Shown here one piece after another: positions 1 through 64,000 of a stretch of DNA of 64,000 bases. A program made the translations under genes and the position numbers. The notes under the pieces were generated by a model. It did not search any database and was not told where the DNA came from. It worked only from the letters and a program-made list of their open reading frames with translations. Numbering within the stretch: the stretch's first letter is position 1; every line of letters begins with the position of its first letter. This DNA comes from Poecilobothrus nobilitatus (lineage: Eukaryota; Arthropoda; Insecta; Diptera; Dolichopodidae): contig OX352772.1 of the NCBI GenBank assembly GCA_947095535.1, forward strand, positions 314,536,018-314,600,017, in the 5' to 3' direction.

Positions 1-803
1 AGGTGTTCAAGTTACAGGTGTTTAAAAATAGGAAATTTTCAGTTTTTGACCCCTTACAGCTCCTAAACGGAGGGTGATACAAAAAAAATTTCTGAAATGA
101 CTCATACTTATTTTTAAAGATCTAACTTTTGTCAAAATTTCAAGTTTCCAACTTTAACCGTTTAGAAGATGGAAGGGTTAAAGAATTTTGCAAAATTTGA
201 GTTTCGCATAACGGTAAATTAAGACACCGTATACCAAAAATATATATTTATTGTATATATACTTTTAAAGCTAATGAAAATAGTAATCGTTTGGCTTTTT
301 CAAAATGAAGATATACCTTATACAACTTGTGCTATAACAATTTAAATATAGAGCTTTTTTGAACCTTTGGGGAGCTGTAGCTCCGTAAAGGGTGGGGCTA
401 CAAAAAAAAGTTATTAAAAATAAAATTAATATTTTTGTGAGATCTATCAGTAGTTAAAATTTCATAGCTCTATTGCAAAAAAAATGTGGGGATCTAAAAG
501 TTAGGTGTTCGAGAGCTACCCTAAGGCTTGGTCCAAACTCAACCAAAAAAAATAGGGAACCTACAAATTACTCCCAAAATATTTTGTGTAAATTTCATGA
601 TTCTAGCTTTCTTAGTTTTTGAGTTAGCGTGCTGACGGACGGACGGACGGACGGACGGACGGACGGACGGACATGGCTCAAAAGTCTTAGAATTTTTTTC
701 TGATCCGATCCATACCTTTGAAGGTATATCTAGCTCGCTTATTTCGAGGTGTTACAAACGGAGGAGTAATTTTATTATACCCGATCCTATCGTACGGGTA
801 TAA
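1..803 (+). mobile_element. Family A repeat, 3' portion, cut by the window edge
   Basis: It is nearly identical to the segment at about 47348-48150 and, inverted, to 40151-40945. It ends with an imperfect hairpin, TTATACCCG-loop-CGGGTATAA, and contains a GACG tetranucleotide tract (about 632-672) followed by ACATGGCTCAAAAG. No open frame of note. It is non-autonomous, but I cannot assign a superfamily from sequence alone. Confidence 0.8.
632..672. repeat. (GACG)n microsatellite inside family A
   Basis: About ten GACG units in uninterrupted tandem. The same tract recurs at 47980-48020 and, shorter and interrupted, on the other strand at about 40281-40310, so it belongs to the element. Confidence 0.9.
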
Positions 804-1675
804 AAATTATCATACAAGCTTTTTGATCTTGTTTCTCTTAAAAGAACCAAATTAAATGCCTCTCGATAAATATAGTAGGTGGGTATATAAGGAAATAAAT
901 AAAGTAAATGTAATCTCTAATATGTAAAATTATAACTCACCTAATTGAACATAAAACCTTGAAAAACTGTTAAAAACAAATCAACAATTACATATTAGAT
1001 TACGGTATTCAATATATGTATTTAAATTAGGTATGTACAAACATAAAAGTGAGTTATACACATACACTTATTTATACACTTAATTACACATACACTTAAT
1101 TAATTATACACATAAAATAGACAATAGATATTTGATTGTAATTGTACAATTTATTTAATCAGAATTACATTATAGGTGTGTTTAAATTTATTTACATACA
1201 TACATACATACATGTATTAAAAACTCATAATCAAAGAATATTTATTGCAATAAGGAGGGACACTAAGCAAATTATACTAACTTTTTTCAATACTTTGGTA
1301 CCTTCTGTTATTCGTAAATGTTTTTTTTTTTTTTTTTGTAGGAATTGATAGTAATAAAAAGTTAACTTGTAAGAAAGAGATAAAAAATACATAGAATTAT
1401 GAGAATCTGAAACATTTGTTATTGGTATAGCAGGGTATATACAAAAAATAGCTATTTTTGATTATTGTTTTATTATATTTTAGCCTTTTTTAAAAGGTAA
1501 TTTTATAAATGTCATTTTTGTCATTTTTGTTAAAATATTTAATTACATTATAAATTCTTAAAACATTACATACATACATACATTTAAAAATAAAATATTT
1601 AAAATGTATACATATAAATTTTTATAAGATTTTGTATTATAGTTGAATTAAATTGTTTTTTCTTTTAAATTCTTT

Positions 1676-1733
1676 TTATTTCAAATCTTTTGATAATGAT
1701 GCTCGTGATAGAAATGGAGCACTTAATCGTGGT
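1676..1733 (-). CDS. Candidate terminal (tail) exon e, partner of the 1804-1845 mini-exon
   Basis: The acceptor TTTTATAG is followed in phase 2 by 18 codons and TAA, peptide PRLSAPFLSRASLSKDLK. Spliced after 1804-1845 it gives ...SCCP-PRLSAPFL..., reminiscent of the CCP end of many SVWC domains. It aligns loosely with tail d (PVLLRSNPNED against PFLSRASLSKD). The stop codon overlaps an AATAAA on the gene strand, so a poly(A) site may follow at once. Confidence 0.5.
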
Positions 1734-1803
1734 CTATAAAATAAAAATAAAATTAAAGTTAAAAATATTGTAATAGAGAAATAATATTGTATATTAATCT
1801 TAC

Positions 1804-1845
1804 GGACAACAAGATGCATTAATTCGATCAAAACAGGATTCATAA
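1804..1845 (-). CDS. Third SVWC C-terminal cysteine exon (mini-exon)
   Basis: A 42-bp exon lies between the acceptor CGTTTTTAG and the donor CC/GTAAGA, phase 2 to phase 2. Peptide: YESCFDRINASCC. Tyr at residue 1, Cys at residue 4, the D-R-L/I motif and the CC pair match the exon at 5952-6143 (YTDCDRL...CC). The last SVWC cysteine is missing. The donor joins in frame to the tail at 1676-1733, 70 bp further on. Confidence 0.55.
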
Positions 1846-2290
1846 CTAAAAACGTTAAAATAAATATTATATTAATTTAAAATATATTTTTTCTTTAATT
1901 AATACCTTTTTTTAAAAGTAAAGAAGATTTAAAAGCAGTTGAATAATAATGGGTTATTTTAAGAAATAAAATGAAGTGTTGATCCAATATGATATGAAAT
2001 TTTTTAAAATTAATTTTAAACTTTGAATTATTAATTTTATTAATAGGTATGTAAAAATAATTATGTTAATATGTAAAAATTTTAATATATCAGTAATTAA
2101 TAAGAAAATCAAAAACAAAAATGAAAATAAACAGTTAAAAGGTTATCAATGTTGAAGAATGAAGATAAAGAAAGCTGCCGATATAATAGAATTATTATTC
2201 GATGATTATAGTTAAATTTTAATAGTATGATTTCAATTCGAAAGAAAAAACAAATAAACTTAACGGTAAGTCGATACAACGGACTTATTA

Positions 2291-2921
2291 ATACCCTACA
2301 CCTGAAAAATTCAAATTAAATTAAAAATCCATAAGTGATTTTAGATCGGTATTTAATATAAACTAAAAACATATACGCCTTTACTAGCTTTGTATAGAGC
2401 ATCCTTGTACAAAATTGCAAGGGTCTATCTTTATTAGTTTCAGAGATATGCTTGTTAAGCTTTGATAGGCGTATGTCAGCTGCTTGAATCGCTTCCCTTT
2501 TCTTCTTTATTCAACGCGAATTACAGAACCGTAAAAGAGGCATAATTTAACCCCTTAATACATAATTTCAAGTTTCTGTCTTTATTAATTTCATTCATTT
2601 CAGGGCACCCTAGTACCAATTTTAAAAATTCTATCTTTTTTGGTTTTGGAGATGCTCGTTTGCTTTGGGGCTCGTTCGGAAGGTTGCAAAATCCGAGCCT
2701 TTATTTTGTAATTAGTAACTTACTATATGAATTTAATGAAGATAGCTTTATTAGTTATTGATTTATCGTGCGAACGGACGGACGAACGGATATCGTTAAA
2801 TGAAATCAGGAGGTGACACTGATTAAGAATAAGAATATACATGTTTACATCTAACTTGCTTTTGGTGGTTACAAATACCAAAGCAAAGTTAATATGTCCT
2901 ATAATTTAGGTGTAGGGTATA
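2291..2921 (+). mobile_element. Family C element with TACCCTACACCT terminal inverted repeats
   Basis: The left end reads ATACCCTACACCTGAAAAAT and the right end TTTAGGTGTAGGGTAT, a clear terminal inverted repeat. Inside are degenerate repeated blocks (TCTATCTTT...GAGATGCTCGTT-like) and a GACGGACGAACGG string. A second copy lies inverted at 39316-40099. No coding capacity. Confidence 0.7.
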
Positions 2922-3129
2922 AAAAACACACTGCGGAAAAGCATTCAGTTCTAATATGAATATTACAAGTATATTTTACAGTCTTGATTGTTATTTTCAA
3001 ATATCGGCCAATGAATTTATTTATCTACCCTACCCTAATGTATCTACCTATAACATGTCTTCAAATTTGGTCTAAATAAAATATATTTTATGCTTTTCAT
3101 TAACTTTTTACCCATGCGGAAAAATTTGT

Positions 3130-3610
3130 ATAAGAGAGCTTGTATCAAGAAAAATTGTATAAGAAAAAGTTGTATAAAATTAAAAGACACTTTCTAGTGA
3201 AATTATAATGTTGTAGCTTTAATTTGTGCGTTTTATTTTCAAAAAAATTGCGCAAATGTCTAAAAATATCAAATTTTCAATTCTTACAAATTTTTTTTTA
3301 CAAAATGGTAAATTTAAATATGTAATTTAAAAAATTTGTATTTAAATTAATTTATAAAGCTAAAGGTTTTTCTAGATTGAAAAAAATGTTAAGCAGAATA
3401 TGAGATATTATATAATATTAAAATTGGTCTTTTCTCCATTTTGCACGGACTGTAGCTTTGTAGCGGGCAAGGCTTATAAAATTAAATTCTAAAAATACAT
3501 GATATACAAAAAGACCTATACATGGTTAAAATTTCATTGTTCTATCTTTAAACAGTATAGAAGTTTTATAAAGAGACGGGTGGATGGTCGGACGAACAGG
3601 ATAAAGCTAA
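3130..3610 (-). mobile_element. Family B relic, reverse orientation, truncated
   Basis: It aligns in reverse with the first half of the 31.3-kb and 36.1-kb copies: GGTTAAAATTTCATTGTTCTATC followed by the GGATGGTCGGACG tract at about 3583. Strongly diverged. Confidence 0.55.
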
Positions 3611-4546
3611 TAAGCAAAATTTTCAAGTGTTGTTTGAAAAATAACCTAAAAACTGAAAAACAAATTATTATTACCATATTAGTTCTGTTTTAGTTGAAAT
3701 GAAAGCCCATAGGTTTCATTTCCATGTGCGTTAATTCAATGCACTAACCTTAATACCTACAACATGTCTTTATGTGTAATATTGTAACATTGATTTTTAA
3801 AAATTTTATTACGATCTTACAGTGAATTTCGCACTCAAAAACAAAACAAAAATTCTACGCACTTAGTTCATGTTTCAATTAATTATTTGTGGAGTTAATT
3901 CATGACGTCTAAAATTAAACACTAATTTTAAGTAATATCTTTAATCTTAATAGTCTAAATATCTTTTCAAAAATTAGTTTTTCTTAAAAATGCTAATTAT
4001 TTTTATCCTCCTCTTTAACGTTTTCAAGAACTTTAACGAAAATCCTTCTCTTTAACGTTTTCAAGGCGCAATTTTTTTTTTGAAGAAAAGAGAATAAATT
4101 GCCGAATTTAGGATATAGAGTAAATTAAAAAAAAGAAACATAAATTTAGATGGTATAAAATTAAATTTATTAATTTATTTAATAAATTATTATTATTTTT
4201 TTTTTTAATTAATTCTATTTAACAATTTTTTAACATTTGATTGTAAATAAGTCTTTAAAAAATTTAAAATAAATTGTAATTAAAATCTTAAAATTTACAT
4301 AATAATTGAATAGATTCTTTAGATTTTTTGTTCTAGAGATGATAAAATGTAAAATTAAAGTTTTTTTTTTTTTTGCACAGTTGTCATGTCAAGCCTCAAA
4401 ATTTCATTAAAGACCAGATCTTTCTTGTATAGCATAAAAAAATTAATTTATATGAGTGATTATAACTAAAAATAATTTTTTAATATAATTATAATGTAAA
4501 ATTAGTATTATATTGGTTTAAATTGTTGGCTTAGCTCTGTTTTGTA
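3611..4546. other. Non-coding A+T-rich stretch
   Basis: Nothing supportable except a small direct duplication of CTCTTTAACGTTTTCAAG near 4011 and 4050, and poly-T tracts. Confidence 0.5.
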
Positions 4547-4598
4547 TTATGGATCTTCATTAGGATTGCTTCGCAATAACACTGGACCCCTAATAGTT
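4547..4598 (-). CDS. Candidate alternative terminal (tail) exon d of the SVWC locus
   Basis: The acceptor TTAATTTTAG is followed in phase 2 by 16 codons and TAA, peptide TIRGPVLLRSNPNEDP. It is related to tail a at RG-x-x-L...NP-x-x-D. It lies 1.35 kb downstream of the cysteine exon 5952-6143, whose donor (CT/) would give Leu at the junction. A decayed duplicate lies about 450 bp upstream on the gene strand (4988-5043). Confidence 0.5.
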
Positions 4599-4987
4599 CT
4601 AAAATTAAAATAATTTAAAAGAAAAAAAAAAAAAAATACTTAAAATATGTTCATATCCGACAGAAAGTTTGATGCAGGTTTAAAATTTATTCTTTCATAC
4701 ATTTATTGTTCTTTAAGGTTTTTAAAAAATATTTTGATTTTAATAAGTAGCTATAAAAGAATTTAATGGGGATAGATAGCAACGTCTATTCAACATGTAA
4801 AAAATCTTTATAATTATTTTACTTTTAATGAATGAATAATATGTTTCAGACTACTTAACATGTAGTTTGAGGGAAAAATATGAAATACGATAACTACAGG
4901 TTGACAGAGGTAACTAAATTTAATTTGACAAAGTTCAATTATTTTTATTAAATTTATTAATTTAGTATTTCTTCCTTAGTATTCCTA

Positions 4988-5043
4988 TTATGAATCAACA
5001 TTAGGATTGTTTAGTAGGTAAAAAAATTGAAGCACATGTAGTT
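4988..5043 (-). pseudogene. Frameshifted tail-exon relic
   Basis: The minus strand has an acceptor-like TTTAG/AACTAC. The 56-bp segment aligns with the 52-bp tail exon at 4547-4598: both start AACTA and both end in CAATCCTAATG, then a short interval and TAA. The length differs by 4 bp, so the shared frame is lost and the phase-2 reading stops early at a TAA inside the segment. I read it as a duplicated tail exon that has decayed. Confidence 0.45.
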
Positions 5044-5352
5044 CTAAACATAAAATTTTTAAATTTGTGTACTTTAAGGCATATAAAAAAAGGATACAGA
5101 AAATTTGAGGCACATGAGAAATTTACTTCTAATAATGACTATTTTAATAGGCGATTTGGTACTAATTAAAGAATTTTAAGCACTTCAAATTGTTTTTTTT
5201 TATTGTACATTTATTTAAAAAAAAAGGTAACGTAGTGAAATCAACAAAACATGTACTAGTTACTCTAACATAATTTTCTTATTTACAAAATTAAAAAAAA
5301 CTTGTATTTTAAATATTGACAAATTTTTTGTAAATAATACGGCAATACAGCA

Positions 5353-5616
5353 CCTAGATGGCGCTCTATATCCAGAATAAAGATGACAATTCTAAATTTA
5401 TTACAAATTTATGCTAGTTTATATAAAATTGGTATATTAGTATATGAACTAGCATAAATTTCTAATAAATTCAGATTTCAGATAGAATTTCTAATAATGT
5501 CATCTATATTTTGGATAGAGTGGCATTTAGACACATAAAATTCGTTTATAAACTAGCATAAATTTCTAATAGATTCAGAATTGCCATCTTTATTTTGGAT
5601 AGAATGACATCTATAC
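5353..5616. mobile_element. MITE-like inverted-repeat element
   Basis: The left arm begins TAGATGGCGCTCTATATC and continues through AATAAAGATG to TTTATGCTAGTTTATA. The right arm is its reverse complement, ending GACATCTA at about 5613. A third partial arm (ACTAGCATAAATTTCTAATA) lies between them near 5449. Arms are about 65 bp with scattered mismatches. No coding sequence. Confidence 0.7.
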
Positions 5617-5951
5617 TATCATTAAAATGACAATTTATATAACTTAACTATCACTGGATATTAAAAATATGGCTCTTAAGGAATGTATCATAAAATATAT
5701 TTGAAATATCTAGAAATTTGAAGCAGTTGAAAAAACAAAACCGGTTTTTTAAAATGGATAAAAATATACAAGATATTGGATCTTGTAAAATGTCAAACAT
5801 TTATAAGGCTTATAATGTAAAATTAGATGTTTATTATTTAAAGTTTATTTTATCCACCAATTAAATAAAAAAAAAAAACTACCTGTGTCAATATTTCTGT
5901 CGGTAAATTTTTAAAATTTTATCTTGACATTTTTATTTTTCTTGTACTTAC

Positions 5952-6143
5952 AGTGACATGTCGTCATCAGTTGTATTTTTATTTGTTGCAGTGTTATTGT
6001 TATTTTGATTGTGATTTAATGTAGTTTTTTTGTTATTTTGATTTATTGCAGTTTTATCATTCGTTTCATTTTGAATATTACAATTTTGATTATTGCAACA
6101 TTTTGGTTTAAAACGGTCGCGCAAGCGATCACAATCTGTGTAA
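5952..6143 (-). CDS. Second SVWC C-terminal cysteine exon, with Asn/Gln/Thr-rich extension
   Basis: The exon lies between the acceptor GAAATTTTAG and a consensus donor CT/GTAAGTAC. It enters in phase 2 and leaves in phase 2, with 63 complete codons. The start, YTDCDRLRDRFKPKCC, then NNQNC, aligns with exon 3 (CDACQ...ECCSIC). The cysteine at exon residue 4, the CC pair and a following cysteine are kept; the first cysteine is Tyr. A stretch of about 40 residues rich in Asn, Gln, Lys and Thr follows, ending TTDDDMS. The next compatible acceptor is at 4598, which would add TIRGPVLLRSNPNEDP and a stop. It is either an alternative third exon or part of a second gene whose 5' exons I could not find. 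Confidence 0.6.
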
Positions 6144-6617
6144 CTAAAATTTCAAAAATAATAAGAAATATGATTTTTTATAAGTAATTATAAAATTAAT
6201 TAAATCTTTTTATATTTTCAAAATGTTTATTTTATATCATATTTATTACAGTAGATAAAAATGTAATGAAAATTTTTCGAAATAAAATTTAAAATAAAAT
6301 TTGAAAGGTAAATAAATAATATTGAATACAGGATTTTAATGTTTTAAGCCATACCTATTTATAGTAAAGAAATATTAAAAATGTTAAATTTAAGCTTCTT
6401 ATAATTTTCCTAGTTAAAACTAAATTTTTTAAAACAAAAATTTGCTAGATAATGAATTCAGATTTGTATCCTAAGAGATTATTTGCATATATATTTTGAT
6501 GCAAATAAAATGTCTATAACACCCGCTTTCATGCGGCGAGCTTTCAAACATTTTTTGCATCTGTCTTAATGTCCAGTTTTGATTTTATGGTCTGAAAGAA
6601 AGGCTGAAACAAATTTT

Positions 6618-7130
6618 TGTTAAGTTGCGGTAACCCGTTTGGGCACGAGGGCCCAATGAAGTTTCTTTTTTGTTGTCTTGCTTATACGGTTTGATAAATT
6701 TTGTTGAAAATTTGCAAAAGTATAAATTTTATGTACAGAAGCGCACTCAATTTAGTTACGATCCATTAACTCGTCTCAGCATAAGGCTTCAATGAAAATT
6801 TTTGGTTTTTTTTTTGCTTTCCTGCTTAAACAGTTTGAGTAATTGAATTGGAAATTTCTAAAAGTGTTGTTCTTTCACAAAAAAGGTCACAAAATTAATT
6901 TGGTTACGATCCATTAGCCCTTTTCTGTACGGTAGTTCGCCAAAAAAAATTTGTTTCTGATTAATGTACAATTTTGCAAAATGATTTTACCCTTTTAAAA
7001 AAAGCCTGTGATCAATTTTCATTAAGTTCCGTTAATCCATTCCGATGAAAATCTAATAGATTTTTTTGTTGCCTTTATTTAACATCTTGATCGATTGAGT
7101 TCAAAATTGACCTTTCGACTGATTAAGCTA
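6618..7130. repeat. Degenerate tandem array, about 4 units of 120-150 bp
   Basis: Each unit starts with a form of AGTTACGATCCATTAACTCG (about 6618, 6751, 6898, 7020) and then has ATGAAAATTT, TTGTTGYCTTGCTTA-like and ACAGTTTGA-like blocks in the same order. Units are well diverged from one another. No open frame runs through. Confidence 0.6.
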
Positions 7131-7315
7131 AAACTGTGTAAAAGCTTTATTTCTTGACAATGAAAGATACTGCAATAACAATAAGTTAGTTAGAACCACT
7201 AAATTCTTTGCTATTGTGAGTGTGTTCGGACACAAAAGCGTCATGAAAAATTTAAAGTTATATTATTAAAATTAGTTAACCTTTTAGTACATGAGAACCT
7301 GTTAATTTTCCTTTT

Positions 7316-7437
7316 CAGACGTGGCTGCAAATGTCGTAAGAGGGAATAACTTTTACGACGTGAGTGGAATTCGAACCTACTCTCTTAGTGTTATAGCGCA
7401 TTTTATACGTTCTTACCCACTAGGACACTGAGTCCCC
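7316..7437 (-). mobile_element. tRNA-derived SINE, copy 1
   Basis: Read on the minus strand it begins GGGGACTCAGTGTCCTAG with a pol III box A (TCCTAGTGGGTAAGA) and then box B (GGTTCGAATTCC). A conserved stem GTCGTAA...TTACGAC follows in the body. Confidence 0.75.
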
Positions 7438-8625
7438 TTTTTATTTTTTATTGCATATTATAAAAGAAATTTTTTGTATATGTAGGAGTTTTGCACTTGG
7501 GTTTAAATTTAAACAACACAACATTTTGAGCAATTAAAAACATCATAATAATTTACATTTATAATGGCAATATTTAATATTATATATTTCGCCAGTAAGA
7601 GTTTTATACTTTAATAAATAATGTGTAATATAATGCATACAAGAGTAGTTTTTAAGATGGAATTACATTGTATTGTTAACAAAGAACGTGCGCATATTCT
7701 TTAACTTGGTTTCCGCCGACCCCAGGACGGAAGAAAAACGTATAGCAAATAACAATAAAAATAAAATTTCAAAAAGATTTTTCTCATTTTAAATCAGATT
7801 AAATCTCATTTTTATATTTTTTAAAAAACTGTTTGCTTAAGCCAATATTATGATTGACAGGCAGAGTCCAAATTTATGGTACTGTAAAGATGTAAGAATT
7901 TTAGATCTATGTAAATTTTATATATAGGTAATAGATCAGATCACAAATTAGTACAGTTAGATAACCTTCCATAACCGCAAATCGTGTTGTTTACAAGTGT
8001 GATCATCGACGTTCAACGAAAAATTCGTCGTCCCCTAGATTAAGATATTTTCAATTTTTTTCGCTATTGGTTGGGTTTGACATTTATCTTTAAGCAGCAA
8101 ATATTTAAAAGTGTTGTATAATTTAAATAAACAGTTATATTTTTTTTCTCCTTTCATTACAATTATGTTTTTCCATTTGATGAAAAATAGTTGAGTGAAG
8201 CAATTGTTACCAATTGCTGAGAGAAGCAATGAGTGAAGCAATTGTTATTGGTTGTCGATGGTCGAAATTGCGTTAATTACTATAAAAAACAATTTTTGTT
8301 TTGAATACAATTTGTTGTTTTGTTTTTCTAAATATTTATGAAATACTTTTATTTTGCAATATTTCCAATTTCGTTAATTTTATAACTCATTAGAACGATT
8401 AGAAGTCATTCTAATCAAAAGACAAAATTCCGTTAGTCTGAGTCAAAGTACGCTAAATAAAAGCATTAAAAAAAAAATTAAACAAATTTTCTTAAAAAAA
8501 ATTTATATTTGAATGTTATATAAAAATACTGTTTGTTATTTTTTTTGTTTCGGTTTTTAATTTTAAATTATTATATTATAAAATAAAAAATTGTTTTCAA
8601 ACAATTTATGCAATAACCAATAACT

Positions 8626-8788
8626 TTAGGCACATAACTCTTTCTTTTGTTTTCTCTCTTTCTTTTTTAATTGCTCTTCAAGACTTAGTGGCATTTGTTT
8701 TTTCTCTTTCTTTTTTAACTGTTCCTCTGGACTTAGTTGTGTTTGTTTTTTAGGTTGTCTTAAATGAAGTGATCTTGCTATTGGAATT
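8626..8788 (-). CDS. Candidate alternative terminal exon c, Lys/Glu-rich tandem repeat tail
   Basis: The acceptor ATTATTATAG is followed in phase 2 by 53 codons and TAA. The peptide starts IPIARSLHLRQPKKQ, then carries two copies of a 14-15-residue unit, LSPEEQLKKKEKKQ and LSLEEQLKKKERKQ, and ends KELCA. This is a highly charged, probably helical tail. The frame remains open for some distance before the acceptor, so an upstream start (to 8880) is formally possible, but the polypyrimidine tract and AG fit an exon start better. Whether it joins the SVWC exons is inferred only from phase and position. Confidence 0.45.
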
Positions 8789-8860
8789 CTATAATAATTA
8801 TGAAAAAAAAAAAAAATTAAATTAAAAAAGTAGTTTAAAATTTTTTTAAATAAAATAAAA

Positions 8861-8921
8861 TTACACATGAAATACTGCACTTTCTTCTGTTGAATTTGAC
8901 TTTAGTTTTCCTTTACATAAG
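8861..8921 (-). other. Weak exon-like segment upstream of tail c
   Basis: A minus-strand acceptor (AATTTTTAG) is followed by a phase-2 frame of 19 codons ending in TAA (LCKGKLKSNSTEESA...). The phase agrees with the neighbouring tail exons. There is no convincing homology to the other tails and no good phase-2 donor, so it may be a chance frame. Confidence 0.15.
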
Positions 8922-9329
8922 CTAAAAATTAATATTTACTATTTAAAATTAAAGTCTTTCTAAAGAATATTTCATGATAATAAAGACAAAATGCATGCTA
9001 AAAGAACCAATCACCTTTATAATTCACTCATATGTGATTTTATTTCTTTTTTTTTTTTAAATATTATTGTTACATATCACTTTTTTCTAATAATTAAATT
9101 AATATTAGTTAATTGAAAAAATCAATTTAAAATTTGTTACACATAAATAATATATAATGTGATATTTTTAAATAACAATAAAAAAAAATTTCACAATATT
9201 TAAAAGTTTCTACTTGACCAAGAAAGGAAGCAGAATAACTAAATATTAATAAACCGTTGTTTCTGCCTTTAGTTTTGTTTTTGTTGTTACCATATCGGCA
9301 AGGTAGGTAACTATGTAGGTAAGGTGTTA

Positions 9330-9665
9330 ACCTTCATGATCCTGCTTGAAGACTACAATTAGCACTAGGTTGCGCCATTTTCATTTCACTGCACTCACGT
9401 GACCTATGTTTTGTGGTTGTTTTCGGTTTTGTATCCAACCCGTGCAGTTCAGATACGATATCAATTCTTTGATACTGTGTTTAGAGAGTTTGCTAAGGTT
9501 GTAGTAGAGCAGTTTGTCGAGTGAGAGGAGTCTGGATCTAGCTTGGGCAGAATATTTGTAAAGAAAGTGCTTACGGTCGTCACTTTCATTTGCTGCTTTG
9601 CAACTCCTGCAGGAGGTATTGTGAGTGATTCCCAGTTTGGCTTCATGGCCCGGATCGGCAAAGGC
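9330..9665 (-). pseudogene. Non-LTR retrotransposon fragment, C-terminal Cys domain
   Basis: In one minus-strand frame the translation reads GHEAKLGITHNTSCRSCK..., then ALA-like RSRLLSLDKLLYYNL, then SIKELISYLNCTGWI. This matches the C-terminus shared by jockey/LOA/I-type LINEs (GHxARLG...CRxC...HLLC...ELL.FI..TGW). The usual HLLCxC has become HFLYKY. Only this end is present. The frame ends in a normal stop (SAVK, TGA) near 9385. Confidence 0.7.
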
Positions 9666-9953
9666 AATTCAGTAATTTAATAAAGTTAACTTATTTAGGA
9701 GTATACGTAGTATACGTACTTTATATCGAAACAATTATGCCGAATTTCATTCAATTTATTGTTTAAAACATTTTCTATTTTTATACAAAGTTGCAACCAC
9801 ACATCACATATTATATTATAGTATGTTATAAACAATCTTATTTTCGAACTCATGCGATGTTCAAAATGGTAAAAATATCATTTTCGAACTCATGAATCCA
9901 AAACGTCAATATTTATTAAAATCATAAATTAATTGGTTTTACAACTCCAATTA

Positions 9954-9958
<5 letters not shown>

Positions 9959-9993
<35 letters not shown>
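9959..9993. repeat. (AT)n microsatellite
   Basis: About 16 uninterrupted AT units. Confidence 0.95.
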
Positions 9994-9996
<3 letters not shown>

Positions 9997-10324
9997 CATT
10001 ATAATATAGCAAAAAAATTAAGGATCATTCAACAGGATAACATTACATTTAAACAAAAAATATTTTTTAAAGTTACTGCTTTTTATTTTTAAATATTAAT
10101 TAATAGTATTTAACCACAACCCTAATATTTAATTTTATATCTAATATTTAATATTTATATTTAAAAGATAATAATTAAATAAAACAAAAATTTGTAATGC
10201 AAATAATACTAATTATACCAATACCCATACCAATTCCATAAAAATAACTATGTTAAATACATAAAAGAATAGAAAATATTTTAAAATTATTATACATATA
10301 TTAAAAAATTTAATTAATTTAGTG

Positions 10325-10391
10325 TTAAATATCTTTTTCTGGACTTATAATTGGAAGATGCATCGTATTTGTTTTGAACCGACATTTCTGG
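10325..10391 (-). CDS. Candidate alternative terminal (tail) exon b of the SVWC locus
   Basis: The acceptor TATTTTTAG is followed in phase 2 by 21 codons and TAA. The peptide begins QKCRFKTN and ends LPIISPEKDI. Over the last ten residues it matches tail a (LSIINPKHDI), and the underlying DNA is also alignable (GGAYTTATAATTG on the plus strand in both). It contains one cysteine, unlike tail a. It could be an alternative last exon or the relic of a duplicated gene copy. Confidence 0.5.
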
Positions 10392-10997
10392 CTAAAAATA
10401 TATTATATAAAAAAATTTTAATTATTTTTTTTTTTTTTAAGTGGTTTAAATAAAAAAATAAGAAAAATTATTTATAAGTAGTTATATATATAATTTATTT
10501 CTAAATTTTGAATAGTATATAAAAAGACGACTTTTAAAAAACCGTTTATATCTTACAAAATTTCAGTCTCAATACTTAAGTATTTTTGTTAATTCACTTA
10601 TAATACGCTTAATCATTCAGTTACTGTTAAAAGTATTTTAGCTCAATGTAGCTCAATGGTCTATTTTCCACGTGTCGTTAAGAATATGCTTTTTTGTTTA
10701 AAATTAATCATACGTTTCATATCCTCATACCAACAAACTAATTTTGTGGAGAGGATTTTCTGTTGTCACGAAAAAGAAAATTATCATATTCTCGAACTAA
10801 TGCGATAATAATTAATAACAAATAAAAATTTTTAATAGGGTCCGAAAAAATTTTATATATATACTTTTGATTTATTCTTTTTTAAATGAAAGGAAAATAA
10901 TCGACAGAAAATATATTTTGAAAGTTTAAAATTGAAATTTATCTAGTTTGAAAATTATGAAATTAATTTGTATTACATATTAAAAAAAAAAAAAATT

Positions 10998-11463
10998 CGA
11001 ATAATATGCTTATAAGTTTCACTATGTCGGTCTGTTTACAATATTTCTACAAGTCTGTTTACAATACTTCTACGTTAAAAATAGAACAATGAAATTTTAA
11101 CCACGGATATGTCCTGTAAAAAATTTTTTTTTTTTATTTAATGCATTTCTCTGTCACATAAATGTGGACGGGAAATCACGCAGCCTTTCCTGTTCAGGGG
11201 TGGCTGTAAATGTGCTAAAAGGGTATAACTCTGGGATTCGAACCCACATTTCCTCAGTGTTTACAGCGTATTTCATACGATCTCACTCACTAGGCCACCG
11301 AAGCCCCTGTAAAAAAATTGATCTCATAAACCGTAAGTGTTTTATTATAAGATTACAAAAAAAAAATACAAATTTTCGTGCAAGTCACAGTATTTTAAAC
11401 TATTTTTATTGCCTTTTGAAATATATATATCTTTAAAAACCTTTGGGTTTCATTCTACTTTGT
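10998..11463 (+). mobile_element. Family B relic with internal deletion, split by a SINE
   Basis: The left piece (to about 11123) has TATAAGTTTCACTATGTCGG, CTGTTTACAA twice and TTTTAACCACGGATATG. The right piece (about 11330-11463) has TTTTCGTGCAAGTCAC and CTTTGGGTTTCATTCTACTT, the two ends of the 31.3-kb copy. The middle is lost, and the SINE at 11127-11307 sits between the pieces. Confidence 0.6.
11127..11307 (-). mobile_element. tRNA-derived SINE, copy 2, full length with target-site duplication
   Basis: The minus strand begins GGGGCTTCGGTGGCCTAG (box A region). Box B is GGGTTCGAATCCC. The body contains ACAGGAAAGGCTGCGTGAT and ends in an A-rich tail. CTGTAAAAAA flanks it on both sides (11114-11123 and 11307-11316), a good target-site duplication typical of L1-type retrotransposition. 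Confidence 0.85.
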
Positions 11464-12737
11464 TTTCATTTTGTATACATTTCGTTTTAATTTAAAAATT
11501 AGATAAAACTCATTTTCATATGGATATTATCACATATTATAAAATCTGAATGTCATGACATAAATACTAGGAATGTCATAATACTAGAAATGTCATAATA
11601 CTAGCAAGCTGATAATATAAGAATCATATCATCAATAACCATATCATGCAATACATAATTTAGCATACAAAAGTTATAATGATCTACTGATGAGTTAAAA
11701 GAAATCGATAACATAAATAAATTTAAAATTAAGCACATTATTTAAATTTAATAAGAAATATGTGAATAATAAAAAATAATAAATAACATTAATTTTAATT
11801 ATTAAATTGAAAACTATAATTTTAGCTTAATACCAAATAGAAAATTTGGAATAGATGGAATAGATGGAATAGAATTTCTGGTTATAACAAAAAAAAAAAA
11901 TCTTTGATTATTGAATTAATTTTTATGACAATTTTTGAATTAATGCACTGATTTGTATTTTTGTATATTGTATTTTGTAATTTTATAATAATTTAAAACT
12001 CTATTCGAGCGATTGGGTTTTTTGGAGATGATGAAATAAATAAATAAATAAATAAGCAAAAAAAAATAAACACAGAAATCCTTAAAAAAATATCAAAATC
12101 GATCATATTAATTTATTTTGTTTTTGTACACTTTTCGCTTCAATTTTTATTTTACACATATGAAATGAAATTTTTACACACACATATAGATAAGTAACAT
12201 TGCTTAAAAAATACAAGTGGAAACGTAAAGTGTAGTTGAGCATCAGTTTAAAAAATACACATGGAAACTGGGTCAATAAAATTTTTGATCAATATATAGA
12301 AATGTCACATTTTATCTTTTATATATAATTAAAGGTATATTATCTGTCATTTTACATTTTAAACTTTGACGCAAGTATCTTTCATTATGAATAATAAAAT
12401 AATTTATATTTGTAATATTTTTGAAAGTTTCATTTATAATATCGACTATCAAATTTTAGGGATACAATTCTCATAATTTGTTGTTTTCTTTTCTAATTTC
12501 CATAATCACTACTTTAACAAAATCATTTTTTGTTTTCAATCATTCCTTTGACAGTGAAGAAAATTGTTAGTATTTTTTAGACTTCAATAATTCAATAATT
12601 AAATTTTGTTTATTTTTTATTTTTTAAATTATATTTATTTTTATTCAAAAATATACAGATACATATAAAATAAAAATTAATTTTTAAATATTTAATAATC
12701 TTAGTCGAAAAAATTTTTATTTTGAAGTTGAAACCTT

Positions 12738-12801
12738 TTAAATATCATGTTTTGGATTTATAATTGATAATTGTGCTCCACGATTTATTACCATAACATC
12801 G
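12738..12801 (-). CDS. Candidate alternative terminal (tail) exon a of the SVWC locus
   Basis: The minus strand shows the acceptor AAATTTCAG followed by a phase-2 frame of 20 codons and TAA. The peptide includes VINRGAQLSIINPKHD. Joined to exon 2 (TC/C) it gives Ser; joined to the internal donor of exon 3 (AC/C) it gives Thr; both are in frame. An AATAAA (reverse strand) follows shortly after the stop. The peptide resembles the tails at 10325-10391 (LPIISPEKDI) and 4547-4598 (RGPVLLRSNPNEDP), which argues for real, related coding exons. Use in transcripts is not shown. Confidence 0.5.
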
Positions 12802-14041
12802 CTGAAATTTATTTAATAATTTATCTTAATTGTTAAAAGTTTATATTATATTAATATATTAATAATTAAAATGTAATCATTTAAAATACAATATAATATG
12901 TAATTTAATGCAAAGGGGTAATTGAATAAAAAAAAATCTAGGTATAAATATGTAGAAATCCTTGGTACTAAGACAGAAATTTTTTGCATAACCCTATTTG
13001 TAAAGATCCCATATAAATAGATCTTTAAAATCGGTAAGAAGCCAATGTTCAAATGGTGTTAATTCAAATTTTATAGAATAGTTTTCAATCATTAAAACGA
13101 AATAATTAATTAATTACGTGTTAAAGAAATAAGGACGAGTTTCAAGTTTGTCACTAGTCAAACGAATGAGTTTAAAAAAGTTTCAATGTCTCACCAGTTA
13201 AATATTTGTGCGTTAAAATCTCGTGTTTAAAAAAAAAATATATTCATTTGATGCCATGAATGTCAACTCACAAAATCCAAAAACTTAAAATACAAACACC
13301 GCAATATGAAAATCGGTGGTTGTGATCTGAAATTGTTTTTAATAGTTGGGATTTTTTTTTACATTTCATATTTAAATGATTAAATATATTGATTGACTTA
13401 TTTTGATATTGATATCACTGGCGTATTCTGGCATTTCTGAATGGCTAAAACTTGATTTTATAACCAAATATGAAGTTTTTCACATAAATATTTCAATATC
13501 AAAGCATTTAAAAGAATTCCAATAAAAAATATTTAAATAAATTACGGTTGTCGGCTTCAAATTCCTGTGAATTCCTACAACTATAAAATCCCTTCTAATT
13601 TTTCTTTCTACATATGCATGACATTTTCCATTACATTTTCCATTTGCATCTTTTCGTGATATTTTATAAAAAATATCGTGAAAATCCTAGTTTTTGACAA
13701 GTAGGATTTAAAAATGTGAAGTTTTAAAAAACGAAATTCAAAAAAAATAAATTTATAAAAGTGTGAAATTTAAATTCGCGAGATTTCAATATGCTTTCGT
13801 ATTAAAAATTGAAATCTATATTATATTTTACAAAAAAAAAAGGGTAATATTAAGAAATCATATATCAATTAAAAAATGGCAGCTCAATTTAATCAGAGAA
13901 TTAAATCGGAAATCAAGCAGAGATAAAATCGAAATATAATTTAAAAAGAATTATATTTAATAAATTAATGTCAAAATTAAATACATATTATATGTATCTA
14001 ATATTTATATTTTAAATTAAAAAATAAAATTGTTTTAATAA

Positions 14042-17000
14042 TTACGTTTTATTGCAAATTGAACAGCATTCAGTCAAAATTTTTGGATCATCATCTACTT
14101 GGCAAGCATCGCACCTTAAAATAAAAAATTTTTTTTTTTTTTTATGTTTTAAAAACATTATATAAAATTTAAAAAAGAAAATGAAAACATATATTCATAT
14201 TATATATAATGAAATAAATTAATTAAAATACATATAAAATAAAATAATAAATTTAACAAACCTTTATGTTTTTTTTTTTTTTTTTTTTATTATGAAATGT
14301 TGCTTTTGTTCCATTCCCATTTTAAATGTTTTTAAAATACACAATATCATATTAATATTAAGTGTAAAGCAATTATTTAATTTTTTTTTTTTTATTTAAG
14401 ACACATTTTTTGTTATTTATGATAAAAACTAAATTTAATTATTATTAAAAAAAAGTTTTTATCACAAAATTTTTTTTTTTTATTACACGAATTTTAGCGG
14501 TTTTATTTAAAATTTTAAAATCACATACAAAATTTCTTTTTAAACAATTTTAACTCTTTTCACTATTTTTAAAATCGCAAATCCAAATTTCGATTTAAAT
14601 TAAATACAAACACGACGGTATTTTTTTTTTTTGACGAAGTTCTCATGGTATATGGTATACGGAACGTAGAAACGTAGCTCTCATAGTATAAAAAATGTTC
14701 CACTACTTATTTGTCACTTTAAAGAAGACGAGATAGATATGGCAAAGTATATATATATCCTTACTCCGGATTGAATTCTAAATTGATTTTGCCATGTACG
14801 TGCGTTCATTAGTTTACACGATAATTTAAAAAATAATAGGGCTAGGATTCTGAAATATTTACCATTTGAAAATTAATTTCATTGTAAAATTGTTTCTTTT
14901 GCTATTGATTTTAAGCAAGTTCGATCGACGGGACCGAGTATTTATCATGTAACTTCTTTTTTTATATGAGCATAATTTTGTGTTTATATTAACAGGCTAT
15001 TTAAAGAAGTTAAGTTATGTTAACGACTTCTGAAAAATTTGGTTAGTTTAGAACAGTAGATTCGAGTAAATGCCATAGAGCTCAAAAATTTACAATAATA
15101 TATTTCTTAACCAAGTAAGTCAGACATTTAAATTTTTTTTAATAGATGATTAAAATGTATGGTAACAGTATAATTAATGTTCGTACGTATACGGATATAC
15201 AGAGTTGACACAAACGACTATACAATGTTTTTACTTATTTGTTTTACTTGTTTAAATACTTGGCAAATATTTTGGTGACTGTTTCGTCTTTAAAGTTTTT
15301 GTTTCTTATTTAACTTTGTCATTTTGAAATATGTATAACAATCAAGATTTTTTCTAAGTAGTTACCACAAGAAAATAGATGTTGTGATATTTCATCCAAT
15401 TTCATTAGTTATATCGGAGACAATTAATGAACCATTAACGTAAAATGGAAAGTTCTTACATAGAAATTAAAAAAAATTAATTCATGACAATTCTTAAAAA
15501 GTCCAGTCAAAAAAAATTAAAAAATTTTTTTTAAATAATTTCATTAAAATTTTTCAAAATTATTTTAATATTGAATTTTAATAGTATATATAAAAGAATG
15601 TTTTAGTAAGAATAAGAAAGCATTAAAAACTGCATTTTTGCAAAAATAAAAAATTAATATTGCATATTGCAATAGTACAAATAAATGTTATGAGAGGTTA
15701 TGAGATTAATATTATGAGATAACTTTTACAGGTTAATTTTTTTACTATTTTTAATACTTCAATTAAGTATTTTGAAAATAATTTTGATATAGAAGGCGTT
15801 AAATAATAAAATTTATTTATAGAACAAAATTTTAAATATTGAATTTACTCAAAATTAATTAAAATTTTTATATTTTGATTCAATATTTCAGCCATTTATA
15901 AAATTTTAATTTCAATTAATAATAATTAATAAAAATTAATAATTAATAAATAAATCTTTAATCATAAGAATTTTAATATTCGTTTCATTTAAAAATCATA
16001 AAGATTTCAAAAAAAAAAAAAAATCTACTTTTCAACTAAATAATAAAGACGTTATTTTTGAAATCTTCGAAATTTTTGAAAAAAAAAGAATTAACCATTA
16101 ATATTATATTAATAATTAATTTGATTTATACATCATGTGTGAAACTGAAACTCTATCTCTATGTTTAATATTTTTATTAATAAATCATTTATTGAGTTTC
16201 AAAAAATTTATTAAGTGAAGATGACAGCTAGATGCTGTTGAAATTGTAATTCGCATAAATAAATAAAAATTTTTTGAAACTCAATAAATGGTATTGTTCT
16301 TTTATTAATAAAAAATAAAAAATAAAAAACAAAAAATATTAATAATTAAATTATTAATCTTTCATTTTCTACATATTAAATTTATTACATTTCTAGATTA
16401 TGATTTCCTAGAAAATACTGACAATGAATTAAAATTTTTATGTATGTATTTAGATCTTAACCAAAGTGATCTAATAAAAAAATTGATGAATACAAAAATC
16501 TTCAATTTTTAAAATAACTGATTCTATAAGGAAGTTTATTAAAATTATCATTTTATAAAATGTATGTAGAAGAGAAATTAATCATTACCATATTATATAT
16601 TCTATAATATATAAACTCAAAAATTCCGGAATTATAATGTAGACATTATGGCCAAATATAATAAAAATAATATATAGGGTGTATCAAAATGTATAGACCA
16701 AAAGAAGATTCAGATGTTTAAAACAAAGTTTGTAGGAAAAGTTGGATTCTGGATTTTCAACCGTAGTTTAAGAGAATAGCGTTTCTAATTTTTTTTTTTT
16801 TATTTCGAAAATAAATTGGTTTAGTTTTATATGTATAATATCTAAACTGTAAAAAATAACAGTAAATATGATATTTTTTTAGTCTTCGTTATAAGCTTTA
16901 AGATTTTGTATTGTTGTATACCCCAATTTTACATAATTTTGATTTTATAGACATCAAAAATAAATAAATTTATTTTAAAAATAAAAAAATTTTTAAAATC

Positions 17001-19406
17001 GTATATTTCAATGATAAACAGTTGAGAATAAAATCGCCTCACTTAATTGACGTTTTATCTCATCCCTTCCTCTATATTAATTTTATCGCGAAACACCCTG
17101 TATATTGATTAAAAAAAAAAAAATTATATTATAATGTATTTGTTATCAATTTTAAATAAATCGCATTTTATATTATTCGCTGTTGAATATTATTTCTGAT
17201 AAGTACCATTTAAATTTCTAATGTATTATATTTAGTTATTTATTTTGTTAATACGGAAATTTAAATTAATATAATATAAAAAAAAAAAAAAACATTATAT
17301 TATTAATAATTATTGTAAAGTTTCAAAACTCAAAGTTTAGTTCAATTTTAATTGATTTCATTTGAAAAAAACTTAACGGTCGACAGATTTCAAAATTTCA
17401 ATTCAAAATTTATAAAAGATAAAGTAAATATGTACATATATATAATATATTTTATATACAAACATTCAAGTATTATAATATTATCTACAATATTTATATT
17501 AACATCCACCAAACCAACCATACCATAATGTTATATTTAAAAATAAAATATAAATTAAAGAATTGTCCAAAAGACCAAAAATTCAATAAAAAAAATTTTG
17601 AAATGCAAGCTTTTATTTATTTATTAAATAAAAAATAAATTAAATAAATATAAATTAAAAGTAAAAAAAAAATAGAATTAATTACATTTTTGTGAGAATC
17701 ATTAAATCACCCATTGTTTCATTTTATTTAAATTAATAGCGATAAATTTCAAAATTATTTTTATTATTTTGTTTTTATTTTTGTTTTTTTATTGATAAAA
17801 GATGATCTAACGTTTCAGTAATCATTAGATTCTAGGTGCTTAGTGTACCGTTAAAACATAGAAAAACCTATTCGGCAATAGTTGGTGTTAAGTTTCTCTA
17901 AATTTATATAAATATGATACCACGTTAACGGAAAATGTTTTGAAACCTTCTCAAATCTATGTCAGACAGTTCACTTAGATCTTGAAAAATGAAACTACCC
18001 AGATTTTCTCGCCTTATTCTCAACAGGCTAATTAATTATTTTTATTTACTAATGTATAACTGTACTCAATAAGACTATAGCTTTGAAGTAACTTTATATA
18101 TAAAAAATATTAACTCTTTCATTAATATACTAATTGATTTGGTACTGGTATTGGTCTGAAATTTTAAGCTACATATATTACATAACTCAAAAAGCAAAAA
18201 AAAAAATTAATGTTTTAGTTATAGCATTATTATGTTTGATTCCAAGATGAAATACAGCATTTAATCGTATGTAATATTACATATACATATATGTATATTA
18301 CATTTAAGATTATTTTTTTTTTGTTGTATTTGAGATTAAAGAAAACTTCCGGTAAAGATTCTATTCCGGTTATAATTTATTAAAAATTTTATTCTATTTA
18401 TGCCACTAAGTTCTATAAAAGTGTTAGGAACATCTTAAATATTTTAAAACAAATAAAAGAAAAATTACAGACCAATTAAATAACTGTTAAAATTATCAAA
18501 TTAATAAAACGACTATACTAAAGAATAATAAATTTTTATATTTATTTTAATCCTTAGTTTTTTTTATTATAATTTTAAAATTTATTCAAATATTAAAGAA
18601 GAACCCCTAAATCTGGTATCATTTAAATAAAACGAGTGTTTTAAAATTTTTTGACCAAAAAAAAATATGTCAAGGTTAATACGAATTGACAAAAAAACAA
18701 AAAAAAAAAAAAATAAACAAATAAAAATATGAACAATATGTTTATCACTATGATCAATTTCGGTTATAACTGGAATTAACTATTATTATTGTTTTGTTTA
18801 AAAATCTATAGATACTTTTTAATAATTTACTTAATATAAGTATACATTATTACAATATTGGGTTTTTAATGTTTATCTCTCACAATATGCATTATTTTTT
18901 TTTTTTAAACTAATAGTTAATAATTAATATTAATTATTAAACTTACGATTTTTCAATTGTATATTCTCCATTTTCATCACATTTTATTATTTGACAATCA
19001 GTTGGTAAGACTAAATGTTCACCAGCTTTTACTTTAACATTTTTTTCCGTAACCATGCAATATTTTGTTTTTGTTTCATCTAGGAAAACACAATTAGTAT
19101 GTGATTTAAAAAAAAAAAAAACAAAAAAAAAAAAATTAAAATAAAAAACACCAAATGGATAATTAATTAGTATTATCTTATAATTAAGTATATTTTATTA
19201 TTTTATTTTATTAAAACATTTTTTTTTTTTGTTTTTAATTTTTAATTATATAACAAAACAAACAAAACCAAAAAAAAAAAAAAAACAAAACAAGTAAAAA
19301 CAAGTTAAAAACATATTAATATCAAAAATCACTATATAGGTATACCTTGAGCCAAAATTATACCAAAAATATTTAATAAAACGAAAATCACTAAAAACGA
19401 CTTCAT
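14042..19406 (-). CDS. Secreted single-domain von Willebrand factor type C (SVWC) protein, three-exon model
   Basis: Coding exons are 19346-19406, 18947-19079 and 14042-14114, giving 88 residues. Exon 1 begins MKSFLVIFVLLNIFG, a hydrophobic signal peptide ending near AQ at residue 20, so the product should be secreted. Introns are 266 bp and about 4.8 kb. Junctions are AAG/GTATAC to CCTAG, and ATC/GTAAGT to TTTTAAG, in phases 1 and 2, and the frame stays open through both. The mature part has eight cysteines at about 28, 49, 54, 66, 69, 81, 82 and 85, including CDAC and a terminal CC-x-x-C (ECCSIC). This number and spacing, with the vicinal pair near the end, is the SVWC pattern known from arthropod secreted proteins such as the Vago group, some of which respond to infection or nutrition. 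That role is family knowledge, not shown here. Further 3' exons downstream may replace or extend exon 3. No paralogous exon 1 or 2 was found. Confidence 0.8.
16186..16291. mobile_element. Small inverted-repeat element
   Basis: The left arm CATTTATTGAGTTTCAAAAA and its reverse complement at the right (TTTTTTGAAACTCAATAAATG) are about 26 bp long and separated by about 55 bp. Confidence 0.6.
17825..18010 (-). pseudogene. LINE 3'-end relic
   Basis: Its reverse complement aligns with 34330-34470: CTGACATAGATTTGAGAAGG, AACTTAACACCAACTATTG, GAATAGGTTTTTCTATG and ACCTAGAATC. The translated scrap LSELSDIDLRRFQN fits the LINE C-terminus seen at 34.0 and 51.1 kb. Confidence 0.6.
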
Positions 19407-19656
19407 TATTGTAACGTTTTCAAAATCAAACTGATTTTTAATCTAAAGATCTGGATTCACCAACAATAAAACCAAAAAAAAAAAATTGAGAAAACTGTGA
19501 AAAATTATAAAAAATCAATAATTAAAAATCTCAAAGTTTAACAAAAAAAAAAAAAAAAAACAAATAAAATAAAATTATTTCACCCAACTAAAAAATTGCT
19601 CTCACTTTTTAATTGGCGTCTGAAAATTATTAACTTAAAAAATCAAATGATGAACG

Positions 19657-19663
19657 CTTTATA
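19657..19663 (-). promoter_or_regulatory. TATA-like box upstream of the SVWC gene
   Basis: On the minus strand the sequence reads TATAAAG about 250 bp upstream of the start codon. It sits in one of the few less A/T-monotonous stretches before exon 1. A start site would be expected around 19620-19635, and a TCAGACG initiator-like string lies nearby with its A at 19621. In such A+T-rich DNA a TATA match is weak evidence on its own. Confidence 0.3.
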
Positions 19664-20568
19664 AAGGGAAACTTGTTTCTCTGTCAAACTCTTAAAACAA
19701 AAAAAAAATACTACAAAAATATAATATATACCTATCTATATACATATTACATATATATTTAAATTAAAAAAATATTAAAGACTAAGGCAACAACCAAAAC
19801 AATCAAACAAACAGAAAGAGAAAGAAAAGCAGTAAAAGAAAGAAAGAAAAAAAAAAAATTTTAATCAATGTCAATATTACATAAAAATATTATACAGCAA
19901 TATTAATATAAAACGAAAAACAAAAAAAAATTATTTAAATATTAAAACAACAACAATTATAATAAATCAACAATAATATACAATGATTAAAAAAAAAAAA
20001 AAAAATAATATTATAAGTACCTACAATATTAAAAAATATGATAGGTATGTCAACTATACGTATTTTAAATAAAAAATAAAAAAAAAAATAATAAAACATT
20101 GTCATTGTATCAGATACTTAATAAGTTATTAAAGTTATTAGTTAATAAAAAAAAAAAAAAAAAAAAACAAAAGAAATAAAAAAAAAAGATTATAAATCGT
20201 GAAGAAATAACACGATATTAAAGATGAGTATAATAAAAAAAAAAAAAAAGTTTTAATAAAAAATTGAAAACTTTGGAAAAGAAACAGGTACTTAACGTTT
20301 TATCTGAATAACTGTTTTATAATTGATATAAAGATTATATATTATACTTATGTACATATACTTATTATACGTATACATATCATATTCGATTCTCTTGAAT
20401 TTAATTACTTTATTTTAAGGTTAATTAAAATATTTTCTTGCAATTATGATGCTTCTTTAATAATTGCATATATAATTGTAGCTATATAATAAAAAAAAAA
20501 AAAATATAAGTACATATAAATATAATTATTAACAAATCGTTTTATTTATCATTTTATTTATTAAATTG

Positions 20569-20612
20569 TGTTTAATATTTTCTAATAGAGGTGTTAGAAA
20601 ATATTAAACGCC
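20569..20612. repeat. Near-perfect hairpin
   Basis: The arms GTTTAATATTTTCTAA and TTAGAAAATATTAAAC (16 bp, extendable by a G-T and a G-C pair) surround an 8-base loop TAGAGGTG. Function unknown; it may be the core of a MITE. Confidence 0.7.
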
Positions 20613-20756
20613 TCAAGAGTTTCAAAGAAAAAATAAAATTTTTTAAAGAAATTGTTTGATTAGTTTTTCTTTAAGGTGGCGTTTAAGCTTAAAACCAGAA
20701 AAGAGATTCTAAAATTATAGAACGGGATACTGTTAGCTAAAGTAATACTTAAAGAA

Positions 20757-20975
20757 AGAAAATTCGAATAGAAAATGACAGTACATGCAGATTCTGTCAA
20801 AAAGAAGAGGAAACTCCAGGTTACATAATCAAAAACTGCAGAGCTTTACTCTGAGTAAGATATGTACACCTAAGAGCATATTGCTTAGCCAAAGATGAAC
20901 TGTCATCAATAAACCCTATACATAATCTTTATTTTCTTAGAGGCAGTATAGAGTTGACAGAAGTATTATGAGTGT
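20757..20975 (+). pseudogene. LINE C-terminal relic
   Basis: The frame reads ENDSTCRFCQKEEETPGY then IIKNCRALL, a stop, then VRYVHLRAY. It matches the LINE C-terminal CRFC...EEETxxHIxxxCxAL motif. One in-frame stop is present and no upstream domain is seen. Confidence 0.7.
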
Positions 20976-21756
20976 AGGTAAAATCAACAACAATTAGCAC
21001 AATTGATCTGCATCAAAAGGTCGATTTATAACTCTTCAATAACATGCTAATCTGATTGTATATCTATAAGCTTCCTTGATTTTTTAGATTTTCATTCAAC
21101 TTATTTATTCTCTTCTCATGATTAAAGAAAAAATTAGTATTTTTTTACTTAGTTGACTTCTTCTCTGCGAATATTTTAAAATTATATGCAAATTTATTTT
21201 CTAAATTATATGAAATATTTTTAAGGTTCATCAGATGAATGGTTGATTTTCAGTATTCAGTATTAAATTTTTTTTATGCTTACTAATTGGTGAAATGTTG
21301 TATTGTAAGGTAGATAAACTTGTCTACACCATTGATGCATTTTGGAGCAAGAGTAAAGGTATATTAGGAAAATTGGAATAATATGGATAATGAATAACGT
21401 ATAATGCACATATTTCAATAAGAAGCAGTACTATATTTTAGTAAGAAGCAGCCTAACCCACACTAACTCACGAGTTTTAATCTTTAAAATAGTTTTGTTA
21501 TAATAAAGAAATGGAAAAACCAATATTAACATTTTGTTTCAAGTCAATATCATTAGCAACAAAAATTTAAGAGTAATAAAATTCAAAAAAATAAAATTTT
21601 CAAATTGAATTCTGATTCTGAATTCCTCATATAGGAAGGTGGTAATATTTTAGAAGCATGATTTATCTATGTCTAATTTACTATTTTTCATATAGAAATG
21701 TCAAAATTTAATACTTTTGTAGCGAAGCCGGTAAGCATTGACATACTATATTATAT

Positions 21757-22050
21757 TAGTATTGATTTTAGAGTTGGATTCAAATCAGAATTGTCCCCTT
21801 TTGTAGAATATTTTAATTTATTTATGTATATATTATGTATACGTGAGATTTAGGAGGGATTTTATAGTTGGATTCAAAATCAAAATTGCTGCTTTTTGCA
21901 AAATGTGTGTATATATATGTATATATGAAAGATTCTAAATTAGAAGGATTTTAGAGTTGTATTCAAATCAGAATTCAATTCAAAATCAGGATATTCCCCT
22001 TTTACGAATATTTAAATATATGAGGAGATATATGGGATATTTAAGAACCT
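21757..22050. repeat. Three-unit minisatellite, about 95 bp per unit
   Basis: GATTTTAGAGTTGGATTCAA begins units at about 21765, 21857 and 21948. Each continues with AATCAGAATT and a CCCCTTTT-like block. The apparent open frame at 21957-22385 crosses this array and has no recognisable domain; I do not call it a gene. Confidence 0.65.
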
Positions 22051-23068
22051 ATGTATATATATATGTTTTTTTTTGGAATTTCGTACCCAACCGCAGAAAA
22101 TTACTCTTGATTGAGGACTGTTTTAATAATATTTTAAATTTGTTTACAGGAATTTTCTATACGTTGGGGGTTACCCAAAATTGGGGGTTTTCATACATAT
22201 TCATAGTTCCCAAAGTTTCATACAAATTTTGCGGATTTTGTTCATGGAGCCAAATAATAATTTTACTAAGCAATATGCATAAAAATAAATTAACTCTTAT
22301 ATATTCTAAAAGATCATTTTTTTTTAAGAGAATAAAACAAATTAATAATGTTATTGTACATACATACATATATCTACTCGTATAAAATAAAAAAAATTTT
22401 GAACAAAGGAAATGAATTTATGATAAGTCAACCAATTTAACTTTTTACATTCCTATAACGGATTAAATTATTTATTTTTAAATATTTGGTTTATAATTTT
22501 AATCTCAAAATATAAAAATATATCTATAGCTAAAAATAAAAAATCCTCTTTTAGATTTTTATTAGTTTATCCAAAAGGTTTAAGTAATTTTATTATTATT
22601 ATCTAAGAATTTCTTTCTTTAAACTGTTATTTCTTTATAGTTCTAACATTTAAAATTTATTAATGTAAATCATTTGGTGAGCGATTACTGAATTCTTCTA
22701 TTGTATTACTGATAGAAGAAGTTTTTTAAAATAAGTTTTAATCGCATATCAAACTGCTGCATAACTGATCTAAAATTACCCGTTCCGCACTAGACATAGT
22801 TTTTCCAATATCAATATTTTCTTATCACGTTGCTCCGCCATTAATAGAAAGATTGGGAAGCCGATGAATTTTGTATGCAGGGAGTAAAGAACTGAAATGA
22901 GACGGCATAGCTATCTAGACTTCATGCAGATCATGCAGATCAGTTTCTTGAAGTAACTGCCAATGGTACTGCCTTTTACTTCATGGGATTGGCTTTCCAA
23001 AGGCTAGGAGATGTAAACTCTGAAATTAAACTAAATTCAGGAGCGTCTGACTCAGAATGGGCTGCTAC

Positions 23069-24907
23069 CTACCACATGAAATCAATATCATTCTTGGCGA
23101 TTTCAATGCAAAACTTGGATACGGAAAACTAGATGATTTATGTGGATTTTTTGAGTATAATATTTAGTGTGCAAAGGCGGACTTGATCTGCAATAAGGAA
23201 AGCGAAAGCTAATTGGTTAAGGCAACAAAGTGCGGAAATTGAAATATTGGAAAAACGGCATGCTGGTTTCAATCTACATAAAAAATTTAAAGAAACTTCA
23301 GCTGTCTACAGAAAAAGAATGTCAACTATATTAACGGATGACCAAGATAATATTGCAGTGATTTCTGAAACGAAAAAGAGTTTGGGAAAGTTATATAAAA
23401 GACTTGTTCTCTGACCTTACTAGATCTAATATTTGTAGAGAAACAACATTTAGGCAATTGACAGAACCAGGAATTACAAAAAGTGAAATAGAAAAGGCCA
23501 TCCAATCATCAAACAATAACAAAGCAGTAGGTCCTGATGAAATTCCTGCAGAACTTATAAAACTTATCAATGACAACAACATTGTTCTACTTGAGATAAT
23601 ATTCAACAATATATATAATACCAGTATATATCCTAACGAATGGCTGAAGAATACTTTTATTGCTTTACCGAAGAAAAATAACGCAAGAAAATGTAACGAA
23701 TATAGATTAATTAGTCCCATGTGTCATACTCTCGAGATTTTCTTAAAAATACTTCATAATTGATTGTATAAAAAACTGGAAGAAGCCATGGGAAAAACTC
23801 AATTTGGATTTAGAGAAGCTGTGGCAACACGAGAAGCTCATTTGAAATCCGCTAGTTGAACAGAATTGTGGAACGTACAAAAAGATGTTTTTCTTGGCTT
23901 TATCGATTACGAAAAACCTTTTGATAGAGTACAACATGATAAATTAATTAACATACTTCGAACAATGAATTTTGACGGTATTATGTGAATTAAAAATTTA
24001 TATTGGTAAAAGTATATTTACATAAAGTATATTTCAAGATTCATTTGCTGATGTAGATAAAGGAATAAAAGTAAACGGGATATTTGTTAAGAACAGACGA
24101 TATGCCGACGATGCAACAATGTTAGCCGAAAATTTAGACGATTTGCAATACCTAATGAATAAGGTTAATGAACAGAGTAAGGAATTTGGTCTCAATATAA
24201 GTACTGCAAAAACAAAATTTCTGATTATTAGCAGAGGAAATATAGCTTACAATAACGCAAACATCACTGTAGATAACAAAGCGATAGAACGTGTAATCAG
24301 TTTTAAATATCTCGGTTCCTAGTTACATGAAGACTGAAATTCTGGTAAAGAAATGAAATACAGAATTCAAATCGCTAGAAATGCCTTTTATAAGTACAGA
24401 AAAATATTAAATAATCGTGATGTCAAAATTAACTTAAGATTACAATTCCTTAAATGCTTTGTCTTGTCAGTTTTATTATATGGTGTAGAGGCCTGGACAC
24501 TCAAAGTAGCTATGATAAACAAATTGGAAGCATTTGAGATGTGGACCTATAGACGTCTGTTAAAGATATCTTCAACAGATCACACATCCGATATGGAAGT
24601 TCTATAGAGGTTGCAGAAAGAAAGAGAATTACTTTTAATAATTAAAAACAAAAAGTAGCCTATTTTGGCTATATAATGCGAGGAACAAAATATGAATTAC
24701 TACAGCTTATTGTCGAAGGCAGAATAAAAGAAAGACGAGAGGTAGGAAGAAAGCAACTATCATGGTTCAGCAATGTCAGGGAGTGGACTGGTTTGCGTAC
24801 AATTGGAGACTTAGTTCATACAGCATAAATAGAATGGAACATTGTAGCCACCTTAACATAAAATTACCGACATCCAGTAGTGGATAGGCATCAGAAAAAG
24901 AAGAAGA
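23069..24907 (+). pseudogene. Degenerate non-LTR retrotransposon (endonuclease and reverse transcriptase)
   Basis: Pieces appear in order across several frames. First the endonuclease motif LPHEINIILGDFNAKLGYG (23069). Next the linker EIEILEKRHAGFNLHKKFKE (about 23240). Then RT motifs KAVGPDEIPAELIKL (about 23520), QFGFREAVATREA, FIDYEKPFDRVQHDKLI (motif A, about 23900) and RRYADDATML (motif C, about 24098). Then SVLLYGVEAWTL and RRLLKISSTDH, and finally FGYIMRGTKYELLQLI with EGRIKE and SWFSNVREWTG. The region between motifs A and C, including motif B, is deleted, and there are several stops and frameshifts. The tail ends in GAAGAAGA. The element is dead; clade not assigned. Confidence 0.85.
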
Positions 24908-25199
24908 TAAAAGACTAAAAAGAAAATAAAATTATAGAAATTCGCATAAAAAAATATCTAACTAAATGTATTTAAAGAACATTTTTGGCATTTTATACAT
25001 AACTCCAAATTAATGTTAATCTTTGAACGAAATCACGTTTAACATAATTATTTACTTAAACAAAGGTTTTGAAAGGTGCACAATATCAATAAAATAATAA
25101 AAATAGTTTAGAATTATTGGGACTTGCACCAAAATTTGTAATTTTTCTTAGAATTGTGTATATAAGAAAAAATTATGAAAAATCAAGAGACATTTTTTT

Positions 25200-25365
25200 C
25201 AAATTTAAGAAAACTCTTTATTATTAAAAAAAGCTGTTAACACCTAAAAAATATAATGTTGAAGCTGACATTTTTCCGATTTACTTAGAAAATGTTTAGC
25301 TTTTTCCAAACTTTAAGAGGCTGCTGCTTCGTTATGTATGGGGCTACATAAAAAAGTTAATTTTT
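25200..25365 (-). mobile_element. Family A/B relic with internal deletion
   Basis: It contains TATTATTAAAAAAAGCTGTTAACA and ATAATGTTGAAGCTG, then GAGGCTGCTGCTTCGTTATG and GGGGCTACATAAAAAAGTTA. These are two blocks of family A joined with the middle missing. Confidence 0.5.
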
Positions 25366-26122
25366 CAAATTTAGCTGTGAGTTATCGTATTGGAAACATA
25401 TTGGCTTGTAAAACCTTTCTGTGTTGAAAGTCCCAATAATTTTTTTAAATAATAAATAAACATATTGTTCTTTTAATAAAAAGGAATATGAAAATTCTTT
25501 GATATCAAGTTGACGTTGTTCTGTTAGTATGGTAACATGTTTGGTATAGTGCAAACATAAGTCAAAAATAAAATTAAGGACTAAATTAGCTTTATCGTAA
25601 AGATTTTTAATAAAAAGGTTTTGTTTTTTCCAAATTCTTAAAAATGGATGGCGTTAACTGGGGATCAACATTTTTAAAGGAGAATATTTTTATGAAATTG
25701 TTATGAGACAAAAGTATATCTTTGAGAAATATATACTTACCTGTCGCATTTTGAGATTTTATCATACCTATATATTGTTCCAGTATTTAAAATATAGTAC
25801 GATATGTGCGGAAAGTGATGCAGAGCTTGGTATGGGTAAACAAAATAAGCAAAACATTTTAAGAACTATTCTATATTATATTCTTAAAATAGTTGAACCT
25901 AAGAAAGAATAAGAAGAATTTTATAAAATTTACTTTTAGCGCTTGTTTTCCTAAAATAGGAATATATGATTAAAAATTGATATTTATATTAATAAATTAC
26001 AAAAAAAAAAAAATAGTGGTTTCTGTGGATTATTTTACAAAAAAAAATCATTACTTTTTTTGTTTTTAGTTTATTTCACTACCACATATATCTAACAAGA
26101 AAATTACATAATCTTTTCTTTT

Positions 26123-26256
26123 CAGATGTGACTGTAAATCTCGTAAGAGCAAATTATTCTTACTACGTGTGTGGCATTCGAACCTACATTTCCTTGGTGT
26201 TTATATCGTATTTTACATCTTATCAGGGCCCACATTACACTAGACTATCAGGGTCC
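26123..26256 (-). mobile_element. tRNA-derived SINE, copy 3
   Basis: On the minus strand it begins GGACCCTGATAGTCTAG, has box B GGTTCGAATGCC, and TCTTACGAGATTTACAG in the body. The head carries a small internal duplication (CCTGATA...GGGCCCTGATA). Confidence 0.7.
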
Positions 26257-26444
26257 TTAAATAATTAGTGTTTTTAATATTAACTACTGCAAAAATTATT
26301 GGCAAGTTTAGAAAAAAATGAAAAAATTGTAAAAAAGAAGAATTTAATTGTACAAAAGAATGGGTAATACAGAATTCCTAATTTATAATTAAACAAATAT
26401 TTATTATTGCCTGAAGCCTACATACTAATTAATATTATGATGTA

Positions 26445-26816
26445 TATACCTTGTTTACTTTAACTAAATTTTTACTTTAAATGAAGACATTTTTACTTTA
26501 AGGGAATATTTTTTACTTAAACTGCATACATTTTTATTTTAAATGAAGATTTTTACTTTAAGTGTAGATATTTGTAATAAAAGTTAAAATAAAAATACAG
26601 ACAATGCAAATTTATATATATGTACATAAATAACACATATATAAACAGTTCCAAATATATATATATACTACGAAATTAAAATATATAGGTATATTAAATA
26701 TTTATATACCATAAATTACTGAAATGAAGATTTTTCACTTAAAGTAAAAATGTCTTCAATTAAAATAAAAATATTCCCTTATGGTAAAAAAATCTTCAGT
26801 TAAAGTAAAAAGGTAT
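26445..26816. mobile_element. Foldback element built of repeated TTTTTACTTTAAATGAAGA units
   Basis: The left side has ATACCTTGTTTACTTTAACT and four or more copies of a unit like TTTTTACTTTAAATGAAGA. The right side has the reverse complement (TCTTCAATTAAAATAAAAA and relatives) ending in AAAAAGGTAT. The centre is a TATATA-rich spacer. Confidence 0.75.
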
Positions 26817-26967
26817 GATATTATGCTTATATGCATTCAATTAATAAAGAATTTTTAAAACGATAAAGAATATTTTTCTTCGAATACATCTGAAACAAGA
26901 TCGGTTAATAAAATCCGAAAAGAGTATACAAATCCTTTAGCAGTAAGTAAATAAAGCAACTATCCAG

Positions 26968-27038
26968 CCAATGTTGTAGTATGGTTAAGACACCGACCTT
27001 TCATACGAAAGGTCTCGGGTTCAAATCCGAGCTGAGTC
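26968..27038 (+). other. tRNA-like sequence (degenerate tRNA or SINE head)
   Basis: A box A-like TAGTATGGTTAAGA is followed by a strong hairpin GACCTTT-CATACG-AAAGGTC and a T-arm CTCGG...CCGAG with box B GGGTTCAAATCC. The T-loop is one base long, the anticodon loop is six bases, and the acceptor strands do not pair, so it is not a functional tRNA as it stands. Confidence 0.55.
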
Positions 27039-28307
27039 ATATAGATTAATAAATTAATATAGATTTTTCTTATAATATGCAGTTAGTATAATATAATTAA
27101 ATTAAAAAATAAGTATATATATCCTATAAATTATAATTAATATCATATTGAACAAAAAAATATATAACAAAATAATAATAATATATAATTCTTGTGTAAG
27201 ATAATAGATGGCGTAGAACTAATGAAACTCCTAGTCTTGTACAATAGCTACAGTCGAGTAATCAACGGCTTAGTGAAATAATAATTCCAGAAACTAAAGT
27301 TTAGTCAAATATGAATAATAAATGACTTAGTGGATGCCCTATACTCCTTATAAGAGTAAGGAAAAAAAAATAAAGCGACTTAGAAGCAACAAGTTTTAAA
27401 TGAGGAGAACATTGTTAAAGACATTAATAACAATATTAGTTAGGCGTTTTAAATAACAAGAAAAGTAATTCTGAATGATGAAGATGATCATTTCTTTTCA
27501 AACAAAAATTAAATTTGTAATATAATTTATAATGTAATAAACACTAATACTATAATAAAATATTTCAAGTTTAAAAATACTAGAGTCTATAAACTATTTT
27601 ATATCAATTAAATTTCAGTAGTAAACAGTAGTAAGTTTTAATAATAGTAAAAATAATGATCAGAAGTCTTTTATATTTATTTATATGATTAAATTTAAAT
27701 ATTTATTTATTTAAATTTTTTTCTTTAATTAATACCTATATATCTATTAAAAATTAATAGTTTGTTTTTTTCTTGGTTTTAGATGTGTCATCCTATCATA
27801 ATAAAAAAAAATTTTTTTTTTTTTAAAGCCTTGAAAATGACACCATCTCATAAAAAAAGAAATAATTAATCATATTATTTTATAGGTGATGACATTCTCA
27901 CTTTTCAAAAATTTGTAAATAATATTTTTCTTTCAATTAATTAATTAGTGTTCAATTGTTCAGATTTTTTTATCATGTAATTTTTTTTTTTTTATTATTT
28001 TGTCTGGAAAATTTAAATATCTTTATTTGCCGGTAATGATTAAAAAGTAAAATTTATTTAATCTTCTTTTAATTAATCTCTGTTATGTTAAGGTGTGAAA
28101 AACACTTGTATTTGTTTAGAGAGAAGATTTATAAAGCATTTATAAAATAGACTTTTACTTCGATCAATACTTATGAGTAGTAAAAAAGGTCAACAGTATC
28201 ATATTATGATTTCTAGAAAACTCTAAGTCGGGTTACAGTATTATACAAAAGACAAATTGGCCTAAATGCACTTATTTTTTTTTTTGGACAAATTTTTTTT
28301 TTTTTTT

Positions 28308-28402
28308 TATTTCATTTCTCTGCCACCTAAATGTGGACAGAAAATTACACAGCCTTTCCTGTTCAGGTGTGAATGTAAATGTCGTAAGGGGAAATAACTC
28401 AA
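28308..28402 (-). mobile_element. SINE copy 4, truncated
   Basis: It matches the 3' half of copy 2 (CTCTGCCACCTAAATGTGGA, ACACAGCCTTTCCTGTTCAG, AATGTCGTAAG). The tRNA-like head is absent, as expected for incomplete reverse transcription. Confidence 0.7.
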
Positions 28403-28489
28403 ATTACTTTACTTATTTAATTTTATACTGAACAAACTTAAATAATTATGAAATATAAAAAAAAAAATCAAAAAAGATTTTTAACACTT

Positions 28490-28765
28490 TAAGCCCCATT
28501 CACCCATTAACATAAAAAAAACTTGCTTTAGAATCGACATGTATCACCGGTGAACAATCACTCAACTAACGTTTCAAAATCTCGTCCTTACGGGTGAACA
28601 TAAAAATAAACTTGCGTTGAATCGTTATTGATCGAACATTCAGTAATGTTCACCGGTGATACACATGGGATTTAATACCAGTTTATTCTTATATTAATTT
28701 ATATTTGATTTTGAAACATTTGAGTGATGTTCATCGATGATGTACGTGAGACTGAACGTGTTAAC
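28490..28765. mobile_element. Inverted-repeat element with CACCGGTGA motifs
   Basis: CATGTATCACCGGTGAAC (28538) is repeated inverted as GTTCACCGGTGATACACATG (28647) and more weakly as GATGTTCATCGATGATGTACG (28727). AACATAAAAATAAACTTGCG and a near copy 80 bp upstream form a direct repeat within it. No coding frame. Confidence 0.6.
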
Positions 28766-31290
28766 AGAATTTTTTAAAAAGTTCAGCAACACTGAAAAAA
28801 CAAAAAATTTTTTAAAAACAATCTAAATTAAAATACAAAAAAAAAAAAAATAATATTTTCTACTTTAAATTGTAATTTTTAAATGTAATCATAAACGAAA
28901 TTTTAAACATAACATACATTTAATTTGTCAAATATAAGTTTCCGGGATTAATTATATATTTTTATGTTATGTTATGTGATTTGTATATGTAATAAGGGAA
29001 GTGATAAAGAATACAAAAAGCTCAAATGCTATTAATCGCATTTAAATTTAAATTTTAAAGATAATATGAAACAGCTTAAATAAAAGTTTAAGAGTTTTTT
29101 GTTTTTTTTTTGTTATTTGTTTTTATTTATTTGTTTTTTTTTTTTTATTATAGTTATTAATTATTATCTCTATATATACATACTTCTGAGAAGTGAGTGA
29201 TCTGAGAGTGAGTTTCAAAATGTTTGTCTAATTTAACACGAGTTAAATTTAATTTTATTGATTTCATGCTGTGAGAGTACAAAAAACAAAAACAATACAG
29301 CAGGGTGTTCATTCATTCATTTTTGACTATTTTATTGTTGACAGTTTAAATGAGTTAATTAATTTATGAATTTTATAAATTAACAAAAATTATAATTGAT
29401 TTATTTTTTTTTTTTTGTTTTTTTTTTTTTTAAATCAATAATTAATTCTTTTTGTAAATTTATTACAAATGAGGAAATTGTGTAGGAGTGAGCAACTGTA
29501 ATAAATCAATGTTAACTAAAAAAAAACAAAACAGAAAACAAAAATGTTAGTGTTGCCAATTTTTTTGTATTTTTTTTTTTTTTCTTTATTTATTTAAATG
29601 ATTTAGCGATTTAAGGATTCAATGCTTTTTGATTTGAAAAATATTTTTTGCTTTTTTAAAATTTTTATTTAGAACGAAATTGTTAGAATTAAAGTTAATT
29701 AATTAATTAAGTTTTTTTTTTTTTTTAGTTTATAGTATAGATTTTGGAAACTAAATGTATTTATCTAAGGACGTTACCTGACAGTTTGGTTATAGAAAAA
29801 TCAAAGATCAGAAGCGCTGTAATTTAAATAAACCTAAATAAACTATATGTCTAAGTTTAGGTAAAAGTTTAAGTAAAAGTTTTTAGAAGAAATTAAGGAT
29901 CTTAAATTTAGACAACTTTTAGAAAATATTTAAGTTATAGAAAATTAAAAAGAATATTATGTTAAGGTAACATTTAAATTTCTTTCTATTTTAAATTGTA
30001 TGAATCATTTTATTTATATTTAATAATATTTTAATTGATTTTTTTTTTTTCTCCATATTTTTGGATTGTCTTGATTGAAAAATTCTGAATAATTTAAAAC
30101 AAAAAAAAAAAATAGTACCTACCTACATTTTATGAAAAATGATAGATATGTACTTTAGATGTTTTGAAGTGTTTACAAAAATTTCAAAAAAAATAAAAAA
30201 AAACATTTTTGTAAATGACTAACTAAGAAAAAAAAAAAAACAATTATTAATAAATTTCTGCAAATGATATCACTTGTAAATATTATTAATAATAGTTTTT
30301 TAATAATTTTTTTTTATTTAATATTTTTTAATTTTTATATTACCAGATACTACTTAATTGATCTCAAGATATATTTTTTTTTTTGATCTCGTTTAATTCT
30401 TCAAAATTAAAAATTTATATGTAGGTACTTTATAAATAATTTTAAAAATGACCACTTGAAATTTTTTCAACATATTATAACTTTTAAAGTATCTATAATG
30501 AATATAACTTTGATTATTTTAAAAATTAATAATAATAGAAATGATATCAAAACAACAAATTTGTATAACTTAGAATTATTATTTTTTTTTTTTTTTAAGA
30601 TTTTAAATAAAAATTTTTAATTAAGAATGAATTGTGGTCTTTTATATTAAGTTTTTAAATTATTTCTATAATGGAATAATTATGAAACTTAACAATAATA
30701 TTTATTTTATTTTTTAATTTTATTTTTACTATAAATACGTGTATATATTATTTTTTATAATCTATTTTTCTTGTTATGTATAAATAAAAAAAAAATATTC
30801 ATATGTTTTTAATTTTGACCATACAATAATTATCTAAAATTTTATTTTGTTTTCGAATTGATTGTTAATGAATGGTAAACAATCTAAAATGGTAAATAGC
30901 AGTTTCTATTTAAAATGAAATGATTTTAGAATTATTTGAAAAAATTATAAAAAAAAAGATCAATACATTATAATGAAATGAGATTAATAAATAGATGTCA
31001 TAATAATTATGAATATAAAATAATTAATCTGACACACTTTGTAAATTTAAACTAGATTAATTGTCTATTAGTACAAATGGTGTTAAAAAAAACGAGCTGG
31101 AAGGATTAAAACGTTTACTGTTAAATTTCTAGTCCACTTTTTTTTTTCTGCACGCTACCCAACTAGTAGGAAAAGATTCTTTTTTACAAAGTTATTGTAG
31201 AATTAGATAATGGAGGCGAGGAATTGGAGTGAAACAGAATAAAAAGAGAGAGAGTTGGAAGGTAAATTAGAAGCAAACCTGTACTGTTTT
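28766..31290. other. Non-coding A+T-rich stretch
   Basis: Homopolymer runs and random short frames only. No repeat family, RNA gene or exon could be supported. Confidence 0.5.
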
Positions 31291-32088
31291 TAGCACATGT
31301 TCAAAAAAATTTTGAAAAAATGTGCTTATTAGTTTCACTCTGTCCATCCGTCCGTCCTTCTGTTTACAAAACCTCTACACCATTAAAGATAGAGAAAAAA
31401 AATTTTAACCATTGGTAGGTCTCATAAAAAAAATAATTTTGTGGAACAACTTTTTCCTGTAGCCCCATCCATTACGGAGCTACAGTCTCTCAAACTTTGA
31501 AAAAGCCCTATTTTTAAATGCATATATCTTATGTTCTGCTTAAGACTTTTTCAATTTGAAAACATCATTCGAAACTTTGTAAATTAATATCAAAATTATA
31601 CAATTTTTATAAATTTAGTTTTTAAATTCACCGTTATGGGAAAACCAAATTTTGCATGATTTTTCTACTTTCATAACTCCGGCACGCTTTTACATAGAGG
31701 CTTGAAATTTTGAGACAAGAAAGAAATTTTAGAATTGGTATAAGTTTCCTTAGTAATTTTTTTTGCACCACCCCCTATTTAAATGGTATTAGGGCTGAAA
31801 AATTGAAAATTTGCAAATTTTTCTTCGCAATACATAAAAATTAAAGCTCCAGTAATATATTTTTACGTGTGTTAACGGTTTTTCTTAGTTACAAAGGTTT
31901 CCGGACTTAATTCCTCAAAATTCCAGAAAAAATGTTATTTTCACATATTTTCTTATTACAAAAAATTTCTTAAATTTTATTTTTTAAATTTTCAAATTTT
32001 TGTGCACGTCACAATTCTAAACAGTTTGTATTGTGTTTTAGAAATGTGCGCTTTTAGAAACCGTTGGTTTACATTCTACCTTGTTTTT
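31291..32088 (+). mobile_element. Family B repeat, near-complete copy
   Basis: It starts AGCACATGTTCAAAAAAATT, has CTGTCCATCCGTCCGTCC near 31340 and ends ACCGTTGGTTTACATTCTAC. The closest copy is 36081-36897, colinear throughout. Non-coding. Blocks such as CGGAGCTACAGTCTCTCAAA resemble family A, so A and B share ancestry. Confidence 0.75.
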
Positions 32089-32789
32089 TTGCTGTTTTAT
32101 AATAAATGACTTTTCACAACCCTTTATCATTATAGGCATACCTAAGGCATTTCCACGGTGCAGGAATGAGCACATTTAATCTCTCTAGTGTGGCATCGGA
32201 ATGGTTTAAAGGGTGGCATTATTGATTTTAGTTTATTAACACTCATAACACTCAACACAATAACACTCTTGTATTAACTTATTACCTATAAGATAATTAT
32301 AAAAAAGAAATACTGCTCCAAAATTTCGACGTGTGATTAGGATATTAAGAAGAAAAAAAGAAGTATCAAGAGAAGTGTCATTTTAAAATTATAAAATGAA
32401 ATGAACAAAAACAGACCTAAAAAATATTCAAAATTATATATTATCCTATAAAAAAAGTAATATTATTAAAAATCATATTATACTTAAATATAATATTATT
32501 AAATTACTAATTAAATTTAAGCAAATATTAAATACTATAGTTATTCTTTTGTACCACTTGCAAAATTCTCAAGGGGTTGTATCTGCTAGATAAACAGATC
32601 TTCGTATAATATATATTCAAATAAAAAGTAAATTATTATCTAAAAATGTTTCTGTTTTTAACATAATCAAAATTCCACACTTAAATTTTTATTTATAATT
32701 TTTTTTTACTAACAAAATCTTCCTTCTGTTTAGTCAATATAATGGAAGGAAACCTTTAACTGAAGACGTAGTATGTTGATTAGGAAGTA

Positions 32790-33110
32790 TGTATATGAAA
32801 GGATAAGGTAGGAATACAGAAGCTCTGAATTGAGAAGTGAGACTGTAAGGGAATCATTAATACGCCTATTATTATTACTATTTTCCCAGCAGCCATTAAC
32901 AGTTATAACATGCAGTTGTATATAACAACTTCCTTCATGAAGTAATAATTGAAGATAGTACCAATATAGCGTTATTGGTTATTGTTCTTCGTATTACTAT
33001 TTGTTATAGAGTCAAGGCCAACAGTCAGTTACAATATGCAGTGGTATGTACCACCTTCCTGCATGAGGTACTATAAGGCAGATCTACTGTGGCAGCTATT
33101 TTTTATTAAT
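32790..33110 (+). repeat. Dispersed repeat followed by a two-unit tandem duplication
   Basis: GTAGGAATACAGAAGCTCTG and the following TATTATTATTACTATTTT recur at 34010-34110. Then CAGCCATTAACAGTTATAAC...CTTCCTTCATGAAGTA (32888) is duplicated as CAACAGTCAGTTACAATATG...CTTCCTGCATGAGGTA (33018), about 130 bp apart. Confidence 0.55.
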
Positions 33111-33201
33111 ATTAGTATTAGTATTTATTATTTTTGATATTACTATTATTATTATACGACATACACATTATTACAATACAAAATTACTACGTATTTTTTA
33201 A

Positions 33202-33273
33202 TCGGATCTGACCAGGATTTAGACCTAAGACCCTCCGATGCTCATAAGATGCATATAAGCTCTTCTAGCTTAT
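33202..33273 (-). other. tRNA-like SINE head, diverged
   Basis: On the minus strand AGCTAGAAGAGCTTATAT (box A-like) is followed about 35 bp later by AGGTCTAAATCCTGG (box B-like). No full cloverleaf. Confidence 0.3.
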
Positions 33274-33994
33274 CTAAAAAACTAAATATTAATTCGCCGA
33301 GGGATTTTCAAAAATATCTAAAATATCAAAATTTATTTAGATAATTATGTAAATATGTTAATAAATATATTCGAGTATAATATCATAAATTTAATTTATT
33401 AGTTACATGCATATTTTCAATGAGTCAATATAGATCTATTTGATTCTGTATTATATTTTTATAGTCTAAAAATAAATAGTGTCGATAGCTTCTTCATTTT
33501 TATTAACAATAATTTTTTTTTAAATGTCGGCGTATCTGAACAAATTTTAATATAACTAAAATTTATATGAAAAGTAATCGAATCTATGAACTATAATACT
33601 ATAATTTCTATTTTATATTAAATTTTATAATGAGTAAAAATGAGAACAATAAAAATAGAAAAAAAAAATTTATTTTTTTAAATTATCCTAGTGTATGACA
33701 TAATAATGTAATGTAATTTAAATTACCATTATTATTTATTCAAATCACGAAAATCTAATAATTTTTTGGCAGTCGTGCAGACCACATCAACATCAATCTA
33801 TACACAAATTGAACCGCAATTTTTATTTTTCAACCAAATGTTGCATTATAATGATAATGTATGTAAATGATTACATTATATGGATGTATTATGTATTAGG
33901 TCTACCAAAAAATTCTATTTATTTTATTTTCGAAACATTCATTATTATAGCATTGAATGTGAAAATATTAGATTTCGTACCTAGATCCCATTGT

Positions 33995-34500
33995 AGAAAC
34001 AGTTGGCTAGGAAGCAGGGATAGAAAATGATAAGTCAGGAATACGGAAGCGCTGAATTGGAGAGTGGGATTGTAAGTTATCTTTATTATTACTATTTTGT
34101 TATTTTTAATCTGTTGGGAATACAGCATGCGCTCAAAAAAATAAAATATAGTCAAACTATTTTATTATTTGTACTTTTTAGAAAGGTATCATTTTGCAGA
34201 GAAATTGATACTATGGAGAGTGTGTTCTGTGGGGGACCGTGTGGGTTCTCTAAACCTCTACCAGTCTGTCAACAAAGAAGCGAAATATATTTCGGTAGTT
34301 TCTTTTTCAAAAATTTTTAGGTAAACTTTCTGACATGAATCTGAGAAGATTTCAAAGCTTCTTCGATTAGAGTGATATCATTGTCATATAAATTTAAGAA
34401 AATTTAACACCAACTGTTGTCGAATAGGTTCTACTATGTTATGAACTACGCATTACGAACCTAGAGTCCACTGATTACTAACCCGAAAAGTTATCAGATT
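33995..34500 (+). pseudogene. LINE 3'-end relic
   Basis: The frame reads CREIDTMESVFCGGPCGFSK then PLPVCQQRSEIYFGSFFFKN, a C-terminal LINE zinc-knuckle-like region, followed by 3' sequence shared with 51400-51560 (ATGAATCTGAGAAGATTTCA, TTACGAACCTAGAGTC). The start overlaps the dispersed repeat also seen at 32.8 kb. Confidence 0.65.
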
Positions 34501-36080
34501 TTGTTTACAGATTTTTTGTGTTCTGATTTTATTTCAGAAGACCCCTTTATTAGCTCTTTCCAAAACAAAATTTAAATTAATTTAAGAGCAATAATTTAAA
34601 ATTATTTAAAAAAAAAAAAATTCTAATCAAATGTTCTGATATATTTACATATATCATGTGGACCATTTTTATAAACATAATCTATGAGATCTTTTTGAGC
34701 TGATAGATATGAGCTCTTATAGATTTCAGCTCATATAGATATGACCTTTTTTTGAGAATTTTTAGAAATAAAAAAAAAAAAAATAAATAAAATATATTTT
34801 CCAATAGACTTAATACTCATTATTATATTTTAATATATAGATCTAATATATACTCTTCTACTATAATATTACAAGTACAATTTACTTAAAAACTTACATA
34901 CCTATATAAGTTGATAATACTAACAAATTACGAATATATTATATTCTTTATAGAATTTGAAAGCTGTCCCTTCCTATTATGACATATAATAATAGATATA
35001 CGATCAAATTGCACTATTGCTATTGATTCCTATAAAATACCCGAAAAGGGATATGCGGGCGGATAGTACAATTTAAAATTTGTTCTATCATAAATATCAA
35101 ATATACTCTACTACAATATTTCTTGTCATAATAATATTTTTACATTCCTCTTTTCTCCTTCAAGAAGAAGATTTTTCAACAGAGTCTTCCCTTTCAATTT
35201 GCTGCCAGGGTGGTATTACGATAAAATGGTTTTTTTCTTTTTTTACTTTTATTTAAAAAGCAAAAAAAAAAATAACAGTAAAAAGATAAATTAACTCATG
35301 AAATGGAAAATTATGGAAAATGTACTATACGTGAAAAATATTGTTTGTATTTTTACTTTACATCAAAAAAAAAATAAAATCAACAAGATAAAACAAAAAA
35401 AAAAAAAACAAAATTTGCAGAAAAATTTATGAGAAATTTATAGGAAAAGGATTTTATGTCAATTTCATTTTACATATAATATAAGATATATATCTAGCTA
35501 TCTCTTTCACTTCAAATAAATATATTAAGAAAAGCAGTTACATTTTTTTTTTTCAAGATATTGATGATTAGAATGAGTTTGAGGAAGACAGTGATGACAG
35601 TATATGAGAAATAATGATATTAAGTTAGATGAAAAATTTGATTTTAAGTGAATCATCAAAAATTTAATGTTTCTTTTATATTAGAAAAAAAATATATAAA
35701 TGTGTCAGAGTTTATATAATAAGGAAAAAGGATAGAATAGTGAAAGAAAAAAAAAGGAAAGAAAATAAAAAATAATATAATATTATTTATTATTGATGCA
35801 AGTCAATGAAATAATTTTTAAAAATATTAAAAAAAAAAATAAGTTTCTAAATCGAATTCAAAGACTTATTCAATGGCGTAGTTTAGAAATCAAAAAAAAA
35901 AAATAAGAAAATCTTCAAAGAATTTAATTTTAATGGTTTTTATACCACTTGATAATTTTTTTTTTTTGTTTCTTAAGTTCTGAATTTAATTTTTATTAAA
36001 TTATTGAGATGAATTATAGTTAAAATTACACGACGCAATTGTTGAGATTTTTTTTTGTTCATTTCCATAATATTAATTTT
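34501..36080. other. Non-coding A+T-rich stretch
   Basis: Nothing supportable. Several poly-A and poly-T tracts, and the AG-rich runs at 35.58-35.78 kb are low complexity. Confidence 0.5.
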
Positions 36081-36897
36081 TAGTACATTTCCAAAAAAAT
36101 TTTGAAAAAATGTGCCTATTAGTTTCAATCTGTCCGTCAGTCCGGTCCGTCCGTCCATCTGTTTACAAAACTTCTACACCGCTAAAGATAGCGAAAAAAA
36201 TTTTTAACCAAGGGTAGGTCTCAGAAAAAAATGTTGAAAGAACAACTTTTTCATATAGCTCCATTCATTATGGAGCTGTAGCCCCTCCAACTTTGAAAAA
36301 GCCCTATTTTTAAATACGTACATCTCATGTTCTACTTAACATTTTTTCAAGCTGAAAACGCCATTCGACGGGGATTTTATCAAAATTATACAATTTTTTT
36401 GAATTTAGTACTTAAATTTACCGTTATGTGAAAACCAAATTTTGCATGATTTTTCTACCATCATAACTCCGACACATTTTCAGATAGGGGCTTGAAATTT
36501 TGAGGCATGAAAGAACTTTTAGAATTAGTATAAGACTCATTAGAAAATATTTTTGTACCAGCTCCCGTTTAAGATTTATTAGGGCTCAAAAATTGAAAAT
36601 TTGCTATTTTTACTATTTTTCGCACGTGTAACTTAAGCACATGTACAAATTTTTCTTTGGCAAGACATAAAAATTAAAGCTCCAGTAATATATTTTTACG
36701 TCTGTAAACGGTTTTTCTTAGTTATATAGGGTTCCGAGCTTACAGCCGCTCAAAATTCCAAAAAAAAACCATTTTCACGTTTTTTTTTATTACATGAAAT
36801 TTTAAAATTTTTGTGCAAGTCAAAATTCTAAACAGTTTGTATTGTCTTTTGGAAATGTGCGCTTTTAAAAACCGTTGGTTTACATTCTACCTTGTTT
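36081..36897 (+). mobile_element. Family B repeat, near-complete copy
   Basis: Colinear with 31291-32088, from TAGTACATTTCCAAAAAAAT through CTGTCCGTCAGTCCGGTCCG to ACCGTTGGTTTACATTCTAC. It carries a small extra block, TTTTCGCACGTGTAACTTAA, near 36627 that is reminiscent of family A. Confidence 0.75.
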
Positions 36898-39315
36898 TTT
36901 TTTGTATTAAATCATCAAGTAATAAATTAGATCTATTTAGACGCTGTTTTGTGAAATACTGCGCACTATACATGAATATTGCAATCAACACATGAATAAA
37001 TCAACTTATCCTATTTCGATAGTATCTTTGTCTGAATTGACAACTGAAAAATACTTAAAATAATAAATTGACGGCTGTTAATTATGATATAAAATACCAT
37101 TTAAATAATATCCACATTCTTTAAATTATAATTCTTGGGTAGGAAGTAAATTTGGGTTGGGTAAATTATAACTTTTGGATAGTTTTTTTTATCGAAGATT
37201 TAAAAAATTGGTCATTGCGTTTGCGACAAGTTCGTGACATTGACCTGTTTGAATAGCTACTATACAGCTATTATATTAACTATATTTTATATAAGCATAA
37301 TTTAGTGCTTAATGAAGTTAAATATCTGAAATTTTGTCAAAACAAATTGAGTTTTACCGAAACGATTTCTGCAAAATTCGGTTAGTCTAACGAAACAGAT
37401 TTGAGTATATGCGATAATTAGATACTCATATCTTTGTACCTAATAAATATTTGAATAAGCATATATAAGCAATTTTGTAGAAGAGGAATACGTTTTATAG
37501 CAAGAGTAAAATTTGGTTGGTTTGGCCCAATGGGCGCAAGTAGCTGTCAATATTTTATTAAATTAGTTTTTAGATTAGATTAATACATCTGTATTGTTAT
37601 ACGGAGCAAGTATATTACCATCTTGTTTTAACATCAATCGGAAGTTACAAATTTATCAAAATAAATTACTAAGTTATGTATTAACATAATTTACCTGTAA
37701 ATTTCACATTTCAATCACATACTACTTCACCATGTTCTTGTTTCAAATTTTTTGTTTTATTTCATGTATAATTTTATTCTGGAATGACCAACACACATTT
37801 TCAAATTATATATTAGTATCTACAGAAAAATTTAAAACAATAAAAACAATAAAAAATTTAATATTTATGATGATGACAGTTGACAGTTGACAGAAATGCA
37901 TTGTTCCAATAAAATTCGAGTTGTTTCTGTAAGATTATGTTGCTTTTACTTATATAGTTTTGGAAATGATGGGCCATTTTGTACATATTAAATGATTTCT
38001 TTAAAAATTCGTTCATTAAAAGGTTATAAAATAATTTATATTTTATTATAGATAGATGAAAATAAAAAATAATTTTAATTTATAAAATATAAAAAAATAA
38101 AACCGTAATGTGATCTTGTATAGTTATTCTGTTTCTCGTAATATTTTGACGACCGAATATAATAGTGTGATGTAAATGATTTTAGGCATCATCCTTTTAT
38201 TTTCCCTAAATTAGAACTAATTTTACAGTAGGTAGTAAATATTTTTGGATTCATACTGGCATGATGATTTTTAAACATTTCAAATTATATATATATATAT
38301 ATATTTTTTTTGATTAATTTAAATGACTTTTTATATTAAAAGTTTTTCTCTCTTTTCAATTATATAGGATCAAATGCATAAAACAACTGAGCTGAAATTC
38401 AAATTTCCCTTTTTTTAAATAAAAAATTGTGCTTGAACTCGTATCATTTGCATAAAAAATTGATATTTAGTTTTAGTTTTTTAATTGTTTATGAACTTTT
38501 TTCATTTTTCTGAGACCGTAGAAGTACTTTTTATAAGGTACAAGTAGAATTTTCAATTATTTGATCCAAAAACATATATGTATATATAATTGTCTTAGTC
38601 TAAAAATATAAAATATAAATCACTTCATCGTCCCACTTCAATTTTATTTTAATACTAGAAAATTTAAATCACCAAATTATATTCCATGGCAATAATAATA
38701 AAAAAATTGATTTAATATAATCAAAATAAGATTATATGCAAACCTAATATTACAGATAAAGCAATCATTGACATATAATAGATATGACCTTTACAATTCT
38801 ATAAAAAAAAAAAATTATTTTGAATCCTTAAGATGACCTTTCTGAAATATGGTTTTTGATTTCTTTAAATAAATATCAAGAGTTGTTTTAAAATGATTTT
38901 AAATTAATGATAATATTTCTTTTTAAAATGTATTACACAAAAATTATTTTTAAGGTCTTAAAATATCTTTTATATAATATTATGTATATATATATATATA
39001 TATATATATAATAAATGACAAAAAAAAATAAATTTGAAGTAATTGAAAAAATTATAGATTATTTCTATAACAAAAATATTTTTTAGATCATAAGGTATAA
39101 ATTTTACATATGCTTTATGAATGCTCGTTAAAAAATTAAAAAAAAGGAAGTGGTAGTCTTTTATTTAAAAACTCATATTTCATGTATTGTGTGAATTTTA
39201 CTTCAACTAAAAGAAAAAAGAATAACTTCAAATTTAAAAACTTTAATTTTTTTTATTTTGAAGATTTTTGTTGTTAAATCAAGTCCTTTTAATTTTTACT
39301 ATTATTTTTTATGCC
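36898..39315. other. Non-coding stretch with one diverged dispersed repeat
   Basis: 37250-37430 resembles 14920-15095 (AAGCATAATTTAGTG, AAATTCGGTTAGTCTAACG, GATTTGAGTATATGCGA). A (TA)n tract of about 14 units lies at 38984-39012. No exon supported. Confidence 0.45.
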
Positions 39316-40099
39316 ATACATCTGAGGTATAGGATATGTTAACTTTGGTATGGTGTTTGTAACCATCAAAAAGAAGCAAGTTAGATATGAATATGTATAT
39401 AATATATATTGTTAACCAGTTTTACCTCCTGAATCGATTTAATGATGTCCCGTCCGTCTGTTCACACGATAACTTATGAATTAATAAAGTTATTTTGATG
39501 AAATTTATATGGTAGTTTATTAATTACGAAAGAAAGTCTCAGATTTTGTAAGGTTCCGCACGAGTCCCAAAACAAACAAGTATCTCCAAAACCCATAAAG
39601 AAACTTTACAATTGGTACAAGGGTATTCTGTCATGTTTACTTTTATTTAAAATTGAAAATTAATATTTGAGATGATGGGGAACATAGTTTCGGCAATTGG
39701 AAGCTTTCGAAATAACCAAAGAGCAAACGAGCATAGTCTAAAACTAAAAAAGATAGAACCTTTAAAATTGGTAAAAGGGTGTGCCCTGAAATGTTCTCTA
39801 CGTTCCTGAAATTTAAAATGAATTGAAGTGGCGGTTCGGGTGGCCTCTCAAAACCTAACAAGCACATCTTCGAAATTAATACAGACAGAAATTTTGTACA
39901 AGGCTGTAGAATCATGCGTCTTTTACGTTCCTGAAATTCAAGTTGAATAAGAAGGGAAAGAGAGGCGGTTGAAGCAGCTGCCATACACCTCCCAAAGTTT
40001 AAAGTAAAAGCGTTTATGTTTTTAGTTTATATTAAATAACTATCTAAAATAACTTATGGATTTTTAATTTAATTTGAAATTTTTCAGGTGTAGGGTATT
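39316..40099 (-). mobile_element. Family C element, inverted copy with tandemly repeated interior
   Basis: It matches 2291-2921 in reverse (GTTAACTTTGGTATGGTGTTTG, AAGCAAGTTAGAT, CTTATGGATTTTTAATTTAA, ending TTCAGGTGTAGGGTATT). The interior has three repeated units of about 130 bp sharing ACGTTCCTGAAATT, AACTTTACAATTGGTACAAGG-like and CGAGCA-like blocks. The open frame at 39643-39984 comes from this array and has no domain. Confidence 0.7.
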
Positions 40100-40150
40100 A
40101 ATAATATCGTTTGCATTACTTTACTGTTATATTTACTTGTTTTAAATTCA

Positions 40151-41720
40151 TTATACCCGTACGATAGGATCGGGTATAATAAAATTACTCCTCCGTTTGT
40201 AACACCTCGAAATAAGCGAGCTAGATATACCTTCAAAGGTATGGATCGGATCAGAAAAAAATTCTAAGACTTTTGAGCCATGTCCGTCCGTCCGTCGGTC
40301 CGTCCGTCAGCACGCTAACTCAAAAACTAAGAAAGCTAGAATCTTGAAATTTACACAAAATATTCTTGGAGTAATTTGTAGGTTCCCTATTTTTTTTGGT
40401 TGAGTTTGGACCAAACCTTAAGGTAGCTCTCGAACACCTAACTTTTAGATCCCGACATTTTTTTTGAAATAGAGCTATGAAATTTTAACTGCTGATAGAT
40501 CTCACAAAAATATTAATTTTATTTTTAATAACTTTTTTTTGTAGCCTCACCCGTTACGGAGCTACAGCTCCCCAAAGGTTCAAAAAAGCTCTATATTTAA
40601 ATTGTTATAGCACAAGTTGTATAAGGTGTATCTTCATTTTGAAAACGCCAAACGATTACTACTTTTATTAGCTTTAAAAGTATATATACAATAAATATAT
40701 ATTTGTGGCATACGGTGTCTTAATTTACCGTTATGCGAAACTCAAATTTTGCAAAATTCTTTAACCCTTCTATCTTCTAAAGGGTTAAAGTTGGAAACTT
40801 GAAATTTTGAAGGAAGTTAGATCTTTGAAAATTAGTATGAGTCATTTCAGAAATTTTTTTTGTATCACTCCCCGTTTAGGAGCTGTAAGGGGTCAAAAAC
40901 TGAAAATTTCCTATTTTTAAACACCTGTAACTTGAACACCTGTTAAAATTTTTTTGAAGTAATACACAAAAATTAAAGCTTCAACATTATACTTTTATTG
41001 CTGTTAACAACTTTTTTTAATAATATAGGGTTACTTTATAATTGACGAAAGTGTTACTTGATTTTTTCAAATTTTCTAACAAATTTCATTAACGAATTTT
41101 TTCCATTTTGTTTTACTCGATAATTTGAAATTGTTGAGGATATAATGCGTAGTACAAAAAAATGTAATTAAATAAACAACATAACGGTTGCTTGAAGAAT
41201 TTTTATTTATATGATATTGATATATATACATACTTATATAATATCATGTTTATTTACATATCGTATATGTCACTAGTGAATGAATGATAAGAATATAGAT
41301 GTATATTATATAGCGCCGTATTTACATACATATATGTATTTTATTGTACTTATAAGAAATTATTCTGTCAATGGAATATTTAAATATAATATAATATAAT
41401 ATTTAAAATTATATTTACTATTTTGTACTAAGTAAATTTAATATACATTTACCGCTTAGTATTAAATGGTACTATAGAATATTTGAAAAAGCTTTGGATT
41501 GATAATCGTTATGTTAAAATCTGCTTTTGAAGAATGCATAAACATATAGTTTGAATATATGTACAACCCATAATTCTAGAAATTATAAAATTCACCCAAA
41601 TTATTTTAAAATACTAAAATATTAAAAAAATAATATTGTAAGCAAAGTGACAGGCTCTGAACATACTAACGGTTCGTACGGGTATCTAAGAGTTGACAAA
41701 GTCAACTGTATTCTTCCTCG
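40151..41720 (-). mobile_element. Family A element, left arm of an 8-kb inverted pair
   Basis: It starts TTATACCCGTACGATAGG and runs, as the reverse complement of 46558-48150, to GTCAACTGTATTCTTCCTCG. The inner end again shows CGTACGGGTAT (about 41675) next to a palindrome AGTTGACAAAGTCAACT. No coding sequence. Confidence 0.85.
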
Positions 41721-43299
41721 TTTTTTATTTGATTTTAATCTAATCCGTCATAGTATAGACTCTATAAATCTAATCCGTATTCTTAAGACTCTAAAAATTC
41801 AAAGAAAAGAAAGTATGTTTTATTCCTTTTCAAAATAACAGTAAGGAATTAAAATTTTCCTTAAAGTCTTTAGTTTAGATTAGCATTCAGAAAAAGATAA
41901 TAAAAAAAAAAAATTGATAAATTATTAAAGTAAATTTGTTTTTATTTTTTTTTTTCTTTTTTTATAGTTCTTACTTATATACTTTAAACAATATCATTTT
42001 CATTCAAAATATAACATACAGAATTATATATTTCTAGTATATAAACAATTTTCCTTTTTGTTATTGTTTTATTGGTTTTATTGATTGTGCAAAATTGTTC
42101 ATAAAAAGGTTCAATGAAAATATTTTCTTCCAAATAGCTTTTGTGGTTAATTTTCTTATATATGAAACTAAAAACAGCGATCTATAATTTATGTTTATGT
42201 GTTAATTTGGATTTCTGATCGAATTATTTACTTAATAAAACCATATAAATATTAGTTATAATTCGATAGTATTTTTCCAATTTCCAAGCTTGGATCCTAC
42301 TCCCACAGTTTAAATTTAAAATTTCCTCTCACTTTCTTTTCTTATTTCTCAGCTTTTATATTGCTTTGCAGTTAGGGTCACTTTCCTATTTTATTGGCTA
42401 CGGCGAGAGATAGTTTTAGTGCCTAGAAATCTAGTGTGCCTTGTGTGTCTTTTGAAGTTTTGTCTTTTGAAGATCTACATAGCATTCGGAGTGAAAACAA
42501 AAAAAAAGAAGTTTAAAAGATTATTAACAGTTAAAATATGTCTAATTAGGAAATTTTTATAAGTAAAACTTTATAAATTATAATATAAAGTGATTTATTT
42601 CAAAACACTTTAATTTCATACACATGTTATGTATACATAATAAACAATTGCCTGCACGAAAATTTTATATTTAAGTTTTTTGGTAGATTTGTTTGTCATA
42701 GTTGGATTAAGATTATTATTTAAGCAGTGTTAGTACATTATTTTAATATTAATGTATACTAAGTTTCAATTAATGCATTATTACGATAAAAAAAAACTAT
42801 AGTACCAACAAAATATACTACCTAAAAATTTATAAATATTATTTCGTTTACATTTATATTAATTCAGCTTTCATGTAAATATAGAGTTAGGACTTAGAAG
42901 GAACTTTTTATTTTTCGATGTGTATATACGTGTGCCGTTATGCACATGAATAATTACACTAATTTTAGAGAAGGCAATAGTTTTATTACTTGTATTAAAT
43001 AAAATTGGATTAATCTTTAAATATACTGTATAAGGAATAAGGTGTTCATTTGATATTTTGTCTACAAAATTCTTATGCTGAAAAATGGAAATTTAATGAA
43101 CCAAACTATCACACAATGGAAAAATTTGGAAATTTTTAAAAATTGTCACTTTTTTTTTGTCTTTGAAGTTGTCCAGAAAAACAAAATTTGAATGGTATAT
43201 CGAATGTTGTTGAGAGTATGCACAAATATAATATGAACCGTATAAATATGTTCATTCTGCAAGAACTTGATGTAAAATGCAGATTTCCGAAGAAAATAG

Positions 43300-43412
43300 G
43301 TCAAACCTATCTCATATATTTTGGTGGGTTCGACAGAGCGTGGGTTCGATCTTCTACATGTTGGTCAGACCAACTACAGTTTTTAACAGGGAAAAATCAG
43401 CCGAATCCACAA
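43300..43412 (+). pseudogene. LINE reverse-transcriptase C-terminal scrap
   Basis: The frame reads QTYLIYFGG...VRSSTCWSDQLQFLTGKNQ. The nucleotide string CTACATGTTGGTCAGACCAA through TTTTTAACAGGGAAAAA matches the element at 63.7 kb in reverse. The block between YFG and RSxTxWSDQ, normally an EGKxxGKRxRGR segment, is largely deleted. Confidence 0.55.
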
Positions 43413-43718
43413 GAACAGACCGAATTAACAAGAAATACTCTATATAATACGCATATTATATGAAAACATCTCTTATACTGTCTTCCGTATAGTATGATTA
43501 AGTTGAAAAATTCTTGATATACATATTAGAAAAATTTTTACATAAATATAATTGAAATCAATGATTTATGTTAAATTTTTTTTATCATTTCCATTTTAAA
43601 ATGAAATTTGATTTACAACCTATACATTTAATTAAAACAGTATATTAAAAGAATTATATAAAATTACCATAAAAAAAGAAAAAAATATTTTTATAAATCA
43701 AATCAAACTCTACTAAAA

Positions 43719-43823
43719 GAAAAAATTGAACCAATTTTCAAGCAGTGATAGAGCAAACTTTTATTATGTATAAAAAATAAATTTTGTTCTATCACTGTTT
43801 GGAAAATTGGTTCAATTTTTTTT
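43719..43823. mobile_element. Hairpin MITE-like element
   Basis: The arms AAAATTGAACCAATTTTCAA... and ...TTGGAAAATTGGTTCAATTTT pair over about 42 bp, including GTGATAGAGCAAA/TTTGTTCTATCAC, around a 20-bp A+T-rich loop. Confidence 0.75.
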
Positions 43824-43914
43824 AAGCCATAGGTAATATTTCTTTCCTTTTTTTTTAATTTTTTTTTTTTCTAATTTTTACTTGTAGGTGTATTGTATGG
43901 ATCTATGATGAAAT

Positions 43915-44250
43915 CCCTAATTCAAAAATCCAAATTCAAAAATTCAAATCCCAAAATCCCTAATTCCAAAATTAAAATTTCCAAAAGCTAAATTCTCAAG
44001 ATACAAATTCTTAAAATCCAAATTCCCAAAATAGAGATTCCCAAAAGTCAAATTTCCGAAATCCAAAATTCAAAAATTCCAAAGTGGACAAAATTCAAAC
44101 TGGGAAAAATCCAAACATAAAAGAAATCTTGGATTTCTTAATTTTGGATTTGTGAACTTTGTATTTTAGAATTTTAGATTTTGGGAATTGGGACTTTTAA
44201 GAAATTAGGGATTTTGTTTCATTTGGATTTTGGAAATACGAATTTTGTCG
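43915..44250. repeat. Degenerate 11-12-bp tandem array with reverse-complement half (foldback)
   Basis: The left half is built of CCAAAATCCAAATTC-like units (AAATCC, CAAAATTC). From about 44130 the units switch to the reverse complement (GGATTTTGGGAATT-like). The array therefore folds on itself over most of its length. Confidence 0.75.
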
Positions 44251-46557
44251 GATTACCATATTGTATATTATGTTTTAAAAGTCTTCAAATTCATTTCGTT
44301 TTCTTTTTTTCTGAAATCAAAAGCTCTATCATAATATAACAAAAAAAAAAAAAACAAAAACTGGAAAAGCTGGAAAATCTTATCCTCTTATTATGTTATT
44401 TTTACGTTAAGGAAATGTCAAGTTTTGCATAAAATATTACAAGCGACATATTTAAAAAAAAAAAAAAAAAAACGGTAATACATATAATGGTATAAAAAAA
44501 TTATAAAAATATGACAAAAGTCATCCATGTGTAGAACGAAAGAATTTTTTAACATCCAAGAGAATCAACTTGACTGTGAAATGAATATGACGAGGGTATA
44601 TTATGTCGGATGGTATATAAAATACAAAAAAAAAAAAGTATAAGTTTCTTTCAACTATAGGGTATAGGTAAATATTATATTTCTTAGAAAAAAAAAAAAA
44701 GAAGTTTTTAGAAAAAATTTGTGCAGTCTTCAAACACGTTGAACTGTACTTAATGTACACGTTGAACTGTACTTGTACTTGTAAACTATTTTTCAATGGT
44801 AAAGGATATGAATATATTACCATAGTTCCGAAAGTATGAAGTAATGTCTAAAGTATCTTAAATATTTATAAAACAAATTAAATTTCAATATTTGTAGATA
44901 TTAAGTAAATATTGAAAATTATTTTCAACCGCTACAATTTTGACTTTTAAAAATTAAAAATTTTGTTATTCGATATTATCTAGGCTTGTTAGGCTTACCA
45001 GCTATAATAAAACGTGTTGAATTAAATTTTTCTTTTAAATAGATTCCTATAAGGTTTAAAATTTAAAATTGACAATTTATTTTGAAAGTGTTATAAATTC
45101 AAATCCCAATTTAATAATAAAAAACTATAAAATGATAATTTTGTAAAGAAAAAGATCAAAAGTTTTAAAGAAAATAAAAACAAAAGAAAAGAAATAAAAA
45201 AAGACAAAAAAAAAATTGTTTTCTTATTTAGTTTTTCATAAGTGTTTATGTCCTATACGACAACTAATGTTTACTTTTTGAATTTTTTCTTTGTTTTTTT
45301 TTTTTTTTTTTATTTTTAATTTTGCTTGTACAATTTTAAAACTAGATTTTTAAAGGACTCGTTTTTTCCCTCTTTATTTATTTTTTCCATTTTTTTTTTT
45401 TTTTTGCCTTAGACTAGTATATTTTGATATTTTTTTTTTCTTTAAAATTTCTTATTCTGTAGGTATATACATTTTATACATAGTTATATTATATATTATA
45501 TTATATACCTATATATATATATTTTATTTTATAAATTTTAAGATCGTTGAAGTTGACGACGAGACCAAGACAATTTTTTTAAGGTACTGTAAAAGAAAAT
45601 GGTAGGTACACTTTTATGATGAAAATGTATTGAAACTTATGCCAGAGTATGGGAATTTATTATATTTCGCTTTTCCTTCATCTTTTTTTTTTTTTTTTTT
45701 TGCTATTTTGGTTGTTTTTTTTTTATTTTTGTAATAGAGAGGATAATATGAGGAAAATTTTTCTTAAAGGTAATCTCTATTCTTTATAAAAATATAATAA
45801 AATAAAAGATACCTTAATAAAGTTATATACAAACTTTATATATTGTATTGTATATATAATTTTTATACTAAATAATAAGCTAGAAAGAGATAAAAATATT
45901 TTGAATTGATAAATAAATGATTTATAGACACAATTTTCTTTTTTTTTTTTTTCCTTTTTTGTACATCGATAGATTGTTGTACTTTGCCTGGATATCCGTT
46001 TCGAAAAATTTACTATAGAAAAATTGAGATTTTATTTAATGGTATTAAGGTTTTATTATAAATATTTGTAGTATGTCTTCCGAAATAATAATAAAGGAGC
46101 TGAAGAAGATGTGAAATGGATTTTGGTATTTGGGGTATAATTTAAAGACAAGAAAATGAATGAATGTAATATGATACCTTTGGATTGTATAAAGAAATTT
46201 ATTGGACATTTTATGTGTCACATAAAATGCAAAATAGAAAACATTAATGTCAGCTAATATATAGTGTCATATATATATAGCATCCGCATATACTTATATA
46301 CGAGTATAATATATAAAAAAAAATCTTACATTTTTATTTTGATTGATCGGATATTTAAAATATTTTGAGGTTTAAATTTCAGGGTCAAAAAAATGATTTT
46401 TAAATTAATAAAAAAAAATAAAAATTGAGTTGTTTTTTTTTTTTTGAGGATTCAAAGAAAGCTAATAAAGTTCTTATAAATTGGTGTTTTCTGTTTCTGT
46501 TCAACTTAAAAAAAATAATTTTCAATCGGGATATTTTACATAAATTTTAAAAAAAAA

Positions 46558-48150
46558 CGAGGAAGAATACAGTTGACTTTGTCAACTCTTAGATACCCGT
46601 ACGACCCGTTAGTATGTTCACAGCCTGTCACTCTGCTCACAATATTATTCTTTTAATATTTTAGTATTTTAAAATAATTTGGGTGAATTTTATAATTTCT
46701 AGAACTATGGGTTGTACATATATTCAAACTATATGTTTATATGTACATTCTTCAAAAGCAGATTCTAACCTTCCACATAACGATTATCAATCCAAAACTT
46801 TTTCAAATATTCTATAGTACCGTTTAATACTAAGCGGTAAATGTATATTAAATTTACTAAGTACAAAACAGTAAATATAATTTTAAATATTATATTATAT
46901 TATATTTAAATATTCCATTGACAGAATAATTTCTTATAAGTACAATAAAATACATATATGTATGTAAATACGGCGCTATATAATATACATCTATACTCTT
47001 ATCATTCATTCACTAGTGACATATACGATATGTAAATAAACATGATATTATATAAGTATGTATATATATCAATATCATATAAATAAAAATTCTTCAAGCA
47101 ACCGTTATGTTGTTTATTTAATTACATTTTTTTGTACTACGCATTATATCCTCAACAATTTCAAATTATCGAGTAAAACAAAATGGAAAAAATTCGTTAA
47201 AGATATTTGTTAGAAAATTGGAAAAAATCAAGTAACACTTTCGTCAATTATAAAGTAACCCTATATTATTAAAAAAAGTTGTTAACAGAAATAAAAGTAT
47301 AATGTTGGAGCTTTAATTTTTGTGTATTACTTCAAAAAAATTTTAACAGGTGTTCAAGTTACAGGTGTTTAAAAATAGAAAATTTTCAGTTTTTGACCTC
47401 TTACAGCTCCTAAACGGGGGGTGATACAAAAAAAATTTCTGAAATGACTCATACTAATTTTCAAAGATCTAACCTCTGTCAAAATTTCAAGTTTCCAACT
47501 TTAACCGTTTAGAAGATGGAAGGGTTAAAGAATTTTGCAAAATTTTAGTTTCGCATAACGGTAAATTAAGACACCGTATGCCAAAAATATATATTTATTG
47601 TATATATACTTTTAAAGCTAATGAAAGTAGTAATCGTTTGGCGTTTTCAAAATGAAGATATACCTTATACAACTTGTGCTATAACAATTTAAATATAGAG
47701 CTTTTTTGAACCTTTGGGGAGCTGTAGCTCCGTAATGGGTGGGGCTACAAAAAAAAGTTATTAAAAATAAAATTATTATTTTTGTGAGATCTATCAGCAG
47801 TTAAAATTTCATAGCTCTATTTCAAAAAAAATGTCGGGATCTAAAAGTTAGGTGTTCGAGAGCTACCCTAAGGCTTGGTCCAAACTCAACCAAAAAAAAT
47901 AGGGAACCTACAAATTACTCCCAAAATATTTTGTGTAAATTTCAAGATTCTAGCTTTCTTAGTTTTTGAGTTAGCGTGCTGACGGACGGACGGACGGACG
48001 GACGGACGGACGGACGGACATGGCTCAAAAGTCTTAGAATTTTTTTCTGATCCGATCCATACCTTTGAAGGTATATCTAGCTCGCTTATTTCGAGGTGTT
48101 ACAAACGGAGGAGTAATTTTATTATACCCGATCCTATCGTACGGGTATAA
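46558..48150 (+). mobile_element. Family A element, right arm of an 8-kb inverted pair
   Basis: It begins CGAGGAAGAATACAGTTGAC, has AGATACCCGTACGACCCG near 46591 and ends CGTACGGGTATAA at 48150. A (GACG)n tract lies at 47980-48020. The 3' 800 bp are nearly identical to the repeat at 1-803. Confidence 0.85.
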
Positions 48151-51059
48151 AAAGAATTTGATGGAATGATAAATGTACTTATATCAGAAATAGGCCCGGA
48201 AAGTTTGTTCTTTATTATATTTATTTATTTGTTTGTTTACTTTTGGGTTTCTTTCCGTTTTTTTTTTTTTTTTTATGGGGGTTTTTATTTCATTTTTTTT
48301 ATTTTTGTAAATTTGATTTTATTGAAAATTTACTTAAAAAAACATTTATTAAAGGAATGTCATTTTTGTTTTTGTTGGTTTTGGGGGAAAATTCGTTTTC
48401 GCCATAGGGTAAATCAAACAAAATAAAAAAGGCAAATATATATATATAGTTTTTGATGACTTAATATATCATTTTTGTTTTTTTTTGAAAGAGAGAGGAA
48501 GAACATAAAAAGAAAATTGATTTAATTTTTAATATGTTTATAAGAGGAAAATATAAATATGTAATTTGTTTTTTTTTTTATCGCAAATGAAATTTTATAA
48601 AATGCCTATAGAAATTATTTGAGGTTAAAAAAAATTTTTTTTTTTTCTTTTATTGTAGTAAGTTCTTTTATTGTACTTAGTTTATTAGTTAAAATCGGAT
48701 TTTAAAATGAAGATCGGATGATGATTTTGTAAAAATCTTTTTGATAATAATAATAATAATAAATGGATTTCATAAAGAAAACATTAAAAGATATAAAAGG
48801 AAAAAAAAAGTTGAAATGAAAATTTCAAATTAAAAATAGTTGAAATTAAGATTTAAAATATGGCACTATAATTTTCAGACTTCCGAGTAGCTCTTTTGAA
48901 ATCATTTTTTTCGTTGCTGCATTTATTTTTGCCTTAAAAAAACCGGGGTTTGTCTTTTTTTCTTGAGAAAATGCTAATAGCCTTTCAGTTTAAGATTTTT
49001 TAATTTTTTTAATGTAAGTGTACATTTTACTTGGTGTTGCCTCATCTGGTTATAAAGTTTAAATACACAGTATTTTCTAGTATTTCTTAAGTTAATAGTA
49101 GATAAAATTTATATGAGATATTGAGCCTTAAGTGCGTAATTTCGGTTCTTTTTTGAATATTCTTTTTAACGATATTCAAAAATTCTGACAGAACTCTGAC
49201 AGAATACTGATTATTCTGTTTAATTTAGAGTAATGCCGAATGAGTTTTAAAAAACTAAGCTTTTTTTTTTTTTAAACTCATTCGGTATCATTGATACGCT
49301 ACTGAAGTGAGTGATAGACCCTTTCTTAACTATAATTGAATTGTTAAAAAAATATATTGTTTGAAGTTGATATCCAATCATCAGACCACCAATTTCTTAT
49401 TTCACGTCGTATTTGGTCGTATTATTTTGCTAATATTTTTGGTGTCATTCCGCTTATGATTGGTGATTTTAAATTTCTTTTATTGTTAATTGTCTTTTAA
49501 GTTTTTTGAAGTTGCAGTGCGAGTGTAATCTGTAAATAGGTTAAATGGTAGTTTAATGATTTTATGTTTTCAATTGCGGAAGTTTGTATTGTATCTTATA
49601 ATATAACAACTAAAAACTCGAATATTGAAGCAATATTAAAAATTCCCAAGATTAAACAAAAATTTAAATTAATAAAAGTATTTACATAAATTTATTTTAA
49701 CAAAACAACAAATTTGTTTTGAAAATTTTATGTAAAAACTCCAGAAACACCTAAAAATATTCTCTAAATGATTGCCTAGCTATAAATATAGATATTTTTC
49801 TATTCAATTCTATTTAAATATATTTTTTTATTTTTCAACAATAACGCGCCAAAATTAAACTCGATGCATTAAATGAAGAAAAATACTTTAATATGCATTC
49901 AAATGTAACAAGATAAATGACAAATCCATTGTGTACTCCAATTATTAATCTCAGATGGCATTTTTACAATATTCAAAGAATGTTAATTTTTTATTTGGAT
50001 GTAAATGTGACGGTCTACAAGGAGATAATTTAAGAATTAAAAAAAGGACAACAAAACAATAGAAAATATATCTATTTTTAACATGAAACAGGCTATTTCC
50101 TTTGTAAGGATGAATAGGTAATTTTTAAAGAAGACCAGTTTATTATTAATTTTTGATAAGTACCCATTCTGGTATGGGGTAATAATATTTATAGTATTGC
50201 CAATATTTAACCAATTATAAGGATATTTTGTAAAGTTGTTTTAATGATTCATCAATGTCACAAAATCTAATTAAGTGTTTGTCAAATTAAATTTGTATTG
50301 TTTTCAAATAAGGAAATTGCTAAGGGATAATTGTGTTATATCAGTATTAAACATAAGTTATTTTGGACAGTTTTAATATATAAGAATAAAAATTTGGAAA
50401 ACATAACAGTATACAATATAAAAACAATTTAAGAAACGAAAAATTTTAATATACAAATATAAATATAGAAATGGTATGAAGATTTTTTAATATTTTTCAT
50501 TATTTGAAGTGTTATCATTAAAAAAAATTCTAATAATGATATTTGAATAATTATAGGATTCTATCATAAGAGAAAAGTATCAGACTGAAATTATTAAAAA
50601 AGGATATTTTTTTATGTAATCTGCTTGTCTTAAATAAATGTATTTAAATGTATTTTTAAGAATAAAAAAATTAAAGAACTACTGTAGAAGTAAAATCTTT
50701 GGATGATCGAGTGAACGAATTTATTTTTAATTATTTAAAAAGAATGTGTATAGTGTTTCGTTTTTTTGGTTAGTATTTAGTTTTAGGATACCTTGCAACA
50801 ATACCAAATTAATTTGTTACATTGCTACCAAACTGTACATTTGTATTAAATGTTCTATACTAAAGTTTGGTTTTAAAGTGGATGGTTTTGATTGGTTAAA
50901 GGTCAACATTATCGGGAGAAACGACTTGCAAATAATCAAATATGTTTCGGCTTATTCAAAAACAAACCGGTAATTGAATTTTAGGAAATCTTATAGACTA
51001 CACATACGAAATTCCAAAAAATTATTAAAGTATTAATTTATAAAAATTAATTTTGTTTT
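48151..51059. other. Non-coding stretch
   Basis: One hairpin at 49233-49288 (arms ATGCCGAATGAGTTTT and AAACTCATTCGGTAT). The open frame at 50746-50973 has no recognisable domain and no supporting signals. Nothing else supported. Confidence 0.5.
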
Positions 51060-51580
51060 TTAATCCGTTTACAAATATTTCAATTGGGCAGTATAGACTT
51101 TGGCTAGCAGATACAACATGCAGTACAACCAGAGCCTTGTGACTATATATGACTTCAAAAAAGTCCAATGCATACTTTCTCCTTCTATATCTGCAATTAG
51201 ATAATTTGTTGGTGTTATTTGTTGGTGTTACGGATCATTGTGTTATAGGTAGATATGCTAGAAGCCTAGGTATGCATGGAAATCTTTACTGTAGATTTTG
51301 TAGAGGAATTGACATGATGCGTGGAGCATTTTATCTGCATCTATTCTAGTTTGTCAAGGAAAATATGAAAATATTTTGATAGTTTGTTTTTCTAAAATTT
51401 AGGTGAACTCTTTGACATGGATCTCAGAAGCTTTCAAAATTTATACAGTATTATAGTGGCATAAATCAAGCGGAACTTAACAGAAATTTTGGCGGAATAG
51501 GCTCTTCTACATTTTAAAGGTACATTACGGACCTAGAGTTTAGTGATTGCTGACGCATTAGGTCTTGATAAATGAAACAA
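51060..51580 (+). pseudogene. LINE C-terminal relic
   Basis: The frame contains LLVLFVGVTDHCVIGRYARS and LGMHGNLYCRFCRGIDMM. This is the LINE C-terminal VGxLTGHCxxGRHAxxLG...CRFC motif, with TGHC changed to TDHC. The downstream nucleotides match the 3' part of the relic at 34.0 kb. Probably the same family as 17.8 and 34.0 kb. Confidence 0.75.
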
Positions 51581-52419
51581 ATTTATATTAAGACTATTTC
51601 TACTATTTCCATATCTAGGACCTAACTATTGCTATATCTTTAATAATATTATAGTAAAGTTTTTTCACCAAGCGGGTTTTAACATTTTTCAACATTGGTT
51701 TTAAACTAATAGGGGAAAATAAGAAAGAGAAATAAAGAGGACAAAATTATTCTTTTTGCGATAAGATTTTTATTTTTAATTGTTCTTTATAGAGTGCTTT
51801 TGTAACTTGATTTGCACATTATATATCTATTCTGCATACAAAAAGAAGGAAATAAAAGGGAACTTTAAAATATAGAATCAATATGATGTTGGAACAGCTC
51901 CACTATTTTACACAATTCCAAATGTTTCTTCTCATTATTTCTATTCGATCTATTCTATGTTCCTCTAGCCCAATAATTTTTTGATTCGATACTATCTAGC
52001 ACAATGTGTTTTATTTAAATGTTTTGTAAATTACTTTTGTTTGCATTTGGGTAAAATGTATTTCCGAAAGAGCAAGATACGTTCTATATTTCTCTTTCGT
52101 TTTTGTTGTATTCATGGATCCATGTTTTCCCTAGTCAGTTGTGTATCGGAATATCTAACGTTATTAGCTGGGTTAATCTTCCTTTTGCTTCTTTGTTTGT
52201 AATTTCATCGCGGTTTATTTCAACATGTCCTGTTATTCATGTAATTTGTTTTTTCACCTATATTCTTTATTATTTTGTTGTCGATTTTCATTATAGTTCG
52301 TGCAGATTTTCTTTCGATATTTTATGCAATAGAATGTTTGTCAAAGGTTGTTTTACGTATGTACATAAGGTTGGTACTTTAATATTCTTATGGAGTAGCA
52401 ATATTTTTTCTCTTTTTAC

Positions 52420-52975
52420 TACATTTCCAAAAAACTTTTGAAAAAATGTGCTTTTTTTCAATCTGAAAACGGAATTCCTTTTACCTTTGTAAATCAATAT
52501 CAATATTACTCATTTTTTTTTTTAAATTTAGTATTACAGTTGTGTGAAACCCAAATTTTGCATGATTTTTCTACCTTCATAACTCCGGCACGCTTTTAGA
52601 TAGGGAGTTGAAATTTTGAGATAAGATTGAACTTTTAGAATTAATATAAGTTTTCTCAGAATTTTTTTTGGTATCACCTTCTGTTTGAGAGCTATTAGCG
52701 CTCAAAAGTTGAAAATTTGCTTTATTTAGACACCTGCACAAATTTTGTTACGGAAAAACATAAATATTAAAGCTTCAGTAATATATTTTTACGTGTGTTA
52801 ACGGTTTTTTTTAGTTATTTAGGCTCCAAAAAAGTACCAAAAAATACTATTTTCACATATTTTCTTATATGAAATTTTCAAATTTAGGTGCACTGCAGTC
52901 ACAATTCTAAACAGTTTGTATTATCTTTTGGAAATGTACGCTTTTAAAAACCGTTGCTTTACATTTTGCTTTGTT
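52420..52975 (+). mobile_element. Family B copy with internal deletion
   Basis: ACATTTCCAAAAAACTTTTG is followed directly by CAATCTGAAAACGGAATTCC, so about 230 bp including the CCGT tract is missing relative to 36081-36897. It ends ACCGTTGCTTTACATTTTGC. Confidence 0.65.
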
Positions 52976-55900
52976 TAAATTAATTATGTACTTAATTAGT
53001 ACTACTTTTACTGAATAAAAATAAAATTAATTGTCACTAAATTACACTTTTTAACACTCTTTTAAAAAATATCTAATTTATTCAGTTTTAAAAGACAAGT
53101 TTGCATGTATGTATGTACCCACGTCTTTTTATTTTACGAGAAGTATGAATATAATTTTTTTCGTTTTTCCTACACGTTTTCATTTCTTTTTTTTACTTTT
53201 TTTTTTCTCCTTAATATGAATTTATTTCATTTCCATGTTCCATGTCCCATTAAAATAAAAAAGACAATTTATTTACATTCAAAAATTAAATAATTTCTTT
53301 GTATATCTTCAGATAGAAAGTTAAAAAATCTATAGCTGTTAAAAAAAAATGAGCAATCATCATAAGATATTTTCGATTGATTGAAAGAAAAATTGGTACA
53401 TACTTTGAGTATGTAAAAACGTATTTTATAGAAAGAAAAATAAAAAATAAAATACAAGATTCTAAAATTATTGAAACCCAAAATAAAATATAAAAAGTTT
53501 ATTAAATTGTCAAAAATGTATTTTTTTGTTTTAGACCAAAAAAACAAAATTGTTTCTTCCAAAGAAAATTAATATGAAAAGTGATGTAGCAAAAATTCTA
53601 AAAGCTATATTTGAAATGTTAGAAGAACATATTAAAAATGTTTTGAATATATATAATATGGTAAATAAGTGAATATACAGATTAATGGTATTAGTCAGTC
53701 AGATATAAACATATGCTTTAAAATGCCTTACAGGATATGATTTGGAAGGCTAACCAAGGAACTTGCTTTCAAAATGAAGAAGTCATCATTATACCAAATC
53801 AAATTCAGCCTTAATAACTCAAAATTTTATTTATATAAAAAAGTTTACTTTGGATATGTATTATTATTATATAAGGCTTCGGTATTATAGTTTCGTTTGC
53901 TTTTTTATCTGTGTATTATAAATACTTTTAAACTTACTGTTGCGTGCATTATTTTATAAAAATTCTCATGCTTACAGTTTCTGGAGGACTCATTTGAGTG
54001 AATTGATTTGATTAGCTTTTAGAGATTTTATGATTATTTTCACTTATATGTTGGTCTTAGGTAGTATAATTGGTGATTATAGGGTTTGAATTTCAATATT
54101 AGCTGGGAAAATGGAAGACTGTAAAAATATCAAATGTTAAAAAGTATTGACAAAGAAAATTGTTGGAAATATAAGAGCATATAAATTGTCGACGTCTTTT
54201 TTTCATTAATATTTATGTTAATATTGTCTCAGACAACATTTTTTTTAGTTAAGATTTATATTTTGGTCAAAATTTTCTCAGTTGACATTAATTAATTTTA
54301 CGGTGATTAAAATGTATATTTTTTGATCATGGAAAATTCATCTTCAGATAAGTAAATAATATTGGATTGAAAGTGGAATAAAAGTTACTTACAAATTTTA
54401 ATTTTCCCAGATAATTAATAATGGCATTTCGAGAAAAATTTTTTTTCATTATGTAAAATTACATTTTTATTTAAATAAGATTAAGCATGAGTTAAGCAAA
54501 GTTATATTAACATATTCAACTTGAGATGAAAATAATCAGAAATAAATAATAGTATAAATACAAGTATTAAAATATTACAAGAAAATTTAAGAACATATTT
54601 TGATCTCTAATTATAGTTTTTGATAGAAGGTATGACATAAAGTAAAACAATAAATTTATTAAAAAAAAAAGTTAAAAATTATTTCATTTTGAACTAAGAG
54701 AAACTAATGAAATTGATAAAGTCAAGTCTAAACAAATAAGAAGAGTAAAAATATAAGACTTTATAAATAATTTATTTACTCACTCACTTTATTATAAGGT
54801 ACTCATCTCTTTCTATATACATATACTGCATTTCTTATGCTCTTTGTAGTATTTTTCTTATTAATTTCTATTACAAGTTCTTTTTACATCATTTCATTAT
54901 AATTTTAAAATATATGTATATGTAGCATATATAGAAGAGCAGCAGCTTAACTCTACTCATCATTTCTATATCATACAATCAAGTTTTCTTTTAATTCGAT
55001 CTAGTTAAGAAAATAATATATATGCATAGGTATGTATGCATAGGTTATTGTGTGTGTATGTCAAATTGAGTAGGTGGAAAGTTCAATCAATTGGGAATAA
55101 TAAAGAGTATGAAGTGTTTTTTTTTTGAAAATATGCATAGCATGCACATACTAGTAGATGAGAAGAAAAATGAAAAAAAGAATAGAAATATAAAATTAAA
55201 TCAACACGTATCTTTGTGACAAATAAAAAAAAAGCAAAAAGAAAAAAAAAGAAAATGGAAAATGGAAAATATTTAAAAGAATATCAGAGACACATTATAT
55301 CTACTTGCTTTTTTTTACTTATCGTAAAAATTTTTTATTCTGTAATACAGAGTTTCAGTCAATAGTCACTTTTAGACTCATTGAAGTGTTAGTGTATAAA
55401 TGTTGTTACTTTCAATCAGCCATTGAATGCCTTGTTGATTAAATCAATGATAATGTTTTTTGAAATTGGTTTCTTTTTAGTGTAAATTTATGCAGTATTT
55501 TTTTTTTTTTGTTTCTTTTTAAAGTACAGCTTACATGTTGCAGATTGTAAAAGTGTCAATAAAGTTAATGGTAGTTTTTCTAAAAAAAAATTCTTATAAA
55601 TTTTATAAAATTAAAATACGAAAATAATTAGTTAAGATGAATTTATTATTTTTTTTTTGTGTATACGAGTTCAACTTTGTTTAGAGTTCTTGAATTCGGT
55701 TTGGGTTAGTGTTTTTCATAAGTAGAACGTCTTGTTCTCCGTTGTATAAAATTTAAAACCAGAAAAGATTTTAAATGGAATTAATTAAGTACAAAATTTT
55801 GTATGAAATGACAAATTTTTGTTTTTTTATTCTTGAAAAAAAATAGAAAGAGTATTAAAAATATAATTAGAAATATATTAGTTTATCCGTCAGTGAGCAG

Positions 55901-56009
55901 AAACTTATACCGATTATGTTACTTTTATGTCATTTGAAGAATAATATTTGGTTGGCTATCATCTTTACTTAATTAAAAATTTTTTGTTGGCTATATTTTT
56001 AGCCCATTT
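52976..56009. other. Non-coding A+T-rich stretch
   Basis: No exon, RNA gene or repeat family recognised. The frames at 53105-53293 and 53269-53562 are low-complexity Phe/Lys-rich translations. Confidence 0.45.
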
Positions 56010-56580
56010 TCAAAAAATTTTGGAAAAATGTGCTTATTTGTTTCATTCTGTCCGTCTCTCCTTTCGTCTAGCTGGTTGATAACAAAACTTCTACACCGTT
56101 TGAAATAAAGCAATGAAATTTTAACTACGGATAGGCATCGCGAAAAAACTAATTTTGTTGAATAACTTTTCTCTGCAGTCCCACCCGCTTTTATAGCCCT
56201 ACAAATTTGGAAAAAGACCTATCTTTTAATTGTTATAACACAGGTTCTATGAAGCATATTTTCCATCTGAAAACACCAAACAATAGCTGGTTTTATAAAC
56301 TTTATAAATATATATAAAATAAATATGCTTTTCCATGCGGTATCTTAGTATACCGTTATGTGGTACTCAATTTTTAACTTAGAAACTTGAAATTTTGAAA
56401 GGAGTTAAATGTTTGAAAATAAGTATGACTCATTTCAGAAAATATTTTTATATCGCCCCGCGTTTAGGAGTTGTAAGGGGTCAAAAACTGAAAATTTCCT
56501 ATTACCTGCAACTTGGGCACCTGTCCAAATTTTTTTGAAGTAATATACAAAAATTAAAGCTACAACATTATATTTTTGTT
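56010..56580 (+). mobile_element. Chimeric or intermediate family A/B copy
   Basis: The left end is family B-like (TTTTCAAAAAATTTTGGAAA, CTGTCCGTCTCTCC, AACAAAACTTCTACACCG). The right end is family A-like (TTTAGGAGTTGTAAGGGGTC, AACTTGGGCACCTG, AAATTAAAGCTACAACATTA). Confidence 0.65.
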
Positions 56581-57663
56581 TGTGTTGTGCTATTTTTCAA
56601 TATATCTACTCTTTACTCTAGGATTGTTATGGAATATTTTTTAATTTTGGAAATGTGCTATATTTTATATATAACTATATTTTATATGTATTTTTTAATG
56701 TATATTTTTTTAGGATATATTCATTCTAAAATGTGTGCTAAAATTAATTCTGTAACTATTCTGAGCTGTAGTTTCATTTATATTTCCTCGAACTTCACTT
56801 TATTTCCTGAAAATACAAATATCTAATAATGAAAATAAAATATCTGATTGAAATATAAACAAAATATTGATAAAATATAATATTGCACATCATTTATCAT
56901 CATAATTGTAGTTGATACACACAACACTTTATGAAATCGTTTCAAAATAAAAACTTGTAAAATATAAGTATATGTTCTAATAATTTCTCAAATGACAAGA
57001 TACAGTAATTTTCCTCGTAATATATATTTTAATTTTTTCTTTGATTTTCTGATCAATTTATACAGTTTGAATTACAGATACGTTCTAAGTATGTATAAAT
57101 ATTGATGTCAATACAATTTGCAATGATATTTGCAATTAAAAATATGATAAGACTTTAATAGTCGTTTTCATGAAATGTTGTAAAATTGGAGTGTACATAA
57201 TCGTAATAGTTTCAAAAAAAAATTGCAAAAGAAACTAGACAGAGGAAAGAGATCGATTGATTTTTATTTATTCGATATTTTAAGTAAAAATGCTAATCAA
57301 TGATAAAAAAAAAAACCTTGCCAAAGGAAAAAATGTAGAAATAATGTTAAAGAAAAAGTGAGATAGAAAGAGCAAAGAAGAAAAATTCATTTCAATAAAA
57401 TTTAAAAGAAATATAGTTAACAATATTAAAGAGAAAAACATTTAATTAATTCCGCTTGTGCAAAGGACCTCTTAGCAGAAAATTAAAAAAAGGAAATAAA
57501 TAAAAAAAAAAATATTATTTTGTATGTATGATAGCAGTATTTTATGTTATTGTAAATCTGTACTTATGAATTTATTCTTTTTAAAACTATGTTTTCTCTG
57601 CGCCTAAAATTATGCAATTTCGATATTTATATCTTCCATAAGAAATTTCGAATGATTAAGCAC

Positions 57664-57945
57664 AGGGGCTTCGGTAGCCTAGTGGGTAGGCGTGTGGCGT
57701 ATTAACCGAAGGAGTGTGGGTTCGATCCCTGCACAGGTCGTAAGTGTTTTTTTCTTTATATACCCCCCTTACGACCAAATATAATGTAAATATATAGTAT
57801 ATATAATATAAACAAAATATATGTTAGTATATAATTTAATAATAGTATAAAAACCTATAATAGCCTTAATAGCCGTTGGTTTAATAATATTGCATTACAT
57901 TTATGTATGTAATATTAATATAAATAAATAAATAAATCAATATTT
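57664..57945 (+). mobile_element. tRNA-derived SINE, copy 5
   Basis: The head is GGGGCTTCGGTAGCCTAG with box B GTGGGTTCGATCCC. The body has the stem GGTCGTAAGTG...CCCTTACGACC, and it ends in a TAAATAAATAAATAAAT tail. Just after it, a block CTATAATGGCCTAAATAGTC repeats an earlier CTATAATAGCCTTAATAGCC, about 100 bp apart. Confidence 0.75.
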
Positions 57946-57989
57946 GTGTTCAATCTATAATGGCCTAAATAGTCGATGGTTTAGTAACT

Positions 57990-60900
57990 CTTTTGAGAGA
58001 ATTTTTGATGTTTTCATCGTCCCTCGGAAAAAAAATGTTGCTTTATCTTATGGTATATGGCATAAGGAAGGGTACATATCGATACATTTTTATAACTGCT
58101 AAATAAACTTTTAAAATTTTTTTTTAAATAATACTGAATTATGGCAAGATTTAACAAAAAACTAAATTTATAATATTCAAATTTTAATCTCTACTAAATT
58201 GTATGAATATAATTTTTGATTTTATAAATAAAATACTAAAATGTTTGTGTGTGAGAAAAATAATTATAACTATTTCAATAATAATATAATCTTATCCCAA
58301 CAATAACAAAAACCTCTGCTAAATAAAGTTCCCGAAACAATAAATCAATATTTGATTTTTATGTAGCAGACGAACATAATAAAAAAAAAAAAAAATTTAT
58401 TGTTTAATTTGAAATGCATAAAATCACTTTAAAAATTTAAAGGTGATAATATATTATTTTGTAAAGGATCCAATTCAACACTTATATAATATTTATGTAT
58501 ATAAATATATTAAAAAATAAAAATAAATTGTTGAGTTTATTCAAAAAGTTTAATATATTTTTCTTTTGTTTAAATAAAAGATTGTAAAAATTGTAATTTT
58601 TCATTTATAACACCGGACTAATTTTGTCTAGTATTAAAATAACGGTTTTAAAAAAAATATATTTAAGCAATACCCATAAATTTGCGAGCACTAAGAAAAG
58701 AACAAATTAATTCATATTTAGAAAACTTTCCGAGATTCCGCGTTCAAAGCGGAATATTATTTACAAAACATAACCTTAGAATTCAAATTCAAATTCAAAA
58801 AAAAAAAAAAAAAACAATAGATATTATTAAAAACTACTAAAATAGTAGAAAGTGATATTTCAGATTAGACATATTATAATGCTTTCACAAGATGCGTGAA
58901 AAAAGATACTTTCGTTGCAACCTTAGTTAAAGCATTTAGAACTGGTTTTGTTAAAACTACTGTTACAACTATCTGAACAGCATTTGTTTCTACATTCAAT
59001 TTAACTTGAATTAAGAAATATTATCTATTAAAGTTAATTTGTCTCTAATTTTTATCGATTGTCATTAACTACAAACGTCAAATCATTTAACTCTAGGTAA
59101 ATGAATTGCGGTCTAATCATCCCTAATGAATTATTTTTAAATAAACACTTTGTCTAAACAATTAAAATTAAAAATATATAAGCCACGATAATTAAAATAT
59201 TTTTCTTTTATTAGGATTTATTTAAATACACATCCTATAGATGTACACATAAAAAATTTTTTTTTTTATATAAAAAAAAACAATAACAAAAAAAATTTAG
59301 TGTGTTAAAGAAAACAATGAAAGTGTTATGAAAAATTAATTGAGTTTTTTTCTCTTTTCTCTTTTATGTTTTGTTTTTGTTTTATTGTATTTTTGTAATT
59401 GGTTGGAAGTTAATGTGTTCAACAGTAACATTTGCAAAAAAACAAAAAAACATAAAAAAGTTCAAAACAAACAAAAAAAGAATTTAAAATGATGAATAAA
59501 TTGAAAATAAAGGTAAAGTGAACAAAAACAACGATTTAACAGAAACAAAAAGAAAAAAAAGGATAATTTTAAGCAATACAAATTAATTTCTGAAAACATG
59601 AAATTTTTTTTTTTTTTTATTTGTATAGGCCTTTGTCGTTCTTTTTTTTTTTTTTTTTGTTTATATTTAGTAGCTTAATTAAGATTGGGTGTTGCTTTGT
59701 TAAGACTTTGAGGATTTTAAGAATTCTTGTTTTGTGTGTGTTTAATTTTCATAATTTACAGGAAATTATCTGTTTGTTTTTTTTTTTTTTGAGTTTTGAA
59801 CCAAAAAAAAAAAAATACAATAATTAAAGAAAACATAAGTCAATTGTTAAAACATTATGTTGGTGGGTTGATTTGAAAGTCATAAATATATGAAAGATTT
59901 GTAAAAATTTTTAAGAATTTATGAAATTTTAGTTTATCAAATGTAAATATTCGATACATAATTAATATGTTTTTGTTTTTTTTTTTTCTCTGTATAAGGA
60001 TGGTGAGAATTATCAACAGATTCTGTACGAAATACAGTTATGTGAGATTTTTACTCAATAAAAATAACAGTCCTCTCTTAAATGATTAAAACTATAGTCT
60101 TATAAAGAATAACCATTAATTTTGCGTTAGCTCTTCTAGATATATTGGAGCTGCATAGCTGCATGAAGATGATTTAAGTTAATTGCAAAATCTATTGATT
60201 TAGTACTTTTAAGAATTCCATTGATTATCACATAGTTGGGAAACAAAATAAAGAACGCAACAAAATAAACAAATTTAAAACAAAAAGGATGAAAAATTTT
60301 AATATATACTCGAGACTATTGTACTGGTATAAATATACAGCAAGTATAGCTATAACGCTATGGTAACTAAATTTTTAGTTAATCGGAGCAAATAAAGATA
60401 AAATTAATGGAATCTTAGCAATTATTGTTAATGTAATATTTTACATACGAATAGTAATATCTGGAAATTTAAGTAAGAATGTGCATAATTATTTAAAAAA
60501 GATTGTTTTTTTTTTAAAAATAGTAAAAAGTTTGGCACAATATTTAGATAATATTTAACAATACTTAACAGTTTTATTATTGTGAAAAAGTAAATAAAAA
60601 ATATAAAAGAAATATAAAAGAGTAATAAACTTTAAAATAAATTATAATTAAAAAACAAAAATGTATAGATATATAAACATAAAATAGTTTATTAAATTTT
60701 GTCGTAAGAATGAGATGTCCTTTGAATTTTCATTTTTATTGAAAGTACTTTAGGCTTTTTTCCAAAAATAAAAAAAAAAATCATTATACACCCATGGTTT
60801 TTTCTTTGTTCCAATATATAATCCTTGTATATATCCTAAGGATGTATATATCCTAAGTCTAACAATTTAAGAAAATTTTTATAACCGATGAAAACTTTTT

Positions 60901-63690
60901 ATTTCTTAATAAATAATAATTATTATGACAGTAGTTATTCATATCATCTAAAAGTTTAAATTATTTATTTCATTTAAAAAAAAGAAAATTTTTTTTTTTT
61001 TTTTATGTTTTTTAAAACTTTTCAATTATAACAAAAAAAAAAAAAATTATTCAAAATGTTTGATTCCAATTTATGAAATGTACATATGTATGTATATTTC
61101 ATTCTTATCATGGTTATCACCATTCAGATCAGTTATAAATTAGAAATAAAATTTAAATTATATTTAAAAAATATTATATTGAAAATTATTAACCAACCTT
61201 TCATCAAAAGAAATTGTTATAAAATAATAAATAATATTTGGTAGCACTTAATATTAATAGACAATTCTATAGGTATCTGTAGACAATTTATGTCTTGGCA
61301 CACGACACAACTCAATAAAATGACTTGAAGGCAATAAAATATTTTTCATTAATGTACATACATACATATACATATATACATATATTTTTTTTTTTTGTTG
61401 AAAAGTTTAAAAAATAAAAGAAGAAATTTCATTAAAATTTTAACTACAGTATCTCGCCACATGTTATAGATTTTCTTGAATTTTTTGTTTTGTTTTTTTT
61501 TTTTTTTTGAAAGATATTTTGGAAAAAAGTTTTTTTGAATTTTCTTATCACTAGATATTTGTAGAATTTTTCAAATCACTAAACTCATTTAAATCCAATT
61601 CTTTTAAAAAATTTTTCGTTTTTTTTTTTTTTATTTTCCAAAATTTTCGGTATGGGATAAAATTTTATGTTAGGTATTTAAAAAAAAAAAAATATCCTTA
61701 GTATAGAAAGAAAATAATACATATAACAATAATATATAGTTTTTTTTATATATATTTTATGCTTTATAAACACTCAAAAAAAAAACGCTTCTGGGAATTA
61801 AACCATTAAAATGTCATTTACCAAAAAATGATTTAAAAATTTCATGTACATAATATCATACTCAAAGATATATTCATATAAATTATATACATATATATAT
61901 ATATATATATGCACATATTATTATAGGTATATATTATCTAAAGGACCTTAAAAATGTATTAAAATTTTGATGTTGTATGGAAATAAAAAAAATATCCAAA
62001 TTTTTTTCATTATATTTTTTTAATATTTTTTTTTTTTTTTTTGTTTTTTTTTTAACGCAATTTTGGAAAACAAAATTACAACAAAATTAAGAAAAAAAAA
62101 AAAAGAAAACAGATTAAATCCTATCTATTTAAATTTATATCTACATACTATTTATGTATGTCTGAGATTAAATCTTTCCTCTAGGTTCATCAATTTCTGA
62201 TAATTCTCAACAAAAATACAAAAAAAAAAAAAAAAAAAAAAATTTAATTTTTGTTGCCTGTTGCCTCAAAAAGTTTTAATTTTTTTTTCGGTTTTTTGTT
62301 TTTTAATCTTTTTCAAGTGTAGGGTAAATAAAATAAAATTTAGTTCAATTTACCAATACCAAAATTTTTAAAATTCACCAGTTTTTTCTTTTATTTAGTA
62401 CGAATATACACATATATTATTGAGGTTTAATTCTGATAGATGTTCAATGATTTAAATTGAAGTTCGTTTAATCAACTCTTCCCGACTAAATAACTCTTTT
62501 CAAGTTATTTAAATTCTTCTAACCGACTATACCATTTTTTTTTTATAAATGTTCTTTATACTCTTACTAAATTTTCTTTCTCTTTCTATTCATTTTAATG
62601 TTTTTCTTCATGGTTTGCGTCCTTTTGTTGTTGGTTTGGCTAAATGTATTTATAGTTGTCAAAAGAAAAAAAAAAAAAAAATGATGAGGAGATTTCCCAT
62701 GAGTTTTTTCTTGATATTCTGTTTTTGTCAGATGAATTGCTATAAAAAAAAAGTAACGGTAAAATAACAACAACAACCACAATAGTAAAAAAAAAAAAAT
62801 TAAAAAAGACCTTAAGGCAAAAATCCGTTGTAAAATAGGCACTAACAAAAAATTTTTTTGAGTTTATTTTAAATATATTACAGAAAGAGACAAAATGACT
62901 GCAGAAAGGGAGAAAGAAAATGTGTTATACTTGTTTGTCTATATATGTATACATATAAAGTGTTATAAATAGAGAGACAGAGAGAAATAACAATAAGAAT
63001 GAAAATAAAAAAAAACACAGAAGCAATTTATAACACAAAAAAAAAATAAACTAAGAATCAAACAAACAAATGATTTTTTTGTTTTTTTTTTTTTTTTGGG
63101 ACAAGAATGAAGCTATTAGGACATACAAAAACTTGAATAGTTTTTTTTATTTTTTGATTTTAGGGGTTGTTTTATTTGTTGTTTATCAAACTGTAAATTT
63201 TTTTTTCTTCGTTAGAAAAGGACAACAAAATCATAAAAATCAGAAAAAAAAAACAACAAAGGAAAGGAAACTAAATAAAAACAAAAATTTTTTTTTTTTT
63301 TTTTATGTCGGTTGGAAGTGATAAAAATCACTTTGTCATACTTTGAAAGTTTATAGTTCCATATCCTAATGGAAATGGACATAGGTCCATGTTGATATGT
63401 ACATTGTGTAAATGCAGGATCGCATTAATATTTATATTTTGTATTTAGTTTGTTGTAAAATTTGTGATTTTTAATTTTTTTTTATTGAAATTCAAATTTT
63501 GCACCTTTGAATTAAATTACGTAAAATATAGCAATAGAAAGATATTTAGAAAATTTATAAATATAAAATGTAGTTCAAATTAGTATACGAATTTCTAATA
63601 TGGTATATATGTATAAAGGCCGAGTATTTTTTATTCGGGGGCATATTAAGAACATTTTTCTGATTATAATCTTCTCTTTCCAACAGCCTA
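57990..63690. other. Non-coding A+T-rich stretch
   Basis: Only homopolymers, an (AT)n tract at 61889-61910, and a fragment TTCAAGTGTAGGGTA near 62314 that looks like a lone family C end. The Phe/Lys-rich frames at 59.6, 62.5 and 63.1 kb are translations of poly-T/poly-A runs. Confidence 0.5.
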
Positions 63691-63699
63691 TTTAGAGCA

Positions 63700-63990
63700 T
63701 AGTGGCATCTTTACATCCTGCTCCCATGTAGATCTATTTTACTCCACATGAGTATAGATTCTGCCAGGGTTTTTCCTGTTAAAAAACTGTTGTTGATTTG
63801 ACCAACATGTAGGAGATCGGCCTCTCTTTGTTTTTCCATTCAATTTTCCTTTCACTACTAGTTTCTCCATTTTCCATGATCGTTTGGTAATGTGTCCTAA
63901 GTATTTGAGATAGGATTGACTTAAATTGTTCAGAAGTCTGTATTTTATCTTAAGTTCTTGTAAGATAGAAATATTTGTGCGGTGTTATGT
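63700..63990 (-). pseudogene. Non-LTR retrotransposon fragment, RT C-terminal region
   Basis: In one minus-strand frame: SYLKYLGHITKR, then MEKLVVKGKLNGKTKRGRSP, then TCWSNQQQFFNRKNPGRIY and a stop. This is the LxYFGHIxR...GKxxGKRxRGRxxTxWSDQ end of LINE reverse transcriptases. It reads toward lower coordinates, and any upstream RT domain lies at or beyond the right edge. Confidence 0.75.
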
Positions 63991-64000
63991 TCAAATCAAC

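What the first reader, a model, noticed from the sequence alone, without database searches (positions are those of the whole stretch)
1676..19406. A secreted SVWC gene with a train of alternative C-terminal exon cassettes
One signal-peptide exon and one SVWC exon 2 are followed by three homologous cysteine exons (14042-14114, 5952-6143, 1804-1845) and several tail exons (12738, 10325, 8626, 4547, 1676), all minus strand and all entered in phase 2. The cysteine exons align at exon residue 4 (Cys), the D/R motif and the CC pair. If real, one locus would make a set of small secreted proteins with a shared front and variable ends. I know of no described SVWC gene built this way. The alternative is tandem gene duplicates that lost their 5' exons.
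Basis: partly seen in the sequence, partly recalled or inferred. Interest (0 to 1): 0.88.

Follow-up and report, generated by a model that had tools for sequence, protein, structure and literature searches.

The report
One gene front, many alternative ends
In what is probably an arthropod genome, a gene for a small secreted protein seems to have a single beginning followed by at least eight alternative endings, so one gene could make a family of different secreted proteins.

Summary
One signal-peptide exon (19406-19346) and one SVWC-like first-half exon (19079-18947) are followed on the minus strand by three cysteine exons and five tail exons, all entered in phase 2. The train continues past the window's low edge: eight two-exon cassettes and two orphan tails over 33 kb. 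Six of eight penultimate exons carry a CC pair; eight of ten tails share a motif like LxRxNPxKDI-stop. Codon positions 1/2/3 of those tails are 67/76/42% identical, flanking DNA 36%, so they look selected as protein. Only one front was found in 264 gap-free kb. By contrast, 13 of 14 ordinary SVWC second-half exons elsewhere in the genome have their own first half within 1.3 kb, and a six-gene array has six of each part. Best explanation: alternative 3'-terminal cassettes on a common front, as in insect serpin-1 genes. Not shown: any splice junction. By sequence only exon 2 resembles SVWC, below Pfam's cut-off; cassettes share SVWC's intron site and phase, not its profile.

The parts
19346..19406 (-). 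exon 1: signal peptide MKSFLVIFVLLNIFGIILAQ, donor in phase 1
   Evidence: only signal-peptide-plus-donor candidate in the 33-kb train at the strict setting
18947..19079 (-). exon 2: SVWC-like first half (three Cys), phase 1 in, phase 2 out, donor gtaagt
   Evidence: Pfam SVWC 18.1 bits, cut-off 27; 19.8 bits with a profile from ten of this genome's SVWC genes
14046..14114 (-). c1: cysteine exon of cassette 1, CxxC..CC..C, phase 2-2; donor gtaatt overlaps an in-frame TAA
12738..12801 (-). t1: tail exon of cassette 1, ends LSIINPKHDI-stop
10325..10391 (-). t2: tail exon without recognisable cysteine exon, ends LPIISPEKDI-stop
   Evidence: only one weak, repeat-like candidate exon upstream
8626..8788 (-). 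t3: longer, Lys-rich tail exon without recognisable cysteine exon; runs past the usual stop position
5952..6143 (-). c2: cysteine exon of cassette 4, PKCC..C, with Asn-rich extension, phase 2-2
4547..4598 (-). t4: tail exon of cassette 4, ends LLRSNPNEDP-stop
1804..1845 (-). c3: short cysteine exon of cassette 5, phase 2-2
1676..1733 (-). t5: tail exon of cassette 5, 70-nt intron after c3; motif weak (SRASLSKDLK-stop). Cassettes 6-10 lie beyond the window's low edge, at window -1378 to -13599 = G000:C1:314534639 down to 314522418
   Evidence: cassettes 6-10:

Best explanation
One secreted-protein gene of SVWC descent. Exon 1 (signal peptide) and exon 2 (first three cysteines) form a constant front. 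The exon that in ordinary SVWC genes carries the second half of the domain, together with a short tail exon, has been duplicated in tandem into at least eight cassettes plus two orphan tails. The donor of exon 2 (18947) is spliced to the penultimate exon of one cassette, which is joined to its own tail (introns of 58-98 nt in six of eight), and the message ends there. Each message would give a secreted protein of roughly 100 to 145 residues before signal cleavage, with the same front and a different end; four cassettes (c1, c4, c6, c7) restore eight cysteines. Shown: exons, phases, splice sites, a single front, protein-level conservation of the tails. Inferred: the junctions, one cassette per message, cis rather than trans splicing, and any immune or effector role.
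For: All eight penultimate exons are phase 2-2 and all ten tails enter in phase 2, so every join stays in frame. Three cysteine exons and one tail turned up outside the window after the search rules were set. Tail identity by codon position is 67/76/42% against 36% in flank and 32% at random. Leave-one-out tail scores are 13.6-27.6 for 8 of 8 motif tails; the best place outside the train in 264 kb on both strands scores 12.4. Neutral survival is at most 0.0005 per cassette. One front found in 264 kb with no N. In 13 of 13 ordinary SVWC genes checked the second-half exon is entered in phase 2, in 12 exactly one base before the first Cys codon, as in c1 and c4-c7. P-x-CC, present in 14 of 14 ordinary second halves (typed), is kept in 3 of 6 cassettes with CC (chance 0.001). 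A strict pattern modelled on the t7/t8 tail end finds only those two in the 944-Mb genome, control 0.
Against: No transcript data. The cassettes score no better than shuffled versions against an SVWC profile, none of them was among the 20 matches of the genome-wide SVWC search, and c2, c3, c5 and c8 would not give eight cysteines with exon 2 (7, 6, 4 and 4; counted). t2 and t3 lack a recognisable cysteine exon. Several splice sites score only moderately. AATAAA within 150 nt follows 6 of 10 tails, against 40% of random windows, so separate poly(A) ends are not demonstrated. No shared motif suggests a selection mechanism.
Confidence: 0.78

Rival explanations
1. Tandem duplicates of an SVWC-like gene that lost their 5' exons: dead 3' fragments, only the first copy working.
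For: Duplication of the 3' part clearly happened; c5 and c8 lack the CC pair and t3 the usual stop.
Against: All eight two-exon cassettes keep splice dinucleotides and frame, and the motif tails are conserved mainly at codon positions 1 and 2. A scan that does not require a stop found no decayed tail copy above 12.4 bits.
Confidence: 0.06
2. Several ordinary genes, each with its own unrelated or very diverged first exons that the scans miss.
For: The signal-peptide scan is imperfect: with a donor it found a candidate in 7 of 14 ordinary second-half loci (only about 1.5 kb upstream was held). In the train a weak candidate sits at 11738 (donor score -1.7) and another without donor at 12106.
Against: In the ordinary array the same scan found six signal-peptide exons for six genes, in order (also two candidates on the other strand). 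First-half patterns in the train are absent even when relaxed, apart from strings that look like chance, such as 7641.
Confidence: 0.08
3. The common front is joined to the cassettes by trans-splicing, the cassettes having promoters of their own, as at mod(mdg4).
For: Layout with constant 5' exons and many 3' exons; precedent in Drosophila (PMC12692577, abstract start).
Against: Nothing in the sequence calls for it: all parts found lie on one strand over 33 kb. Promoters were not tested.
Confidence: 0.05
4. Serial use: the symmetrical 2-2 cysteine exons are strung together in one long message ending in the last tail.
For: All eight penultimate exons are 2-2, so serial inclusion keeps the frame.
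Against: Each cassette keeps a tail with a stop, conserved in eight of ten, which serial use would leave without purpose.
Confidence: 0.03

Closest known systems
Insect serpin-1 genes with alternative last exons (Manduca sexta MsSRPN1, Pteromalus puparum PpSPI1)
   Same: Constant front exons and a tandem set of alternative 3' exons giving variable C-termini: 14 copies of exon 9 in Manduca, 16 putative isoforms in the wasp (PMC5691223, passages).
   Different: Different protein family; there the variable part is the exon for the reactive loop, here a two-exon cassette at the place of an SVWC second half plus a tail.
mod(mdg4) and lola of Drosophila
   Same: Common 5' exons and many alternative 3' exons (mod(mdg4): over 30 isoforms; PMC12692577, abstract start in the search listing; lola recalled).
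   Different: Nuclear BTB proteins (recalled), made by trans-splicing at mod(mdg4); trans-splicing untested here.
Ordinary SVWC (Vago-type) genes
   Same: Signal-peptide exon ending in phase 1, first-half exon, phase-2 intron just before the fourth Cys.
   Different: One front per second half. In the ten ordinary genes joined, the second-half exon runs to its own stop; a further tail exon was not searched for. The 2026 SVWC review (PMC13115929: abstract, section 2 and term passages) explains diversity by gene expansion; its text has 0 uses of 'exon', and its one use of 'splic' concerns STAT.
Bicycle genes of gall aphids (recalled, not looked up)
   Same: Secreted cysteine proteins from many small phase-2 exons.
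   Different: Exons used in series with paired CYC motifs; here each cassette ends in a stop.

Membership tests
SVWC (PF15430) | Pfam match over the gathering score | tested here: not met
   Exon 2 18.1 bits; joined forms with c1-c8 12.7-19.3 bits, cut-off 27
SVWC (PF15430) | First half of the domain matches | tested here: met
   Weakly: profile positions 1-35 matched by exon 2, E 0.0033; listed in the genome-wide SVWC search at 17.6 bits, E 3.91; 19.8 bits with this genome's own profile
SVWC (PF15430) | Second half of the domain matches | tested here: not met
   None of the eight penultimate exons beats shuffles (22 to 149 of 200 shuffles reach the observed score)
SVWC (PF15430) | Intron position and phase of this genome's SVWC genes | tested here: met
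   Phase 2 just before the fourth Cys codon in c1, c4-c7; same phase but no Cys at that codon in c2, c3, c8
SVWC (PF15430) | Eight cysteines (PMC13115929) | tested here: inconclusive
   Met with c1, c4, c6, c7; not met with c2, c3, c5, c8 (7, 6, 4, 4) (counted)
Genes with alternative 3'-terminal exon cassettes | Single front, several homologous 3' exon sets in the same strand and phase | tested here: met
Genes with alternative 3'-terminal exon cassettes | Messages joining the front to each cassette | not testable with these tools
   no RNA data
Genes with alternative 3'-terminal exon cassettes | Poly(A) site after each cassette | tested here: inconclusive
   AATAAA within 150 nt after 6 of 10 tails; 40% of random windows have one

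The most novel reading that the evidence does not exclude
A single SVWC-type locus that diversifies a cytokine-like secreted protein by splicing. Because exon 2, every penultimate exon and every tail share phase 2, cassettes can be combined freely (38 in-frame downstream pairings of 8 penultimate exons with 10 tails, by counting), making a mix-and-match repertoire of secreted ends in which half the cassettes have abandoned the eight-cysteine fold.
Probability: 0.35. Interest if true: 0.85.

Novelty: new variant of a known kind. Interest (0 to 1): 0.68.

Why it matters
SVWC proteins (Vago and relatives) are described as cytokine-like and pattern-recognition molecules whose diversity comes from gene expansion (PMC13115929, abstract). 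A locus that makes many related proteins from one front, by the layout known from serpin-1, would be a second route to diversity and makes a test simple: count junctions from one donor to at least eight acceptors by tissue and infection state. It would also show a small domain split so that one half is constant and the other a cassette.

Tried and rejected
Pseudogene and ordinary-tandem-gene readings were tested by codon-position conservation, neutral-decay simulation, front-exon scans and ordinary SVWC genes as controls and set aside. The attempt to show that the cassettes are SVWC second halves by sequence profile failed. Poly(A) signals were uninformative. A search for a shared docking or selector motif upstream of the eight penultimate exons found only A/T-rich words: the top one is in 7 of 8 segments, which 4 of 200 random sets reach, and no word with three or more G/C is shared by three segments. 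Upstream of t2 the only 2-2 candidate at the thresholds used (11214-11158) lies in a repeat-like stretch; upstream of t3 there is none. No relatives in the viral or prokaryote collections (9 and 208 pattern matches, none confirmed); PDB gave one match at E 0.94, taken as chance; no Rfam match at gathering score in the window. A broader tail pattern could not be run genome-wide. No structure was predicted, since the joined proteins are not contiguous in the DNA. The species was not identified.
Full report
WHAT IS THERE. The window lies at G000:C1:314536018-314600017 of a 943.8-Mb genome in 84 contigs; genome position = 314536017 + window position. The window is about 24% G+C (mean of the 4-kb table). 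SVWC proteins appear to be restricted to arthropods (PMC13047442, passage), so an arthropod is likely; the species is not known. On the minus strand, exon 1 (19406-19346) encodes a signal peptide and ends in phase 1; exon 2 (19079-18947) holds three cysteines and ends in phase 2 with gtaagt. By a simple splice score the sites are moderate rather than strong.

THE TRAIN IS LONGER. I fetched 100 kb on each side; the joined 264 kb holds no N. The scan for phase 2-2 exons with C..CC, loosened after and set, gave six places in 264 kb on both strands: c1, c2, c3 and three new ones, c4 (-1378 to -1467), c6 (-6490 to -6558) and c7 (-7571 to -7648). Other phase pairs gave three further places outside the train, at about 153060, 50824 and 23273, plus alternative ends of c2 and c4. 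Reading the sequence added c5 (-3174 to -3242; no CC pair) and c8 (-13428 to -13496; cysteine-poor), each followed closely by a tail. A tail profile from seven tails recovered those seven and found t10 (-13557 to -13599) at 22.4 bits; the next hit had 8.0 bits. Total: eight two-exon cassettes and two orphan tails, t2 and t3, over 33 kb, all minus strand. Introns between penultimate exon and tail are 58-98 nt in six cassettes, and 1244 and 1353 nt in the other two. Genome places of the outside parts (on C1, computed): c4 314534639-314534550, t6 314534483-314534429, c5 314532843-314532775, t7 314532676-314532619, c6 314529527-314529459, t8 314529400-314529343, c7 314528446-314528369, t9 314528292-314528241, c8 314522589-314522521, t10 314522460-314522418.

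CONSERVED AS PROTEIN. Over the last eight sense codons of eight motif tails (t1, t2, t4, t6-t10; t3 and t5 left out), pairwise identity is 150 of 224 at codon position 1, 171 of 224 at position 2 and 93 of 224 at position 3. The 24 nt after the stop are 36% identical, and random expectation is 32%. Leave-one-out profile scores are 13.6-27.6 for 8 of 8; the best place outside the train, with no stop required and the full profile, scores 12.4. If cassettes had drifted neutrally as far as position 3 suggests, each would keep splice dinucleotides and frame with probability 0 to 0.0005 (4000 trials for each of eight). Cassettes were partly chosen for being open, so this figure favours the reading somewhat.

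ONE FRONT, AGAINST CONTROLS. No other SVWC-like first-half exon was seen in 264 kb on either strand among the hits with splice sites, nor, without asking for splice sites, between 18946 and -13600; the relaxed hits there are the cassettes themselves, a repeat-like peptide and strings that look like chance, such as 7641 (judged by eye). A signal-peptide-plus-donor scan gave exon 1 alone in the train, and six places in 528 kb of both strands; with a looser donor a weak one at 11738 appears, and without donor one at 12106. A genome-wide protein search with exons 1-2-c1 matched only exon 2 and c1 at E up to 0.001.

The Pfam SVWC search of the whole genome gave 20 matches at E up to 10: 14 second halves, 5 first halves elsewhere and our exon 2; none of our cassettes was among them, and the tool calls such counts lower bounds. 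Of the 14 second-half exons, 13 have a recognisable first half 158-1214 nt upstream. The fourteenth (L034) gave only a doubtful pattern hit within the 1.5 kb held; the script itself counts 14 of 14. The array at C2:77.27-77.30 Mb has six first halves and six second halves among other, chance-like pattern hits (picked by eye), and six signal-peptide exons with phase-1 donors on the same strand, against two candidates on the other strand; they fall into six triplets in order. So tandem duplication of ordinary SVWC genes in this array keeps a front per copy; here the ratio is 1 to 8.

IS IT SVWC? In 13 of 13 ordinary genes checked, the second-half exon is entered in phase 2, in 12 of them exactly one base before the Cys codon; the best-scoring donor of the first half was phase 2 in 10 of 13 and not resolved in 3. 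c1 and c4-c7 have the same arrangement. P-x-CC is present in 14 of 14 ordinary second halves and in c2, c6 and c7 (3 of 6 with CC; chance 0.001). Against this, exon 2 reaches only 18.1 bits (cut-off 27), adding cassettes gives 12.7-19.3, and a profile of ten SVWC genes of this genome does not prefer any of the eight cassettes to shuffled versions. The spacing differs: CxxC in four cassettes, a longer first loop in ordinary genes. I therefore call it a gene of SVWC descent with replaced or strongly diverged second halves, not a confirmed SVWC domain.

HOW IT LIKELY WORKS. The exon 2 donor chooses one cassette; its second intron, mostly short, is removed and the message ends. Every acceptor has the same phase, so any choice is in frame. 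Whether the choice is by competition, by RNA pairing or in trans is open: no shared motif was found, and poly(A) signals are not clearly above background (6 of 10 tails against 40% of windows).

COMPARISON. The closest working model is insect serpin-1: 14 copies of exon 9 in Manduca and 16 putative isoforms in Pteromalus (PMC5691223, passages). A study of lacewing venom found an alternatively spliced serpin and also SVWC peptides; in the abstract and passages I saw it did not describe an SVWC exon train, but it lists 74 alternatively spliced venom genes whose names I did not see (PMC12758981). The 2026 SVWC review (abstract, section 2 and term passages) mentions no such gene there. That is the extent of my search in print (six further searches failed).

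VERDICT. A real, selected, single-front array of alternative C-terminal cassettes is much the best reading; it stays an inference until junction reads are counted.

Noticed in passing
window 23362-23763, + strand: Open frame that looks by eye like a LINE-type reverse transcriptase fragment; not searched.
   Followed up: no
window about 11310-11140 and 7440-7310, - strand; also near -5740 and -18970: tRNA-like SINE copies by eye (variants of 'cggtggcctagtg', followed in some by 'ggttcgaat') inside or beyond the long introns of the train.
   Followed up: no
window 443-317 (-), 47790-47664 (-), 40499-40625 (+); also at -74872 and 147324 in the fetched flanks: Repeated element encoding LTKILILFLITFFCSPT..., five near-identical copies in 264 kb.
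   Followed up: no
G000:C2:77270001-77300000 (loci L045, L043, L044): Ordinary SVWC gene array: six three-exon genes on one strand. Used as control.
   Followed up: partly
window 6071-5975, inside c2: The Asn-rich part of c2 is built from short imperfect DNA repeats (family D7, three copies here), perhaps an expansion.
   Followed up: no
window 8788-8626, t3, and about 8921-8867: Tail t3 reads past the usual stop into a twice-repeated Lys/Glu-rich segment; a possible exon 78 nt upstream (8921-8867 by eye) would break the frame, and the 2-2 scan finds none.
   Followed up: partly
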